DNA of 64,000 bases, taken from positions 1 through 64,000 of the forward strand of contig NZ_CP146241.1 of assembly GCF_037039395.1 (NCBI RefSeq), in the 5' to 3' direction. A program made the position numbers and the translations under genes. The notes under the pieces are model-generated. The model was given only the letters and a program-made list of their open reading frames with translations, ran no database searches and was not told where the DNA came from. Below are positions 1-64,000 of the stretch, in pieces (positions within the stretch are counted from its first letter, which is position 1; each line of letters opens with the position of its first letter). Source of the DNA: Agrobacterium vitis. Its GTDB lineage: Bacteria > Pseudomonadota > Alphaproteobacteria > Rhizobiales > Rhizobiaceae.

Positions 1-225
1 GGCGTCGCGCTGCTTTCCCGCCAAACAACGCTACGAGTGAACAAATTGCGACCTCCGAAACAACTGGGACCCGAATTTTGACTTTGACGTGAAGTTTGGA
101 GCCGCTTAAGTTGAGGCGTGCGCAACTGGCGATTTGAGGTGGAGGACCACCGGGGAGCGCACGAAACATGCGCCGTTCGCCTGGGCCGTCGGACAATCCG
201 ATCACTTTCTTAAGAGAGAGCCCAT

Positions 226-1110
226 ATGCGCGCGAAAATCATTGATGGAAAAGCCTATGCTGACGGGCTGGCAGACCGAATAACTGCCGCCGTCCCAGCT
301 TTTATAGAAAAGACCGGACGCGTGCCGGGTCTGGCAGTGATACTTGTTGGCAGTGATCCGGCCAGCGAAATCTATGTCCGAAGCAAGGGGCGGAAGACCC
401 GGGAGCTCGGCATGGCCAGCTTCGAGCATATTCTTCCCGCCGAGACGGGCCAGGACGAACTCTTGGAACTCGTCAAAGAATTGAACGCCGATAATAAGGT
501 AGACGGCATACTCGTACAGTTGCCGCTTCCCGCTCACATTGATGAGTTGGCGGTTATTCAGGCAATCGATCCGAATAAGGACGTTGATGGTCTCCACCCC
601 GAAAGTGCCGGTCGTCTGGTCTCCGGGCGACCTGGGCTGGTCTCCTGTACCCCGCTCGGGTGCCTGATGCTGCTTCGTGATCAACTGGGCGATCTAACAG
701 GGCTCGATGCAATCGTTATCGGTCGCTCTATCCTAGTCGGCAAGCCGATGGGACAGCTATTGTTGGGAGCGAACTGCACGGTAACAATGGCGCATTCTCG
801 AACGCGAAACCTTGCTGACAAAGTGCGTCAGGCGGATATCGTGGTAGCAGCGGCGGGCCAAGCCGGGATGATCAAAGGTGATTGGATCAAGCCAGGGGCA
901 ACGGTGATCGATGTGGGAACCACGAAAGCAGTTTTGGATGGCAAAAAGCGGCTGCTGGGTGATGTGGATTCCTCAGCCGCTCTTGAGAGAGCCAGTGCCA
1001 TTACACCAGTACCCGGAGGCGTTGGGCCAATGACGATTATGGTTCTAATGCACAACACTGTGTTGGCAGCATACAACCGCGAGGGACTGCCGCATTTGCA
1101 ACTCTGGTAG
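226..1110 (+). CDS. folD: Bifunctional methylenetetrahydrofolate dehydrogenase/cyclohydrolase FolD
   Basis: FolD interconverts 5,10-methylene-, 5,10-methenyl- and 10-formyl-tetrahydrofolate in the cytosol, supplying one-carbon units for purine and fMet synthesis. The 294-residue product has the usual family length and shows the conserved [13 protein letters not shown] segment with the catalytic lysine, VQLPLPAHI, the nucleotide-binding [16 protein letters not shown] and the C-terminal signature [12 protein letters not shown]. The ATG at 226 follows a purine-rich AGAGAGAG ribosome site. It lies directly beside the Tn3 resolvase gene with no other folate genes near it, so it is probably an accessory copy. 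Whether it lies inside or outside the transposon is unclear because no terminal repeat could be placed. The 225 bases upstream hold no recognisable gene. Confidence 0.95.
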
Positions 1111-1150
1111 GAGACGTATCGCTTACGATAGCGACGGATCGAAACGACGT

Positions 1151-1720
1151 TTACGCAGGGCGGCTGAGACCTAGGCGACGCATTTCCCTGTATATGGTTG
1201 ATCGCCCGAGCCCGAGTTGCCGTGCAGCTTCTGTTGGCGACGTTTTTGCTTCGATGAGTTTAATGGCGGCTTCGACTTTCTTCAGGTCAAGTGGCTGGCG
1301 ACCAGGCTTCTTTCCCTTCGCCCTTGCTGCGGCGATACCGTCCTTCGTCCGCTCCGAGATCAGCCGTCGCTCAAAATGAGCGATGGCGCCGAATACGTGG
1401 AAGATAAGCTCGCCGGAGGCGGAAGACGTATCGATCTTTTCCTCCAGGCTCAACAGGTCGATCTGGCGCTCGCGGAGCATCTTCACGATTTCGAGCAGTT
1501 CAGCCAACGACCGGCCAAGGCGGTCGAGCCGAACGATCGCCAGTGTGTCGCCAGCGCGAGCATAGGCAATCAGGTCTGTGAGACCAGGCCGGTCCATGCT
1601 CTTTCCGGACTTCACGTCGGTGAACACCTTGATTGCACCGGCATGCTCAAGGCGTAGCGTCTGACCCGCGACATCCTGATCGCCGGTCGAGACACGTGCA
1701 TAGCCGAGGATTGCCCCCAT
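1151..1720 (-). CDS. tnpR: Tn3-family serine resolvase TnpR
   Basis: Serine recombinase that resolves Tn3-type cointegrates at a res site. The 189-residue product begins MGAILGYARVSTGD, placing the catalytic serine at about residue 11, followed by the conserved VRLDRLGRSLAEL segment and a C-terminal helix-turn-helix (LGLGRSTIYREMRRLG) for res binding. A longer frame extends upstream to 2089, but the ATG at 1720 has a GGAG eight bases upstream and matches the family N-terminus, so that start is chosen. It is divergent from tnpA and the 143 bases between them carry repeated motifs like a res site. The gene appears intact. Confidence 0.93.
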   Translation of the reverse strand: MGAILGYARVSTGDQDVAGQTLRLEHAGAIKVFTDVKSGKSMDRPGLTDLIAYARAGDTLAIVRLDRLGRSLAELLEIVKMLRERQIDLLSLEEKIDTSSASGELIFHVFGAIAHFERRLISERTKDGIAAARAKGKKPGRQPLDLKKVEAAIKLIEAKTSPTEAARQLGLGRSTIYREMRRLGLSRPA

Positions 1721-1782
1721 GATAGCGTCTCCGAAACGGCCGTTCTGTGGACGGTGGCAGTCATCCTCATTCCGACACTGAA

Positions 1783-1853
1783 AAATCGTCCATAGAATAC
1801 GTCTCTTTATTCCCTGCTGTCCATAGATTATCAGGGCCTTTTGTGGACGATTT
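1783..1853. promoter_or_regulatory. Probable res site of the Tn3-family element
   Basis: The tnpR-tnpA intergenic region contains a perfect 10-bp inverted repeat, AAATCGTCCA at 1783-1792 and TGGACGATTT at 1844-1853. It also has a near-perfect direct repeat, GTCCATAGAATA at 1788-1799 and GTCCATAGATTA at 1819-1830. Repeated short half-sites between divergent tnpR and tnpA are what a resolvase-binding res site looks like. Function is inferred from position and symmetry. Confidence 0.6.
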
Positions 1854-1863
1854 AGGGGTAGAG

Positions 1864-4827
1864 ATGCGCAAACATGAACTTCTGACCGAGCATGAACGGC
1901 GACAGCTCTTATCCATTCCTGAAAACCGAGACGGCCTGGCTCGCCTCTACACCTTTGAGCCAGATGATCTCGACCTGATCCGGTATCGGCGCGAGGATCA
2001 CAATAAGCTTGGCTTCGCCTTACAGCTTTGTACCCTTCGTCATCCAGGTGTGCCTTTGGCTCGAATCCTCGGCACGATCCCGGCTTCAATGGTTTCCTTC
2101 GTGGCAGAGCAGATCGACGTTCGACCTGACGATCTAGCCAGCTATGGCCTTCTTCGAAGCCAGACGATGACGGACCATGCGCGTGAAATAGCGCAGATGA
2201 TGGGCATGCGGGCGGCCGAACGCGGTGATATCCCTACGATGATCGAAGCGGGAGCGGTCGCCGCGACGGCGACAGATAAGGGAATGCCGATCGCGATTCA
2301 CATTGTCACGACATTGCGGCAGGCGGGCATCGTGCTTCCCACCATTTCGACAATCGAGAGAGCAGGAATTGCCGGAAGGGCGCGAGCTCGTAAACATGCC
2401 AGCCAGGAGCTTATCAGGGGCTTAAGTTCCCATCAGCTCGGCATGCTCGATAGCCTCGTTCAGATTGGTTCGAAGACTGGCCTGTCGTCTCTGGCGTGGC
2501 TGAAGGCCATGCCCGTTGCTGCGAAGGCCGACAACGTTCGCGATATTCTGGAACGTTTGTCCTTTGTCCGGGCGATCGGCATTCCGGCAGCCAACAGTAT
2601 GGCCCTGCATCCCGACCGGTATCGCCAATTTGTCCGTGAAGGGCGTATGTCGCCGTCCTATATGATCGAGCGCTACACCCTTTCACGACGACGAGCGACA
2701 TTGGTAGCATTCCTGATCGACGCCGAAGAGCGCTTGACAGATGCCGCAATCGATATGGCGGACAAGCTGATCGGTTCTATGTTCACCCGCGCCAAGAACG
2801 CCAAGGCCCGAAGATACGAGGCGACAGCCAAGGATGTGTCGCGATTGATGCGCCTGTTTCGAGGCACAATTGACGCGTTGGCGGATGCCATCGAGACTGA
2901 CAGCGATCCGATCGACACCATCAATGCATCGGTCGGCTGGGCAAACCTGTTGCGAGCGCGCCAAGAGGTGGCAGAAATAGCGGACACTGCGGATCAGGAT
3001 CCGCTGATTGTTGCCGCTAACCGATACGCGACATTGCGAAAATTTGCGCCGGCCCTGATCGAGGCGCTTGAGTTCAAGGCCGGAAGAGGCAGCGCGCGGA
3101 CCGTTTCCGCTGTCAGGGTGCTTAGAGAGGCTCATCGAACGGGAAAACGCGAATTACCTGCCGACGCGCCTATGCCGTTCAAAAAGGATTGGCAGAAGAT
3201 CGTGGTCGGCGCGGACGGCAAGATCAATCGTAAGCTCTACGAGGTCGCGACACTCGCGCATCTGCGCAATAAGCTGCGGTCGGGCGACGTCTGGGTAGAG
3301 CGCTCATCGTCATATCGCCGCTTCGACAGCTATCTCCTGCCTCCGCAAATGGCGGCGCCAGTCGTCAAAGATTTAGGGCTGCCCGCATCTGCTGACGATT
3401 GGCTGGAGCAGCGGGGCCGGGAACTGGACTGGCGGCTGAAGCGGTTCTCAAAACGTCTCCAGAAAAATCAGGTTGAAGGCGTCAACTTCGATGGAAGCCG
3501 CCTGAGCATCACTCCTTTGAAATCAGTGGTGCCCGCGAGTGCGGAAACTCTGGTCAGCCAAATCGAAGGTATGATGCCGCGCATACGGATCACCGAGTTG
3601 CTGCACGAGGTCGCCGGTCAGACCGGCTTCCTTGGAGCGTTTACGAACCTGAGGACGGGACAGACATGCCCGAACGACAGTGCAATGCTGGCCGCAATCC
3701 TCGCCGATGCCACCAATCTCGGCCTCTCCCGCATGGCCCGCGCCAGCGAAGGCATCACCCGAGATCAGTTGATATGGACCAAGGACGCCTACATTCGGGA
3801 CGATACTTATACCGCCGCCTTATCAACGATCATCGATGCGCACCACCAGCTGCCGATCGCGTCGGTCTGGGGCGATGGCACGACTTCAAGCTCAGACGGT
3901 CAATTCTTCCGGGGTGGAAAGCGTGCAAAAACCGGCGGTGATGTGAATGCCCGATACGGCGTCGATCCGGGGTTCGGCTTTTATACCCATGTATCGGATC
4001 AGCATGGCCCTTACCACGTGAAGGTCATCTCGGCCGCTACGCATGAAGCGCCCTATGTCCTCGACGGTTTGCTGCATCATGGCACGAGTCTCAATATCTC
4101 GGAGCACTACACCGACACTGGCGGAGCCACCGATCACGTCTTCGCTCTCTGCACTGCTCTGGGCTTCCGGTTTTGCCCGCGGCTGCGCGATTTCCCGGAT
4201 CGACGTCTCATTCCGATCGAGCCGACCGGCAGCTATCCGCACCTAGCGCCCCTTCTCGGAAAGAGGGTCCGCGCGGACATCATCCGAGAGCATTGGGATG
4301 ATGTCCTGCGGCTCGTTGCCTCTCTGAAATCGGGTCACGTCGCACCTTCGGCCATGCTGCGAAAACTTGCTGCGTACGAGCGTCAGAACCAACTCGATGT
4401 CGCCCTTCAGGAAATCGGCAAGGTCGAGCGAACCCTGTTCATGCTGGATTGGCTGGAGAATCCGGCACTGCGCCAGCGTTGCCAGGCTGGCCTGAATAAA
4501 AGTGAGCAGCGTCATGTCCTTACGCAGGCTATCTGCACGTTCAGGCAGGGCCGTATCATCGATCGCAGCCATGAGGCCCAACAGTACCGCGCGTCCGGCC
4601 TTAACCTCGTCATCGCCGCGATCGTGTACTGGAATTCGACCTATATGGCCGACGCCCTTGCGCATATACGTTCGACCGGTAAGATCGTGGATGACGCGAT
4701 GATGGCACATACCTCACCCGTCGGATGGGAGCATATCGCATTCTCCGGCGACTTCCTCTGGGAGCAGGCCGCCAAAAGCAGGTCCCGGAAAACACTTGTC
4801 ATCTCTGACGGAGCGCGGGCAGCCTGA
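1864..4827 (+). CDS. tnpA: Tn3-family transposase TnpA
   Basis: DDE transposase for replicative transposition of a Tn3-family element. From the ATG at 1864 (after GGGGTAGAG) the product is about 987 residues, the usual length. The N-terminal third is of the DUF4158 type (about residues 5-165) and the C-terminal part is the Tn3 DDE domain. Candidate acidic residues are the D of VWGDGTTSSSDG near residue 669, the D of HYTDTGGATDH near 749 and the E of GWEHIAFSGDFLW near 954. The frame opens further upstream to 1747 but that stretch is the res-like region. No frameshift is seen. Downstream the sequence passes within about 40 bases into a truncated alpha-mannosidase frame, so the element probably inserted into that gene. 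The 38-bp terminal repeats could not be identified. Confidence 0.94.
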   Translation: MRKHELLTEHERRQLLSIPENRDGLARLYTFEPDDLDLIRYRREDHNKLGFALQLCTLRHPGVPLARILGTIPASMVSFVAEQIDVRPDDLASYGLLRSQTMTDHAREIAQMMGMRAAERGDIPTMIEAGAVAATATDKGMPIAIHIVTTLRQAGIVLPTISTIERAGIAGRARARKHASQELIRGLSSHQLGMLDSLVQIGSKTGLSSLAWLKAMPVAAKADNVRDILERLSFVRAIGIPAANSMALHPDRYRQFVREGRMSPSYMIERYTLSRRRATLVAFLIDAEERLTDAAIDMADKLIGSMFTRAKNAKARRYEATAKDVSRLMRLFRGTIDALADAIETDSDPIDTINASVGWANLLRARQEVAEIADTADQDPLIVAANRYATLRKFAPALIEALEFKAGRGSARTVSAVRVLREAHRTGKRELPADAPMPFKKDWQKIVVGADGKINRKLYEVATLAHLRNKLRSGDVWVERSSSYRRFDSYLLPPQMAAPVVKDLGLPASADDWLEQRGRELDWRLKRFSKRLQKNQVEGVNFDGSRLSITPLKSVVPASAETLVSQIEGMMPRIRITELLHEVAGQTGFLGAFTNLRTGQTCPNDSAMLAAILADATNLGLSRMARASEGITRDQLIWTKDAYIRDDTYTAALSTIIDAHHQLPIASVWGDGTTSSSDGQFFRGGKRAKTGGDVNARYGVDPGFGFYTHVSDQHGPYHVKVISAATHEAPYVLDGLLHHGTSLNISEHYTDTGGATDHVFALCTALGFRFCPRLRDFPDRRLIPIEPTGSYPHLAPLLGKRVRADIIREHWDDVLRLVASLKSGHVAPSAMLRKLAAYERQNQLDVALQEIGKVERTLFMLDWLENPALRQRCQAGLNKSEQRHVLTQAICTFRQGRIIDRSHEAQQYRASGLNLVIAAIVYWNSTYMADALAHIRSTGKIVDDAMMAHTSPVGWEHIAFSGDFLWEQAAKSRSRKTLVISDGARAA

Positions 4828-4866
4828 GTGTTCTGTCCCTGTTCACGCCAACCGTTGTTCAGCGGG

Positions 4867-5418
4867 AAACCAACGCGATGCCCTCAGAAAGCCCAGTTCG
4901 AATCCTGCGGCCATCGTTTTGTTTCACTCTCGGAAACAGACTGGGGTGCGGCCCTGCTCTCGGCGGACAAATATGGCTTTTCTGCCAAGGGCAACCGGCT
5001 AACTTTGAGCCTTGTTCGCGGCCCCATGTTTCCCGATATGCTGGCCGACGAGGGCCACCACCACTTCGTTTACGCCCTTTTGCCGCATGATGGCCGCTGG
5101 TGGAGCGAAGAGGTTCAGGCAGAGGCCGATCTCGTCAATGCGGGCCTGCATTTCACGCCCGCCACCGCCACTGAAAACTGCGACATCGCGCCTATCGGTT
5201 TTTCCGGTCAAAGTGTCCGCGTGCATGCCCTCAAGCCTGCGGAGGATGGGAAAGGCCATGTCCTGCGCCTGTCGGAGTCAGCCGGTCGTCGCGGGGCGTT
5301 TCATTTGACACTGCCAGATGGCCGCAAACCAACCCAAATCAATGCCATCGAGGAGCCGCTTGTTGATCCGGATGATCCCGTGAGCCGTCCTTTCGGTCTC
5401 GCCAGCTTCCTCTTTTGA
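4867..5418 (+). pseudogene. GH38 alpha-mannosidase, 3' fragment
   Basis: About 180 residues matching the C-terminal beta-sandwich region of bacterial glycoside hydrolase family 38 alpha-mannosidases: an FESCGHRFVSLSE segment followed by DWGAALLSADKYGFSA and LVRGPMFPDMLADEGHHHF. These families are normally around 800-1,000 residues, so the catalytic N-terminal part is missing. The fragment begins immediately after tnpA, and the missing 5' part is not found in the 225 bases before folD. Disruption by the Tn3-family element followed by loss or rearrangement of the 5' half is the simplest reading. The remaining frame is open to its natural stop, suggesting recent damage. Confidence 0.8.
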
Positions 5419-5599
5419 AGATGAGAGAACTGTAAGCCAGACACGCGGCGAATAACTGGTTGATCTTGCGTCATTCTCGCAGAAACCCCGCAAAGGCTTC
5501 AGGAAATTAGCTCTTTGACCAGTCACCTGATACACCGGTGCGTATGGGCTACCCGCAAACCCGTCTTTGAGACAGCGGCCTGAAATAGGAGAGCTTGTA

Positions 5600-5776
5600 T
5601 TGGGGTGGAAAACGTCGAAGATCGAATACGTAAACGGTTACAAGATTGTGGAGGTGGATGGGCCGTCTTTTAAAGTCTTTAAGGGCGACCAGCAGCTCGG
5701 GGATGATTTCCCCTATTCCGGTGAAGCCGCGGCTCACGCGCGATCCTTGCCAAAACTGGATAATTCGCAGGGTTAG
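5600..5776 (+). CDS. Small hypothetical protein
   Basis: Short gene of about 58 residues, mixed charged and hydrophobic, with no signal peptide or membrane segment. The TTG at 5600 is preferred because ATAGGAGAG lies just upstream at a normal distance; a TTG at 5567 in the same frame lacks such a site. I do not recognise the family. It follows the alpha-mannosidase remnant by about 180 bases on the same strand. Alternatively it is a chance frame. Confidence 0.45.
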   Translation: MGWKTSKIEYVNGYKIVEVDGPSFKVFKGDQQLGDDFPYSGEAAAHARSLPKLDNSQG

Positions 5777-6090
5777 GCACATCAAAGGCGGGGAAATTCG
5801 CATCAGATTGCAATAACCCTATCCTATTTTGATTTCCCGGGGTTTCTGCAAGTCAGACCCGCCGAGAGGAAGGTGTGACTTGGCCTTGCGTATCGTGTCG
5901 AGATGCGTCTTTGATTCTTGCGAACAAATGGCCCAATAACTACCGAGCAGCCTTGACGTCGTTGACCTGTCATTGGGTAAGGAGAACGGCAAGGGGCTCT
6001 CTATCGCGCCATGTCTTGCAGAGATTACAAGCTGTGGCCACCTTGCCTCTTAGCTGCGGTGGCCACTCTATTGTGATTGTCTCTTCAGAT
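5777..6090. other. Intergenic region with inverted repeat, no gene seen
   Basis: No convincing gene. The only structure is GTGGCCAC at 6034-6041 repeated at 6059-6066. The octamer is self-complementary, so the two copies can also form a hairpin just downstream of the oxidoreductase gene on the minus strand. No T-run follows, so a rho-independent terminator is not supported. Confidence 0.35.
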
Positions 6091-7182
6091 TCAGGCCGTT
6101 CTGTAGCGTTCCAGCCAATGCGCATATGGTGCGGGAAGTGTCCAGGACGGCTTGTCGATACCTAGCTCAAGCGCTGCTTGATAAGGCCAATGGCTGTTGG
6201 CAAGCAGCGGGCGGCCAAGCGACACCATATCTACAAAATCGTCTGCGATCAGTGCATCAGCCTGCTTTGGCTCGCTGATGAACCAGCTCGTGGTGGCGGG
6301 AAGTCCAACCTCCCGCCTTACCCGTTGGGCGATAGGCCCCATGAAAGCAGGCCCCCACGGAATATTTGCGGTCGGCGTGGAGAACCCAATGCTGACATCA
6401 ATAATGTCGAGGCCGCCAGCCTTGAAGCGGCGAACCATTTCGATCCCCTCTTCCAGGTCGTTCGAACCGTCAAATTCGGTCACGCCAAAGCGAGCGGCAA
6501 GCGGCAAATGTTCGGGCCAGACATCACGAACAGCAGCCAGCGTTTCGAGCAGAAATCTGGCACGTCCGTCAAAGTCACCACCGTAATTGTCCGTGCGCTT
6601 ATTAGACCAGGTTGAAAAGAAGCTTTGTCCGAGATAGCCATGAGCAAAATGCAGCTCAAGCCATTCAAAACCGGCGGCCAGCGCCCGCTTCGCAGCAGCG
6701 ACAAAGTCTGCCTTGATGCGTTCGATATCTGCAAGGGTCATGGCCTGTGGCACCTTGCCAAGATTTGCTCCGAACGCAATGGCGGATGGTGCCAGCGTTT
6801 CCCAGCCACGCGGATCGGACCCGGAAATATGGTCGTCTCCTTCCCATGGACGATTGGCGCTCGCTTTGCGGCCTGCGTGTGCGATCTGAATCCCGGGAAC
6901 GGCACCTGCCGCCTTCACCAAATGCACCGCTTTTTTCCAAGGCTCAATCTGCTCATCACTCCAGATGCCTGCGCATCCGGGGGTGATCCGGCCTTCCGGG
7001 GATACAGCTGTCGCTTCAGCAACCACCAAACCTGCCCCGCCGCGCGCGAGCCCAGCCAGATGGACGTGATGCCAGTCATTGATAATGCCGTCCTCGGCCG
7101 AATACTGGCACATCGGCGATACCGCAATGCGATTTCGCAGCGTTATGCCTTTGAGTGTGAAAGGGGTAAATAAGGATGACAT
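6091..7182 (-). CDS. NADH:flavin oxidoreductase of the Old Yellow Enzyme family (YqjM/NamA type)
   Basis: FMN-dependent ene-reductase of the YqjM/NamA/XenA branch, acting on activated C=C bonds or nitro compounds with NAD(P)H. The 363-residue product shows the branch-specific MCQYS cysteine motif near residue 25, the substrate-binding WHHVHLAGLARGG, QIAHAGRKA, and HFAHGYLGQSFFS with the following RTDNYGG. The ATG at 7182 has a GGAG upstream. It is transcribed divergently from an ArsR-type regulator, with a perfect 9-bp palindrome in the gap, so it is probably repressed by that protein and induced by an electrophilic or oxidative signal. Physiological substrate unknown. A second, frameshifted OYE lies at 61127-62231 but belongs to another branch. 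Confidence 0.93.
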   Translation of the reverse strand: MSSLFTPFTLKGITLRNRIAVSPMCQYSAEDGIINDWHHVHLAGLARGGAGLVVAEATAVSPEGRITPGCAGIWSDEQIEPWKKAVHLVKAAGAVPGIQIAHAGRKASANRPWEGDDHISGSDPRGWETLAPSAIAFGANLGKVPQAMTLADIERIKADFVAAAKRALAAGFEWLELHFAHGYLGQSFFSTWSNKRTDNYGGDFDGRARFLLETLAAVRDVWPEHLPLAARFGVTEFDGSNDLEEGIEMVRRFKAGGLDIIDVSIGFSTPTANIPWGPAFMGPIAQRVRREVGLPATTSWFISEPKQADALIADDFVDMVSLGRPLLANSHWPYQAALELGIDKPSWTLPAPYAHWLERYRTA

Positions 7183-7227
7183 GGAGACTCCAATTGATCG
7201 TTATAAATATACATATATGCCTTCGAT

Positions 7228-7247
7228 AGTTCGATTACAATCGAACT
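7228..7247. promoter_or_regulatory. Perfect palindrome, probable ArsR-family operator
   Basis: AGTTCGATT at 7228-7236 is mirrored exactly by AATCGAACT at 7239-7247 with a two-base spacer. It lies between the divergent OYE (start 7182) and ArsR (start 7281) genes. ArsR-family dimers bind sites of this kind overlapping promoters, so dual control of both genes is inferred. Confidence 0.7.
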
Positions 7248-7280
7248 TTGCAACAAGACCCTGTGATGCTAGGATGAACC

Positions 7281-7592
7281 ATGCGCGCTATCCCACATCC
7301 CGCTTTGAAAGACGTTACTCTCACCCAGGTGCTCTACGCCCTCAGCGACCCTGTACGGCTGGGCGTCGTGCGTCAGCTTTCCAATGAGGGACAGGCCACA
7401 TGCTCTGCACTGGATGGGGGCCGGCCAAAGTCCAGCATGTCCCACCACTTTAAAGTCTTGAGAGAGGGTGGCCTGGTGTTTACCCGTACAGATGGACCAA
7501 CGCACTTGAATGAGCTGCGCCGTGAAGAAATCGATGAGCGATTTCCAGGTCTATTGGACGCTGTCCTGGCCGTATCAGACGAGCCGGGCTGA
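7281..7592 (+). CDS. ArsR-family transcriptional regulator
   Basis: A 103-residue winged helix-turn-helix repressor. The ArsR core is visible: LYALSDPVRLGVVRQL (helix 1-2), the recognition helix PKSSMSHHFKVLREGGLV, then the wing. No cysteine metal site typical of arsenic or cadmium sensors is seen in the helix preceding the recognition helix; the single cysteine sits in ATCSAL. It may therefore sense a redox or organic ligand rather than metal. Divergent from the OYE gene with a shared palindrome, so auto- and cross-regulation is likely. Confidence 0.9.
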   Translation: MRAIPHPALKDVTLTQVLYALSDPVRLGVVRQLSNEGQATCSALDGGRPKSSMSHHFKVLREGGLVFTRTDGPTHLNELRREEIDERFPGLLDAVLAVSDEPG

Positions 7593-7837
7593 CGCACCGC
7601 ACGGTGTAGCACGTGGTGGTGAATAGCAGCTCGGCTGGTCTGTAATTTGAAGCCAGATGGCTTTGGGACTGGTGAACACCGTCAAACGGGATATGCTGTA
7701 AGAGACCTTTTGCATTCATCTGCACGCCAATATCGTAAAGGTTTGATCGACATCTCAGGCGCAGCCTTGAGGGTGATCTAACCCACACCACCATGATTGT
7801 TGCTCAAGGGAATACAAAAATCTAAGGCTGATTTTCT

Positions 7838-10995
<3,158 letters not shown>

Positions 10996-11391
10996 AATCG
11001 TTCCATCCCATATTTGACATTGGCGACATCCTCGTCCGTGCCGAGCAATTCGAACCTGTAAAGGTACGGCACCCGACATTTCCGTGAGATCACGTCGCCT
11101 GCGAGACAGAACGTCTCGCCGAAATTACTGTTGCCCGCGGCGATCACGCCCCGGAGATGAGAGCGGTTTTCCGCATCGTTGAGGAAGCGGATGACCTGTT
11201 TTGGAACGGCCCCTTTGCCACCGTCACCCGAATAGGTTGGCACGATCAGCACGTAAGGTTCATTGATCGAGGGGTCGCCACCCCGTGGGCTGACGGGGAT
11301 ACGTGACGCGCGCAAACCAAGCTTGCCGACAAAGCGATGGGTGTTTTCCGAGGTGCTGGAAAAATAGACAATCAGCCCCATCGCCAGATCC

Positions 11392-11613
11392 TCACGCCAG
11401 CGCGTTGATCATGTCGGGACGAAAACCCGCCCAATGCATATCGCCAGCGATGACGACGGGAACCTGCCGATAGCCAAGACCTTGAACCTTGGCATAGGCG
11501 TCCTCATCGACGGAAATGTCGACGATGCGGTAGTCGAGACCCTGGCGATCGAGCGCGCGGGTGGTTGCGTTGCACTGGACACAGGCAGGTTTGCTGTAAA
11601 CGGTGATGGTCAT
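11392..11613 (-). CDS. nrdH: Glutaredoxin-like NrdH
   Basis: Redoxin that reduces the NrdE C-terminal disulfide; it is fold-related to glutaredoxin but reduced by thioredoxin reductase. The 73-residue product begins [20 protein letters not shown] with the CxxC redox motif CVQC, and has the typical [20 protein letters not shown]-terminal region. Two ATGs occur in a row; the second (11613) is better placed five bases after AGGA. It is the first gene of nrdHIEF. The roughly 290 bases between it and the riboswitch hold no gene but include a hexamer repeat and a hairpin. Confidence 0.94.
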
Positions 11614-11688
11614 CATATCCTCGTTGGGTCTTGAATTCTGGCCGCAGAAAAGCGTTCGAAGACGTCGTTGCCGACGCTTGTCTCTGAA

Positions 11689-11724
11689 AGTGGAAGTGGA
11701 AGTGGAAGTGGAAGTGGAAGTGGA
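11689..11724. repeat. Six tandem copies of AGTGGA
   Basis: Perfect hexanucleotide tandem repeat, six units, in the nrdHIEF mRNA leader (read as UCCACU in the transcript) between the riboswitch and nrdH. Such tracts change length by slippage. An effect on leader folding is possible but not shown. Confidence 0.95.
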
Positions 11725-11846
11725 GAATGAGGGGAGCTCAGGCGCGCTTTAGCGACCGTCTTCGTTTAAACGCCGGACCGTTACAGGAAAAATCACGCAT
11801 GCCTTCACCCCGAAGTGTTTTGACGGATTGTCGGCAAGGAAACGCG

Positions 11847-11871
11847 GGCAAGCGACATCCTATCGCTTGCC
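11847..11871 (-). promoter_or_regulatory. Hairpin downstream of the riboswitch aptamer
   Basis: Arms GGCAAGCGA at 11847-11855 and TCGCTTGCC at 11863-11871 are perfect complements around a seven-base loop. It lies about 35 bases 3' of the B12 box on the minus-strand transcript, where an expression platform is expected. No T-run follows, so intrinsic termination is not indicated; a role in rho-dependent or translational control is inferred. Confidence 0.5.
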
Positions 11872-11904
11872 GTCACGCGACCTTCCGGGCACCCCGCCCG
11901 TGGA

Positions 11905-12117
11905 CGTTTTCGTTTGAGGCAGGTCTCCTGGCTCGCGGGTCGTTGCACCCATCCTCGCCTTCCCGAAGCATGATGCTTCAGTGGCTTTCACTGGACAGAT
12001 GCTCGCCGCTTACAGTTGCGGGGGCAGCTTCGGCATTGCCCGACCATCTCTGGTCCGGCGCACCGCATTCCCGTCTTAGCTTTCGATCCATCCAGAGAAT
12101 CGAAAGAACCTCGAACA
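11905..12117 (-). promoter_or_regulatory. Cobalamin (adenosylcobalamin) riboswitch upstream of nrdHIEF
   Basis: On the minus strand the conserved elements occur in order. First comes AAGACGGGAATGCGGTG near 12078-12062, then GCTGCCCCCGCAACTGTAAG near 12031-12012, then GGGAAGGCGAGGATGGGTG near 11965-11947. Last is the B12 box AGCCAGGAGACCTGCC at 11933-11918. This spacing and these motifs are diagnostic of the cobalamin riboswitch family. In the known examples, bound cobalamin lowers expression. The next gene on this strand is nrdH, about 290 bases on, so B12 would shut off the B12-independent class Ib reductase when a class II enzyme could work. Boundaries are approximate. Confidence 0.93.
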
Positions 12118-12123
12118 CTATAT

Positions 12124-12151
12124 ATGGTATATGAGGTTGAATTTTCGTCAA
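12124..12151 (-). promoter_or_regulatory. Probable sigma-70 promoter of the riboswitch-nrdHIEF transcript
   Basis: On the minus strand TTGACG (12151-12146) is followed after 16 bases by TACCAT (12129-12124). A start about seven bases further on would begin the transcript just before the riboswitch. The placement supports the riboswitch extent; activity is inferred. Confidence 0.5.
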
Positions 12152-12199
12152 CAACTATACCGCCTAAAGGAACAGCTCTCCCCAGGAAAAATGCAGTAG

Positions 12200-12439
12200 C
12201 TTTTCAACCGCACGACACGATCGTTGACCCTCAAGGCCGAAGGACGCGATCTGTATGACCGTGCGCTTCAGATGTTGCGCGATGCCGAAGAAATCGAACA
12301 GCTGGCGAAAACTGCATGGGCGGAGCCGTCTGACACCTTGCAAATTGCGGCGTCGCTGCCGATCGGTTTGCACGTAATCGCGCCAGCACTGCCGCGGTTT
12401 CGCGAACTGCATCCCAAAGTGACGATTGATCTGCTTTAG
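12200..12439 (+). pseudogene. LysR-family regulator, internal fragment
   Basis: About 80 residues matching the end of a LysR DNA-binding domain and its linker: [19 protein letters not shown], then [14 protein letters not shown] and the start of the effector domain, [19 protein letters not shown]. The family is about 300 residues. The helix-turn-helix start and most of the effector domain are missing, and the frame stops after [10 protein letters not shown]. It sits just upstream of the riboswitch promoter on the opposite strand, so a rearrangement endpoint lies near 12180. Confidence 0.75.
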
Positions 12440-12641
12440 AGAGGCCAGGCGTCTATTCATTCGCGAGCGGAAGGTCTTGGAAAGATATAAACTATCGAGG
12501 AGCGGATACCCTTCGTCTTTCGGATTGGGCCTCAATCCATTGGCTGACTGTAATAAGAGAGGGTGCTACGGGCGAAGATCACCCTTGAATTCATAAATCT
12601 TCGTACTTGCGCGCCAGACGTTTGATGCATAAATTGGTGGA

Positions 12642-13631
12642 ATGTCTGATCATTCGTCTCAACGATTGTCGCCGTCAAATATCCCGATGGATGCGCTAAG
12701 CGAAGTTCTACAGGACTTTCGCTTGAGTGGGGTCAACTATGGGCGCTGCGAACTGCGACATCCGTGGAGCATCGCCCTGCCGCAGCAACAGCTGCTTCGT
12801 TTCCACTTTATCGGCCAAGGTCCATGCTGGATTCATACCGAAGCCCAGGGATGGCAGGAATTGCACGATGGGGATCTGGTGCTGCTGCCGCAAGGTATCG
12901 CACATCGATTGGCCAGCGCGCCGGATGTTGAAGGCGACTCGCTTAAAAGCTGTCAGATAAAAAGGTTGAGCAACAAGGTTTGCGAATTGGTGCGGGAAGG
13001 ACCCGGGGCGACCAGCACTCTTTTCTGCGGCTCCATGGCGTTGAGCGCCTATGCCCTTGATCCTTTGATCGCCCTGATGCCGCCAATCATCAAGGGCTGC
13101 GATGTCGCTGGCAATGACCCGATCATCGGTCCCCTGCTGGCGGCTATGACGGCAGAGGCTTCGCAGCCGCAGATGGGCAGCGCGACGATCCTGTCGCGTA
13201 TGGCTGACTTGCTCGTGGCGCGGCTTATCCGCTGTTGGGTCAATTGCAGCGGAGCCACAACCACCGGCTGGCTCGCCGCCATCCGAGACCCCCATCTTGG
13301 CCGTGTGTTGGCAGCCATGCACCGCGATCCCGGCCATAACTGGACGCTTGAAAGCCTTGCCGGTGTGGCAGGTCAGTCGCGCTCGATCTTTGCCGAACGC
13401 TTCAGCGCGATTTTAGGGGAAGGCGCGGCACGCTATCTCACCCGCCTGCGTATGCAGCTTGCCCGTGAGTTGTTGGGACAAGGTGGCATGTCGGTTGCCG
13501 AGGTTGCATCTCGCCTGGGCTATGAATCCGAGGCGTCCTTCGCTCGCGCTTTCAAACGCATTACCACGGTCTCGCCGGGCGTTGTGCGCCGCACAGTTTC
13601 CGGACGAACGGACATGGTTTTCGGATTTTAA
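12642..13631 (+). CDS. AraC-family regulator with N-terminal cupin domain
   Basis: A 329-residue AraC/XylS activator. The N-terminal half is a cupin-type ligand domain (about residues 20-200, with QELHDGDLVLLPQGIAHRL). The C-terminal about 100 residues form the two helix-turn-helix domain, WTLESLAGVAGQSRSIFAERF and MSVAEVASRLGYESEASFARAFKR followed by PGVVRR. It lies 60 bases upstream of an MFS transporter gene on the same strand, a common regulator-pump arrangement, so it probably controls that pump. Inducer unknown. Confidence 0.9.
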   Translation: MSDHSSQRLSPSNIPMDALSEVLQDFRLSGVNYGRCELRHPWSIALPQQQLLRFHFIGQGPCWIHTEAQGWQELHDGDLVLLPQGIAHRLASAPDVEGDSLKSCQIKRLSNKVCELVREGPGATSTLFCGSMALSAYALDPLIALMPPIIKGCDVAGNDPIIGPLLAAMTAEASQPQMGSATILSRMADLLVARLIRCWVNCSGATTTGWLAAIRDPHLGRVLAAMHRDPGHNWTLESLAGVAGQSRSIFAERFSAILGEGAARYLTRLRMQLARELLGQGGMSVAEVASRLGYESEASFARAFKRITTVSPGVVRRTVSGRTDMVFGF

Positions 13632-13691
13632 GCTACATATAATCCCAAATCTTTCGTCTATGAAGTGCTTCCGGATTCAGGAGATACGTCA

Positions 13692-14900
13692 ATGACGGAC
13701 AGAACATCACAATTTAACAGCGAGGCTATAGACCTCGATACCGCTGAGCCGGTTGCTTGGAGCCCTGCCACCTGGTTTGCCGTCCTTTCGATGGCGGCCA
13801 CCAGTTTTGCGCTGGTGTCGGCTGAGTTCCTGCCGGCAGGCCTGCTGACGCCAATGGCACGTGATCTTGGGATCAGTGAGGGAACAGCCGGGCAGGTCGT
13901 GACTGCCACCGCTTTCGTGGGCGCCATCACCGCCCTGTTGAGCAATGTCCTGATCGGCAGGTTGAACCGCAAGACAGTGCTGGTCGGCCTCAGTGCGTTG
14001 GCAATCGGCTCCAATATTCTTGCGGCGGTGGCGACGGATTTTTGGCTCTTGATGCTCGGTCGAGCAGGCCTCGGCATTGCCCTCAGCGGCTTCTGGGCGC
14101 TTTCGGTTGCGGTTGTCGCCAGGTTGGTTGGGGCCAATGCAACAGGACGGGGCATGGCGATTGTCACGCTCGGCGTCTCACTCGCCACAATAGCCGCGCC
14201 ATCGATAGGCGCTTTGATCAGCGACTGGTTGGGCTGGCGCAGCGCCATGTCCATGACAGCGGGGCTTGCTGCACTTGCCATGCTGCTGCAGATAATCTGC
14301 TTGCCAACATTGCCTTCAAGCACAAGCAACAGTCTCTCTGATGTATTCCGGTTGACGCGGCGGCGTGGCGTTCAACTTGGAATGCTGGCCATCCTTTTGT
14401 TGATGACGGGGCATTTTGCCGGCTCGGTTTATGTGCGCCCTTTCCTGGAACAGGTGACGCTGCTTGAAACCGGCCCGATTGCCCTGGCGCTTCTAGGCTT
14501 TGGCGTTGCATCGGTGATCGGTAACGTTGCGGGTGGCCGGATGGCGGACGCCAGTATTCATATGGCACTCGCTGTCACCGCCGTGCTGATGGCGTCTGCA
14601 GCGCTCGCCTTGGTGCTTTGGGGCAATTATGTCGGCGTGGCCTTCAGCCTCGTGACGCTCTGGGGCTTTGCCTTCGGCATGGCGCCCGTGGTGCTGCCGA
14701 CCAACCTATCGCGCAGTGCACCTGACGCCCTGGAGGCAGCGGGTAGCCTGATGGTCGTCTCCTTCCAGGTCGCGATCACTATTGGCGCGGTTGTCGGTGG
14801 CTATGTCGTTGATCATTATGGCGCTGCTGGGCCCTTGACCCTTACCGCTGCCCTGGCCGCATTGACGGTCGCCTTGGCGCTGACGCAACCTCGCACCTGA
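13692..14900 (+). CDS. MFS transporter, DHA1-type efflux pump
   Basis: Inner-membrane major facilitator of about 402 residues with 12 predicted hydrophobic segments. The N-terminal half resembles the YdhP/NepI/AraJ type exporters: FALVSAEFLPAGLLTPMARDLGIS followed by GQVVTATAFVGAITALLS and the cytoplasmic loop LIGRLNRKTVLVG. The ATG at 13692 follows AGGAGATACGTCA; the frame is open 27 bases further upstream without a ribosome site. Proton-driven export of sugars, purine nucleosides or drugs is typical of relatives; the substrate cannot be told. It is likely regulated by the adjacent AraC protein. Confidence 0.9.
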   Translation: MTDRTSQFNSEAIDLDTAEPVAWSPATWFAVLSMAATSFALVSAEFLPAGLLTPMARDLGISEGTAGQVVTATAFVGAITALLSNVLIGRLNRKTVLVGLSALAIGSNILAAVATDFWLLMLGRAGLGIALSGFWALSVAVVARLVGANATGRGMAIVTLGVSLATIAAPSIGALISDWLGWRSAMSMTAGLAALAMLLQIICLPTLPSSTSNSLSDVFRLTRRRGVQLGMLAILLLMTGHFAGSVYVRPFLEQVTLLETGPIALALLGFGVASVIGNVAGGRMADASIHMALAVTAVLMASAALALVLWGNYVGVAFSLVTLWGFAFGMAPVVLPTNLSRSAPDALEAAGSLMVVSFQVAITIGAVVGGYVVDHYGAAGPLTLTAALAALTVALALTQPRT

Positions 14901-15068
14901 TCTTCCCTTGCGGGTCAGCCGCCGTTTGTACTTTGAGCCTCGACGTAAACATCAACAACCTGTCGAGGCTCCACAACGAGAGCAGCGGAGCTGCTGCCCC
15001 TTATGGGGGCAGTCGTCAAAACGGCAGACAGCATGAACGTCAAGATATCCGAGCAACTGCGATAATCG

Positions 15069-15479
15069 TCAGATGGCTGAATCGATAATTTTGCAAATGC
15101 CTGTACGCACAACATCCTTGCTGGTGAGTTGACCGGGCTGGATATCAAAGACAGCATCGACCCTGACGCCTGCCCCTTTCTGACGCGCGACAACCCGGAG
15201 GGTCTGAATTCGGCCACTGCCACTGGTTTCCTGGAAAGCGTCGATAGACGACAATTCCTTGTTGACCTTTATGCCGGAAAAACCTTCCGCCGCTACGGCC
15301 TGGGCCAGCTTTTTAAGAACGACCGTGGAATTGGCTTTGGGGTATTCCTGCCACGAGCGATAGCTTAACGCAGTGACCATGGGGACGCCGCTGACATTGA
15401 AATTATTCTCGCACGATGCCGCTTGCGCGAGTGCCGTGGCGCTAAAAAGCAAGGCTGCGGCGATGATCGTAACTTTCAT
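15069..15479 (-). CDS. Secreted hypothetical protein
   Basis: From the ATG at 15479, preceded by GAGGAGAAAAA, the product is 136 residues with a clear signal peptide, MKVTIIAAALLFSATALAQA, probably cleaved after AQA. The mature part is polar, with two cysteines, one near the N-terminus (SCENNF) and one near the C-terminus (GICKII), that could form a disulfide in the periplasm. I do not recognise the family. A much longer frame upstream to 15638 has no such signal start and is not used. The neighbours do not suggest a role. Confidence 0.7.
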   Translation of the reverse strand: MKVTIIAAALLFSATALAQAASCENNFNVSGVPMVTALSYRSWQEYPKANSTVVLKKLAQAVAAEGFSGIKVNKELSSIDAFQETSGSGRIQTLRVVARQKGAGVRVDAVFDIQPGQLTSKDVVRTGICKIIDSAI

Positions 15480-15742
15480 TTTTTCTCCTCGCTGGCGGAC
15501 CGTGATCGACCTAACGCATATTCGTTTTGACATCGAAGAAAGGCAGTTAGCGCGCTTACTTAGGCAGGCTTTCAACGCAAACGCCCTGCCAAACCATGGG
15601 TTTGAGTTTTCTAACCGCTTGATCCTTTCGCTCTGCACCAGCCTCGCGTGACTTCAGCGGCATAGGCGGCGTAAGGTCAACTCGTACAAGTGAGCTAGTT
15701 GGCCTGATCGAGCAGTCCCCGGGCAGTCGGTTAGTTCAGAGC

Positions 15743-16786
15743 TTAAGGGGTGATTTCCGCCTGCGCATTTGATTGCCCAGAGAATAATGGAGGCAACTCA
15801 ATGAATGTATTTTGTGATATTCCTGTATCGATAATCTCAAAGACCGCTTTGAGCATGCCGTCGACATCCTGGCGCACCATTTCGATGTCGCCACCCAAAA
15901 GCGCCACAAAGGGATCCCAGTCGAAACAGCCCATTGCTGGTAGCCGTTCCGCGACATAGCCGGAGGTCTTGAGCCACTGCATGACGCCCTCCAGAGAGAT
16001 GGTGGAGTTTACAAACATTCCGCCCGGGATTTCGCCTTCAACAATCGCCAGTGTTTGCAAAGCTTTTTCTGCTTTTTCCGGGGCGTATCCGCAGGTGAGT
16101 ATGTGGCGTTCATCAATCGGAACGCCGATATCCTGATGGGCTGCCCGAAAACCGCGCACCCGCTCCAAGGTGTTGTGATCTGTGGCGCGCCCGCCAACGA
16201 ACAGCAGCGGTGCGGCCTTGCCGGTCTTGCTGTGACAATTTTTTAGAATACGACGGGTCAATTCCCTTGCCCCTGCAAAATTGTCCGAAATAACCGAAGG
16301 TGCCGCTGTTCCCGGCAGGTCGAGATTAATGCTGCGCGCCCCGGCAGACGTGCATATTTCGGTGATCCGGTCAGGGTTGGTCGCTCCGGTCGAAACCAGC
16401 CATTCCACTTGATAGGACAGCAGAGTACGTGCGGCCTCCACTTCAAGCTCCGGGTCACGTCGCGTGCAGGTGATAATCGGGAAAAGGCCCCTCGCCCGCG
16501 CCATGTCCTCGAAGGTTTCGACAATCGATCCAAAATAGCGGTTGTCATACTTAGGAACGATCATGCCGATGATCTGTGATTTTTCCCGGCGCAGCAGACT
16601 GGCCTGCATGTTGAGCGCATAGCCTTGCTCTTGCGCAATCCGTCTGATTTTTTCCGCCAGTTGCGTGCTGATCCGGCGCTTCTTCCAATTGCCATTCAAA
16701 ACAGCGCTGACAGCGCTGGCCGATGTGCCAGCAAGCTCGGCCAGATCGTAGATCGTCGTCTTCCTGGCGGGTTTTTTCTGATTCAC
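15743..16786 (-). CDS. LacI-family transcriptional regulator of the pentitol operon
   Basis: A 347-residue LacI/GalR repressor: N-terminal helix-turn-helix TTIYDLAELAGTSASAVSAVLNG with hinge helix region near residues 50-60, then a periplasmic-binding-protein-like ligand domain (IIGMIVPKYDNRYFGSIVETF onwards). It is divergent from the ABC-transporter, dehydrogenase and kinase genes that start at 17081, and two mirrored operator-like sites lie between them. It probably represses that operon until the sugar alcohol or an intermediate binds. The N-terminal KKRRIS insert in the DNA-binding region is slightly longer than in LacI itself. Confidence 0.92.
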   Translation of the reverse strand: MNQKKPARKTTIYDLAELAGTSASAVSAVLNGNWKKRRISTQLAEKIRRIAQEQGYALNMQASLLRREKSQIIGMIVPKYDNRYFGSIVETFEDMARARGLFPIITCTRRDPELEVEAARTLLSYQVEWLVSTGATNPDRITEICTSAGARSINLDLPGTAAPSVISDNFAGARELTRRILKNCHSKTGKAAPLLFVGGRATDHNTLERVRGFRAAHQDIGVPIDERHILTCGYAPEKAEKALQTLAIVEGEIPGGMFVNSTISLEGVMQWLKTSGYVAERLPAMGCFDWDPFVALLGGDIEMVRQDVDGMLKAVFEIIDTGISQNTFIELPPLFSGQSNAQAEITP

Positions 16787-16843
16787 GCTGGCCTCCTCTT
16801 CACGCCCAACTTGACAGCAAAGTCAGAAGATGGCAATTCTTGC

Positions 16844-16877
16844 GTCATCGATTGAGCAAGGCAGCTCAATCGATGAC
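16844..16877. promoter_or_regulatory. 14-bp perfect inverted repeat, probable double LacI-type operator
   Basis: GTCATCGATTGAGC at 16844-16857 is exactly mirrored by GCTCAATCGATGAC at 16864-16877 across a six-base spacer. Each arm contains an ATCGAT core with the central CG common to LacI-family operators. The two CG centres are 22 bp apart, about two helical turns, as expected for two dimers on one DNA face. It lies between the divergent regulator and transporter genes. Confidence 0.75.
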
Positions 16878-17080
16878 GGTGGTTGGCTTTGGAGGGTCGA
16901 CAGGGAGGTGTTCAAGCAATTCGTGGTTGTGGCCGCATCACTGCGGGCTCGATGTGGTGTCATCGCTGTCTTCATCGGCGCGGTGAGGTCTGGAACGCTT
17001 GGACATGAAGCCGGCATGCGTCCTCGACACTTGTTTTTGTTTTTGGCGACACTGGTTTTTGGGTTCTAGAGGAGGAAACT

Positions 17081-18127
17081 ATGAAATTTCATTCCATGAT
17101 GATGGTGTCGGTTGCCGCCGCTGCCATGTTTGCAGGCTCGGCCTTGGCGCAGGAGAAAGCAACCGTTGCGTTTCTGATGCCCGATCAGGCATCGACACGC
17201 TATGAAACTCACGATTATCCGGGCTTCAAGGCGGAGATGGCCAAGCTTTGTGCCGGATGCACGGTGATTTATCAGAACGCCAATGGCGACACCGCGCTTC
17301 AGCAACAGCAGTTCAACTCAGTCATTGCGCAAGGTGCCAAGGTGATCGTGCTTGACCCGGTGGATTCGTCTGCCGCCGCCGCATTGGTTGAGCTGGCGCA
17401 GTCGCAGGATGTCAAGGTTATTGCCTATGACCGTCCTATTCCGAAGAAAGCGGCGGATTATTATGTCTCCTTCGACAATGCTGGCATTGGTGAGGCGATC
17501 GCCAAGTCTTTGGTGCAGCACCTGAAGGCCAAGGGCGTACCACAAGGTTCTGGCATTCTTGAAATCAACGGCTCGCCCACCGATGCCGCCGCTGGCCTGA
17601 TCCGTGATGGTGTTCACAAAGGCCTGAAGGATTCCGGCTACAAGACATTGGCCGAATTTGACACGCCGGAATGGGCGCCACCGAAGGCGCAGGAATGGGC
17701 CGCAGGCCAGATCACCCGTTTTGGCGCAGATATCAAGGGCGTGGTCGCCGCCAACGACGGCACGGGCGGTGGTGCTATTGCCGCCTTCAAGGCAGCAGGC
17801 GTCAATCCTGTGCCACCGGTTACGGGCAATGATGCCACCATCGCCGCGCTTCAGCTGATCATCTCCGGCGATCAGTACAACACGATTTCCAAGCCATCGG
17901 AAATTGTTGCGGCAGCCGCCGCCCAGGTGACAGTTCAGTTCCTGAAGGGCGAGAAGCCGGAAGCCAAGACGACGCTGTATGACACACCCTCGCAACTGTT
18001 CATTCCGGCGGTTGTGACGGCAGAAAACATCAAGGCTGAAATCTTCGACAAGAAGATCCAGACCCCTGCCGAAGTCTGCACCGGCGAATATGCGGCTGGC
18101 TGCAAAAACCTGGGCATCATCCAGTAA
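17081..18127 (+). CDS. CUT2 ABC transporter, periplasmic sugar-binding protein
   Basis: Periplasmic substrate-binding lipid-free protein of 348 residues with a signal peptide ending SALAQ. The rest is a type I periplasmic-binding fold related to RbsB and XylF: KATVAFLMPDQASTRYETHD, the VIAQGAKVIVLDPVDSSA loop and GVVAANDGTGGGAIAAFKAAG. Several cysteines near the C-terminus (EVCTGEYAAGCKN) are unusual and could form a disulfide. The start follows AGAGGAGGAAACT. It is the first gene of the operon with ATPase, permease, dehydrogenase and kinase. The co-encoded enzymes point to ribitol or another pentitol as ligand. Confidence 0.92.
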   Translation: MKFHSMMMVSVAAAAMFAGSALAQEKATVAFLMPDQASTRYETHDYPGFKAEMAKLCAGCTVIYQNANGDTALQQQQFNSVIAQGAKVIVLDPVDSSAAAALVELAQSQDVKVIAYDRPIPKKAADYYVSFDNAGIGEAIAKSLVQHLKAKGVPQGSGILEINGSPTDAAAGLIRDGVHKGLKDSGYKTLAEFDTPEWAPPKAQEWAAGQITRFGADIKGVVAANDGTGGGAIAAFKAAGVNPVPPVTGNDATIAALQLIISGDQYNTISKPSEIVAAAAAQVTVQFLKGEKPEAKTTLYDTPSQLFIPAVVTAENIKAEIFDKKIQTPAEVCTGEYAAGCKNLGIIQ

Positions 18128-18200
18128 CCGTTCTGATCTGTGTCCGGTCTGGCGTTGTGCCAGACCGGACATGCCCCGAACCTGAAAAGAGCGTTTCGCC

Positions 18201-19034
18201 ATGGTGCAAAATGACCAAGCGGCCCCGAAAACGGGTGGCCCTATTCTGAAATTGCGCAATATTTCCAAGAATTTTGGTGCCGTATCGGCGCTGACGGATA
18301 TTGATCTGGAAGTCTGGCCCGGCGAAGTGGTGGCCCTTGTCGGTGATAACGGTGCTGGCAAATCCACCTTGATCAAGGTGCTGGCCGGTGTTCACCAACC
18401 CACATCCGGCACCATCGAATTCTGTGGGCAAGATGTCTCGCTCGATAGCCCCAGCCGGGCGCTGGAGCTGGGCATTGCCACGGTGTTTCAGGATCTTGCG
18501 CTCTGCGAAAATCTGGATGTGGTGGCCAATCTTTTCTTAGGGCATGAGCTTGCACCGTGGAACCTTGATGAAGTGGCCATGGAAGTGCGGGCATGGACGC
18601 TTTTGAAAGAGCTGGCAGCAGGTATTCCATCGGTGCGCGAGCCGATTGCCTCGCTTTCCGGTGGTCAACGCCAGACGGTTGCCATTGCAAGATCACTTCT
18701 TCTCGATCCAAAAATCATCATGCTGGATGAGCCAACGGCAGCGCTTGGCGTTGCCCAGACAGCCGAGGTCTTGAACCTGATTGAGCGCGTGCGCGAACGC
18801 GGGCTGGGCGTCATCATCATCAGCCACAATATGGAAGATGTGCGCGCCGTGGCCGACCGCATCGTGGTGCTGCGTCTGGGCAAGAACAACGGCGTGTTTA
18901 CCCCTGACGCCTCCAATCAGGAACTGGTTGCCTCGATTACCGGGGCCACGGAAAATTCCGTCTCGCGCCGCATTAGCCGCAAGACAAATATCCAAGACAC
19001 CAGCGCCAACGAAACCAGCGGGAGACCCGCATGA
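18201..19034 (+). CDS. CUT2 ABC transporter, ATP-binding protein
   Basis: Cytoplasmic ATPase energising sugar uptake. Walker A GDNGAGKST, Q-loop VFQDLALCENLDV, signature LSGGQRQ, Walker B IIMLDEP and H-loop IIISHNMED are all present. It is 277 residues with one ABC domain, as in FrcA, rather than the tandem form of RbsA, so it probably works as a homodimer. Its last four bases overlap the permease start, indicating translational coupling. Confidence 0.94.
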   Translation: MVQNDQAAPKTGGPILKLRNISKNFGAVSALTDIDLEVWPGEVVALVGDNGAGKSTLIKVLAGVHQPTSGTIEFCGQDVSLDSPSRALELGIATVFQDLALCENLDVVANLFLGHELAPWNLDEVAMEVRAWTLLKELAAGIPSVREPIASLSGGQRQTVAIARSLLLDPKIIMLDEPTAALGVAQTAEVLNLIERVRERGLGVIIISHNMEDVRAVADRIVVLRLGKNNGVFTPDASNQELVASITGATENSVSRRISRKTNIQDTSANETSGRPA

Positions 19035-20290
19035 GCAATATTTCAAACCCTGAGACCAAGTCCTCCCAAGCCTTGGACCGCAGCGATGAGCGCGTCACCC
19101 ACGATGATGGTGTGATGGCCATGCTGCGCAGTTTTATCAACCGGATCAAATCGGGCGATCTGGGCATGTTGCCGGTTGCCATTGGTCTGATTGTGATTTC
19201 CACCGTGTTCAGCATTCTCAATCCGATTTTTCTGGCACCCAACAATCTCGTCAATCTGCTGTTTGATTGCGCAACGGTAGGCATCATTTCACTGGGCATT
19301 GTCTGCGTGCTGCTGCTGGGCGAAATCGATCTCTCGGTTGGCTCCATGAGCGGCTTGGCCTCGGCTATCATTGGTGTTTTGTGGGTCAATTCCGGGCTTC
19401 CGGTGATTGTTGCGATTTTTGCGGCACTGGTCACGGGGGCTGCCGTGGGGGCGCTTTATGCCCTGCTGTATAACCGCATGGGCATGCCCAGTTTTGTCGC
19501 CACGCTCTCCGGCCTGCTGGCCTTGCTGGGAATGCAACTCTACATTCTCGGTCCAACGGGAAGCATCAATCTGCCCTATGCCTCACCTTTGGTGCGTTTT
19601 GGCCAGATTCTGGTGATGCCGCATTGGTTGTCCTTCACGCTGGCTTTGGTGCCCGGTGTTGTGATGATTGTGTTTGGTCTTGCCGTTCGCAAGCGCCGCC
19701 AAGCGGTCAACCTGTCCTCAAAACCCTTGAGTGGGTTGCTGATCAAGGCAGCCATTCTGACGCTGGGCTTTGAATTTGCGGTCTACTATCTCAACCTCGG
19801 ACGCGGCGTACCGTGGATGTTTGCGCTGTTTGTGGCGCTGGTGGTGGTGGTCAATTACCTCCTGACCAAGACGCAATGGGGCCGCTCGATGTTTGCCGTG
19901 GGTGGCAATCGTGAAGCCGCGCGCCGGGCTGGCATCAATGTTCGCCGCATTTACATGAGCGCCTTCATGCTCTGCTCCACCCTTGCAGCCCTTGGCGGCG
20001 TGCTATCAGCATCGCGCCTCGCATCCTCCAGCCAGCAGGCGGGCACGGGTGATGTGAATTTGAATGCCATTGCCGCAGCCGTCATTGGTGGCACCAGCCT
20101 GTTCGGTGGGCGTGGCAGCGCCTATTCGGCCCTGCTCGGTATCATCGTTATTCAGGCGATTTCCAATGGCTTGACGCTTCTCAACCTCAGCTCATCGCTG
20201 CGTTACATGATTACCGGGGCCGTGCTCGCCATCGCCGTGATTGTGGACTCACTCGCGCGCCGCTCCCGTGTCAGCCACGGCCGCGCCTAA
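19031..20290 (+). CDS. CUT2 ABC transporter, permease
   Basis: Inner-membrane permease of 419 residues with about ten hydrophobic segments. It shows branched-chain/ribose-type permease features: [21 protein letters not shown] in the first half and [16 protein letters not shown], the ATPase-coupling loop, in the second, followed by [18 protein letters not shown]. It is longer than RbsC and closer to XylH in length. A hydrophilic tail of about 40 residues precedes the first membrane span. It overlaps the ATPase gene by four bases. Confidence 0.94.
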
Positions 20291-20316
20291 CCCATATTTT
20301 GAAGGAGAATTCACTC

Positions 20317-21045
20317 ATGACGGATATTATGAAAGGTAAGGTCGCTGCCATTACCGGCGCTGCATCGGGCATCGGTCTCGCCTGCGCCAAAATTCTGCTG
20401 GCGGAAGGCGCAACCGTGGTGTTGATCGACCGCGCCAAAGATAAGCTTGATACGCTTTGCGCTGAGCTTGGTGAGCGCGCCAAGCCGCTGGTGGTGGACC
20501 TTTTGAATGGGCAGGAGGTTTCCGCCATGCTGCCGCGCATTCTGGAGGTCGCCGGTGGTCTGGATATTTTCCATGCCAATGCCGGTGCCTATATTGGCGG
20601 CGCTGTGGCTGAGGGCGACCCAGACGCCTGGGATCGGATGCTGAACCTCAATATCAACGCAGCCTTCCGCTCTGTGCATGCGGTATTGCCGCATATGATT
20701 GCGCAGAAATCCGGCGATATCCTGTTTACAAGCTCCATCGCAGGTGTTGTGCCGGTGGTGTGGGAGCCGATTTACACGGCTTCGAAATTTGCCGTTCAGG
20801 CCTTCGTGCATTCCACCCGCAGGCAGGTTTCGCAACATGGTGTGCGTGTTGGGGCCGTGCTTCCGGGGCCGGTGGTGACGGCACTGCTGGATGACTGGCC
20901 AAAGGCCAAGATGGATGAAGCCCTGGCCAATGGCAGCCTGATGCAGCCGCAGGAGGTGGCCGAGGCCGTGCTCTTCATGCTGTCGCGACCACGCAATGTG
21001 ACCATTCGCGATCTCGTCATTTTGCCCAACAGCGTCGATCTTTAA
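20317..21045 (+). CDS. Short-chain dehydrogenase, probable ribitol 2-dehydrogenase
   Basis: Classical SDR of about 242 residues: nucleotide-binding ITGAASGIG, the NAG motif HANAGAY, catalytic serine in FTSSIAG and YTASK. The ATG at 20317 follows AAGGAGAATTCACTC. In the context of a CUT2 importer and an FGGY pentulose kinase, oxidation of ribitol to D-ribulose with NAD is the most economical role, and the C-terminal region ([11 protein letters not shown]) resembles ribitol dehydrogenases. The exact pentitol (ribitol, arabinitol or xylitol) cannot be fixed from sequence. Confidence 0.85.
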
Positions 21046-21091
21046 CCGGCGCTCCCCTCATTGTCCCATCTATATTTGAAGAGCATTTGCC

Positions 21092-22714
21092 ATGACCGAA
21101 GCAGCGGACCCTCTCCATCAATACATTATCGGCGTGGATGTTGGCACCGGCAGCGCCCGCGCGGGCCTGTTTGATCTCAGCGGTGCGATGAAAGCCGTTG
21201 CCAAGCGCGACATTGCACTGTTTCGCGAGGCGGGGGCGATTGCCGAGCAGTCCAGCACTGATATTTGGGAGGCCGTCTGCACGGTGGTGCGGCAGGTGGC
21301 TGCATCCGTTGATGATCCGGCACAGATCATTGGCCTTGGTTTTGATGCGACATGCTCATTGGTGGTGCTTGGTGAGGGTGGGCGCTCTCTGCCTGTCGGC
21401 TCTTCCGGGCTTGTAGAGCGCGATATTATCGTCTGGATGGATCAACGGGCGGTGGGGCAGGCCGAGCGCATCAACGCCATCGGCCATGATGTGCTGCGCT
21501 ATGTCGGTGGCAAGATTTCGCCGGAAATGGAGACACCCAAGCTTCTCTGGCTGAAGGAAAACCGCCCCGAGACCTTCGAAAATGCTTGGCAGTTTTTTGA
21601 TCTTGCCGATTTTCTCACCTGGAAAGGCACAGGCGATCTCGCCCGCTCCACCTGCACCGTTACCTGCAAATGGACCTATCTGGCCCATGAGCAGCGATGG
21701 GACCCAAGCTATTTCCACACCATTGGGCTTGGCGAACTGGCCGACGAGGGCTTCAGCCGCGTTGGCCAGCGCATTGTCGAACCCGGAACGCCGCTTGGGC
21801 AGGGCCTGACGGAAGCCGCTGCTGCTGCCATGGGCCTGAGAACTGGCACGGCCGTGGCCGCAGGCATGATTGATGCCCATGCTGGCGGCATTGGCACGGT
21901 GGGGATTGGCAGCGGCCCCAAAGACAATATGGCCTATGTATTTGGCACCTCCTCCTGCACCATGACCTCGACCGCTGAGCCGGTGTTTGTGCCCGGCGTC
22001 TGGGGTCCCTATTATTCCGCCATGGTGCCGGGCATGTGGCTGAACGAGGGTGGGCAGAGTGCAGCGGGGGCGGCTATTGACCAATTGCTGGCCGTTCACC
22101 CGGCAGCACCGGAGGCAGCAGCAAAGGCGCGCGAACAGGGTATTGCCCTGCCGGTTCTGTTGGCGCAGGCGGCAGCGGCCAAGGTCAGCGCCCTGCCCGA
22201 TGTCGTGCATTTGGCGAAAGGTCTGCACATCGTGCCGGAATTCCTCGGCAACCGCGCGCCTTTTGCCGATCCACACGCACGCGCCATCATTGCCGGTCTG
22301 GGTATGGACCGGGATTTTGATAGTCTGGTTGCGCTCTATATCGCGGGCCTCTGCGGAATTGGTTATGGTCTGCGGCAAATCATCGAGACACAGGCCGCAT
22401 CGGGCGCGTTTATTGAGCGCGTTGTGATCAGCGGAGGTGCGGGCGAGAGCGATCTGGTGCGGCAGGTGTTGGCCGATGCTTGCGGCAAGCCCGTGGTGGC
22501 CGCGGGTCTGGACGAGCCGGTGTTGCTGGGCTCCGCGATTTTGGGTGCCGTGGCGGGAAAGGCTTTTTCAGGGGTCAGCCAGGCAATGGAAGCTTTAAGC
22601 GGGGTAACAAAGACCTATCATCCGCAGGTCGGCGTCTTGGCCAACATCCACAAACGCAGATACAGCCATTTCACAACGCTACAGCAACAGGGTAGAGAGC
22701 TACGTGACGTGTAG
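21092..22714 (+). CDS. FGGY-family pentulose kinase, probable D-ribulokinase
   Basis: Carbohydrate kinase of 540 residues. The N-terminal phosphate-1 motif is GVDVGTGSARAGLFD, followed by a substrate region with WMDQRAVGQAERIN and TPKLLWLKENRP. The C-terminal lobe has FGTSSCTM and the adenosine motif ISGGAGESDLVRQVLADACGKPV. The GTGSARAG form and length match the ribulokinase-type FGGY branch that phosphorylates D-ribulose to D-ribulose 5-phosphate. It completes a route from imported pentitol through pentulose to the pentose phosphate pathway. It is the last gene of the operon. Confidence 0.88.
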   Translation: MTEAADPLHQYIIGVDVGTGSARAGLFDLSGAMKAVAKRDIALFREAGAIAEQSSTDIWEAVCTVVRQVAASVDDPAQIIGLGFDATCSLVVLGEGGRSLPVGSSGLVERDIIVWMDQRAVGQAERINAIGHDVLRYVGGKISPEMETPKLLWLKENRPETFENAWQFFDLADFLTWKGTGDLARSTCTVTCKWTYLAHEQRWDPSYFHTIGLGELADEGFSRVGQRIVEPGTPLGQGLTEAAAAAMGLRTGTAVAAGMIDAHAGGIGTVGIGSGPKDNMAYVFGTSSCTMTSTAEPVFVPGVWGPYYSAMVPGMWLNEGGQSAAGAAIDQLLAVHPAAPEAAAKAREQGIALPVLLAQAAAAKVSALPDVVHLAKGLHIVPEFLGNRAPFADPHARAIIAGLGMDRDFDSLVALYIAGLCGIGYGLRQIIETQAASGAFIERVVISGGAGESDLVRQVLADACGKPVVAAGLDEPVLLGSAILGAVAGKAFSGVSQAMEALSGVTKTYHPQVGVLANIHKRRYSHFTTLQQQGRELRDV

Positions 22715-22803
22715 ATGGACGGAATATCCTTGGGGTTCTCCGAAACCTGGACGAAACGACGAGCAGATAATCCGATCGAAATGCTGGCCTATTGAAATGC
22801 TGG

Positions 22804-23910
22804 TCAATTTTGAAGTCGTAGAGTGTATCGTGTATGTCGCCGCTCTCCGGTGCGCGTGAATGCCCCGATCTCGACAAGGTGCTGGAGGTCACGTGTTGCC
22901 GTCGCACGCGATGTGGCCGTGATTGAAATGTAATTTTCCGCGCTCAACCCGCCCTTAAAACCAGCGATACCCTCTCGAAAAATACGGGCGATGACTTTTT
23001 CCTGGCGCTCATTAAGCCGATCCCGAAACCGATCGTAGAATTTTGCCTTTTGAATGAAGAAGGCAATACGATCAATCGTTGCCTGTTGAGCCTCCAGGAT
23101 TGTCTGCGAAAAATAGAGAATCCATCCGGTGATATCGAGCTTTCGCTGATGGCGCTCAAGTTCGCAGTAATAGGCCTTTCGGTCACGCTCGATTGTAAAG
23201 GCAAGCGAAATCAGGCTTGGTTGCCCGATGTTTTGCGCTAGCGATTTTTCAGCGAGCGCGCGTCCAATTCTGCCGTTACCGTCCTCGAACGGATGGATGC
23301 TTTCGAAATAGAGATGTCCGATGGCCGCACGTGTCAGCGCAGATAACGGAACTGACCCGCCTGGCCCCGACCGATTGAACCAGTCGATGAAAAGCGCCAT
23401 TTCCGCGGTCACCTGACGGGATGGCGGTGCTTCAAAGTGGATTATAGGCTTGTCCAGGCGACCTGAGACAATCTGCATTGCATCAGTGTGGCGACGGTAG
23501 GAGCCAATTGTTTCGATATATCGGTTTCCCGCCATCAGCATCGAGTGCCAATGGAAAAGGTCATCATGCTGGAGCGGGCCGGACCAATTTTTATAGACGT
23601 CAGCCATCATCTCTGCGATCCCGCGCTCTTGCGGTCGGACCGGACGATTGTCTGTGTTGAGACCAAATTGCCGGCGCAGCGATGACTGGACGCTGGCTCG
23701 ATCAAGGAACTCGCCTTCGATCTCCGACGTTTTAATGGCTTCGTCGCTCAGCAATTCAATCCGCAATTGGTTGCTGTCGTCGTCACTGAAATGCCTGACA
23801 GCGCCGATCACCTCACCGGATGACTGGAGAAACCTTTGCTCCAACGGGGCCATGTCCTCAATGTCATAGGAGAAGTTTGGCCAATCGGGCAGTTGCCAGT
23901 TCCATTGCAT
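22804..23910 (-). CDS. Fic-domain protein with intrinsic inhibitory helix and C-terminal winged helix
   Basis: Fic proteins transfer AMP (or related groups) to hydroxyl side chains of target proteins. The 368-residue product has a DUF4172-like N-terminal part, an inhibitory motif TSEIEG near residues 61-66 (the [S/T]xxxE[G/N] signature), the Fic motif HPFEDGNGRIGR starting at His206 and a C-terminal winged-helix region (TATSRATATRDLQHLVEIG). All catalytic residues are present and the inhibitor is in cis, so this is a class II autoinhibited Fic enzyme, not a toxin needing a separate antitoxin. A perfect inverted repeat overlaps its start, suggesting autorepression through the winged helix. Target unknown. 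Confidence 0.92.
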   Translation of the reverse strand: MQWNWQLPDWPNFSYDIEDMAPLEQRFLQSSGEVIGAVRHFSDDDSNQLRIELLSDEAIKTSEIEGEFLDRASVQSSLRRQFGLNTDNRPVRPQERGIAEMMADVYKNWSGPLQHDDLFHWHSMLMAGNRYIETIGSYRRHTDAMQIVSGRLDKPIIHFEAPPSRQVTAEMALFIDWFNRSGPGGSVPLSALTRAAIGHLYFESIHPFEDGNGRIGRALAEKSLAQNIGQPSLISLAFTIERDRKAYYCELERHQRKLDITGWILYFSQTILEAQQATIDRIAFFIQKAKFYDRFRDRLNERQEKVIARIFREGIAGFKGGLSAENYISITATSRATATRDLQHLVEIGAFTRTGERRHTRYTLRLQN

Positions 23911-23938
23911 GAGTTATAGCTACCTTTTCTATAACTCA
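23910..23938. promoter_or_regulatory. Perfect inverted repeat at the fic start, probable operator
   Basis: TGAGTTATAG at 23910-23919 is mirrored by CTATAACTCA at 23929-23938 (10-bp arms, nine-base spacer). It covers the fic ribosome-binding region and first base. A second smaller palindrome, GCTCATTGATGAGC, follows at 23946-23959. Symmetry and position suggest a repressor site. Confidence 0.65.
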
Positions 23939-24124
23939 AAATTATGCTCATTGATGAGCTATTGCAAGTCGTTCTATCGATCATTTGGATTTGAAATCTG
24001 CTGTGGGTCCTTTGTCAAAGAACCGCTTTCATTACTGCTCGCTCTTGAGATGGGGCGTACAGAATGGAATTCGAGCATTCCAAAATAGGATCGTTCATAA
24101 CATCAGTCGGAACCCTCAACCCTT

Positions 24125-24559
24125 TTACTCTCTCTTTCGTAGCTTTGTGCGGCGATCAAGAACGATGTGATCGACTTTTTCGGAGAGCACATGATCGGGA
24201 TCGCTTTCGGCGGCTTCCTTAAGAAGCCTCGTCAGCCGCTTTAGCTCCTTTTCATCCAGGTGTTCGATGCCCATAAACCGGTTTTCCGCTGCACTGGTCA
24301 GGATTAACTCGTCCAGTTTTGCCTGAACGGCCTTGCCGTCTCGGTTCTGAGAGTTTTGCAGCACAAAGACCATCAGGAAGGTGATGATTGTCGTTCCGGT
24401 ATTGACCACGAGTTGCCAGGTTTCCGAAAAGCCGAAAAACGGACCGCTGACCGCCCAAAGGATGATCCCGGCAACCGCTATGACGAATGTTGCGGGCTTG
24501 CCGGTGAGGTTAGCGATCATGCCGGAAAATTTTGAAAAAAGGCTGGGTTTCTCAGACAT
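24125..24559 (-). CDS. Low-affinity iron permease family protein
   Basis: Small membrane protein of 144 residues matching the low-affinity iron permease (Iron_permease) family. It has two hydrophobic segments (TFVIAVAGIILWAVSGPFF and LVVNTGTTIITFLMVFVLQ) joined by the conserved FGFSETWQL, then the characteristic NSQNRDGKAVQAKLDELIL tail with acidic and basic residues. Bacterial members are widespread, but iron transport by them is little tested, so the family name should not be read as proven function. Stands alone between fic and an IS5 copy. Confidence 0.85.
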   Translation of the reverse strand: MSEKPSLFSKFSGMIANLTGKPATFVIAVAGIILWAVSGPFFGFSETWQLVVNTGTTIITFLMVFVLQNSQNRDGKAVQAKLDELILTSAAENRFMGIEHLDEKELKRLTRLLKEAAESDPDHVLSEKVDHIVLDRRTKLRKRE

Positions 24560-24760
24560 GGTATTCCTCCAGATGGAATAAGCCTACCAATAATCTTTCG
24601 ATGGCATGGAAGTTCCGGGGGCCGGTCTTTTCGCTCAAAAGGAAGAACCTATCGCGTCATCAGAAAACGTCCCTCGGCATCTAAGCCCGGTTCATCAACT
24701 CTGCCATCACCAAATGAGAGAAATCTGGAGGATTCGTGAATCCGATGCAAAATTTGCAAT

Positions 24761-25611
24761 TCAATCCTTCAGGATTCGACTGAAAGGTTTTGTGATTATT
24801 GCAAGGAAATACTGAGTAGACAAAATAGTTAGGTCCTGTTGACAAAGTATGGGCAACCATATCTTGGCGGCGGCCAAGGTGAGGAATGCTGCGAAGGATT
24901 TTCGGGTCTTGTCGTATCTGGTCGCAACGCGCCGAAACTGCTTGAGGCGGTTGAACATCCGCTCGATACGGTTTCGATCCTTGTAGGCTCTAAAGTCACA
25001 TGTAGGCGGGTTCTTCCGGTTGGCCTTCGGCGGGATCACCGGCCTGATTCCGTGGATCAGCAGTTCCTCGCGCAGGAAATCACCATCATAGCCTTTGTCG
25101 GCAAGCAACAGCCTCGGTTTGCCGACCGGTGTTGCCAGCAGGGCAGGAACGGCGTTGTAATCCGAAGCTTCGCCGCCTGTCAGGACGAAGCCAAGAGGGC
25201 GTCCCTGACCGTCTGCGCGGGCGTGGATTTTCGTCGTAGAGCCGCCGCGTGATCGACCAAAAGCCTCCTGATAAGTCCCCTTTAGCGCCCGCAGCCTGAG
25301 AATGGCCGCGAACTGTGGTGCTGTCGATCATGTGCTGCCAGTCATCCGTCAGCCCCAGTTCAACCAGGGTCTCAAGGAGGGCGTCCCAAACGCCTTGCTC
25401 GGCCCAACGGCGGGAAACGCACATAGACCGAATTCCACTTTCCGTAGCGCTCATGCAGGTCGCGCCATGGACATCCGACCCGAAGAACATGCAACATGCC
25501 GTTGAGGTATCGTCGATTATCGTGCGAGGGCCGAGACTTCCTGCCACGTTCAGTGGGCAACAGCCCCTCGATGATCCGCCATTCCATATCCGTCAGGTCG
25601 CCGCGTGCCAA
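24761..25611 (-). pseudogene. IS5-family transposase, frameshifted
   Basis: Three frames must be joined to rebuild one transposase. The N-terminal part (25611-25372) has MARGDLTDMEWRIIEGLLP and WRDLHERYGKWNSVYVRF. The middle runs from RRWAEQGVWDALLETL through DSTTVRGHSQAAGAKG. The C-terminal part has DKGYDGDFLREEL with the DDE acidic residues and RNRIERMFNRLKQFRR. The first switch, at a TTTCCC run near 25423, may be the programmed orfA-orfB frameshift of this group. The second, at a GGGG run near 25272, looks like a one-base insertion. The last frame reads through the inverted repeat into flanking DNA and stops only at 24761. Confidence 0.85.
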
Positions 25612-25683
25612 AACTGCCTCCTAAAAGGCAGTCTTGAATCATGCTTCCGCCGATTTGGGAATCAACTTTGTCAACAGGACCTA
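24830..25683 (-). mobile_element. IS5-family (IS427-like) insertion sequence
   Basis: Bounded by perfect inverted repeats: TAGGTCCTGTTGACAAAGT at 24830-24848 and its complement at 25665-25683, with TA at both outer ends as the likely target duplication. The size of about 850 bp and the two-frame transposase on the minus strand fit the IS427 group common in Agrobacterium. The transposase carries extra indels (separate entry), so the copy may be immobile. Confidence 0.9.
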
Positions 25684-25777
25684 AACCACTGCTGCTATGG
25701 CTACCGCAAGGTAAAGCTCAGCGCATCGACTTGCCGGGAGCAAGCGACGCGCTGTGACAGTTGACCAACCGTAAAAA

Positions 25778-26197
25778 TTACTTCCAGACGGCGCCTCCGA
25801 ACTGGACCGTTGCGTCCTTGATAGAGATACCTGACAGATCGCAGTGATTCTTGTTGCCGGTTACGGCTGCCTGGATTGTTCGAGCACTCTTTACGGGCGC
25901 TTTGATTACGCAGTATGCGTTGAAGCGCGTTGGCAGACCTTTGATCGTATTGTCTAAGTTGCCGTTCGGAAGGCAGTTGACGCTAGCGCCTGTCATCTTG
26001 CCTGCCTGGGTAACATCCTCACCAGAGAAGTCGCAAGTTTTGCCAGTCGGTGTTCCCGCTGCACCGGCCGGACCCGATAAGGTCACGCCACGAATCACGA
26101 CTCCAGTTGTCACCGGATCGGTCGCGTGGACAGGTGAAGCCGAAAGCATGGCCAGAGTGGCAGCAAAGGCGGCATGAAATATATAGTTCGTATTCAT
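25778..26197 (-). CDS. Secreted hypothetical protein
   Basis: Product of 139 residues from the ATG at 26197, which has AGGAG upstream. The N-terminus is a signal peptide, ending SASPVHA before TDPVTTG. The mature protein has an even number of cysteines (in GKTCDFSG, VNCLPNG, AYCVIKA and NHCDLSG), suggesting two periplasmic disulfides and a small beta-rich fold. I do not recognise the family. It lies downstream of two paralogous unknown genes on the same strand but is separated by a strong hairpin, so co-function is only a possibility. The CDF-S/T motif with following glycine also occurs near the C-termini of those two proteins, perhaps by chance. Confidence 0.7.
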   Translation of the reverse strand: MNTNYIFHAAFAATLAMLSASPVHATDPVTTGVVIRGVTLSGPAGAAGTPTGKTCDFSGEDVTQAGKMTGASVNCLPNGNLDNTIKGLPTRFNAYCVIKAPVKSARTIQAAVTGNKNHCDLSGISIKDATVQFGGAVWK

Positions 26198-26307
26198 GGC
26201 AATCACTCCTGATGGTGGGACGTGAGATTTTCCGCCCCGGTGGTTGACGGTGTACCTTGTGGCACACGCAATTCGGCTGAGCCGAAATCAAGCTCATGTC
26301 GCCAGAC

Positions 26308-26339
26308 GATCTTTTTGCCGATAGGTCGGCAAAAAGATC
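26308..26339. repeat. Perfect 14-bp hairpin between genes
   Basis: GATCTTTTTGCCGA at 26308-26321 and TCGGCAAAAAGATC at 26326-26339 form a 14-bp stem with a four-base loop, just after the stop of the 26351-27061 gene. The 5' arm is U-rich and the 3' arm A-rich in either direction, the reverse of an intrinsic terminator. An RNA-stabilising or processing hairpin is therefore as likely as a terminator. Confidence 0.75.
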
Positions 26340-26350
26340 ACGACGACATG

Positions 26351-27061
26351 TCAGTTGGTATCGCTGACCTCGAAGGTGCCGTCGCCGTTAAAGTGAACGG
26401 TGATTACCTTGCTGCCGGAGGTGAAATCGCAGCGCGCCGCGTACACCGTATCGTAATGGACAGGCTGACCGACCTCGGCGGCGCCTGGTCGAACGTAGAA
26501 CACTGGAACTGGCGATATTTCGAGCTCTATATTAGGTGGCGGCGCGATAAAGGACGACAGCACAATGACGCCATTCTGATCGAGCATCGCGTTGCCGCAG
26601 AGGAGATCGTCGACGTGTTCGGCGGCGAAAGGCGGAACTTGAAGACCAAACGCGCCTGTGCGTAACCCGGTTCGGTGCGTTGCAGCCGAAAGCCCCAAGG
26701 GATCCACAGTTAGGATCACGTGATTAGCTGGCTCGTCCTGCTCACGGGCGGATGCGAGGCTAACTGGCTGTAATGCGTTAACACGACTGATGATTTCGCC
26801 ACCGGAAACAGAAGGGGTACCAAGCCTGTAGCCACCCATCGACCGGGCGTGTCGCGTCGCACCAACCCTGATGCTGCGATCCAGCGCGATGATAAGCTGC
26901 GCACCTGACTTTTCTTGCGTCGCAAGCAAGCCGGTCGCCAGACAATTGCTCCAGACCCTTGGTTCTGCCAAGCCGACGAAGCTCGCTTGTTCCTGAAAAA
27001 CGAAGAAGGTCATATCTGTGGCTGACCCATTTTCGATAACAATCGTTGAATAGGTGGGCAT
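26351..27061 (-). CDS. Hypothetical protein, paralogue of the neighbouring 27139-27798 product
   Basis: A 236-residue protein of no family I can name. It clearly shares ancestry with the next upstream gene: both start M-x-T-x-x-TI-x-IEN, followed by M-x-F-x-VFQE-x-A and a GLL motif near residue 45. Both have PLGL in the middle, a FYV segment and a C-terminal CDFT-x-G motif. No signal peptide or membrane segment is seen, so it is probably cytosolic or exported by a dedicated route. Beta-strand-rich composition suggests a sandwich fold. The pair is transcribed together with a hairpin between them, downstream of a Cro/CI-type regulator. Confidence 0.75.
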   Translation of the reverse strand: MPTYSTIVIENGSATDMTFFVFQEQASFVGLAEPRVWSNCLATGLLATQEKSGAQLIIALDRSIRVGATRHARSMGGYRLGTPSVSGGEIISRVNALQPVSLASAREQDEPANHVILTVDPLGLSAATHRTGLRTGAFGLQVPPFAAEHVDDLLCGNAMLDQNGVIVLSSFIAPPPNIELEISPVPVFYVRPGAAEVGQPVHYDTVYAARCDFTSGSKVITVHFNGDGTFEVSDTN

Positions 27062-27091
27062 GTCGACAACTCCAACTCACATTGGGGAGAT

Positions 27092-27122
27092 CAGGCCGCT
27101 CCGCGCACCACGCAGCGGCCTG
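27092..27122. repeat. Inverted repeat between the paralogous genes
   Basis: CAGGCCGCT at 27092-27100 pairs with AGCGGCCTG at 27114-27122, a nine-base GC-rich stem. It lies between the stop of the upstream paralogue (27139) and the start of the downstream one (27061). No T-run follows on the minus strand, so partial termination or differential mRNA stability is the likely effect. Confidence 0.65.
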
Positions 27123-27138
27123 GAACGCAGAATTCGGC

Positions 27139-27798
27139 TTATGCTACGGCCCAATCCCCATTGTTGCTGAGTGTGACATTCAGTTCCGGCTTTCCGCCTG
27201 TGAAATCGCAAAGCGCTGCCGTCTGACTAGCCTGTGAGAAGTTCATGACGGTTCCAGGGGTATATGAGCCAGTTGCGACATAGAATTTCAGGATTGGTTG
27301 GCAATCGACATGGTTATTCGGTTTCGCGATAACAAAATTGGACATCACGACACCCTGATCGACAACCTCTATCGCCGAACCGACGTTATAGATCGCTGGA
27401 GGCGAGAAAGACGGTGTGTTGATGCGGTATGCTCCGCCTTGCACACCGGGTTCATTGACGGGAGTAGTCAGGCCCAGCGGGGTGTATGTGGCGATCACAG
27501 AATCATTCGTGACTTTGCCGTCGGTCGCGATATCGATCGCTTGGATGGCGGACGCATATCCGGACGAATGTCCAATTTGCGGCGTGGTGTGCGCTTGTTG
27601 GATGCCAGCGTAGAACTGCATATTGATCTGGAATGTCAGGCTTCCGCCCGTCGTCGTACGGTTTCCAAGAAGTCCCGACCAGAGCGAATTGGTGTAAACC
27701 TGCGGCCCTCCCACATAGATGGCTGGCTCCTGGAAAACGTAAAACATCATTGCATCTGACTCTTGGTTTTCGATATTGATTGTGAGCAATGTAGACAT
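27139..27798 (-). CDS. Hypothetical protein, first of a paralogous pair
   Basis: A 219-residue unknown protein homologous along its length to the product of 26351-27061. Shared landmarks are the IEN near residue 10, FYVFQEPAIYVGGPQVY near residue 19, the GLL near 43, PLGL near 106, FYV near 175 and CDFTGG near 202. Its richness in Gly, Thr, Asn and Gln and lack of a signal peptide resemble small beta-sandwich proteins. GC content is visibly lower than that of most neighbours, suggesting transfer. The ATG at 27798 follows AAAGAGGTGCC. It lies 156 bases after the regulator gene on the same strand. Confidence 0.75.
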   Translation of the reverse strand: MSTLLTINIENQESDAMMFYVFQEPAIYVGGPQVYTNSLWSGLLGNRTTTGGSLTFQINMQFYAGIQQAHTTPQIGHSSGYASAIQAIDIATDGKVTNDSVIATYTPLGLTTPVNEPGVQGGAYRINTPSFSPPAIYNVGSAIEVVDQGVVMSNFVIAKPNNHVDCQPILKFYVATGSYTPGTVMNFSQASQTAALCDFTGGKPELNVTLSNNGDWAVA

Positions 27799-27943
27799 TT
27801 TGGCACCTCTTTTTCAGACTGCGAGCCGATATGGCGGTTACTCGGGTTGTGGACCAAAAGCGTAGTAACTTCTGCGCCCAAAAAGACGATGCGCGAAATG
27901 CACCGGCACCACAATTTAAGATTGTTACACAGTGCGTAAAAGT

Positions 27944-27963
27944 TGTACCGTTTTTACGGTACA
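27944..27963. promoter_or_regulatory. Palindrome at the 3' end of the regulator gene
   Basis: TGTACCGT at 27944-27951 is mirrored by ACGGTACA at 27956-27963 around TTTT. It spans the stop codon of the Cro/CI-type gene and lies about 150 bases upstream of the first paralogue. On the minus strand it is followed by ACTTTTAC, so it could be a weak terminator. It could equally be an operator for the regulator itself. Confidence 0.5.
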
Positions 27964-28310
27964 CGTGAATCTCCCGCCTCATCTAAAGCCTTCACGAGAT
28001 TTAGAAGGATGGCACGCACCTTGGGCGTGTGCCGACGCAAGAGTGAGATGTGCTGGAGTTCTGATTGTTCGAACTGGATCCCGCGGTGCCAGTCGAGCGT
28101 GCCCCGTTCAAGTAGGAGCCAATCCAGCGAAACGTCGAGTTTCTCTGCCAAAAGGCAGATATGATCCAGGGAAATGTGTCCTCCATTCTGCCAACGAGAG
28201 ACAGCCGCCACAGACACGTCAAGTTCTGTCGCCAGCGCCTGAACTTTGCTAAAACGTTTCTCTTTCATGGCACGCCGGATTCTGAGACCGCGATTGTGAT
28301 TATCCTGCAT
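27954..28310 (-). CDS. Cro/CI-family (XRE) helix-turn-helix regulator
   Basis: A 118-residue DNA-binding protein. The XRE domain spans about residues 8-67: IRRAMKEKRFSKVQALATEL, recognition helix VSVAAVSRWQNGGH, then LDHICLLAEKLDVSLDWLL. The C-terminal about 45 residues are helical and may mediate dimerisation. It is transcribed towards the pair of unknown paralogues, 156 bases upstream of the first, and is the obvious candidate for their regulator. It resembles phage and island repressors more than metabolic regulators. Confidence 0.85.
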   Translation of the reverse strand: MQDNHNRGLRIRRAMKEKRFSKVQALATELDVSVAAVSRWQNGGHISLDHICLLAEKLDVSLDWLLLERGTLDWHRGIQFEQSELQHISLLRRHTPKVRAILLNLVKALDEAGDSRVP

Positions 28311-28596
28311 TTAGTCCTCCCTGCTCGTTACAACGGCAAGAAGAACCAAACGAGTGCAGTCGCCGTTCAAATACAAAAGGGAGTTGTGTTTATCGTTCAT
28401 CCATCCGCGGTGGGTCTTTGCCCCACCCGGGCACACTTGAGCAAAACAAGGTGGAAACGGCTCCGCATGACTCGCTTACTTCAGCACGACAAGCGTCCGG
28501 CTCCGTTTCGCATCTGCCAGCATCGCAACGGCGCTTCCAATTGACCGACATGAGGCCGCTGGAGCTTGTGATCGCTGTAACTCTGGGGACCAGCCT

Positions 28597-29433
28597 TCAG
28601 CCTCGGAAACGATCGAAGGCCGTCAGCCGCTTGATCGGAGGGTCGGCATCCGGATAGCGGTAGATTTCGGTTCGCAGGTAAGAGAGCTCCTCGTCTAGCG
28701 CCTGCTCATCGACTTCGACCCACCAGGATTTCGGACGGCCGTCGCGTCCGTCATACCAGCGATAGCCTCTCGCTTTCAGGTGGTCCTTCAGGTCAAAGGA
28801 GCTATTCTCGGCAAAGACCCGGACACGCGACCGTTGGCTTGCTTCGTAGAGTTCCGCGAACGCGGTGGAGGCCATTCCATCATTGTCCCTTGCCAGAACT
28901 TCCAGAAGCGCGAAACAATCGTCGACGGCGCGTTGACCCTCGTGGAAGAAGCCCGCCTGCCCGATCAGATAACCAAGCTTGGTGCCTTCATATCCCCGTA
29001 AGGACCAATCGATCTCAGCATTCGAGCAGGCCCAGGCCTTGCCCGCAAACATCTGAGACAACATCTCGCAGAATGGACGGTCGAAACCGGCATTGTGGGC
29101 GATCACCAAATCCGCGGGTTCGATCAGCGTCCGGACGGCTTCCATATCGATCGATTGACCTGTAACCAACGCGTCGGTGATGCCGGTGAGCCTCGTGATG
29201 TCAGTGGGAATGGACACGCTTGGCTGCTGAAGCCCGCCATAGATCCCGGTCACGTCACCGATGTTGCCCGTGGCATCGAAGGTGAACGCGATCAAACCAA
29301 TCTCGATGATCTCGCGAGCACCTTCGATTAAACTTTTAGGCCACCGCCTATACCTTGCGATCTTCTGAGCGCAGCATGGCTTGAGCGGACTTTGAATCGC
29401 AATCGAAAGCCTGCCTGTTTCCGCCGGTGCCAT
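28597..29433 (-). pseudogene. DEDD-type 3'-5' exonuclease (DnaQ-like) missing its first catalytic motif
   Basis: Most of a rhizobial DnaQ-like exonuclease is readable: EIIEIGLIAFTFD, LTGITDALVTGQSID, the second motif VIAHNAGFDRPFCE, then HEGQRAVDDC with the last acidic residue, and a C-terminal ARGYRWYDGRDGRPKSWWVE module. In relatives an Ile-x-x-DTETTGL strand precedes EIIEIG and supplies the first two metal-binding acids. Here the residues before EIIEIG are unrelated and lack DxE, and no other frame restores it. The gene is therefore probably 5'-truncated and inactive as a nuclease, although the frame is open. The C-terminal part could still bind DNA. Confidence 0.7.
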
Positions 29434-29597
29434 CCGGGCAGTGTTATGCTAAGACTTTGGGACCGGTTGTCCACGAGACGTGTAAGGCATTGGTCCGGTA
29501 TCGCGCATCGACATCCGGTTGCCGCCGAGATCTAGATGTGGCTGCGATGCGGTGCCGAACCTAATCGAAGCGGCACAGCGGACCCTGCCATGCGATA

Positions 29598-30188
29598 ATG
29601 GCGCAAACGACTGGCGAGCCTGACATTGCAACCGAAGGAATTGCTGAACACGTGAAGACAGTCCAGCCACTCATTCTGACCGCACACATCGCTCAGCACG
29701 ATCTCGAACCGTTCGAGCGCCTACGACAGCAACATTTCCCATCCGATCGCAACTTTCTAAGCGCGCATCTGACGATGTTTCATCGGCTGCCGGGGGAATA
29801 TACCAAGCGTATCACAGAGAGCATCGAAGTTGTTGTTCAGAGAAATGGACCGATCGCCGCAGAGGTCTTCAGCGTTCGTCATCTCGGTAACGGCGTCGCC
29901 TATTCAATCGAAAGCCCGCAGTTCCTGGTCGTCCACACCGAGCTGCGAGCGGCATTCATGCCGTGGCTGGGCGGGCAGGACATGCAGAAATGGCGGCCGC
30001 ACATCACGGTCCAGAACAAGGTTTCGCGACAGACCGCCGACGCGCTCCACCGAAGGCTTGCCGACGACTTCCAACCCGTCGTCATCAGCATCACAGGGCT
30101 GGATCTCTGGCGGTACCTTGGCGGACCTTGGGAGCACCAGAGGACGACGCTTTTCCCGACTTGGAGCCACCCACCTGATCTGTCGTGA
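29598..30188 (+). CDS. 2H phosphoesterase superfamily (2'-5' RNA ligase-like) protein
   Basis: A 196-residue 2H phosphoesterase with the two required H-x-T/S-x motifs, AHLTMFH near residue 54 and PHITVQNKV near residue 135, about 80 residues apart as in LigT/ThpR. Members hydrolyse or ligate 2',3'-cyclic phosphate or 2'-5' linkages in RNA. The substrate of this one is unknown. The exact start is uncertain; the ATG at 29598 has no strong ribosome site. It is isolated, with decayed genes on both sides. Confidence 0.8.
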   Translation: MAQTTGEPDIATEGIAEHVKTVQPLILTAHIAQHDLEPFERLRQQHFPSDRNFLSAHLTMFHRLPGEYTKRITESIEVVVQRNGPIAAEVFSVRHLGNGVAYSIESPQFLVVHTELRAAFMPWLGGQDMQKWRPHITVQNKVSRQTADALHRRLADDFQPVVISITGLDLWRYLGGPWEHQRTTLFPTWSHPPDLS

Positions 30189-30500
30189 TCAATCACCTTC
30201 GCCGCCGACCCAACAGCTTCCCCGACATCAGGGTTCGGTCAAGGTTGCGCCTCGACAGCGTAACGGTAAGGCAATCAAGAGTACGGATAGCGTCCGTGAC
30301 TTTCCATTGTCCGCTCTTGACGGGGTCGAACCTACGACCCCGCGGTTGTTCGCGCCGATCTCATACGAATTCTTAGAGACGTCAGAGACTTAGAAATTAC
30401 AGTCCTCACCTCTCGATCGCCAGTCCCTTGCCACCCGATTGAGAATGGCCAGTCATCTAGCTCACAACTGACAGATCTGACGACCCCTCACAGAAATTGG
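30189..30500. other. Gene-free stretch
   Basis: No convincing gene. A short stretch near 30307-30345 resembles, on the minus strand, the T-arm and acceptor region of a tRNA, but no 5' half or paired cloverleaf can be drawn. Confidence 0.4.
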
Positions 30501-30718
30501 ATGGAAATGGATGAGAAAATGGAATTTCTAAATACGGCGCCCGTCCGGATCACGCCTGAGCGTCTGTCCGGCCTCCAGCGTGTCGCCACGATCGAAAGCG
30601 TCGGTTCCTCCACCGTATCGAAGGGGCACGCCTCACCGACCGAGAGGTCGAAAAGCTGCTGGCAAATATTCGCCTGGGGTCGTTTGCGACACGTGACGAG
30701 CAAGAGATTGCCGGCTAG
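30501..30718 (+). pseudogene. Fic-family protein, frameshifted N-terminal fragment
   Basis: The first about 33 residues (APVRITPERLSGLQRVATIESVGSS region) and, in another frame, RIEGARLTDREVEKLLANI and GSFATRDEQEIAG rebuild the N-terminus of a Fic protein, including an inhibitory [S/T]xxxEG motif (SSTRIEG). A single C missing near 30615 causes the frame change. The sequence stops at 30718, so the catalytic HPFx[D/E]GN motif is absent. It is a separate remnant, not a copy of the fic gene at 22804-23910. Confidence 0.75.
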
Positions 30719-30739
30719 CAGAGATTCGGCGCTTGTTGG

Positions 30740-31154
30740 CTAGCCTTTTTTATCACTCCCATCAGCCTCATTTGAAATTAGCTCAAGCTGCCGGTTGAAA
30801 TCAGCCGGATCGAAATAGTCCCGCCAGACAGTGATGAAACCGGCTTCGATTGTTACTGTGCCCATGACCGGTAGTGTAATCGTGCCGCCGCCTATGTGCG
30901 TGAAGATATCGACCCGCTCGTTGAGCACAACGTTTCCAAAAGCGGCGATATTGGTGACCTTCCAGTCGACTGTGAAAGGTTCCAACGCCAAAATCCCGGT
31001 GGAACTTGCGAACGTTTTCCCGGCCGACAATATCTGGAAACGGTACGTTGTCGTAGAGCACGTTGTCCGCCAGCATTGCGAGCGCATCGTCGATGCGATT
31101 GGCGGTCCAATGATTGAAGAATGTGGTTGCTATATCGACTGGGTCTAAGGACAT
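30740..31154 (-). pseudogene. Limonene-1,2-epoxide hydrolase-like (NTF2 fold) protein, frameshifted
   Basis: Two overlapping minus-strand frames join to about 137 residues. The N-terminal part reads LDPVDIATTFFNHWTANRIDDALAMLADNV and YDNVPFPDIVGRENVRKF. The C-terminal part reads FTVDWKVTNIAAFGNVVLNERVD and FITVWRDYFDPADF, with the WRDYFD motif of the limonene-epoxide hydrolase family. The frame change lies near 30990. Relatives hydrolyse epoxides or have unknown roles. It heads a run of three minus-strand redox genes. Confidence 0.75.
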
Positions 31155-31178
31155 GGTCTTGTCTCCGGGGCTTTGCGT

Positions 31179-31781
31179 TCAGGCGAACTTGACAAAGTTG
31201 TTCGCGGGAAGCGGCCCGCCGGGAAATTGGGTGAGCCTGCCTCCGACAGCGATCGGTCCAAGGTCGATGCCGGCAAAGCCAAGCTTTGTCATCAAGGCTG
31301 CGACCTCGGCCTTCGCCTTGGCATCGTCACCCGAATAGAAGAGGACACGGTCTCCGCCTTCAGCATGCGGATCGGCGGAGATTAGAGTGGCCTGAAGGTG
31401 GTTAAACGCCTTCACAACCCTGGCACCGGGCACGAGGTCAGCAAAGATCTCCGTCGACAACCGGCCGTTCAGTTCGGCCGGCTTGAACAGCGGCGCCTCG
31501 ATCGGATTGTTGGCATCGATGACGATCCGTCCGTTCCAGTTTGGCAATCTGGACAGCGCGGCGGGCAGTTTTGACCACGGTACGGCAACGAGCACGATAT
31601 CGGCCTGCGCCGCCGCCTCGATGGAGACTGCCAAAATGTGAGGAGCCAGTTCCGTGACGAGACCAGACAGGCTTTCCGGGCCGCGACTGTTGGCAATCAT
31701 TGCCGCAGTACCGTTGCGGGCAAGCGCTCTTGCGAAAGCGGAACCGATATTGCCGGCGCCGATGATACCGATGGTGGTCAT
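31179..31781 (-). CDS. NADPH-dependent F420-reductase-like NAD(P)-binding protein
   Basis: A 200-residue Rossmann-fold protein, GIIGAGNIGSAFARALARNG at the N-terminus, with the strand VLVAVPWSKLP and PGARVVKAFNHL typical of the F420:NADP oxidoreductase/NADP-binding family. Rhizobia generally lack F420, so a role with another NADP-linked substrate is more likely. The start follows GAGGAGAATC. It sits between the epoxide-hydrolase-like pseudogene and a short-chain dehydrogenase, 29 bases after the latter, probably one operon. Confidence 0.85.
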   Translation of the reverse strand: MTTIGIIGAGNIGSAFARALARNGTAAMIANSRGPESLSGLVTELAPHILAVSIEAAAQADIVLVAVPWSKLPAALSRLPNWNGRIVIDANNPIEAPLFKPAELNGRLSTEIFADLVPGARVVKAFNHLQATLISADPHAEGGDRVLFYSGDDAKAKAEVAALMTKLGFAGIDLGPIAVGGRLTQFPGGPLPANNFVKFA

Positions 31782-31810
31782 GATTCTTCTCCTCGATGGT
31801 TGGTTCAGGT

Positions 31811-32569
31811 TCAGGCGGATTGGCCGCCATCGACATTCAGCGTGGCACCGGTGATATAGCCGGCGTCAGGCCCTGCAAGAAACGCCACGGCAGCGGCGAT
31901 GTCTTCCGGCTGGCCATAGCGACCGAGCGCTGCGAGCTTGTTCAGCGTTTCCGCAAACGGCCCGTCTTGGGGATTCATATCGGTGTTGATCGCACCCGGC
32001 TGGATGATGTTAACCGTGATGTTGCGTGGCCCGAGGTCGCGAGACCATCCGCGCGTATAGGCAGCGACCGCGGCCTTGGTGGCGACGTAGTCCGCAGCGC
32101 CTGCGAAGGGAACGTGGACCGCGCCTGTTGTCCCGATCGAGACGATCCGGCCACCGTCGCTCATCAGCGGAACGGCCGCGCGAACGGCCGCGACGACGCC
32201 CTTGACGTTGATGTCGATCTGGCGATCGAAAGCTGCGAGATCTGCCTCAGGATCGCCAACCATGCCGGTGACGAAGACACCCGCCGAATTGACCAGGATG
32301 TCCAGCCGCCCAAGGAATGCGTGTGCCTTTCGGACAAGTGCTGCGACCTCCGAGGGAACACCCTGGTCAGCCTTGATGGCAAGCGCGCGGCGTCCGGCGG
32401 CCTCGATCTCCCTGACGATGCCGTCGGCGCTGGAGGCCGAGGCAGCGTAGCTGAACACCACGTCGGCGCCGTCACTGGCAAGACGCCGCACGATGGCTGC
32501 GCCAATACCGCGCGATCCGCCGGTCACAAGAGCCACCTTACCGGCCAGTGGTTGCTTTGCTTCTTTCAT
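31811..32569 (-). CDS. Short-chain dehydrogenase/reductase
   Basis: Classical SDR of about 252 residues: VTGGSRGIG, NSAGV, catalytic serine in IVSIGTTGAV and YVATK, plus IQPGAINTDMNP and ITGATLNVDGGQSA at the C-terminus. It resembles 3-oxoacyl-ACP reductase-like oxidoreductases often paired with LysR regulators. The ATG at 32569 lies eight bases after GGAG; an in-frame GTG at 32578 is less well placed. It is divergent from a LysR gene that is now broken, so its control has probably changed. Confidence 0.87.
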   Translation of the reverse strand: MKEAKQPLAGKVALVTGGSRGIGAAIVRRLASDGADVVFSYAASASSADGIVREIEAAGRRALAIKADQGVPSEVAALVRKAHAFLGRLDILVNSAGVFVTGMVGDPEADLAAFDRQIDINVKGVVAAVRAAVPLMSDGGRIVSIGTTGAVHVPFAGAADYVATKAAVAAYTRGWSRDLGPRNITVNIIQPGAINTDMNPQDGPFAETLNKLAALGRYGQPEDIAAAVAFLAGPDAGYITGATLNVDGGQSA

Positions 32570-32678
32570 TGTCTTCACTCCATACGTTGTTCGATCGGAG
32601 GAAGATGGCCCGATTATTCCGCTTTGATTAGAGGGTAATACGAGATATCAGTTTCAAGCATATCTTGAAGGTGGCGTT

Positions 32679-33608
32679 ATGGAAACTCTTGCAAACCTGG
32701 AATCCTTCGTCCGAAGCGCCGAACTCGCAAGCTTCTCGGCGGCCGCACGCCGGCTCGGCCTGACTCCCGCAGCCGTGAGCCGCAATGTTGCCGCGCTGGA
32801 GGCGAGCCCTGAAACTTCGCCTGTTTCACCGCAGCACGCGCAGCCTGAACCTCACAGAGGCCGGCGAACGGTTCCTGCTGTCCATCAGGGATCATCTGGA
32901 AAATCTTCAGGGCGCCATCGCAGATATCTCTCAATCTGACGGGGAGCCCGCAGGCGCTCTAAAGATCAGCATGGGACCGACATTCGGGATCGGATATATT
33001 CTGCCCATGCTGCCCGAGTTCATGCGACAATACCCGCTGATCCGCCCCGAATGGATGTTCGAGAACCGGCAGGTCGACCTGATCGCAGAAGGATATGACG
33101 CGGCAATCGGCGGTGGTTTTGAGCTCGCGCAAGGAATCGTCGCTCGGACGCTTGCTCCCGCCCATCTCATTGCCGTGGCTTCGCCCGATTATCTGCGGGG
33201 CCGTCCCCTCCCCGCTTCGCCCGCAGACCTTTCAGCCCTGGATGGCATCGCGATGCGATCCCTGCGCACCGGCCGGATCCCCCAAAGGCTGATGAGAAAT
33301 GCGTCCGGAGAGGAACAGGCCGTCTTGCTCAAAGAGACCATCGTCGTGAATGATCCGGCAGCAATGCGGGCCGCGTCGCTGTTGGGACTGGGCGTTACGT
33401 TGATCGTCAAAGCGGATGCCCTTCCCCATCTCGAAAGCGGGGAACTCGTGCGGCTGTTGCCGTCATGGTGGTCGATGCGGGGCCGATATCGATCTACTAC
33501 GCGAGCAGAAATCTCATCCCTTTGAAGACGAGGGTTTTCGTCGATTACGTGGTCGAGGTGTTCCAGCGTGAGCGCTATCCGGAACGGTTTGCAGGAAGCC
33601 TGGGATAG
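32679..33608 (+). pseudogene. LysR-family regulator, two frameshifts
   Basis: Three frames rebuild one full-length LysR protein. They are the helix-turn-helix part (LANLESFVRSAELASFSAAARRLGLTP region), the linker and effector domain (KLRLFHRSTRSLNLTEAGERFL onward), and the C-terminus (ISIYYASRNLIPLKTRVFV). The first switch is an extra C in AGCCCTG near 32805 and the second a missing G in TGGTGG near 33470. Two independent indels mean that it is non-functional unless they are sequencing errors. It is divergent from the SDR gene at 31811-32569, the usual position of a LysR activator for that gene. Confidence 0.85.
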
Positions 33609-33924
33609 ACGCGAATTGCCTTCGCCTTGATGAGATTTGAACAAGGAGCCAGAAAGAATATCTTATTGTATCAATAAATTAATTAGGGATAAGCGACATA
33701 GCGAACTTTCGGCAGCCCACGGAAGTGGGACGTCGGCTAAGGGTATTAAACTCCACCGCGCCCAAGCGGGAGCGTGCAAGCTCCATGTCGCGATCTGACC
33801 CTTTCAAGCTCACCGGAAAGATCGGTCAGGCAATCAGCACCAAAGCGCGCCCGTTAGTCCTGAGCTGAATCTTGTCGCAAACGCCGATCATACCGATGCC
33901 AAGCACGGCGCAACAGTATGCGCC
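33609..33924. other. Gene-free stretch between LysR pseudogene and acid-sugar cluster
   Basis: No gene, repeat or strong hairpin recognised. The first 70 bases are AT-rich (around 33655-33695), unlike their surroundings. Confidence 0.4.
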
Positions 33925-34710
33925 TCAGACGAGCTGGGATAGCCAGCCAAGACCATCGACGGTCGATTGGCGCGGACTATATTCGCAACCTAGGAACCCA
34001 TTGTATCCCCCCTTCACTAACCCGTCCCGAACTGTTCCGAAGTCGATCGTACCGGTTCCGGGCTCGTGGCGACCGGGATGATCCGCGATGTGAACGTGGC
34101 CGATCAGCTCGGCGTTCTTCTCGATCTCCACAAGCGGATCGAGACCGCTGTTCACGCAATGAAAGACGTCCAGCAGCAAGCGGATATTGTCGCGTCCGGT
34201 CGCCTCAATCGCTTTCACACCAATGTCCGGCAAGTCGACGAAATAGTCCGCAACGGCACCGGCGCTCATTGCCTCAACGAGGATGGTGATGTCGCGTTCG
34301 GCTGCGCGGTCGGCTGCCCAACTCAGGTTGTCGATGTAGCAATCCCAGTGCTCGGCCGTGCGTAAGGACTTGGGCAGGACGCCGGCCATCGCATGAACCT
34401 TCTTGACGCCGATGGTCTGCGCATAGTCGAGGCCGACCCCGACGCTGTCGCGAAACTCGCTGCGGCGGTCGGGAAAGATCGCAAGCCCCTTCTCGCCCCG
34501 CGTGGCCTCGCCGGAATAAAGCCCGAACTGGACATAGGGAAGGTCGATCTCTTCCAGCCATTCGGCCATGCGGGCTGCGGGGACATGGTAGGGAGACGGG
34601 TGTTCCACCGCCGAGAAGCCGTGCCGTTTCGCGGCCCGGAAACGATCGAAATACGTGAGGTCGGTAAAGAGATAGCCCAGATGAGCGCTGTAACCGAAGA
34701 CGTGCGGCAT
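33925..34710 (-). CDS. otnI: Hydroxypyruvate isomerase family protein, probable 2-oxo-tetronate isomerase
   Basis: A 261-residue TIM-barrel isomerase of the xylose-isomerase-like/Hyi family. Metal-site segments are visible: ILVEAMS, LLLDVFHC, HVHIADHPGRHEPGTG and GCEYSP. In Hyi the third segment is usually HIQIAD; here the metal-ligand glutamine appears as histidine (HVHIAD), which may be a subfamily trait. Hyi-type enzymes next to a DUF1537 kinase and class II aldolase convert 2-oxo-tetronate to 3-oxo-tetronate, and both partners lie in the same cluster. It is the last gene of the minus-strand run, 47 bases after tctA. Confidence 0.82.
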   Translation of the reverse strand: MPHVFGYSAHLGYLFTDLTYFDRFRAAKRHGFSAVEHPSPYHVPAARMAEWLEEIDLPYVQFGLYSGEATRGEKGLAIFPDRRSEFRDSVGVGLDYAQTIGVKKVHAMAGVLPKSLRTAEHWDCYIDNLSWAADRAAERDITILVEAMSAGAVADYFVDLPDIGVKAIEATGRDNIRLLLDVFHCVNSGLDPLVEIEKNAELIGHVHIADHPGRHEPGTGTIDFGTVRDGLVKGGYNGFLGCEYSPRQSTVDGLGWLSQLV

Positions 34711-34757
34711 CCTATTTCCTATCGATTAAATAAGGTCGTAAAGTTGGCCTTCGTAGC

Positions 34758-36263
34758 TTAGCCTTCTTCCTGGAAGGCAATTTCACGCTTCCTACGCAGG
34801 GCTGGCGCGATCATGAGTGCGAGGAGAGCAACGGCAAGCAACAACATCGTGGCGCTGATTGGCCTAGTCACAAAAACCGTGGGATCTCCCCTCGAAAGCA
34901 TCATTGCACGGCGCAAGAACTCCTCCATCATCGGCCCGAGGATGAGCGCAAGAAGCAGCGGCGCCGGTTCGGCGCCGATCTTCTTGAAAATGTATCCAAG
35001 CAAGCCGAAGCCAGCCATCAGGTACACATCGAAGCTGGCATTGTTGACCGTGAAGACACCGATCGTGCTGAACAGGATGATGGCGGGAAACAGGTAACGA
35101 TACGGGATGGAAATCATCTTCACCCACAGCCCCACCAGGGGCAGATTGAGGACGATAAGCATCAGGTTACCGCACCACATCGACGCGATCAGACCCCAGA
35201 ATAGCTTCGGCTGCTCAACCATCACACTGGGTCCGGGCTGAATTCCCTGGATCATAAGCGCCCCGATCATCAGAGCCATGACCGGGTTCGACGGAATTCC
35301 GAGAGTCAACATCGGGATGAACGAGGTCTGCGCGCCAGCATTGTTGGCCGCCTCAGGCGCTGCGACACCCTCGATCGCGCCATGCCCGAACTGAGCCGAG
35401 TGCTTCGAAATCTTCTTCTCGAGAGCATAGGCACCGAATGACGACAGAACAGCACCGCCGCCGGGGAGAATTCCAAGGACGGAACCAAGGGCCGTCCCAC
35501 GGAGGGTCGGGCCGATGATCCGCCCCCAGTCCTCCCTCGTCGGGAAAAGACCTGTGACTTTCGTCGCCAGTGTGGAGCGACTGGTCTCGTCTTCCAGGTT
35601 AGCGATGATTTCCCCGATACCGAATAGGCCCATGGCGATGGTGACAAAGCCAATCCCATCGGCAAGCTGCGGGACATCAAATGTGAAGCGAGCTATGCCG
35701 GAATTGATGTCGGTCCCGAACATGCCGAGAACTAGACCCACCAGGATCATGCCGATGGCATTCAACAGCGAACCACTTGCCAGAACGACCGAAGCAATCA
35801 GACCGAGGACCATGAGCGAGAAATATTCGGCCGGGCCGAAAGCGAGGGCAGCACCAGCAAGCAGAGGGGCTGCAATGGCGATAATCAGGGTGGCGATTGT
35901 CCCGGCAATGAATGACGAAATCGCAGCGGTCGCTAACGCACGCCCGGCCTTCCCCTGCCTTGCCATCTGGTATCCGTCAATCGCCGTCACCACCGAAGAG
36001 GATTCCCCCGGAAGGTTGACCAGGATCGCCGTCGTCGAGCCGCCATACTGAGCGCCGTAGAAAATACCGGCCAGCATGATGAGAGCGGAATCGGAGCCGA
36101 GGCCATAGGTCAGCGGCAGGAGCATGGCGATGGTGGGTACGGGACCCAGTCCTGGCAACACGCCGATCGCGGTGCCCAGAAGCACGCCGATGAGGCAGTA
36201 GAAGAGGTTCATCGGATCCAGCGCAACGTGGAGACCGAGAGTGAGATTGGCGATAACGTCCAT
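34758..36263 (-). CDS. tctA: Tripartite tricarboxylate transporter, large permease TctA
   Basis: Large inner-membrane subunit of a TTT-family importer. About 501 residues with ten to twelve hydrophobic segments and the hallmark GVLPGLGPVPTIAMLLPLTY, followed by GIFYGAQYGGSTTAILVNLPGE and the second-half mirror GILPGGGAVLSSFGAY. The ATG at 36263 lies 13 bases after tctB; the frame continues upstream into tctB without a better start. TTT systems take up carboxylates using a proton or sodium gradient. In this cluster the cargo is probably the acid sugar degraded by the neighbouring enzymes. Confidence 0.94.
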   Translation of the reverse strand: MDVIANLTLGLHVALDPMNLFYCLIGVLLGTAIGVLPGLGPVPTIAMLLPLTYGLGSDSALIMLAGIFYGAQYGGSTTAILVNLPGESSSVVTAIDGYQMARQGKAGRALATAAISSFIAGTIATLIIAIAAPLLAGAALAFGPAEYFSLMVLGLIASVVLASGSLLNAIGMILVGLVLGMFGTDINSGIARFTFDVPQLADGIGFVTIAMGLFGIGEIIANLEDETSRSTLATKVTGLFPTREDWGRIIGPTLRGTALGSVLGILPGGGAVLSSFGAYALEKKISKHSAQFGHGAIEGVAAPEAANNAGAQTSFIPMLTLGIPSNPVMALMIGALMIQGIQPGPSVMVEQPKLFWGLIASMWCGNLMLIVLNLPLVGLWVKMISIPYRYLFPAIILFSTIGVFTVNNASFDVYLMAGFGLLGYIFKKIGAEPAPLLLALILGPMMEEFLRRAMMLSRGDPTVFVTRPISATMLLLAVALLALMIAPALRRKREIAFQEEG

Positions 36264-36276
36264 GGGGAGCTGATCC

Positions 36277-36744
36277 TCAGAAATTCGGCAGGAGCGGCTG
36301 AAGCCAGGTGCCAATCAAGGGTATCGGAACATTGAGCAGTTCGATGAACACCACCGAGCAGACACAGACAAGGGTAAGCGCGCCAAGAACAGGCCGTGAC
36401 GCCAGCTTGAATTCGCGGCTGCCCATCGCTGCCGTCATCACGGTCAGCAACATCGCCAGAGGTCCGCCAAGCGGTTCGACCGCCAATCCGAAAATGGCGA
36501 CGGAGCCGATAATCGCCGCAACCGGCCGCATCGCTATTTTGCCGACGGCATCGCCTTCCACCACGAACGACTTGACGACCGAGGCAAGCCCGACCAGCGC
36601 CAGAAGACCGGTCAGCAGAACCGGAAAAAAGCCGGGGCCCATGCGCGTCGCAGTTCCGAAATTGTAGTTTTTCGCGATGAACAGTCCGACGAGTCCCACG
36701 ACCAGAAAGATCGAACCCGTCCAGAAATCCTTAGGCGCCTTCAT
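36277..36744 (-). CDS. tctB: Tripartite tricarboxylate transporter, small subunit TctB
   Basis: Small membrane subunit of the TTT importer, 155 residues with four hydrophobic segments (for example FWTGSIFLVVGLVGLFIA and the RMGPGFFPVLLTGLLALVG pair). The RMGPGFFP motif is typical of TctB. The ATG at 36744 follows GGGAG at a normal distance. Located between tctC and tctA as in most TTT operons. Confidence 0.9.
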   Translation of the reverse strand: MKAPKDFWTGSIFLVVGLVGLFIAKNYNFGTATRMGPGFFPVLLTGLLALVGLASVVKSFVVEGDAVGKIAMRPVAAIIGSVAIFGLAVEPLGGPLAMLLTVMTAAMGSREFKLASRPVLGALTLVCVCSVVFIELLNVPIPLIGTWLQPLLPNF

Positions 36745-36833
36745 CAAGGCTTACTCCCGGCAGTGTGTTGGCGGCAAACGGATGCGCTGGTGACCGGCCT
36801 TGTCGAAGGCCCGGTCGGAGGCATGGACTATCC

Positions 36834-37811
36834 TTACTGATCTTTCCAGGGATTTTTGGCCCACATATCTTTCAGGCGGGCGTCGATGCCCAGCACGGAC
36901 TGCTTGTACTCGTCTCCGTACAGACCGCGAATTGGAGCCTTGAATTTTGTGGCTGCAGCCTTGAACTCCGGGTCATCCAAGGCGGCTCTGAAGGCGGCAG
37001 AGAGTTTGGTCAGCAGATCGGCTGGGAGACCGGGGGGCGCCACAATCCCACGCTGAGCGCCGACCGTGAAGGCATAGCCACCCTCGCGGAACGTCTGTAC
37101 GTCTGGCATGGACGGACTACGGTTGTCGCCGGATTGGGCAAGAACGCGGACCGTCCCATCGGCGAGCGGCTGGATGAATTCGCTCACGTTCAGAACCGCG
37201 ACATCGATATGACCGCCCTGAAGCGCCGTGCTGACCGGTGCAGACCCATTAAACGGGATCACATTGAACTTCACACCGGCAGCCTGCTGAAGCTCAAGCA
37301 CCACCAAATGATCGTCGCCGCCAACCCCCGTGTGCCCGATCGAGATAGATTCCGGAGCTGCTTTCGCGCGTGCGATAAGGTCCGCGAGGTCCTTGATGTC
37401 GGAGGTTGGAGACACCGCGATCGCGCCTGGGTCGTCCATCACGTTGGCGATATAGACAAACTCATCGATCTTGTAGCGAACCGGGCGATCGAACGGGATT
37501 GTCATCATGGCCGGTGACGTTACGCCGCAAAGCGTGTAGCCGTCCGGTTTGGCGGTAAAGACGTATTCCATACCGATCTGACTGCCGGCACCCGCACGGT
37601 TCTCGATCACGATATTGGAACCGGGAAGATGCTTCTGGACATAAGGCACGACAAGGCGTGCCATCTGGTCCACGCCGCCGCCTGGCGGAAACGGTACGAC
37701 AAACATAATGGGTTGGGCGGTGGGCCACTCAGCAGCAAAAGCCGGCTTGCTTACAATAGTCGATACCGCGGCAGCTGCGCCGACGGCCATAAAATGTCTA
37801 CGATTGATCAT
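36834..37811 (-). CDS. tctC: Tripartite tricarboxylate transporter, periplasmic binding protein TctC
   Basis: Periplasmic receptor of the TTT system, 325 residues from the ATG at 37811 (after GGAGGAGGGACCA). The N-terminus carries two arginines, MINRRHF, and a hydrophobic stretch ending AFAAEWP, a possible Tat or Sec signal. The mature part has the family motifs VPFPPGGGVDQMARL and NIVIENRAGAGSQIG. Ligands of this large family range from citrate to aromatic and sugar acids and cannot be read from sequence. A 220-base gap upstream contains a copy of the motif shared with the lysR-oxidase intergenic region. Confidence 0.93.
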   Translation of the reverse strand: MINRRHFMAVGAAAAVSTIVSKPAFAAEWPTAQPIMFVVPFPPGGGVDQMARLVVPYVQKHLPGSNIVIENRAGAGSQIGMEYVFTAKPDGYTLCGVTSPAMMTIPFDRPVRYKIDEFVYIANVMDDPGAIAVSPTSDIKDLADLIARAKAAPESISIGHTGVGGDDHLVVLELQQAAGVKFNVIPFNGSAPVSTALQGGHIDVAVLNVSEFIQPLADGTVRVLAQSGDNRSPSMPDVQTFREGGYAFTVGAQRGIVAPPGLPADLLTKLSAAFRAALDDPEFKAAATKFKAPIRGLYGDEYKQSVLGIDARLKDMWAKNPWKDQ

Positions 37812-38007
37812 TGGTCCCTCCTCCTTGAATCCGGCTCTATAATGTGTGTGTCTTATGTCGCCGAGACGCCAAAAACCGTTGAAGTAAGATCCTACGGCAA
37901 GTCGATTAGCGTCTCGCCTTCTCCCAAGGCGCAACATTCAATCAAGCTGTATTGACTAGTTCGCATGAATCAAAAGCTAAATAAACTTGTGATGCCTAGC
38001 TTCATTC

Positions 38008-38020
38008 GTAAGAAAATATT
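38008..38020. promoter_or_regulatory. Candidate LysR-regulon motif upstream of tctCBA
   Basis: GTAAGAAAATATT lies in the gap between fbp and tctC. It matches 12 of 13 bases of the complement of 44848-44860 in the lysR-oxidase intergenic region. The match of an AT-rich 13-mer in GC-rich DNA at two regulatory gaps of one cluster suggests a common binding site. Confidence 0.5.
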
Positions 38021-38031
38021 GCGTTTGCTGT

Positions 38032-38997
38032 TTATGAATCGAGAACATAACGCGCGCGGATGTTATCCACCTCGTTGCGGGAGCCAAGGATGACTGCAAC
38101 GCGCTGGTGAAGCTCGGTGGGCGTCAGATCGAGGATGGGATGTTTGCCGGTCGTGGCCGCTCCCCCCGCCGTCGTTATCAACAGCGCCATGGGGTTTGCT
38201 TCGTACAACAGGCGCAAACGGCCTCCCGTCTTCGCGGCTTTTTTTCCAGCCGGATAGAGAAAGACACCGCCTCGTATCAGTATCCTCAGAATATCGGCCA
38301 CCATTGAGCCCACCCATCGGCTGTTGTATACCTTGTCGCTGTGCTTTGTCGGTCTAAAGCAGGCTGCAACATAGCCAGAGATGGCTTTGTCCCACTGCAT
38401 TTCTCTGCTGGAATTGATCGCAATTTCCGTCGTATCGACCGGAACTGTCAATCCGCTCCTGGCAAGCTGCCAGACGCCATCTCCGCCTAGTACGAAAAGG
38501 TCGACACTTGTACCGAACGTCAGCACCAGACTGGTAGCGGGTCCGTATGCGGCAAAACCCGCGAACACCTGCGTGTTCCCCGGAGACAGAAGAGCGTCTC
38601 CGAATGCTGCGGGGATGACGGAAAAGATCGAGCCAACCGTTACATTGACATCGAGATTGGACGACCCGTCAAGCGGGTCGAATATGACGGCAAACCTGCC
38701 ATCCGCATGGATCGGTGTCTCCAGGTCAAGCTCTTCGGACACTGCATAGGATGCGCCGGCGCACCGGTGACATGCCGCCATGAAGATGTCGTTCGCCAAG
38801 ATATCGAGCGGCTTCTGAACCTCGCCCTGAACATTGACGCTTTCGGTCGCCCCGGTCAGCCCGTCAAGCGGCGCGGTACGCAACTGGCTTGCGAGCTCGG
38901 CGCTGGCGCTGGCAATTTCCGCGACGATTGTGGCGAGATCCGGAGGCAGTCCCGCTGCGACATGCTGTGTGATCCATTCGCCGAGTGTCCTGATCAC
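38032..38997 (-). CDS. fbp: Class I fructose-1,6-bisphosphatase
   Basis: Cytosolic phosphatase converting fructose 1,6-bisphosphate to fructose 6-phosphate. The 321-residue product has the metal- and phosphate-binding FDPLDGSSNLDVNVTVGSIF region and the C-terminal GGVFLYPAGKKAAKTGGRLRL and YEANPMAL segment of class I enzymes. It overlaps the preceding aldolase gene by four bases (ATGA), so the two are translationally coupled. Inside an acid-sugar cluster this pair would direct triose phosphates into gluconeogenesis. A Calvin-cycle paralogue (cbbF type) is the alternative origin, but no other cbb genes are present. Confidence 0.94.
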   Translation of the reverse strand: MIRTLGEWITQHVAAGLPPDLATIVAEIASASAELASQLRTAPLDGLTGATESVNVQGEVQKPLDILANDIFMAACHRCAGASYAVSEELDLETPIHADGRFAVIFDPLDGSSNLDVNVTVGSIFSVIPAAFGDALLSPGNTQVFAGFAAYGPATSLVLTFGTSVDLFVLGGDGVWQLARSGLTVPVDTTEIAINSSREMQWDKAISGYVAACFRPTKHSDKVYNSRWVGSMVADILRILIRGGVFLYPAGKKAAKTGGRLRLLYEANPMALLITTAGGAATTGKHPILDLTPTELHQRVAVILGSRNEVDNIRARYVLDS

Positions 38998-40046
38998 GAG
39001 CCAAATCCGTTCGAATAGCGGCGCGCCATCTCGTCGAGAGGAATTGTCTTGATCTTCTTGGCATTTCCAGCCGTACCAAATCTCTCAAACCGCTCGACGC
39101 ACAACTCTTCGATCTTGGTTGTCCCGGGTTTGAAAATGGCACGCAGATCGAAGGATGCAGGGTTCGCCTGAAGGTATTCTCGCATCGAACCACTCATTGC
39201 CATGCGAAGGTCGGTGTCGATATTGATCTTGCGCACGCCCATCTTGATGCTGCGGACTACCTCGTCAAGCGGCACGCCAAAGGTGGGTGGCATCTCACCG
39301 CCACTCGTATTAATGAGCTCTTGCAGGTCCTGTGACACTGTCGACGCGCCGTGCATGACCAGATGCGTGTGCGGCAGCAGTGCGTGAATGGCCGCGATCG
39401 TATCGATCGAAAGCGTTTCGCCGGTCGGCTTCTGCGAAAACTTGTAGGCCCCGTGGGAGGTACCGATTGCGACAGCCAGAGCATCGACGCCGGTCGCGGA
39501 TACGAAATCGGCGGCCTGTTTCGGATCTGTCAGCAATTCTTCGCGGGCAAGCGATCCCTCGAAGCCGTGGCCATCCTCCTGTTCGCCCGCGCCGGTTTCG
39601 AGCGATCCGAGTACGCCGATCTCGCCCTCGACCGACACACCGCGGGCATGTGCCAGAACGACGGTTTCGGCGGTGACACGCACATTGTAGTCGTAACTTG
39701 CCGGCGTCTTGCCGTTTGCCTCCAGCGATCCGTCCATCATGACGCTTGAACAGCCGTTTTCGATCGCAGACTGACATACGGACGGGCTGCTGCCGTGGTC
39801 CTGATGTACGCAGAGCGGCACGGAAGGAAAACGCTCGGCCGCTGCGAGAAACATGTGGCGCAGGAAAACATCGTCGGCGTATTTTCGAGCACTCTGACTG
39901 ACTTGTACGATGGCCGGACTGTCGGTGCGCTCAGCGGCACACATGACGCCGAGCAGGGTTTCGAGATTGGTGATGTTGAAGGCTGGCACGCCATAGTCAT
40001 GTTCGGCGGCATGATCGAGGATCTGCCGTAGCGATGTAAGGGCCAT
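38994..40046 (-). CDS. fba: Class II fructose-bisphosphate aldolase
   Basis: Zinc-dependent aldolase of 350 residues interconverting fructose 1,6-bisphosphate with DHAP and glyceraldehyde 3-phosphate. The zinc motif VHQDHG near residue 80, the second zinc-site segment VSVEGEIGVLG, and LVMHGAS and GVRKINIDTDLR are all present. Length and sequence match the Calvin-cycle subtype (CbbA-like). It lies 64 bases after the decarboxylase gene whose predicted product is DHAP, so local consumption of DHAP is plausible. Coupled to fbp by overlap. Confidence 0.94.
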   Translation of the reverse strand: MALTSLRQILDHAAEHDYGVPAFNITNLETLLGVMCAAERTDSPAIVQVSQSARKYADDVFLRHMFLAAAERFPSVPLCVHQDHGSSPSVCQSAIENGCSSVMMDGSLEANGKTPASYDYNVRVTAETVVLAHARGVSVEGEIGVLGSLETGAGEQEDGHGFEGSLAREELLTDPKQAADFVSATGVDALAVAIGTSHGAYKFSQKPTGETLSIDTIAAIHALLPHTHLVMHGASTVSQDLQELINTSGGEMPPTFGVPLDEVVRSIKMGVRKINIDTDLRMAMSGSMREYLQANPASFDLRAIFKPGTTKIEELCVERFERFGTAGNAKKIKTIPLDEMARRYSNGFGS

Positions 40047-40110
40047 GTGGTCTCCGTGAGGATTTGCTTTTGCACGGCGCCGGGGTGGACGGGAAATAGG
40101 CCGCGTGACG

Positions 40111-40749
40111 TCAGCTCGGGAACGTCGCGTTGAGATCCGCGATGGCGTCAGCAGTCAGCGGAGACGTCTTGCGGTCTCCGACGATGAAGAAGATCTTGGC
40201 CGTCTCCTCAAGTTCCTCATAAGCATAGATGGCCTCTTCCAATGTCTTCGCCGACACGATCGGCCCGTGGTTGGCAAGCAACATGGCACGATGATCGCGC
40301 GCGGCCTCCCGCACAGCATCGGCCAATGCGCGGTCGCCGGGCCGGAAGTATCGCAGCAACGGCATCTTACCCAAACGCATGATCTGATAGGCGGTCAGCG
40401 GCGGCAGAACATCGGATGAATCCTCGTGGCAGAGACAGGAGAGTGCTGTCGAATATGTCGAGTGTAGATGAACGATAGCGCCGGCTGCCGGACGCTCCTC
40501 ATAAACGGCAAGATGAAAGAACGCCTCCTTGGACGGAAGATCGCCCTCCAGAAGCGCCCCATCCGGCGACAGTTTCGATATGCGACCCGCTTCGAGGAAT
40601 CCGAGGCTGGAATTGGTCGGGGTGACGAGAATATTGCCATCGTCGAGCCGCACCGACAGATTGCCGGCGCTGCCATGGGCAAGCTGGCGTTGATAGAGCA
40701 GTGCGCCGAAACGCACCAGCTTTTCGCGATATTCCGCTTCCGTCTGCAT
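40111..40749 (-). CDS. otnC: Class II aldolase/adducin family, probable 3-oxo-tetronate 4-phosphate decarboxylase
   Basis: Zinc enzyme of 212 residues. Zinc-binding histidines are visible in HLHSTYS and a further histidine in NHGPIV. The N-terminus HGSAGNLSVRLDDGNILVTPT is the substrate-phosphate region of the class II aldolase fold. In tetronate pathways this family decarboxylates 3-oxo-tetronate 4-phosphate to DHAP. The start at 40749 lies just after the restored stop of the kinase gene (40758) and is preceded by GAAGGGC. The longer upstream frame belongs to the kinase C-terminus region and is not used. Confidence 0.88.
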   Translation of the reverse strand: MQTEAEYREKLVRFGALLYQRQLAHGSAGNLSVRLDDGNILVTPTNSSLGFLEAGRISKLSPDGALLEGDLPSKEAFFHLAVYEERPAAGAIVHLHSTYSTALSCLCHEDSSDVLPPLTAYQIMRLGKMPLLRYFRPGDRALADAVREAARDHRAMLLANHGPIVSAKTLEEAIYAYEELEETAKIFFIVGDRKTSPLTADAIADLNATFPS

Positions 40750-40757
40750 AGCGCCCT

Positions 40758-42022
40758 TCAGTTCTTCAGCGCATCGAGCGCATCGGCAAAAAACGTCGGG
40801 CCACCAAAATTTCCCGACTTCAACGCCAGCGCGATACCCCGCCTCTCGCTGACCAAAATCGGCACGCCCGGGTCGATTTCCGGTCCGATCCGCAAGGCAC
40901 CGAGATCGAGGGCTTGCGCCACCGCGCCCGATGTTTCCCCCCGGCAACCACCAACCGGCGAACGCCGCGATCGATCAACGTCTTTGCCGTTTCGGCAAAA
41001 AAGGCATCGAGCTTTTCGGCAATCGCTTCGCGTCCGTAGGTAGCCTGCGCCTTCGCGACATCCTCCGGAGTAGCGGAAGAGTAGGCGAGCGGCGCACGCC
41101 CCCGGTTGCGCTCGATGAAGTCCAACACATCACCGATACTGGTGCGTCCGCCCATTATGTCATCGACGCTGATGGCAAGCACCGGATGATCAAGAGCGTG
41201 TCTGTCGATCTGGCCGCGCGTCGCGCCTGAGCAACTGCCGGCCAGGATCGCCTCGGGGCCGTCAATTCTCGTAAAGCGATCACTATACCCCTTGGCAAGG
41301 CCAGCCTTGATGAAATTGGCAGGTAGGCCGAGCGCTATGCCGGAGCCACCGGTAATGAGCTTCGCATCGGCGCAAGCAGCACCAAGCACCACGAGATCCT
41401 CATCGGTCGCCGCATCGGCGATGACCAGTGTCTCGCCCCGCTCCGCACAGGCGGACAAAGCGGCTGCAACGCCCTCTACACCCTTTCTGACGACGCCTGC
41501 CGGTACGAGGCCGACGGGTGTCGCTGTCTGCCGTGCCAACCAACGGCGGATATCGGGATCGGTCATCGGCGTCAGCGGATGGTTCTGCATGCCGGATTCG
41601 CTCAAGAGCCTGTCGTGAACGAAGAGATGTCCCTGATGGACCGTGCGTCCGACGGTTGGAAAGGCCGGGCACACCACGACGGCTTTGACGCCGAGAGCAT
41701 TTGCCAATGCTTCGCCGACGGGACCGATATTGCCTTCCGGGGTCGAATCGAATGTCGAGCAATATTTAAAGACAATCTGTTTACAGCCCTGGGCCAGTAG
41801 CCATTCCATTGCTGCAAGTGACTGCGCCACCGCGTCAGCCACCGGGACGGAACGGCTCTTGAGGGAAATGACGCCCGCTTCGATATCCGCGGGGACGGGA
41901 TGTTCGGGGATGCCCATGAACTGCGAGACCTTCAGTCCACCTTGACCGGGGAGCCCCCTGGCCAAGGTGTTGGCGATGTCGCCGGCACCTGTAAAGTCGT
42001 CCGCGATAACTCCGAGAAGCAT
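40758..42022 (-). pseudogene. otnK: DUF1537 four-carbon acid-sugar kinase (probable 3-oxo-tetronate kinase), frameshifted in a G run
   Basis: The first about 360 residues are a normal DUF1537 kinase: LLGVIADDFTGAGDIAN at the start, FKYCSTFDSTPEGNIGPV and LITGGSGIALGLP. After GVRRLVVAGG the frame changes: the expected GGETSG nucleotide-binding motif and the C-terminus ending FFADALDALKN are found one frame away. The switch is at a run of six Gs near 40938-40943; a seventh G would restore a protein of about 421 residues stopping at 40758, eight bases before otnC. Because everything else is intact, this may be a phase-variable run, a recent mutation or a sequencing error. Confidence 0.85.
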
Positions 42023-42027
42023 GTCGA

Positions 42028-42696
42028 TTATTCTCCGGAAACGAGGGTGCGCATGCGCAGGACAGCGGCATCCGGTGCCGAAAAGACCGGGACGTCAACG
42101 ACGGCCCGAACGGCCTTCATGGCACGGGAGGTCGAAAAATGCGCCAGCATGATCGCATCATATCCCGCAAATCTCGGTGCCTGGTCGGCCACCAGCCGGT
42201 TGTGGGTGTGGGCATCGCCCTTGCGCAACAGGTCGATCGCGTCAGCGACGACGATCGTCTCCAGCGTCGCGGCCGTCTCACCTTCGCTCACGAACTGCTC
42301 GAACTCTTCGGTCATGGTGGAAACGGCGGGGGCAAATGTCGCAAGCATGCCGATGCGGTTGCCGGCGGCAATTGCCTCGCGAAACATCGCTTCATTCGGC
42401 TTCAGCACGGGCACCGGCAACTCCGCCGCCATTCTGTCAATCGCCGGGCCGAAAGCAGAACACGTGATGAGGATTCCGTCGGCACCCATCCGGTGCGCAT
42501 AACGCCCGAAATCCACGAAACGATCGCTCAACTGCTCGGAGAGTTCCGGCCCTTCCTTGGCACGGTCGATCGACAGGCCGTCATCCAACAGATTGACCAT
42601 CTCAGCCTCGGGCCACAGATGCGTCATGGATGTCTTGATCGGCTCCATCGCAACGGGCGTTGCATGAAGAAGAACAATACGCGGGGATTTTTTCAC
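42028..42696 (-). CDS. Asp/Glu racemase family protein
   Basis: A 222-residue protein of the Asp/Glu/hydantoin racemase superfamily, whose members are racemases, isomerases or decarboxylases. The first catalytic-loop cysteine is present at about residue 79 (ILITCSAFGPA). The position expected for the second cysteine reads MLAHFSTS, with histidine instead. With one thiol, a simple two-base cysteine racemase mechanism is unlikely. It is five bases upstream of the kinase gene, so it is co-expressed. It may act on an epimer or side product of the acid sugar. Confidence 0.8.
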   Translation of the reverse strand: MKKSPRIVLLHATPVAMEPIKTSMTHLWPEAEMVNLLDDGLSIDRAKEGPELSEQLSDRFVDFGRYAHRMGADGILITCSAFGPAIDRMAAELPVPVLKPNEAMFREAIAAGNRIGMLATFAPAVSTMTEEFEQFVSEGETAATLETIVVADAIDLLRKGDAHTHNRLVADQAPRFAGYDAIMLAHFSTSRAMKAVRAVVDVPVFSAPDAAVLRMRTLVSGE

Positions 42697-42710
42697 GACG
42701 ACAACTCCAG

Positions 42711-43418
42711 TTAGACGGTGGCGGGGGCAAACCGAGCCACCAGTCCGCCATTTGAATAGGCCTCATGCGCCTCGGATGAGGTCAGGTGCGCCAGGAAGAC
42801 TTGTGCGAGTTCCGGGTTCTGGGCATCTGCAAAGATGGCGGCCGAGAAATCCGTGGTGACCTGAAGCTCTGCCGGAAATGGCCCAATGACGGCCACGCCT
42901 TCGACCGACATCAATTCGCTGACCTGCTGGACAGCGATATCGGCCTCGCCGCTGATAACCTTTTCCCCGGTAAAGCCTGCCGGGATGATGATCGACTTGG
43001 CGTTTATCTCGTCGGCAATACCCAACTTTTCAGCGACCTTTGCGAAATAGATGCCGCTCGCACCCGCCCTGGAATAGACAATCGAGCGTGCATCCAGCAA
43101 AGCCGCTTTGAACTTTTCAGGCGTGGAGATGTCCGGCAGTGCAGTGCCCGCGCGGGCACCAAGCCCAAAACCGGCCGTCGCGATCGGCGTGACGCTCTGA
43201 GTCTGGACAATTCCCGCCGAGGCAAGCTTCGCCATCGGTCCGTCGATCAGTACCACCACGTCGGCCCGCCTACCCGCCTCGATATTCTCCATCAGCACGG
43301 TGGTCGGGCTCCACTCAACCTTGATCTGGCGGCCGCTTTCGCGCCAGGCCGGTAGTAGCCAGGTCTTGAACGCCATTTCGACGGCGAGCGTGCTCATAAG
43401 TTTCAGGGTCTCGCCCAT
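42711..43418 (-). CDS. ModA-like substrate-binding domain protein without signal peptide
   Basis: A 235-residue protein of the type II periplasmic-binding fold related to molybdate-binding ModA: LKLMSTLAVEMAFKTWLLPAW at the start, ADVVVLIDGPMAKL, SIVYSRAGASGIYF and EADIAVQQVSELM. The ATG at 43418 has GGAAGGA upstream and the N-terminus has no signal peptide, so the protein should be cytosolic. There is no ModB or ModC nearby. It lies between the oxidase and the racemase in the same operon. A sugar-acid sensing, chaperone or enzymatic role are all open. Confidence 0.75.
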   Translation of the reverse strand: MGETLKLMSTLAVEMAFKTWLLPAWRESGRQIKVEWSPTTVLMENIEAGRRADVVVLIDGPMAKLASAGIVQTQSVTPIATAGFGLGARAGTALPDISTPEKFKAALLDARSIVYSRAGASGIYFAKVAEKLGIADEINAKSIIIPAGFTGEKVISGEADIAVQQVSELMSVEGVAVIGPFPAELQVTTDFSAAIFADAQNPELAQVFLAHLTSSEAHEAYSNGGLVARFAPATV

Positions 43419-43447
43419 GGCAGTTCCTTCCGCTGTCGAACGGGTTT

Positions 43448-44683
43448 TCAGTTGAGAAGATCGGGGGTTATTTCGGACCTGTTCCGCACACCGATCAGCG
43501 CCATGTCCCTGTTGATTTCCTCTGTCAGAAGCTGGACGGCATGTTCGACCGCCGCCGCCCCGCCGATACTCGCCGCATAAAGAAGCGGGCGACCGACAAA
43601 GACGAAATCAGCGCCAAGCGCCAGGGCTTTCAGGACGTCCGTACCGCGACGGATCCCGCCGTCAATCATGATCGTCATATCTGGAACGGCTGCCACGATC
43701 TTCGGAAGCATGGTGATGGGCGCCACAGCATAGTCGAGCTGGCGCCCGCCATGGTTGGATATGATGACGCCATCCGCACCGGCGTCCCTTGCCTTCACGG
43801 CATCCGCAACGCTGAGGATACCCTTGACCACCAGCTTGCCCTTCCAGATCCGCCGGATCGCCTCGACATGGCTCCAGGCAAGCTGATCGCGACCATTGAT
43901 GTTGCGCACGGCATTTTGCGAGAACATCGGCGGACCACGGGTGGCATCCATGTTCTCGAAATGTGGGATGCCGAATTTAAGCACCGTGCGCGCGATCGTG
44001 CCAAGAAACCAGGCCGGATGCAGGGCGCTGTCGAGCATGGTTTTTGGCGTGATCTTCATCGGCATTGAGAAGCCGTTACGGGCATTGTTTTCCCGGTTTG
44101 ATGGTACAGGATGATCGGCTGTCACGACCAGCGTTCCGAAGCCTGCCGCCTCGACACGCTTAACCATCGGTTCGATACGCGCCAGATCACCGGCCAGGTA
44201 GGCCTGGAACCAGGCATCCGGGTTCTGGCGATGGACCTCTTCAAGTGGGATGAGCGACGAGGCGCTGAGGATCATCGGCACGCGGCTGTTCTTCGCCGCC
44301 TCTGCCAGCGCAAGGTCTCCCCTGTAGGCGACCATTGCGGCACCACCGAACGGACAAATGCCAAAGGGTGCACTGTATTGCGCGCCGAACAGGTCCGTCG
44401 CTGTCGTGCGCTTCGAGACGTCCATCATCGTGCGGGGCACGAGAGCGATATCATCGTATCCGCTGCGCGATTGCCGAAGGGCCGACCCCGTTTCCGACGC
44501 ACCCGAGACAAAACCATAGACCATGCGCGGCAAATGGCGGCGCGCCGCTTGTTCGAAATCGTCAAGCGCGAGCAGGTTGCGAAAACGCCGCGGCACGACT
44601 TTGGCGGCGGGAGACACAGGAGCCGTTGGCCGCGGAGCCACGGGTGAAGCCGGTTGAATTTCGCTGTGGGTATTGATGTTCAT
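43448..44683 (-). CDS. FMN-dependent alpha-hydroxyacid oxidase/dehydrogenase (LldD/glycolate-oxidase family)
   Basis: A 411-residue TIM-barrel flavoenzyme oxidising 2-hydroxy acids to 2-oxo acids. Visible features are YGFVSGASETG, FGICPFGGAAMVAYRGDLALA, the catalytic-histidine motif ISNHGGRQLD and the FMN phosphate site IDGGIRRGTDVLKALALGADFVFVG. The ATG at 44683 follows GAGAGGCGACA. It is first in the minus-strand run, divergent from a LysR gene. In described tetronate pathways an NAD-dependent dehydrogenase makes the 2-oxo acid; none is present here, so this enzyme is the obvious replacement. Electrons could go to quinone or oxygen. Confidence 0.9.
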   Translation of the reverse strand: MNINTHSEIQPASPVAPRPTAPVSPAAKVVPRRFRNLLALDDFEQAARRHLPRMVYGFVSGASETGSALRQSRSGYDDIALVPRTMMDVSKRTTATDLFGAQYSAPFGICPFGGAAMVAYRGDLALAEAAKNSRVPMILSASSLIPLEEVHRQNPDAWFQAYLAGDLARIEPMVKRVEAAGFGTLVVTADHPVPSNRENNARNGFSMPMKITPKTMLDSALHPAWFLGTIARTVLKFGIPHFENMDATRGPPMFSQNAVRNINGRDQLAWSHVEAIRRIWKGKLVVKGILSVADAVKARDAGADGVIISNHGGRQLDYAVAPITMLPKIVAAVPDMTIMIDGGIRRGTDVLKALALGADFVFVGRPLLYAASIGGAAAVEHAVQLLTEEINRDMALIGVRNRSEITPDLLN

Positions 44684-44814
44684 TGTCGCCTCTCGAACGC
44701 TTTTGGTGCGTGACTGAAGAGGCGGACGACTGAAACCCGCCATGCATGCCGAAACCAGCGCTGCGGCAAACCCGTGTCCTCCTCACAGAAGCCTGTTATA
44801 GCGGCTGATGGACC

Positions 44815-44860
44815 TAAGAAAATCTACCTCCACCTTACTTCAAATCCAACATTTTCTTAC
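44815..44860. promoter_or_regulatory. Candidate LysR binding region of the acid-sugar cluster
   Basis: In the divergent gap, TAAGAAAATCT at 44815-44825 and, inverted, AACATTTTCTTAC at 44848-44860 form an imperfect inverted pair of TAAGAAAAT. The second matches the motif upstream of tctC at 12 of 13 positions. The location between a LysR gene and its likely target fits an activator site. Function is inferred. Confidence 0.5.
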
Positions 44861-44920
44861 TTTTGTGTTTGACATCAGGGCTGCGCCGGCTGTTCCTGAG
44901 AGAAACAAGGAGGAATTCCA

Positions 44921-45805
44921 TTGGACACCCATTTTCTCGAAAGTTTCGTCGCCGTCGCTGAGCTTGGCTCGATAGCAGAGGCCGCACGCAGGCTCGACCT
45001 CACGGCATCCGCCGTGTCGCAACGCATCGGGGCCCTCGAGGCAGAGATGAATATCGAGCTGGTTTCACGTTCGGGCCGAACCGTTCTTCCGACACCGGCC
45101 GGCACGGCTTTGTTGCCGGAAGCCAAAAAGGTGCTTCAGGCAATCAGCAATTTGAGATTGCTGGCTGCGGAGGGTACCATCTGGGGGGACTTCAAGATCG
45201 GCGTCTTCACCTCCGCACTGACAGGCTTTTTCCCGCCGATCCTCGAGAAGTTGATCGAGGATCTTCCCAATGTGGATTTTTTCCTGGTTCGGGCAGCGTC
45301 GGACGACCTTTATCCTCAGTTGCTTCGCAGTGAGCTGGATGCCGCCATCGTCATCAAGCCGAACTTTGCTTTGCCCAAGTCCGTCGACTGGATAGGCCTT
45401 CGCAAGGAGGCCCTCATCGCGATCACCCCCGAACATGTGTCTGAACGGGATATCGGAAAACTTCTGAGCGATCACAAGTTCATTCGGTACGACCGCAATA
45501 ACTGGGGCGGACGCATCGCCAACCGTTTCCTTGAGGATCGCGGGCTGAAGCCAATGGAGCGACTCGAGCTCGATTCTCTCGAAGCCATCGCTGTGTTGGT
45601 TGATCGTGGTTTGGGTATTTCCATCATTCCGGATTGGGCGCCCCCGTGGCCGGAAGGGCTCCGCCTTAACAAGATCGTACTGGACACGAAGGACTATGCT
45701 CGCGACATCGGCATCGTTTGGCCACGGGCGTCTCCCAAAATGGCGATCATCGAAACATTCGTCAAACACGCGCGGGCGATCTGTGAACTGAAACAGTGCG
45801 CCTAA
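44921..45805 (+). CDS. LysR-family regulator of the acid-sugar cluster
   Basis: Full-length LysR protein of 294 residues: FLESFVAVAELGSIAEAARRL, then ASAVSQRIGALEAEM for the helix-turn-helix, and a complete effector domain from FKIGVFTSALTGFFPPIL. Translation probably starts at the TTG at 44921, seven bases after AAGGAGG; no ATG is available nearby. It is divergent from the hydroxyacid oxidase gene, the standard layout for a LysR activator and target, with candidate sites between. It is immediately followed by an IS6 element. Confidence 0.92.
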   Translation: MDTHFLESFVAVAELGSIAEAARRLDLTASAVSQRIGALEAEMNIELVSRSGRTVLPTPAGTALLPEAKKVLQAISNLRLLAAEGTIWGDFKIGVFTSALTGFFPPILEKLIEDLPNVDFFLVRAASDDLYPQLLRSELDAAIVIKPNFALPKSVDWIGLRKEALIAITPEHVSERDIGKLLSDHKFIRYDRNNWGGRIANRFLEDRGLKPMERLELDSLEAIAVLVDRGLGISIIPDWAPPWPEGLRLNKIVLDTKDYARDIGIVWPRASPKMAIIETFVKHARAICELKQCA

Positions 45806-45847
45806 CCTCCATTGTTCCCTAACAAAGGAAGGTCTGGGCGTTTTCTC

Positions 45848-46656
45848 GGAGCCTGTCGCAAATTTCTGTGTTTAACGGTATCTTGACCGTGGCACGAGAA
45901 ATTCCCGCTCCAGATGTTATGGAGCGTTTCGATGATTCTGAATGCGTTTACCGAAAAGATGAAGCGGCAGTCGAACGACGATTTCAAGGGCCGGCATTTC
46001 GAGGCATGGCTGATCCGTACAAGCGGTCACCTGGTATTTGAGATATCCGGTGAGTTATCGAGATCTGGAAGAAATGTTCGAAGAGCGCGGCTTCGAGGTC
46101 GATCATAGCACGATCAATCGCTGGGTATTGAGCTATGCGCCGATGATCGAGAAGCGTCTTCGCCAGTTTCGCCGGCCGCATTGCGGATCGGTTCGGATTG
46201 ACGAGACCTACGTTAAGATCCGCGGCAAATGGCGCTATCTCTACCGAGCCATCGATAAGCATGGCAACCCGGGGGATTTCATGTTGACCGCCAAGCGAGA
46301 TCTCGAAGCCGCCAAGCGGTTCTTCCGCAAGATGCGGAAAGATCAGCCCTTGTTGTCGCCGAATAAGATCGGCACAGATGGTGCCAATACCTTCCCGTCG
46401 GCGATCAAAACGTCGATTGAAGACGGGCTTCTACAGCCCGACCCCGTTCACTATGTGACCAAGCACTTGCAACAAGGCATTGAGAGCGACCATTTCCGTG
46501 TGAAGAAGAACATGCCAAAGATCGGCGACTTCCAATCCTTCAACACCGCGAGGCGAACGATTGCCGGTTTCGAGGCATGCTGTGGTTGAGGAAAGGCTTC
46601 GGCTTTTCCGGCGGCTGGACAGTGCCGCGGCTTCTGTGGAAGTTTGCGACAAGCCC
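45848..46656 (+). mobile_element. IS6-family insertion sequence
   Basis: Imperfect terminal inverted repeats are seen: GGAGCCTGTCGCAAATTTC at 45848-45866 and, on the other strand at the right end near 46656-46639, GGGCTTGTCGCAAACTTC. About 810 bp long with an IS6-type transposase on the plus strand. No 8-bp target duplication is found, which for this family suggests recombination or deletion at one end. The transposase has two frameshifts. Confidence 0.8.
45932..46650 (+). pseudogene. IS6-family transposase, two frameshifts
   Basis: The rebuilt protein reads DFKGRHFEAWLI, then in a second frame VTWYLRYPVSYRDLEEMFEERG and the DDE core (VRIDETYVKIRGKWRYLYRA, GTDGANTFPS) up to FNTARRTIAGFEA, and in a third frame LWLRKGFGFSGGWTV. 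The first indel is an extra C near 46017 and the second a missing base near 46576. The copy is therefore probably inactive. Confidence 0.88.
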
Positions 46657-46927
46657 TGGCAAAACTGTTGGCGGAAAGGCAAGGTGAAACATTCCTATCG
46701 TATCTGATAAGTTTGGCTCAAATCGAAAACGATCTGGACGAGAAATCGCGGGCAATGAAAATTTGCGAGGCTCACAGGACATTGAATTTGTCGCTGCCGA
46801 ACTGAAAAGGGTTATCGTCATCGCAGAGGCGGAAGGGATGAAGATGTTATCCCATCTCTTGTCTCGGACAATTGAAGAGGCCGACCGCGAATTGCGAGAT
46901 AGACAAGCGCCTCGCTCCGAAAGTTAA
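46657..46927 (+). pseudogene. Remnant of an unrecognised helical protein cut by IS6
   Basis: Directly at the right IS6 end an open frame gives AKLLAERQGETFLSYLISL and AQIENDLDEKSRAMKI. A second frame continues with DIEFVAAELKRVIVIAEAEG and LLSRTIEEADRELRDRQAP to a stop at 46927. The composition looks protein-like and helical across both frames. I read it as the 3' part of a small gene interrupted by IS6 and then frameshifted near 46780. The family is unknown to me. Confidence 0.4.
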
Positions 46928-47220
46928 AGAGAGGGATGGAAGAGTAATCTTTCGGCTCTTTTTCGTCATCTGGCAAATAGTGGCTATGACACAGAGAAAA
47001 TTGAACATATATAAAAATATCAACGACATAAATATATGTGTTAAACAGTCTATACTGTCTTTGTCAGACATAAAAAGGATAAAACATTTCGATAAACCCT
47101 GATGATTGTCAATATATTCAATTTCTCTGAGCGCTCCTCAAGATTGTAATATAGCGTCTTTAATTTTAACATTTGCTAATTAAGTATTTTTAACCACAGC
47201 GTGGCATCATCTCAACAGAA
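46928..47220. promoter_or_regulatory. AT-rich leader of the chemoreceptor gene
   Basis: About 290 bases, strongly AT-rich in an otherwise GC-rich window, with no convincing gene. It precedes the FIST-domain chemoreceptor. Rhizobial AT-rich upstream regions are frequent targets of MucR/Ros-type silencers, so regulatory function is plausible but inferred. Confidence 0.45.
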
Positions 47221-49305
47221 ATGGGAGATATGTCTGTGTTCAGCTTTAAGAAAGCAAACCATTCAACTGCGGTTGTTTCCGCTTCAGCGCCATCTGCGCC
47301 GCCAACGTCGGAAGCTGCGGAGACCCCGTCTGATGGAAGCATGGTGGCCTGCAGCGACCGTTCGTCGATATATGTCATCAGGACGGATTCGCATCTGTCG
47401 GGGGTTGGCGATTCGATTGCGTACATCGATGGGCAGCAAGCTGCTATGGTGATGGCTTATATCTCTCCCCATGTCGATTTTGCCGCAGTCTGTGATCGCA
47501 TTCGAAAGCGCTGCGGCTCCGTGAAGCTGGTCGCCATGACGACTGCCGGTGAACTTTGTGAAGCCGAAAATGCCGATGGCCCCCTCTATTGTGCCTCCAC
47601 TGTCGTGTGGGACAATGTGGTGCTGCAGGTTTTTGGTTCCGACGTGTTTGAACAGATATCGATACAGACCATCTCGCTCGCAAACGAGGATATTCGCTCA
47701 GGCAGCCCCTCCAAAAGCCATTCCAAGCGCATTGCCGAAATCGTTGGAAATCTCATGCGCATACGACTTCCCTTCGCCATCCGGGCAGACGACACCGTCG
47801 CCCTGACTTTTGTCGATGGATTATCGGCCTCTGAAAACTACTTGATGGAAGCAATCTATCAGGCCGGTCGGTTCCCATGCCTGTTCATCGGTGGCTCCGC
47901 CGGTGGGAAACTCGACTTCCGCAACACATATATCTTCGACGGCTCGCAGATTGTCGAAAATCATGCCGTCGTCATCTTTGCCAAGATTGCTTCCGGCACC
48001 CGATTTGGCGTCCTCAAGAGTCAGAATTTCACGCCCACCGGAAAGTCGATCGTCGTCATCGAGGCTTGCCCGGAAACCCGCAAGGTAAACGCAGCCCTCA
48101 ATATCGATAGGGTTGAGATCGAGCCCATTGTCACGACGCTCTGCAGGCTGATGCAATGCGCGCCACAGGAACTGTCAGACAGGCTGAAAGGCTACACCTT
48201 CGCCGTACGTGTGGATGATGAACTGTTCGTCCGCTCGATTTCGGGCATAGATCTCGAATCCGGCAGCGTCGGTTTTTATTGCGATGTCAATGCAGGGGAC
48301 GAGTTGCATCTTGTTCGCGCTACCGATTTTGTCGGACAGACCCGCAGTGACCTTGAGCAGTTCATGCGCGGCAAGCCCGAGGCGATCGGTGCGGTCATCA
48401 ATGATTGCATCCTTCGGCGCCTGGGAAATGACCGTGAGTTGAAAGGACTGAACATGTTGTGGAGGATACCCGCGGCAGGCTTTTCCACATTCGGCGAGCT
48501 TCTAGGCATCAATGTCAACCAGACGTTGACCGCGCTGGTATTCTTCCGCGTGTCGGAAGGCGAGGTCTTCCATGATCGCTACGTCGATGATTTCCCCATC
48601 CACTATGCCCGCTTTGCCAGCTACTTCACCCAGTCGCGCCTCAGGCAGCAACAAAGCATCAATGACATTCGCAACAAGCTGATCGGTCGCCTAATAGGGT
48701 TCATCGGTCAAACCACCAATCTGGCCTCGCAGTTGGATGATGTGGTTGGACGGACAGACGCAGCCCGACAAAGCGTTCAAGGCATCCGTCACGAAATGGA
48801 AGAACGCATCGCCGCCGTGTCTTCCGATGCCGAAGACGGATTACTGGAAGCCGAATTCCAGAAAATGGCAACCACAACCCGCCAGCTTCATGACATTGTG
48901 GAGGTGATAGACAAAATCACCATGCAAACCAATCTTCTGTCACTCAACGCAACCATTGAGGCTGCGCGCGCCGGAGAGGCGGGGCGCTCGTTCGCCGTAG
49001 TTGCAAACGAAGTGAGGGCTTTGGCGAGCACCACTAAGTCAACACTCGACAAAAGTCGTGAGGCGCTGGCGCAGGTCGAATCAAGCATCCACATATTGGG
49101 GAGCAATGTCAGGCACTCCGAGACCCGTATTGCCGCCGCACGCGAGGGATATGGCGCGATCTCCGGGCAGTTGACAAGCGTCTTTTCCGGCTTTGAAAAG
49201 ATCGATGGAGCCATGTCGGAAGTCGAGGGAATGGTGAATTCGCAGCGCGATATGATGGCGAAGATCGACAGCGACATTGAGCGACTCCGACGCATCGACG
49301 GTTAG
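47221..49305 (+). CDS. Soluble FIST-domain methyl-accepting chemotaxis protein
   Basis: A 694-residue cytoplasmic receptor. FIST N-terminal domain at about residues 60-260 ([19 protein letters not shown]), FIST C domain at about 275-430 ([20 protein letters not shown] onward) and a coiled-coil MCP signalling domain from about 490. Its tip, [20 protein letters not shown], contacts CheA and CheW. No membrane segment, HAMP domain or C-terminal CheR-binding pentapeptide is seen. FIST domains bind small ligands such as amino acids, or haem in the NosP group. The start could also be the ATG at 47230 or GTG at 47236, which is better spaced after GGAG. It lies between IS6 remnants. Confidence 0.92.
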
Positions 49306-49319
49306 GTGATGTCATGCGT

Positions 49320-49590
49320 CGCGTCGATCCAGGCGTCGAACATCGTTCTCACAAGGAACTTCTGAACAAACGGGCGGAAAAACTCCCATCAGTCAGTCGG
49401 CCGAAGGGAGCGGATTATGAAGCGCTTCAAATCAGCGCGAGCACTTCAGTGTTTAGCATCCATCCACGGCCCGATCGCAAACCTCTTCAACGTTACCCAC
49501 CATGATATTCTATCCGCCTATCATTGCGAACAGCGAACAGCAGTCATGCAAGCTTGGCGCCAAATCGCCGCCTTCACGCCGTATAGGCCA
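49320..49590 (+). pseudogene. IS6-family transposase, 3' remnant
   Basis: Two frames give the C-terminal end of an IS6 transposase: PGVEHRSHKELLNKRAEKL, then MKRFKSARALQCLASIHGPI and ANLFNVTHHDILSAYH. The same segments occur in the copy at 60047-60756, so the two are one subfamily, different from the copy at 45932. It begins about 15 bases after the chemoreceptor stop codon. Confidence 0.8.
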
Positions 49591-50137
49591 GGGCCTCACG
49601 CTCATAGATGGTTTCACGGCATTAAGTTTACGTGCGCGCGAGCTCATGCGGCTGAGTTCGGCAACGGTGTGACGTTATTTGCGCTAGTTGTTGAAGGAGC
49701 GTGCTACGTTCATGATGATCCCCTTTCGTGAGATCTCTTGACGCTAGCAACCATGCTTTGGTTCCAACGTCGTTTCGATGATTAGAATACAGGCTCTTGG
49801 CCGTCGGTCGATAAGGTACAAGATCTCAGGCCGGCCGCGCGTCCAAAGCATGAGTCTTCTCAGAGGCCTGTCAAAGGGGTGCCCATCAAACCTGGAAGCG
49901 ATCGACGGCGCATCGAGGACACGAACCGGCTGAACTGGAACAAATTGCCGCTTGGATGCTTCTCAGTCTCGAGGTCGCGTGCCGTGTCAACCGGACGTGA
50001 CAGGGATGATGAACGCAAGGATTTTTCCGGTTTCTTCTTGCGGCCAACGAAATGGCAGTCGAGCGTCCCACCTGTCCGGCCCGCACCTCAGCTCCGTCGT
50101 CATTCGACGCGGATGTCGGGGTGTACTGGGGACTACC
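49591..50137. other. Gene-free stretch upstream of ligD
   Basis: No convincing gene. The ligD frame is open back to 49952, but those codons give low-complexity, arginine- and serine-rich sequence without LigD similarity. The ligD promoter is expected here. Confidence 0.4.
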
Positions 50138-52795
50138 ATGGCTAGCGACAAGCTCACAACCTACAAGAAGAAGCGAGATTTTCAGAAGACGCAGGAGCCG
50201 AGCGGCCAGGCAACGCTGGAGGCGTCGAACCGTAGGCGCTTCGTCATCCAGAAACATGACGCGACGCGATTACACTACGATCTCCGCCTTGAGCTCGACG
50301 GCGTCTTCAAATCCTGGGCAGTGACGAAGGGACCTTCGCTCGATCCGCATGACAAGCGTCTTGCCGTCGAGGTCGAGGATCACCCTCTGGACTACGGTGA
50401 CTTCGAAGGTACGATTCCGAAGGGCCAATATGGCGGTGGCACTGTGATGCTCTGGGACCGCGGCTACTGGGAACCGGAAGGCAACAAAAGCCCGGAAGAG
50501 TCACTGGCCAAGGGGGATCTAAAGTTCACGCTCAAGGGCGAGCGCCTCGACGGCAGCTTCGTCCTCGTGCGGATGCGCAATGACCGTGACGGCGGCAAGC
50601 GCACCAATTGGCTATTAATCAAACATCACGATGAGTTCTCCGTCGAGGCAAACGGCGCGGCAGTCCTGGAGGAGAGTGTAACCTCTGTCGCTTCCGGGCG
50701 GACAATGGAAGCAATCGCCGCTGGCAAAGGCAAGAAGCCGAAACCGTTCATGGTTGAGAGTGGCGGCGTGCAGGCGGATGCGGTCTGGGACAGCAACCAC
50801 GGCCTTGCAGCGGAAGAACGCAAAGCGGAAACCAAAAAGAAGCCGATGCCGAAAAAGGCTGCCAAGCCCGCAATGCCCAGCTTCGTCGCGCCACAACTCT
50901 GCGAGACACGCGAACGTCCACCCACCGCGGACGGATGGATTCATGAAATCAAGTTTGACGGCTACCGGATCCAGATGCGCATAGAAAACGGCGAGGTCAC
51001 GCTCAAAACCCGCAAGGGCCTCGACTGGACGGGCAAATATCCTGCCATCGCTGCCTCAGTCGCAAACCTGCCCGACGCGATCATCGATGGGGAGATCTGC
51101 GCACTCGATGAACACGGCGCGCCAGACTTCGCCGCACTGCAGGCGGCACTGTCTGAGGGAAAGACCGATGCGCTGGTCTACTTTGCCTTTGACCTGTTGT
51201 TCGAGGGCGAAGAGGACCTTCGGCGGCTACCGCTGACCGAGCGCAAAGATCGGCTGCAGACATTGCTGAACGATGCAGGTGACGACCCACGCCTTCGCTT
51301 CGTCGAGCATTTCGAAACTGGAGGCGACGCCGTATTGAAATCGGCCTGCCGCCTATCGCTGGAAGGCATCGTTTCCAAACAAGGCGATGCACCGTATCAA
51401 TCCGGTCGAACCGAGACCTGGGCCAAGTCCAAATGCCGGGCCGGCCATGAGGTGGTGATCGGCGCCTATGCCAAAACGAATGGCAAGTTCCGCTCGCTGC
51501 TGGTCGGCGTCTTCAGGGGCAACCACTTCGTCTATGTCGGCCGGGTCGGAACCGGCTATGGTGCAAAGGTTGTCGATACGATCTTGCCGAAGCTCCGCGA
51601 CCTGGAAACCACCAAGTCGCCGTTCACAGGCATCGGCGCGCCGAAGAAGGACCCCGACATCGTCTGGCTGAAGCCGCAGCTCGTCGCCGAGATCCAGTTC
51701 GCTGGCTGGACGACTGATGGGCTCGTACGTCAGGCAGCATTCAAAGGCTTGCGCGAGGACAAGCCGGCGGAGGAAGTCGTCGCCGAGAAGCCTTCTTCAC
51801 CGGTAGAAGCCGACGTGCCTGATCCCCAGGCAGAGGCCGAAAATCCGGCCCCCGCCAAATCTTTCCGGAAGGGGGGCAAGGCAAATGTCATGGGCGTATT
51901 GATCTCCAATCCTGAGAAGCCGCTGTGGCCCGATGCTGGCGACGACAAGCCGGTGACCAAGGTCGATCTCGCAACCTACTACGAAGCCGTCGGACCCTGG
52001 CTCATCGACCACATCAAAGGCCGGCCGTGTTCGATCATCCGAACCCCCGATGGAATCGGCGGCGAGCAGTTCTTTCAGCGCCATGCCATGCCCGGAACGT
52101 CGAACCTCTTGGAACTGGTGCAGGTGTTAGGCGACAAGAAGCCCTATCTGCAAATCGATCGCGTCGAGGGCCTCGCTGCGATCGCGCAAATCGGCGGTGT
52201 CGAGCTGCATCCCTGGAATTGTGAGCCGACACTGCCAGAAGTTCCAGGCCGCCTCGTCTTCGACCTCGACCCCGGGCCGGACGTCCCCTTCTCCACCGTC
52301 GTCGAAGCCGCCCGCGAGATGCGCGACCGGCTGGAGGAACTTGGGCTCGTCAGTTTCTGCAAGACCACCGGCGGCAAAGGGCTTCATGTCGTGACGCCGC
52401 TTGCGGTGGCCAAGGGCAAGCAACCCGGCTGGCCCGAGGCGAAGGGTTTTGCGCATGATGTCTGCCTGCAGATGGCGCGCGAGAACCCGGAGCTCTACTT
52501 GATCAAGATGGCGAAGAACCAACGCGATGGCCGCATCTTCCTCGACTATCTGCGCAACGATCGCATGGCGACCGCAGTCGCACCGCTATCGCCGCGTGCC
52601 CGTCCCTGTGCCACCGTGTCGATGCCGCTGACCTGGGCCCAGGTGAAGACGGATCTGAATCCGAAGCACTTTACCATCCGCACCGTGCCGGCGCTTCTTG
52701 AGAAGACGAGCGCCTGGCAGGACTACTACAGCGGACAGCGCTCACTGGAGCAGGCCATCAAGCGGCTTGCCAAAGCGATGAAGCAGGCCGCCTAA
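50138..52795 (+). CDS. ligD: ATP-dependent DNA ligase LigD (phosphoesterase-ligase-polymerase)
   Basis: Multifunctional end-joining ligase of about 885 residues. An N-terminal 3'-phosphoesterase domain (about 30-190: [46 protein letters not shown]) is followed by a ligase domain at about 250-540. There the nucleotidyl-lysine lies in [10 protein letters not shown] and [11 protein letters not shown] is also seen. A primase-like polymerase domain occupies about 580-880 ([31 protein letters not shown]). The ATG at 50138 matches family N-termini. With the two Ku proteins encoded 3.5 kb away it forms a non-homologous end-joining system. Confidence 0.96.
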
Positions 52796-52807
52796 ACGCG
52801 CAAACCT

Positions 52808-53080
52808 TCAGATACAATAACGCTGATCGAGTTCTTTGAGGGCAGACTGCACTTCATCGATCGAGATTGGTTCTGGTGTTCCCGGCAAATAACGGAGCGC
52901 TGGATTGGAATCGACAGCGTAAAAGTCCGACGCCCAGGCGGCAAGGATCTCGCGCTTGTCATCGACGGAAAAAATCGGCGCTCTTACCACGTCGATTGGC
53001 CGCTGAAGCCGCATGCCATGAGGCAGAACCGTTGGTCCCATCACATTGTCGGCGGCCTGCTGGAGCATATCGTGCATCAT
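52808..53080 (-). CDS. Small hypothetical protein
   Basis: A 90-residue soluble protein, MMHDMLQQAADN at the start and helical at the C-terminus (ISIDEVQSALKELDQRY), with no recognised domain. It is convergent with ligD, 12 bases away, and lies nine bases after the DUF982 gene, so it is probably co-transcribed with it. Similar small proteins accompany stress genes in rhizobia, but no function is known to me. Confidence 0.65.
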   Translation of the reverse strand: MMHDMLQQAADNVMGPTVLPHGMRLQRPIDVVRAPIFSVDDKREILAAWASDFYAVDSNPALRYLPGTPEPISIDEVQSALKELDQRYCI

Positions 53081-53089
53081 CGGACCACC

Positions 53090-53389
53090 TCACAGCACGT
53101 GCGGATCTTTGTCTCGCCGCAGGCGCGATGCAGCAATCGCGTTCGTTTCAGGCGCCAGAAGATCGTGTTTCTCCGCAAATGCGGCAAACAGACCGCGTGC
53201 GGTTTCCGCTTCGATTTCACCGCGGAGCGCGGCACTGCAGGCCTTGAGTGCGATCGAATGTGCAGTGTCTCGCATTGACGCCGGCCAGTCGACGAGATGC
53301 CGGTAGGCGTCCATCACGCTAGAAATCTCAGCCGGAAAGCCGAGGCCAACAAGAATGGAAACAGGCTGTCTGAACATATCGGGTTTCAT
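53090..53389 (-). CDS. DUF982 domain protein
   Basis: A 99-residue member of the DUF982 family, which is almost confined to Rhizobiales: PVSILVGLGFPAEISSVMDAY with the conserved HLVDWPAS and the AHSIALKACSAALRGEIEAE helix. Function unknown. The start at 53389 follows GGAGAGAGCG. It lies in a minus-strand set with hsp20 and a small unknown gene, consistent with a stress-linked role. Confidence 0.85.
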   Translation of the reverse strand: MKPDMFRQPVSILVGLGFPAEISSVMDAYRHLVDWPASMRDTAHSIALKACSAALRGEIEAETARGLFAAFAEKHDLLAPETNAIAASRLRRDKDPHVL

Positions 53390-53465
53390 CGCTCTCTCCT
53401 TCCCAACCCGGAATGTTGATAGGCGCCGCCGCGACGGCGCCCCCTTGTCGAGCAGGCAATGTCGA

Positions 53466-53939
53466 TTAAGCCGCCTTCTGCGCTTCGATCTGCGCCGGAG
53501 CAGCAGACGCCAAAGCTGGAGCGCTTTCGATGGTGATTTTTCGCGGCTTCAGGGCCTCTGGGATCTCGCGGACGAGATCGATCGACAGCATGCCGTTACT
53601 CAGATCCGCCCCGTTCACCCGGACATGGTCGGCAAGCTCGAACCGATGTTCAAACGGACGGCCGGCAATGCCGCGATGTAGATAGCCCTCGGTGGATGTC
53701 TCCTGCTTCTTGCCGATTACGGTCAGAAGGTTGGACTGGAAGGTAATGTCGAGATCGTCCTGGGTGAAGCCCGCCACCGCGATCGAGATCCGGTAGCTGT
53801 CGTCACCGGTCTTGACGATATCATAGGGCGGCCAGTCGCTGATCGAGCGGGCACGCTGGGCGTTTTCCAGAAGGTTGAAAACCCGATCGAAGCCGACGCT
53901 CGAGCGGAATAGCGGTGCATAGTCATAAGATGTTGCCAT
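53466..53939 (-). CDS. Small heat-shock protein (Hsp20/IbpA family)
   Basis: ATP-independent holdase chaperone of 157 residues. The alpha-crystallin domain (about 35-125) shows YDIVKTGDDSYRISIAVAGF, then LTVIGKKQ and GIAGRPFEHRFELADHVRV with LSIDLVREIPEALKPRKI at the end. The ATG at 53939 has AGGAGG eight bases upstream; an ATG six bases earlier is too close to it. Rhizobia often carry several such genes under ROSE thermometer leaders, but no clear ROSE hairpin was recognised here. Confidence 0.93.
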   Translation of the reverse strand: MATSYDYAPLFRSSVGFDRVFNLLENAQRARSISDWPPYDIVKTGDDSYRISIAVAGFTQDDLDITFQSNLLTVIGKKQETSTEGYLHRGIAGRPFEHRFELADHVRVNGADLSNGMLSIDLVREIPEALKPRKITIESAPALASAAPAQIEAQKAA

Positions 53940-54181
53940 AGCCATATCCTCCTTGAAGCAACATGGGTACGGAAGCGCCGAAAGCGGCCCTTCCAGCAGG
54001 CCAGCCCCGTCATCAGCGGCTGGCAGCAAAGGATTTGGTTTTTGGCAATTTCCGATTCAAGAGCAGGGCCTGAAAAAATTTACTTTCGCCCCTGCCAGCA
54101 AGATTGTTCAATCGCCAGCTAGCCGGGCGTATAGTGTCAGGCCCGAAGTTGCTTCGCCGCTTTCCCGGCGATAGGAACCGT

Positions 54182-54283
54182 ATCCTCGCACATCTGAAGA
54201 TGACCAGACGTAACGATGATCTCGACTGGCGGCCATCGATCGCGAACTGTAGTGGCGAGCTTCAGACCGTCCATGCTACCCCA
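54182..54283 (-). pseudogene. Response-regulator receiver domain, fragment
   Basis: About 34 residues match the middle of a CheY-like receiver domain: GSMDGLKLATTVRDRWP and VEIIVTSGHLQMCEDTVP. The phosphoacceptor strand before it and the conserved KPY region after it are missing or out of frame. It lies between hsp20 and the DUF6766 gene. Confidence 0.6.
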
Positions 54284-54302
54284 CATGTTGCTAACGCCAC
54301 GA

Positions 54303-54962
54303 TTAGCTTCCAGTTTCCGAATGCGGCGCTGCAACAGGCTTGGATTCGGGCGATCCTCTGAACCGCAGGAAAATCGACAGCACCACGATCACAGCTGTCG
54401 ATAGGAATTCAGATTGCCAATTCTGAAAGGATTCGAACCAGAACTTCGGACTGGCAAGATGCTCCATTAGGGACTGTGCTGGCTGTCCATGCATGGTGGC
54501 CTCCGTATTTTCAGCCACCATACTGTAACGGAGGTGAAGAATAAAACTGACAATGAATAGGAGCGCAAGCGCTATGCCCAGCGAATAGGAGTAGAGCCTT
54601 AGCACCCATCCTCCAGCTCTGACAGCCCAGGGGGCGTCCGGTTCCCCAGTACACCTCAAGGGATTTTTGTTCTGAGATGCACTCTCGTCCGGATCTTTCG
54701 ATTCCGCAGAGCCGCGCTGGAATAGTATCGCCGTCAGCATTACGTATGCTGACATTTGCAAAAACTCGCTTTCCCAGTTCTCGAGGATGGCTGACAGGAA
54801 GTGTCCGGACAGGGCGTAGGCTGCGAGCGACAGTGGTAAGCCACCATGCGAGACGATTTCTTCGTTGTTGACCTGCCATCCCGTCAAAAGCATTCCGGTG
54901 ATGGTCGCGATGGTCAGCATCAGAAGAACGATTGTCAGACCATTGTCTCTCAGTATCCGCAT
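54303..54962 (-). CDS. DUF6766-type membrane protein
   Basis: A 219-residue inner-membrane protein with about four hydrophobic segments: TIVLLMLTIATITGMLLTGW, the EFLQMSAYVMLTAILFQRG segment, LGIALALLFIVSFILHL and EFLSTAVIVVLSIFLRFRG. Two internally similar W-x-SEFL motifs (NWESEFLQMSAYV and NWQSEFLSTAVIV) mark a repeat of the family core. The ATG at 54962 follows GGAGGAAAGGGC. Such proteins are common near stress and DNA-repair genes in rhizobia; function unknown. Confidence 0.8.
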   Translation of the reverse strand: MRILRDNGLTIVLLMLTIATITGMLLTGWQVNNEEIVSHGGLPLSLAAYALSGHFLSAILENWESEFLQMSAYVMLTAILFQRGSAESKDPDESASQNKNPLRCTGEPDAPWAVRAGGWVLRLYSYSLGIALALLFIVSFILHLRYSMVAENTEATMHGQPAQSLMEHLASPKFWFESFQNWQSEFLSTAVIVVLSIFLRFRGSPESKPVAAPHSETGS

Positions 54963-55082
54963 GCCCTTTCCTCCCTCTACAGCAGAAGTATGAAAACGTC
55001 ATTCTCGCGCGCAGGGTTCCGACGTACCCTCGGTGGCATCGGCATCTGAAGATCGCACCGGACTGCACCCCCAAACCACCAC

Positions 55083-55700
55083 CTATTCCTCTTCGCCCGG
55101 ATATTGCGATTGCTGCAGCAAACCGGCGAGGTGTGCCGTGTTTCGCGCGAGCATGGATATCATCGTCTGAACGGTTTCGGGCGTCTCTTTCAAATCAACA
55201 AAGTTCGTCGAACCCATCGCCTCGCCAACCCAGTAGGCCACGGCGTTTGCTGGAATGGTGAAGCCGACGTCATTGAGCGCCTGAAACAACTCCGCTGAAA
55301 TATGATGAGCTCCATCCTCGTTTCCGACCACGGCGACAGCGGCAACCTTGCCGTAGGAAACCATCCGGCCTTGATCGTCAGTCTCCTCCAGAAAGGCGTC
55401 CATCCGTTCGAGCGCCCGCTTGCAAACGCTTGTGGGCTGACCGAGCCAAATCGGTGTTCCCATCAGCAAGATATCGGCTTCGAGCACTTTTGTACGGATC
55501 GTCGGCCATTCGTCCCCCTCTCCTTCATCGGACGTCACGCCCGGCTTGATATTGTGGTCTGCCAGCTGGACGGTTTCGGTTTCAACCCCGAGCTTCTTGA
55601 ATTCCAGGGCGATTAACTCGAGCAATTTGCCGGTTGAGGAATCCTCCGATGAGTCTGACGACTTGAGCGTGCCGTTGAGGGCCAGAACTTTGAGGGGCAT
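55083..55700 (-). CDS. NADPH-dependent FMN reductase / flavodoxin-like protein
   Basis: A 205-residue flavodoxin-fold protein. The N-terminal strand and FMN phosphate loop read KVLALNGTLKSSDSSEDSSTG, followed by LLMGTPIWLGQPTSVCKRALERMDAF and VAAVAVVGNEDGAHHISAELF, as in the NADPH-dependent FMN reductase and WrbA groups. Likely a cytosolic flavin or quinone reductase. The start follows AGGAGTTATTC. It is in the stress gene set between DUF6766 and Ku. Confidence 0.88.
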   Translation of the reverse strand: MPLKVLALNGTLKSSDSSEDSSTGKLLELIALEFKKLGVETETVQLADHNIKPGVTSDEGEGDEWPTIRTKVLEADILLMGTPIWLGQPTSVCKRALERMDAFLEETDDQGRMVSYGKVAAVAVVGNEDGAHHISAELFQALNDVGFTIPANAVAYWVGEAMGSTNFVDLKETPETVQTMISMLARNTAHLAGLLQQSQYPGEEE

Positions 55701-55975
55701 GAATAACTCCTGTTCACGGAAATATTAGGGTTGATTTTATCGCGGCAAGGGTGCGCGCTTCACGTTTCGATAGCGTCGAGATCGCCGTCAGAATTGGCTG
55801 AGATCTCAGCCCGCACGGTGCCCTGCCACCAGACGAGATGTTCGGTCGCTCGGTCGGTTGCCTCCCGCGTGTCGCCAGACATTGGATGCCCATGGTTCGG
55901 AAAGCAAAACGGATGATGGATCTACGGGCGGAAACAACCCAGAGCGCCCAACCGCAGTTTCACGAAGCGGTCTTA

Positions 55976-56152
55976 TTAGAGGCCGAACCCTTGTTGACAA
56001 CTGGGTCGCTGCCCCCCCGTTGGCATCGCGGTTCTTATCGGGATTGTCTTTCGCCGGCATACATCCCCTGGCGATATTTTCCCGAGGCCCCTCCCGACGC
56101 AGCAATTGATCCGTGACGCCAGGTCCACCGTCCTTGGTGAATTCATACCCAT
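55976..56152 (-). CDS. Doubtful small gene
   Basis: An ATG at 56152 follows a strong AAAGGAGAAACAAAT, giving about 58 residues that are basic and cysteine-containing without recognised domain. A different frame through the same DNA (YGYEFTKDGGPGVTDQLLRREG region) looks more protein-like, hydrophilic and acidic/basic balanced, but has no good start codon at this ribosome site. One of the two may be real, or a frameshift may lie at the start. Confidence 0.3.
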   Translation of the reverse strand: MGMNSPRTVDLASRINCCVGRGLGKISPGDVCRRKTIPIRTAMPTGGQRPSCQQGFGL

Positions 56153-56296
56153 ATTTGTTTCTCCTTTGATCGGAACTAACTGGGGGAACGATTGAAAGTT
56201 CCGACCTGCGCTGGGTTCTGATCGTCAAATCATCCAGTGATAACGGCAGAGCTTCGCAGCAAGAGAGACTGATAGGTGGGCGGCATATCCTGGCGC

Positions 56297-57109
56297 TCAG
56301 CCAGCCTTTCTTGACTTTAGCTCCTTGGCCACCGACTTCTTCAACGCGTCCATAATGTTCACGACGTTGCTCTTTTCCTCGCCATCTTCCTTCGAAGCCT
56401 TGGCCTTGCTGGGCTTCTTTGCCTTCTTCTTAGCCGCTATTAGCTTCAGCAAGCTTTCCTGGATCGGATCAGACACCATCTCGGGTGACCAGTCTTTTAG
56501 GCGTTTTTTGATGACTTTCTCGATCGCCGATACGCCTTTCGCATACGAATCCTTTTCGATATCGGTGAAATATTCATTCTCCGGGCGGACTTCGTCGCCG
56601 AAGCGAAGGGCCCAAACGACGATGCCTTCGCCGCGTGGTTCAAGCACAACGGCGCGTTCGCGGCGGCCCAGGACGACACGAGATACTCCAACAACGTCCT
56701 CCGCCTCCATAGCCTGCCGGATCACAGCGAAGGCCTCATCACCTATCTTGTCATTTGCGGTGAGGTAAAAAGGGGTCTCTAGATAGACCCATTCAATGCT
56801 TCCGCGCGGCACGAACTTCTCGATGTCAATCGTGCGGACCGTCTCCAGCTCGACGGATTCCAGCTCTTTGTCGGTCAAGATGACGTAATCGTTCTCACCC
56901 CGCTCGTAGCCCTTCGCCAGGTGATCGTCCTTCACTGGCTTGCCGGAGACACTGTCCACATACTGGGAGAGAACTCGATTGCCGGTGTTTTTGTTGAGTG
57001 TGTGGAAGCGAACTTTCTCGGACTCAGATGTCGCCGGGGTCATTGCGACGGGGCAGGTAACGAGTGAAAGCTTGAGATAGCCTCTCCAATATGGGCGACG
57101 TGTTGCCAT
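56297..57109 (-). CDS. ku: Ku DNA end-binding protein
   Basis: Bacterial Ku of 270 residues that binds double-strand ends as a dimer and recruits LigD. It has the family start RRPYWRGYLKLSLVTCPVAM and the core TLNKNTGNRVLSQYVDSVSG, DYVILTDKELESVE and FVPRGSIEWVYLETPFYL. A lysine-rich C-terminal tail (KKKAKKPSKAKASK) is thought to help threading and DNA bridging. The ATG lies three bases after the stop of the upstream ku paralogue, so the two are translationally coupled and may form a heterodimer as proposed for rhizobial Ku pairs. Confidence 0.95.
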   Translation of the reverse strand: MATRRPYWRGYLKLSLVTCPVAMTPATSESEKVRFHTLNKNTGNRVLSQYVDSVSGKPVKDDHLAKGYERGENDYVILTDKELESVELETVRTIDIEKFVPRGSIEWVYLETPFYLTANDKIGDEAFAVIRQAMEAEDVVGVSRVVLGRRERAVVLEPRGEGIVVWALRFGDEVRPENEYFTDIEKDSYAKGVSAIEKVIKKRLKDWSPEMVSDPIQESLLKLIAAKKKAKKPSKAKASKEDGEEKSNVVNIMDALKKSVAKELKSRKAG

Positions 57110-57112
57110 CGA

Positions 57113-58000
57113 TCAACTCGCTTTCTTCTGTGTCTGCTTCGCCCGGCTCTTGGTGGACTTGGATGCGGTCGCCTTCTTTCCTGAATTGGCATTGGCGGCC
57201 TTCGGCTTCTTCTCCGAACGCTTATCCAGCCCGGCGCTGTCTCGCAGCGCCTTGAACAAGTCGTTTGGTTTGGAAACCTTGATGGGCTTCGGCTTCGGAA
57301 GGGCCTTGCCTTCCGACTTCGCCTTCAGCAGCGCGGCAAGTGCATCCTCGTACCGGTCATCGAACTTCGCTGGCTCGAAGTCCCCCTTCTTCGTATTGAT
57401 GATGTGCTTGGCCAGATCGAGCATTTCGGCTTTGACCTTGATCTTCACCACGTCTTTGAAGGCTTCCGTGGGAGAGCGGACTTCATAGTCGAATTTGAGA
57501 GTGGTTGCGATGAGACCCTTGCCGTGAGCCCTGATCAGGACAGTCCGCATCCTGCGGAATAAAACCGTCCGGGCGATGGCCGTGGCACTTGTTTTACGAA
57601 GGGCATCCCGGATGCTGATAAAGGCATCTTGATCCACATCATCGACCGGCACCAGATAATAAGGTTTGTCAAAATAGACGTCATCGATCTTGCCGCAGGG
57701 AATAAAAGCTTCGGCTTCGAGCATCTTGTCGGAGTCAGGCACGACCGCCGCGATGTCCTCGGGATCGATCATGATATAGTCGCCGTTGCCGGTCTCGAAG
57801 CCCTTCACCTGTTGGTCGCGTTCCACGATCTCTTCGGTCTCGTTGTCGATAAATTCACGTTTTAAGCGGTTTCCGGTGCTCTCGTTTATCATATGAAAGC
57901 TGATCCGGTCGGAAGTCGAAGCAGCGGTGTAAAGGCCAACCGCACAGCTGAGATCCCCGATCTTCAGATGACCCTTCCATTGAGCGCGATGTGCTACCAT
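57113..58000 (-). CDS. ku: Ku DNA end-binding protein, second paralogue
   Basis: Second Ku of 295 residues, clearly diverged from its neighbour: AQWKGHLKIGDLSCAVGLY, then FHMINESTGNRLKREFIDN and YIMIDPEDIAAVVPDSD with FDKPYYLVPVDD. The C-terminus is a long Lys/Ala/Ser-rich tail. The ATG at 58000 follows GGAGGACGCAGA. Sinorhizobium meliloti carries several ku genes arranged in pairs, and this pair has that layout. A heterodimer with the downstream Ku is inferred. Confidence 0.94.
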   Translation of the reverse strand: MVAHRAQWKGHLKIGDLSCAVGLYTAASTSDRISFHMINESTGNRLKREFIDNETEEIVERDQQVKGFETGNGDYIMIDPEDIAAVVPDSDKMLEAEAFIPCGKIDDVYFDKPYYLVPVDDVDQDAFISIRDALRKTSATAIARTVLFRRMRTVLIRAHGKGLIATTLKFDYEVRSPTEAFKDVVKIKVKAEMLDLAKHIINTKKGDFEPAKFDDRYEDALAALLKAKSEGKALPKPKPIKVSKPNDLFKALRDSAGLDKRSEKKPKAANANSGKKATASKSTKSRAKQTQKKAS

Positions 58001-58119
58001 TCTGCGTCCTCCAAACCGTCGCCTCAACTAACCAAAATCAAGGATATTTGGTTCCGACACCCGCTCAGATAACGACTTCTGGTGAGGGAGACCCCGAGAT
58101 GGCTCCCGAAGCCGCGCCG

Positions 58120-58311
58120 TCAATTCTTTGATGCCATCCCTGACAAGAGCCGAGAAAGGAACTGCCGTTCGTCGGCCACGGAGTCAGCGTAGAGCTGCAA
58201 GCTGACCAGGTCGAATTCCAGGAGGCCTTCTATGATTTCTATCCGGCGAAGTCTCAGGGCAATGTCTCGACGCTGATCTGCGCTTCGCCCGTTGGAAAAA
58301 CCAGCTGTCAT
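58120..58311 (-). CDS. Small hypothetical protein overlapping the cupin gene
   Basis: About 63 residues, helical and charged (DQRRDIALRLRRIEIIEGLLEF, then ADERQFLSRLLSG). The start ATG overlaps the cupin stop as ATGA, a typical coupling arrangement. No family recognised. It is shorter than most genes here and could be a chance frame, but the coupling and composition favour a real gene. Confidence 0.45.
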   Translation of the reverse strand: MTAGFSNGRSADQRRDIALRLRRIEIIEGLLEFDLVSLQLYADSVADERQFLSRLLSGMASKN

Positions 58312-58796
58312 CGCCATATTTCCACCAAGCCGCCGGTTGAGCCATACAGAGCGTCCATGTCAGGCACTGGCAGTGACGAGATTTTCTCTTGCATCTCTGC
58401 CGTTGCCGCCAACGTCTGAATATCAGCGTGCTGGTCCTTCGGGTAAGCGCCCACGACCTGGAAGTCTGGCGACGACCCCAAGTTTCGATGGCCTGTTCCA
58501 GCCGGCAAGATGAGGCAATCCCCTTTGGAAACTTTGAATTCTCGGCCATCGGGACCACCGAGAAGGAGTGTAGCGCTACCGCTTCCCACTCCAAGCACCT
58601 CATGAGCACCAGTATGGTAGTGATGATAATCGAAAACGCCGTCTCGCCAAATTCCGGTCCAGCCATTCCCGGAGAACGCAGCCTCGAACCCGGATGACCC
58701 GGCCTCCGTCAAAGCCGCTTGATAGATCAGGACTGGTAGCCGCTGATTGTTCGGCACCCATTCACTTTGCTGGAAAATGACTTTCTCGACGTTCAT
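58308..58796 (-). CDS. Cupin-domain protein
   Basis: A 162-residue single-cupin protein. The first cupin motif is HHYHTGAHEVLGVGSGSATLLLGG with metal-binding histidines, and the second is GDCLILPAGTGHRNLGSS. Such stand-alone cupins bind a metal and may be isomerases, dioxygenases or sensors; no substrate can be assigned. It is upstream of the ku pair on the same strand but separated by the small gene and about 120 bases. Confidence 0.85.
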   Translation of the reverse strand: MNVEKVIFQQSEWVPNNQRLPVLIYQAALTEAGSSGFEAAFSGNGWTGIWRDGVFDYHHYHTGAHEVLGVGSGSATLLLGGPDGREFKVSKGDCLILPAGTGHRNLGSSPDFQVVGAYPKDQHADIQTLAATAEMQEKISSLPVPDMDALYGSTGGLVEIWR

Positions 58797-59264
58797 ATGG
58801 GACCACCTCGGCAGATAAGATGCTTGATGTCTCAGGAAGAAGGCGGAGCGATCTTAATCCGCTCGGCATCTGATGCTCTCCGTCACAGGTATAGATGCCG
58901 GTAAGGTCAATATGTTCCCAACTCGGTGAGATGAGCTTCAATAGAAAATCTCGGTTGGTGTAACGATCAGTATTCCGATCTCAAGACGAACTCCTCCGCG
59001 CTTGCCGCACCATGCTCTGCGCGCCGGACATGTCAGATTGAAGTCGAGCATCTGACGATGCTTCGGCAAGCCACTGCCCGTCATCACCTTGAACGTTCAA
59101 TCCGAAACGATCCTCTTCCTTCATCGTGGTGAAGGTCGACTACGGCATTAAATGATCACCAAGCCGCCGGAAAAATAGGGTGCCGTCGAACGGAACGAAC
59201 ATAAAGGCCTAAAGGAGCGCAATACAATGGCGCCTGCGGTTAGGGCGCGCGCCTACAATTTGCA
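58797..59264. other. Gene-free stretch
   Basis: No convincing gene, repeat or RNA recognised between the cupin gene start and the end of the HicB-like gene. The plus-strand frame beginning at 59227 is only the complement of the antitoxin gene. Confidence 0.4.
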
Positions 59265-59690
59265 TTATGCCGCCTCACGGACAGATACCACGATCTCGCG
59301 TCCAAGGGCTGCAAGGGCGTCGGCCATGACGCCGATCTTGGAAGCGTGGTCGGGGTCCAGGAGGCGCCGGGCTTCGTTCTCGGATTTGCCGATCCGACGC
59401 CCCAGCTCCGTCTTTGATATTCCAGCCTCACGGAATGCCTGGATAAGGGCAAGCTTGGCAGCTACATCCGCCTCGACGGCAATCGGGTGGCCTTCGGTGG
59501 CGACGGGGGCGGGAAGGGGGCGCCCTTCCTGAATGATGCCGCGCAAGGCAAGCCCGAGGGCCTCCTTTGCGTTGGCTGCGGCTTTCTTCATGTCGTCGCC
59601 GGCGGTGATGGCTTCCGGCACGTCCGCAAAGGTAACGACGAAACCGCCGTCTGGATCGCTCTTGAAAGAGGCTCTATAGGTAAATTGCAT
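59265..59690 (-). CDS. hicB: HicB-family antitoxin
   Basis: A 141-residue antitoxin. The N-terminal HicB domain (FTYRASFKSDPDGGFVVTFAD, then PEAITAGDDMKKAAANAKEAL) is a partial RNase-H-like fold that covers the toxin. The C-terminal helix-turn-helix (EAGISKTELGRRIGKSENEAR) binds the operator. The ATG at 59690 is preferred; ten more codons upstream have no family similarity. It follows hicA by 54 bases, the usual order. The toxin gene carries a nonsense codon, so the antitoxin is now an orphan unless it has other DNA-binding work. Confidence 0.9.
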   Translation of the reverse strand: MQFTYRASFKSDPDGGFVVTFADVPEAITAGDDMKKAAANAKEALGLALRGIIQEGRPLPAPVATEGHPIAVEADVAAKLALIQAFREAGISKTELGRRIGKSENEARRLLDPDHASKIGVMADALAALGREIVVSVREAA

Positions 59691-59744
59691 AGGCGGAGGC
59701 CTTTCTCGGTTAAGTGACAATCCTTCCCCCTCAAGGGTCTGGCA

Positions 59745-59939
59745 TCATTTGATGCCAAGCTGTTTCTTGATGAGGCCTGCGTATAATGGGGTAATTTCGC
59801 CGGATTTGATGGTGGTGGTCTTTCCGTTGAGAGTTACCCGTTAGTGCGAGCCTTTCCCGTTGTCTTCGAAAATCTCAAACTCCCAACCGTTTGATTTAGC
59901 GATTTTTCGAAGCTGTCTGAGAAATTGATCTCGTTTCAT
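59745..59939 (-). pseudogene. hicA: HicA-family toxin with a premature stop
   Basis: The frame from ATG 59939 reads MKRDQFLRQLRKIAKSNGWE and then EIFEDNGKGSH. A TAA then replaces the tyrosine or similar codon expected in GSHYRV, and the frame resumes with RVTLNGKTTTIKSGEI and PLYAGLIKKQLGIK to the natural stop at 59745. The stop is codon 33, right after His32, the conserved catalytic histidine. HicA is an mRNA interferase. Apart from one point change the gene is complete (64 codons), so inactivation looks recent. Confidence 0.85.
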
Positions 59940-60046
59940 CCTGTCTCCGCACATTTTTGTGCGGAGCACAAGAGAATGCGCACAAAAATGTGCGCCTTGT
60001 ATGGTGTTTCTATCTATTAGGAAGGGCTATCTGGGTGCATCAAATG

Positions 60047-60756
60047 TCAGTCGCTCACCTGGGCAATTTTCGCCCACAGGCTCATCGCCTCCGCGCGCAG
60101 TTCTCGATGATGGTTGGAGGTGATGTCGTGGCGCGGGATGTGAAACAGGTTGGCGATCGGATCGTGGAAGGAGACGAAGCATTGTAGATGTCGCCGTGAT
60201 TTGAAGCGCTTCATGATCCGCTCTCGCCGCCGGACTGGCTGGTGAGAATTCTCCGCCCGATTATTCAACCCTTTGTGGGAGCGATGCTCTACACCCGGCA
60301 TGATCTCTCGCTTTGCTGCGCCATAGGACCGTAGCGTGTCGGTGATAATTACACGGGGCGACTGTCCCTGGCTCTTCAAGAGCTTGCGCACCAGTCGCTT
60401 GGCGGCCTTTGCATTTCGCTGACTTTGCACGAGCAACGTCCAACACAAAACCGTCCTGGTCAACTGCGCGCCACAGCGAATGCTTCTTGCTGCGGATTGA
60501 AACAACGGCTTCATCGAGATGCCACTTGTCCCCAAGTCGACCGGATGAGCGACGACGGATCTCGTTGGCAAAGGTGCGGCCGAATTTCACCGCCCACAGC
60601 CGGACGGTCTGATGCGAGACAATGATCCCGCGGGCAGCCAGCAGGTCCTCGACTATTCGCAGGCTCAGAGGGGAAACGAAAATAAAGCCACACGGCCTGG
60701 GCAATGGCTTCTGCGGGAAAGCGTTGTCGGCGATAGAGCGGATCACGATCTGTCAT
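60047..60756 (-). pseudogene. IS6-family transposase, two frameshifts
   Basis: Three minus-strand frames rebuild one IS6 transposase of about 235 residues. They are RDPLYRRQRFPAEAIAQAVW (60756 onward), LSLRIVEDLLAARGIIVSHQ through DKWHLDEAVVSIRSKKHSLW, and KRLVRKLLKSQGQSPRVIIT through PGVEHRSHKGLNNRAENSH. An extra C near 60674 and an extra T near 60438 cause the switches. The terminal repeats were not identified. It is the same subfamily as the remnant at 49320-49590 but on the opposite strand, so the two copies bracket the end-joining genes. Confidence 0.88.
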
Positions 60757-61126
60757 GGCCCGTCATTCGCACATTAAATTCCAGATTCCGTTAAGTTGAC
60801 GATGCCGTCCGGGGTGCGACAGAATATCAAGAGCCTCGAAGCGCAGGTCGGACGATGCCGGCAGCGACGGCGAAGGGTACGCGTGCAAGCCGTCTCCATA
60901 TGGCCACGGTGACGTGCTTCGTTCACCTAATGGAGTCCGACCATACCGGTCGCGCCTAGAATTAGTAGGTTCATAATCTCATACTTTTCGGCAACGTTTT
61001 GGACATGAAAACACGCTCTGACCCGTGTGGGCCAGACTAAGTGGGGGGCGACCGAGACCGCCCCCCCTGCTCCTTCGGCCTCCCGTAGTCAGCGACCTGG
61101 GAGACGTAGCCCAAAGATCATAAATG
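60757..61126. other. Gene-free stretch
   Basis: No convincing gene or RNA seen. It contains one end of the IS6 copy and the region downstream of the alkene-reductase pseudogene. Confidence 0.4.
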
Positions 61127-62231
61127 CTAGACAACCTGATCGAGCGTCGGGTAGTCGGTGTAGCCACGGCTATCGCCGCCATAGAAGGTCGCCTCGTCGG
61201 GAAGATTGAGCACAGCATCTACTTTCAGACGGGCAACCAGATCGGGATTGGCAAGGAACAATGCCCCGAGCGCAACGCCATCAGCGAGGTTCTCTTTCAA
61301 GATTGGAGAGATCACCTCGGTAGAGGTAGGCCAGGACCGCGTATCCTTATGCGGATTCAGGATGAACGCCCCCTGCCACAAGGCGCGGATCTGCTGCGTC
61401 ATGTCACGGTTATTGGCTTCCATCATGTGAAGATAAGCTAGATCACACGACAAACTAGGGACCAATGCGCGATAGATCGCATCCGTATCGCCTTCGGCAA
61501 TGTCGTTATAGGAGTTTGCGGGCGATATTCTTACCCCCACGCGGCCTGCCCCGATGGCCTCGGCGCAGGCCGCAATTGTCTGCTGGGCGAAACGAATACG
61601 ATTTTCGACAGGCCCGCCAAACTGATCAATGCGATGGTTGGTGTTTTGCGACAGGAACTGATGGATTAGAAAACCGTTGCCGGCGTGTACCTCGATCCCG
61701 TCGAACCCCGCTTCAATCGCCAGTCTGGCCGCGTTTGACGTGATCGGCAATGGCCTGTTCGATATCGGCCACTGTCATCTCTTGCGGCAGAGGGTAAGGC
61801 TTCATCCCGCCCGGCGTATAGGCCTCTCCGACCGCAGCAACCGCCGAAGGCGCAATCGAACGATGCGCGGACGGATAGAGGTCGGGATGCCCGATTCGCC
61901 CCGCATGCATGAGTTGGGCGACGATCTTGCCTCCTTTATCATGCACGGCTTTGGTTGCAGGCTTCCAGCTTGCCGCTTGTTCATTGGTGAAAAGACCGGG
62001 CGCATTTGCGAACCCCTGCCCGACCTGACAGGGATGCATCCCTTCGCTGACAATCAGACCAGCACTTGCCCGCTGGCCATAGTATTTTGCCATTAGCGCG
62101 GTCGCATGACCTTGCGCCGTAGCGCGATTTCGTGACATCGGAGCCATAACAAGGCGGTTGGCGACGCGAATGGCGCCATAAGCTGTAGATTGGAAAGTAA
62201 GATCCGTTATCATCTGATATATCTTTTTCAT
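61127..62231 (-). pseudogene. Old Yellow Enzyme alkene reductase (NemA branch), frameshifted
   Basis: Two frames join to about 367 residues. The N-terminal part shows ANRLVMAPMSRNRATAQGHA and GQGFANAPGLFTNEQ with AQLMHAGRIGHPDLYP. The C-terminal part shows EAGFDGIEVHAGNGFLIHQF, then RIDQFGGPVENRIRF and FYGGDSRGYTDYP. This is the NemA/MorB alkene-reductase branch, unlike the YqjM-type enzyme at 6091. One extra A in GTCAAACGCG near 61735 breaks the frame. The ATG at 62231 overlaps the upstream stop by four bases. Confidence 0.88.
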
Positions 62232-62488
62232 GAGTTGACTGATTGAAAGATCGCGTTCCGCTGCGGCGCGATTTCCGCAAGTGCTACGGCGATATCTCCG
62301 GCGGTTTGTGCCGTGCTCACCAGCACCGCGGCATTGGCGCGCGAGGTCTTACCGTGAGTGGCCGTGTCCAGCGCGCGCATGATGAATTTGGTCAGGCCCG
62401 GTCCGACCGGGCGGCCCTCTGCCAAAGCGTCCGCTACTTCGGACTGGAACTTCAGTGTCAGCCCGTGATCCAGGGAAAACTGTTTCAT
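62228..62488 (-). CDS. Small hypothetical protein between tautomerase and alkene reductase
   Basis: An 86-residue soluble protein (FSLDHGLTLKFQSEVADALA, FIMRALDTATHGKTSRANAA, LVSTAQTAGDIAVALAEIAP). It is mostly helical with no recognised domain or signal. It lies directly after the tautomerase gene with no gap and overlaps the alkene reductase start, so it belongs to the same operon. A role as a small partner of the neighbouring enzymes is only a guess. Confidence 0.65.
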   Translation of the reverse strand: MKQFSLDHGLTLKFQSEVADALAEGRPVGPGLTKFIMRALDTATHGKTSRANAAVLVSTAQTAGDIAVALAEIAPQRNAIFQSVNS

Positions 62489-62728
62489 TCATACCTCCGG
62501 TAAGGTGTAGCAGGGACGACGCAGTAACCTTTCAGCGCTTGCCACGATGCGCGGCAAGGCAACCTTTGCGTTCCAGTCGTCTGGCGCGACAGGCTCCAGC
62601 GCGATGGAAACGGCCGAAATCGGCACGTCGAGGCTGTCGCATAGCGCTTGAGTCAGAGCAGCATCGAGACGCGCACGCTGGGCGTCGCTGAGGGGGCGGT
62701 CGAAATAAGGGAGATCGATATGTGGCAA
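62489..62728 (-). CDS. Tautomerase-superfamily (4-oxalocrotonate tautomerase-like) protein
   Basis: A 79-residue protein beginning Met-Pro, where removal of Met exposes the catalytic Pro1 of the tautomerase superfamily. The rest fits the beta-alpha-beta unit: PHIDLPYFDRPLSDAQRARL, then LTQALCDSLDVPISAVSIALE. 4-OT is about 62 residues, so this is slightly longer at the C-terminus. It sits between a thioesterase-like gene and an alkene reductase, a set that suggests modification of an unsaturated carbonyl compound. Confidence 0.75.
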   Translation of the reverse strand: MPHIDLPYFDRPLSDAQRARLDAALTQALCDSLDVPISAVSIALEPVAPDDWNAKVALPRIVASAERLLRRPCYTLPEV

Positions 62729-62731
62729 GGT

Positions 62732-63440
62732 CTAATCCTGAAAAGCTGAGGTAATCGAAGCAGCCTGCTGGCTGGCCGCGTGTTGGATGAGCCGTGCCAG
62801 ATCGGCCGCGTAGGGCCGCTGGAGCACCTGATAATGGTTCTGTGGCATTGTCAGAGTGTCACGAGGCGGGCAGCAACGCCGGTGGCCTGCTCAAGGAAGG
62901 AATAGTCATCCCCCTTCGCTTTGATGACCGTCATCGGGGCGTTGATCCGGCGTCCGAGCAGTTCGGCAAATGTATATTCGAACTGGTAGGTCGTGCGGAC
63001 GATCCCGATGATCCGCGCTGCCATTTCCCGCGGCATCTCGGGCTGTTCCGCCCAAAGACGGTCAAGGAAGGTCGGCTCGCTATTGCAATAGCCAGATACG
63101 GCGGGTTCGTGCAATATCAATCTGACCGGCAAATACCGAGAGCAGGATCGCCATATAGGCTGCGTCGCCCAAAGCCGCTTGTCGTGGGCGCGAGAGCGCC
63201 TTGTTGGTCGGATCGAGCGCGGCAAGCTCGGGCGGAAGCGAGGGATTGCCTGGGCAGACTAGAACCAGTTGGTCCACTTCGAACCCCTGCTGTGCCGCCT
63301 CGAACGCCACTTGCGCGCCAAAGGAATATCCCCACAGCGTCACCGGCCCCTCGGGGTGGCGGGCCAGAAGTTCGGCAATATCGTCGCGCGCCATTTCGGC
63401 AATCGTTGCAGCGGGGGTCTCGCCTTCATTCAGCCCTTGG
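62732..63440 (-). pseudogene. Type II thioesterase-like alpha/beta hydrolase, truncated by IS481 and frameshifted
   Basis: Minus-strand frames rebuild a thioesterase: ARHPEGPVTLWGYSFGAQVA with the nucleophile motif GYSFG, then LILHEPAVSGYCNSEPTFLD and YTFAELLGRRINAPMTVIKA. A C-terminal part with NHYQVLQRPYAADLARLIQH contains the catalytic histidine. Frame changes occur near 63115 and 62860. The N-terminal part is missing because the IS481-type element begins at 63441. Similar domains release products from nonribosomal peptide or polyketide synthases; none is visible here, but it could lie beyond the element. Confidence 0.75.
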
Positions 63441-64000
63441 TGTTTGATCCCGGACTTTAATGGTGCATTATTTTCCCTCGAATGGAAGGAAGCACTATGG
63501 GCCAGGTTCTACACGGTCGCGCCACAACGACAGAGGCAATCCGTCGAGCAATACAAAATAGTCAAGAGAGCCTGAGAGCGCTCTCAAAGCGGTATGGGAT
63601 CAACCCGAAGACCGTTGCCAAGTGGAAGAAGCGCACATCGGTTGCCGATTTGGCGACCGGGCCGAAGGAACCGCATTCGACAGTCTTGAGCCTTGAGGAG
63701 GAGGCCGTGATTGTCGCCTTCCGCAGGCACACGCTTCTACCTTTGGATGATTGCCTTTATGCCCTTCAGCCAACAATCCCGCATCTGACGCGCTCGTCCT
63801 TACATCGATGCCTACAGCGCCATGACATTTCACGACTGCCGGAAGTCGAGGGCGACAAGGAGCCAAAAAAGAAGTTCAAGAGTTACCCCATTGGCTACTT
63901 TCACATCGATATCGCTGAAGTCCAGACCGCTGAGGGCAAGCTCTATCTGTTTGTGGCCATTGATAGAACGTCCAAGTTTGCCTTCGTCGAGCTTTACGCC
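63441..64000 (+). mobile_element. IS481-family insertion sequence, left part
   Basis: The thioesterase frame stops being readable at 63441, where TGTTTGATCCCGGACTTTAA begins; TGT ends are typical of IS481 elements. The transposase gene starts 56 bases inside and runs off the window, so the right end is not visible. Confidence 0.75.
63497..64000 (+). CDS. IS481-family transposase, N-terminal part (runs off window)
   Basis: The first 168 residues of an IS481-type DDE transposase: GQVLHGRATTTEAIRRAIQN, the helix-turn-helix ALSKRYGINPKTVAKWKKR, a second DNA-binding segment LPLDDCLYALQPTIPHLTRS, and the start of the rve catalytic core IGYFHIDIAEVQTAEG with the first catalytic Asp and YLFVAIDRTSKFAFVEL. 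The ATG at 63497 follows GGAAGGAAGCACT. No frameshift in the visible part, so this copy may be active. Confidence 0.92.
   Translation, partial: MGQVLHGRATTTEAIRRAIQNSQESLRALSKRYGINPKTVAKWKKRTSVADLATGPKEPHSTVLSLEEEAVIVAFRRHTLLPLDDCLYALQPTIPHLTRSSLHRCLQRHDISRLPEVEGDKEPKKKFKSYPIGYFHIDIAEVQTAEGKLYLFVAIDRTSKFAFVELYA

Follow-up and report, generated by a model that had tools for sequence, protein, structure and literature searches.

How could a bacterium feed four-carbon sugar acids into a DUF1537 kinase pathway when a flavoenzyme occupies the place in which an NAD-dependent tetronate dehydrogenase is usually found? The question is raised by a gene cluster at positions 33925-45805 of the stretch of DNA analysed here (64,000 nucleotides, the window), which comes from a plant-associated soil bacterium. 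A tetronate pathway consisting of LtnD or DenD, OtnI, OtnK and OtnC has been established (Zhang et al. 2016, as summarized in the accessible parts of PMC12540250 and PMC10580937), and threonate-type acids are described in the accessible part of PMC12540250 as products of ascorbate breakdown in plants. On balance, and by a modest margin over even, we favor a variant of the DUF1537 tetronate-to-DHAP pathway with an FMN-dependent entry step and 2S tetronates as its likely substrates.

Gene content of the cluster

Profile matches recovered every gene named in a preliminary description of this DNA, with the strand and order that it gave. A LysR-type regulator (44921..45805, plus strand; PF03466, PF00126) with a TTG start 3' of AAGGAGG is divergent from a run of minus-strand genes, and a homologue 74% identical to it occupies the equivalent position in two Ancylobacter loci. 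The region between the regulator and the catabolic run (44744..44920, assigned to no strand) is a putative divergent promoter region by its position only. The run begins with an FMN-dependent (S)-2-hydroxyacid dehydrogenase of the LldD/MdlB type (43448..44743; PF01070, 413 bits; start codon uncertain), a ModA-like protein with a solute-binding fold (42711..43418) and AGrac, a protein of the Asp/Glu racemase superfamily (42028..42696; Asp_Glu_race, PF01177). These are followed by the DUF1537 3-oxo-tetronate kinase OtnK (40820..42022; SBD_N, NBD_C), the Aldolase_II-type decarboxylase OtnC (40111..40749; start codon read by us), a class II fructose-bisphosphate aldolase of the CbbA type (Fba, 38994..40046) and a class I fructose-1,6-bisphosphatase (Fbp, 38032..38997). 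A complete tripartite tricarboxylate transporter comes next, consisting of the solute receptor TctC (36834..37811; PF03401, 156 bits), the small membrane subunit TctB (36277..36747; PF07331, 51 bits) and the permease TctA (34758..36263; PF01970, 516 bits; start read by us). In our reading, the TctC leader looks twin-arginine-like. The run ends with an OtnI/Hyi-type isomerase (33925..34710; PF01261, 132 bits). Other Pfam domains in the cluster include SBP_bac_11, F_bP_aldolase, Aldolase_II, TctA/TctB/TctC and AP_endonuc_2.

OtnC scores above the curated cut-off (NF043034, 304 vs 250). The isomerase falls below both the hydroxypyruvate isomerase model (243 vs 353) and the 2-oxo-tetronate isomerase model (235 vs 325), and its best PDB match is YgbM (1k77). 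The cluster is more than a chance arrangement, because homologous genes adjoin in other genera. A search for near matches of the cluster on plasmids returned 13 records, all at 60-80% with coverage of at most 5%. Between positions 24000 and 47500, the only repeats found were two 23-base pairs at 83%.

The kinase reading frame

OtnK scores 446 bits against the 3-oxo-tetronate kinase model of NCBIfam (cut-off 350), with a match limited to positions 1-362 of 418. It was aligned with the kinases of 40 relatives, among which three row pairs represent the same genome twice (L032, L033 and L034 are the genomes of L059, L064 and L058, and appear twice in the residue, kinase and clade rows). The alignment follows one frame down to about 40934. 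The conserved C-terminus is read in a different frame that starts near 40940, if not upstream of that point, and extends to about 40764 or slightly past it; the change of frame falls at a conserved motif. The window copy is the sole DUF1537 gene in its genome. With its kinase out of frame, the tetronate route of the sequenced strain may therefore be dead; alternatively, the break near 40934-40940 could reflect an assembly error or recoding. The preliminary description was right about gene content and overlooked this break. Its picture of a self-contained module does not hold, since the kinase is out of frame as sequenced and a class I aldolase gene is located elsewhere in the genome; the match to that gene spans one TGA, possibly its end.

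There is a real, though less than even, chance that the sequenced strain no longer has a working tetronate pathway and that its cluster is a remnant in decay. The broken kinase has no second DUF1537 gene to replace it, and IS transposases as well as split or truncated genes lie close by. However, the remaining downstream part of the kinase continues to match relatives at 48-83% when read in its own frame, and the other genes of the cluster are open frames covering their family models. In addition, comparison of 12 genes (14.2 kb, window 6-24 kb) with Allorhizobium ampelinum revealed ten gaps. Nine of these are not a multiple of three and fall into four groups, each of which cancels by our sum. 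Decay is therefore not general at 6-24 kb of the window, and assembly error is not either.

The FMN-dependent entry step

The best PDB match of the FMN enzyme is (S)-mandelate dehydrogenase, and its nearest relatives are LldD and MdlB, the L-lactate and mandelate dehydrogenases. It scores below the cut-offs of two curated L-lactate dehydrogenase models (NF033901, 242 vs 550; NF008398, 270 vs 376). By these comparisons, the enzyme appears to belong to the LldD/MdlB group but not to be a lactate dehydrogenase. The label of oxidase given earlier is corrected to dehydrogenase by the nearest relatives, and the enzyme is probably respiratory and not an O2-dependent oxidase, with a quinone predicted as the acceptor. 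Residues Y182, D210, K307 and H331 are present in all 40 aligned rows, the window included, and R217 and R334 in 39 of them; we take the catalytic roles of these six residues to be those in glycolate oxidase. At the position of Tyr24 in glycolate oxidase, the window enzyme has a Phe. The same change is found in L044 and L045, and its interpretation as decay was dropped for this reason.

FMN enzymes of the LldD/MdlB family act on (S)-2-hydroxy acids. L-threonate and D-erythronate have the 2R configuration, and D-threonate and L-erythronate have the 2S configuration. The 2S tetronates are therefore the likely substrates, and this general chemistry does not support the substrate class suggested earlier, L-threonate or D-erythronate.

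Related loci were collected around AGrac, for which species-representative genomes contain at least 553 encoding pattern stretches (a single gene may contribute several stretches). The 80 loci compared are the best matches among these and not a random draw; 13 of them are shorter than 15 kb, so that absences there are weak. Genes were counted by tblastn with thresholds of our choosing, because gene calls fused or missed genes in L101, L110, L119 and L121. As a contrast, 60 OtnK loci, one per genus, were hand-picked among the highest-scoring matches listed, down to near 530 bits; the AGrac clade is therefore under-represented, and a few of these loci are on short contigs (e.g. L174 and L197).

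These data agree with the earlier proposal that the flavoenzyme takes the place of the usual NAD-dependent tetronate dehydrogenase. In the genome of the window, neither LtnD nor DenD exceeds its cut-off (best 183 vs 350 and 65 vs 325 bits, respectively). The search for DenD covered this genome and one SDR from a sister cluster, which gave no match to the model. LtnD homologues of at least 38% identity are present in 23 of the 60 contrast loci and in 0 of the 80 best-matching AGrac loci. Among the latter, 38 carry the FMN enzyme (a 35% paralogue in L049 is excluded) and 38 carry OtnK. Both genes are present in 15 loci.

An alternative that we judge unlikely is that the FMN enzyme oxidizes another 2-hydroxy acid (glycolate, L-lactate, L-glycerate or a longer aldonate) and has only its operon in common with the tetronate genes. 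The enzyme family is broad, and 23 of the 38 FMN-bearing loci among the 80 best matches have no local OtnK. In A. ampelinum S4, a 52%-identical FMN enzyme adjoins TctCBA, with OtnK and AGrac absent within 6 kb; therefore the pairing of the FMN enzyme with TctCBA is by itself no sign of tetronate. However, the FMN enzyme is found in 15 of the 38 OtnK-bearing loci of the same best 80, in both Alpha- and Gammaproteobacteria (it is absent from the other 23). Of the 23 FMN-bearing loci without local OtnK in this set, 19 hold an OtnI-type isomerase at 45% identity or above, and enzymes of this type use a 2-oxo acid as substrate. Furthermore, genomes were checked for 16 of these 23 loci, and all 16 have an OtnK over the cut-off elsewhere. 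An LtnD homologue lies beside one such distant OtnK in 11 of the 16, suggesting a division of isomers between the FMN enzyme and LtnD.

Fba and Fbp

Fba and Fbp are on the same strand and overlap by 4 bases. Fba scores above the cut-off for class II FBA type B (TIGR01521, 544 vs 496). Fbp matches PF00316 (129 bits) and PF18913 (136 bits), with its best NCBIfam score just under the cut-off (338 vs 349). They are the sole PF01116 and PF18913 genes, respectively, in the genome, in which GlpX was not found. Among the 80 best-matching AGrac loci, Fba is present in 7 and Fbp in 5, and both are near related kinases in 4, with Zwf, Gnd or Pgi in some. L071 is the only locus of this set with both Fba and the FMN enzyme, and none has Fbp together with the FMN enzyme. 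The gluconeogenic exit suggested earlier is thus plausible from the overlap, the sole copies, the missing GlpX and the recurrence in 4 loci, but it would be optional in related loci. Although a three-step bypass is described in the accessible part of PMC12540250, with an F_bP_aldolase domain in its 2-OtnC, and Fba homologues lie directly behind OtnC in 6 of the 80 best-matching loci (one more, in L071, is on the opposite side of the cluster), it is quite improbable that the Fba-like gene encodes a 2-oxo-tetronate 4-phosphate decarboxylase of this kind, given its class II FBA type B score, the overlapping class I FBPase gene and the additional presence of an Aldolase_II-type OtnC.

AGrac and the ModA-like protein

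The more conserved part of the cluster, passed over in the preliminary description, consists of AGrac and the ModA-like protein. AGrac belongs by its fold to the superfamily of Asp/Glu or hydantoin racemases; fold searches report on fold and not on function. Cys79 is present in 85 of 85 rows. Position 186, presumably the place of the second Cys in the racemase motif, is a His in 82 of 85. With the second Cys missing, a standard two-Cys racemase was dropped as a candidate. The ModA-like protein is under the curated ModA cut-off (26 vs 62.5), and no leader peptide is visible in our reading of its sequence; it is probably cytosolic. A function as molybdate binder was dropped on these grounds and for the absence of ModBC among the cluster genes.

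The ModA-like protein is present in 36 of the 38 FMN-bearing loci among the 80 best matches. Both proteins are also found without local tetronate genes. Of 102 kinase rows, 39 form a single clade of AGrac-linked kinases (100/99), and another 3 rows linked to AGrac lie outside it. Judged by gene neighborhoods, the conserved core is AGrac and the ModA-like protein, often with the FMN enzyme, and Fba and Fbp are optional.

Discussion

In the pathway that we favor, the tripartite transporter would bring a four-carbon aldonate into the cell. The aldonate would probably be one of the 2S acids, D-threonate or L-erythronate, and neither L-threonate nor D-erythronate. The FMN enzyme, an LldD/MdlB family member, would oxidize C2 and pass the electrons to the respiratory chain. 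The OtnI-type isomerase, a weak assignment by model, may convert the product to the 3-oxo acid, which OtnK would phosphorylate and OtnC decarboxylate to DHAP, as their models predict. Fba, by its enzyme type, could join DHAP with glyceraldehyde 3-phosphate, and Fbp could direct the flux to fructose 6-phosphate. AGrac and the ModA-like protein may act as a conserved pair that handles an intermediate; AGrac would most likely move a proton next to a carboxylate and so epimerize or isomerize the oxo-tetronate. Of the earlier interpretation, the flavoenzyme entry and a plausible Fba/Fbp exit remain; the oxidase, the self-contained module and the substrate class do not.

A broader proposal is tentative and, taken as a whole, doubtful. 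In it, AGrac, as a Cys/His version of the racemase fold, would epimerize C2 of 3-oxo-tetronate without a cofactor, and the ModA-like protein would carry the substrate in the cytosol. One kinase/decarboxylase pair would then serve all tetronate stereoisomers behind interchangeable FMN, zinc-ADH or DRL-type entry enzymes, and the FMN entry would open the 2S tetronates, D-threonate and L-erythronate.

The cluster points to a sizeable branch of sugar-acid catabolism, with at least 553 AGrac stretches, a kinase clade of its own and two conserved proteins. If the favored pathway is correct, a flavoenzyme links threonate-type acids to the respiratory chain, and the prediction of 2S tetronates as substrates follows. 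Titles and abstract openings in the literature covered, which leaves most subscription journals outside, contain no mention of tetronate breakdown that involves an FMN enzyme or a racemase-like protein, and no role assigned to AGrac or the ModA-like protein was found within this scope.

Several known systems resemble the cluster in part. Like the LtnD/DenD-OtnI-OtnK-OtnC pathway, as far as the accessible parts of the two articles describe it, the window has the kinase (in part) and decarboxylase according to their models and an OtnI-type isomerase, and DHAP is expected; unlike it, the window has an FMN dehydrogenase, the addition of AGrac and the ModA-like protein, and Fba and Fbp in the operon. 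In ygbJKLMN of E. coli K-12, a kinase, decarboxylase and isomerase of the shared families also adjoin, but LtnD (YgbJ) is present and the FMN enzyme, AGrac, ModA-like protein, Fba and Fbp are absent alongside. Ancylobacter aquaticus (L044) and A. vacuolatus (L045) share the order LysR, FMN enzyme, ModA-like protein, AGrac, TctC, TctB, TctA and OtnI at 63-87% identity; the OtnK-OtnC-Fba-Fbp block is missing there, with OtnK elsewhere in the genome. Genes for a lactonase, an SDR and an MFS protein occur in sister clusters, one of which has a GMC oxidoreductase/cytochrome c set beside it; this content fits an incoming aldonic acid. In Pelagibacterium lacus (L059), Falsochrobactrum shanghaiense (L056) and Brucella pseudogrignonensis (L053), the ModA-like protein, AGrac, OtnK, OtnC and Fba genes are consecutive and Fbp is near, as in the window, but the FMN enzyme is absent from the locus. 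All three have Gnd; Zwf is found in L059 and L053, Pgi in L059, and a zinc ADH in L056 and L053. Their Fbp proteins are only 37-40% identical to that of the window.

Gene content and genomic setting

Eleven genes form a catabolic run on the minus strand, from 44743 down to 33925. Gene reading and family models give the order FMN enzyme, ModA-like protein, Asp/Glu-racemase superfamily protein (AGrac), DUF1537 kinase (OtnK), decarboxylase (OtnC), Fba, Fbp, TctC, TctB, TctA and OtnI/Hyi-type isomerase. A LysR gene (44921–45805) is divergent from the run. The gene content put forward for 33925–45805 in the preliminary description was confirmed, with the caveat of an out-of-frame kinase. The isomerase is over no curated cut-off in an NCBIfam profile search. 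Judged from its sequence, the cluster would be a variant of the known tetronate pathway.

We infer that the cluster is an accessory segment. Agrobacterium vitis and Allorhizobium ampelinum plasmids match the window at 5–29 kb with ~92% identity over 76%, which puts the host probably close to Allorhizobium. A plasmid near-search returned no match of ≥80% for the cluster segment. The plasmid-like part (5000–29000) encodes NrdE, a sugar ABC system, a Fic-domain protein (22804–23910) and others; two proteins encoded side by side (26351–27798; 219 and 236 residues) are mutually similar by eye, neither with a Pfam match. IS240-type DDE transposase genes lie to the right of the cluster at 46038–46589 and, apparently in two frames, at 60047–60746. 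A Tn3-family transposase and resolvase are encoded at 1151–4827, adjoined by a FolD-like gene (226–1110). Three genes are apparently split or truncated: a small protein spread over two overlapping frames (30740–31154), a LysR without its HTH (32785–33525) and an NADH:flavin oxidoreductase in two ORFs (61127–62231).

The kinase frame break

Aligned with the kinases of 40 relatives, the window kinase matches in one frame as far as about 40934. The match in a second frame starts near 40940, or upstream of that point, and ends near 40764 or slightly beyond. The switch is located in a G-rich run, at the expected place of the conserved GGET motif. Since the second frame is 48–83% identical to relatives, the break is a recent event, an assembly error or recoding. 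Relatives carry intact copies of the kinase. In 12 genes (14.2 kb) at 6–24 kb, ten gaps were found relative to A. ampelinum pAtS4e; nine are not multiples of three, and they fall into four groups that each sum to a multiple of three, which counts against a generally faulty assembly. The kinase is the sole PF07005 gene of its genome.

Proposed entry into the pathway

The FMN enzyme matches PF01070 with 413 bits and shares 37% identity with E. coli LldD across 371 columns. Among solved structures, the (S)-mandelate dehydrogenase 6bfg ranks first with 240 bits, against 208 bits for 1huv, a mandelate dehydrogenase entry of 380 residues; if 1huv is a chimera, as we assume, the lower score fits a retained membrane segment in the FMN enzyme. 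Tyr182, Asp210, Arg217, Lys307, His331 and Arg334, presumably equivalent to the glycolate oxidase catalytic set, are kept in 39–40 of 40 rows, window included. Where glycolate oxidase has Tyr24, three rows have Phe: the window and two Ancylobacter homologues. Because of these nearest solved relatives and retained residues, the enzyme is expected to be a quinone-linked dehydrogenase that acts on an (S)-2-hydroxy acid. Of the four tetronates, L-threonate and D-erythronate have the 2R configuration, and the other two, D-threonate and L-erythronate, the 2S configuration.

A scan of species-representative genomes confirmed at least 553 AGrac pattern stretches. The best 80 loci, mostly from Alphaproteobacteria plus Pantoea, Erwinia, Serratia and Paraburkholderia, were kept for gene counts by tblastn. 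Among these best 80, ModA-like genes are present in 67, the FMN enzyme in 38 (ModA-like also present in 36 of these), OtnK in 38, OtnI (≥45%) in 33 and OtnC in 31; six loci hold all of these with AGrac. LtnD (≥38%) was found in none of the 80, with two weaker matches (26–29%) in L093 and L100. The FMN enzyme occurs in 15 of the 38 OtnK-bearing loci; the other 23 have a zinc-ADH (8), a DRL/SAF oxidoreductase (5) or none of the three (10). The main idea proposed earlier, that a flavoenzyme gives entry to the tetronate pathway, finds support as a gene arrangement that recurs, though not at the level of chemistry.

In the OtnK tree (102 rows, 99 different), 38 of the 41 AGrac-linked rows, window included, form a clade of 39 (support 100/99) with L227, an order-sample locus whose OtnK adjoins AGrac and the FMN enzyme; L069, L082 and L092 sit outside. 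Among 60 contrast OtnK loci, hand-picked from the same order at one per genus and under-representing the AGrac clade, LtnD is present in 23 and AGrac with the FMN enzyme in one.

Of the 23 FMN-enzyme AGrac loci without a local OtnK, 16 were checked. All 16 genomes have an over-cut-off OtnK elsewhere, and in 11 an LtnD homologue lies within ~2 kb at such a kinase locus. Genomes with an LtnD homologue as well as the FMN enzyme probably use the two on different isomers.

Several loci vary the arrangement. The two Ancylobacter loci, L044 and L045, keep the gene order of the window minus OtnK-OtnC-Fba-Fbp. In L109, L116, L068, L069 and L055, a DRL/SAF-domain oxidoreductase gene lies upstream of AGrac-OtnK, and neither FMN enzyme nor ModA-like gene was found. 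L261, on Pantoea sp. At-9b plasmid pPAT9B04, has FMN enzyme, ModA-like, AGrac and OtnK genes beside those for a lactonase, MFS, cytochrome c, GMC oxidoreductase and small subunit, which looks like periplasmic sugar oxidation that feeds the cluster. In Reyranella (L096, L098, L102 and L105), the ModA-like and AGrac genes accompany a MaoC-like gene at loci that contain no tetronate kinase, so the ModA-like and AGrac pair may have roles in other pathways.

Proposed gluconeogenic exit

Fba is over the curated cut-off for class II type B, and its gene overlaps that of Fbp by 4 bases. They are the genome's sole PF01116 and PF18913 genes; a class I aldolase gene lies on another contig. Of 13 genomes from the genus, this one among them and one just 66% complete, none yielded GlpX, and 3, again counting this one, have a class I Fbp over cut-off. 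The cluster may therefore supply its host with a bisphosphatase missing from most congeners, as judged by GlpX and class I Fbp.

The claimed Fba-Fbp exit is present in gene content but rare: among the best 80 AGrac loci, seven have Fba, five Fbp and four both. Of the 38 loci with the FMN enzyme, L071 alone carries Fba and none carries Fbp, so the window's combination of all three is unrepeated in this sample. A related exit is found in Pelagibacterium lacus (L032, same contig as L059). There, a tetronate cluster of ~14 kb brings an OtnK-OtnC-Fba block together with sugar-phosphate enzymes; it comprises OtnI, Pgi, Fbp, Zwf, Gnd, an IclR regulator, ModA-like, AGrac, OtnK, OtnC and Fba.
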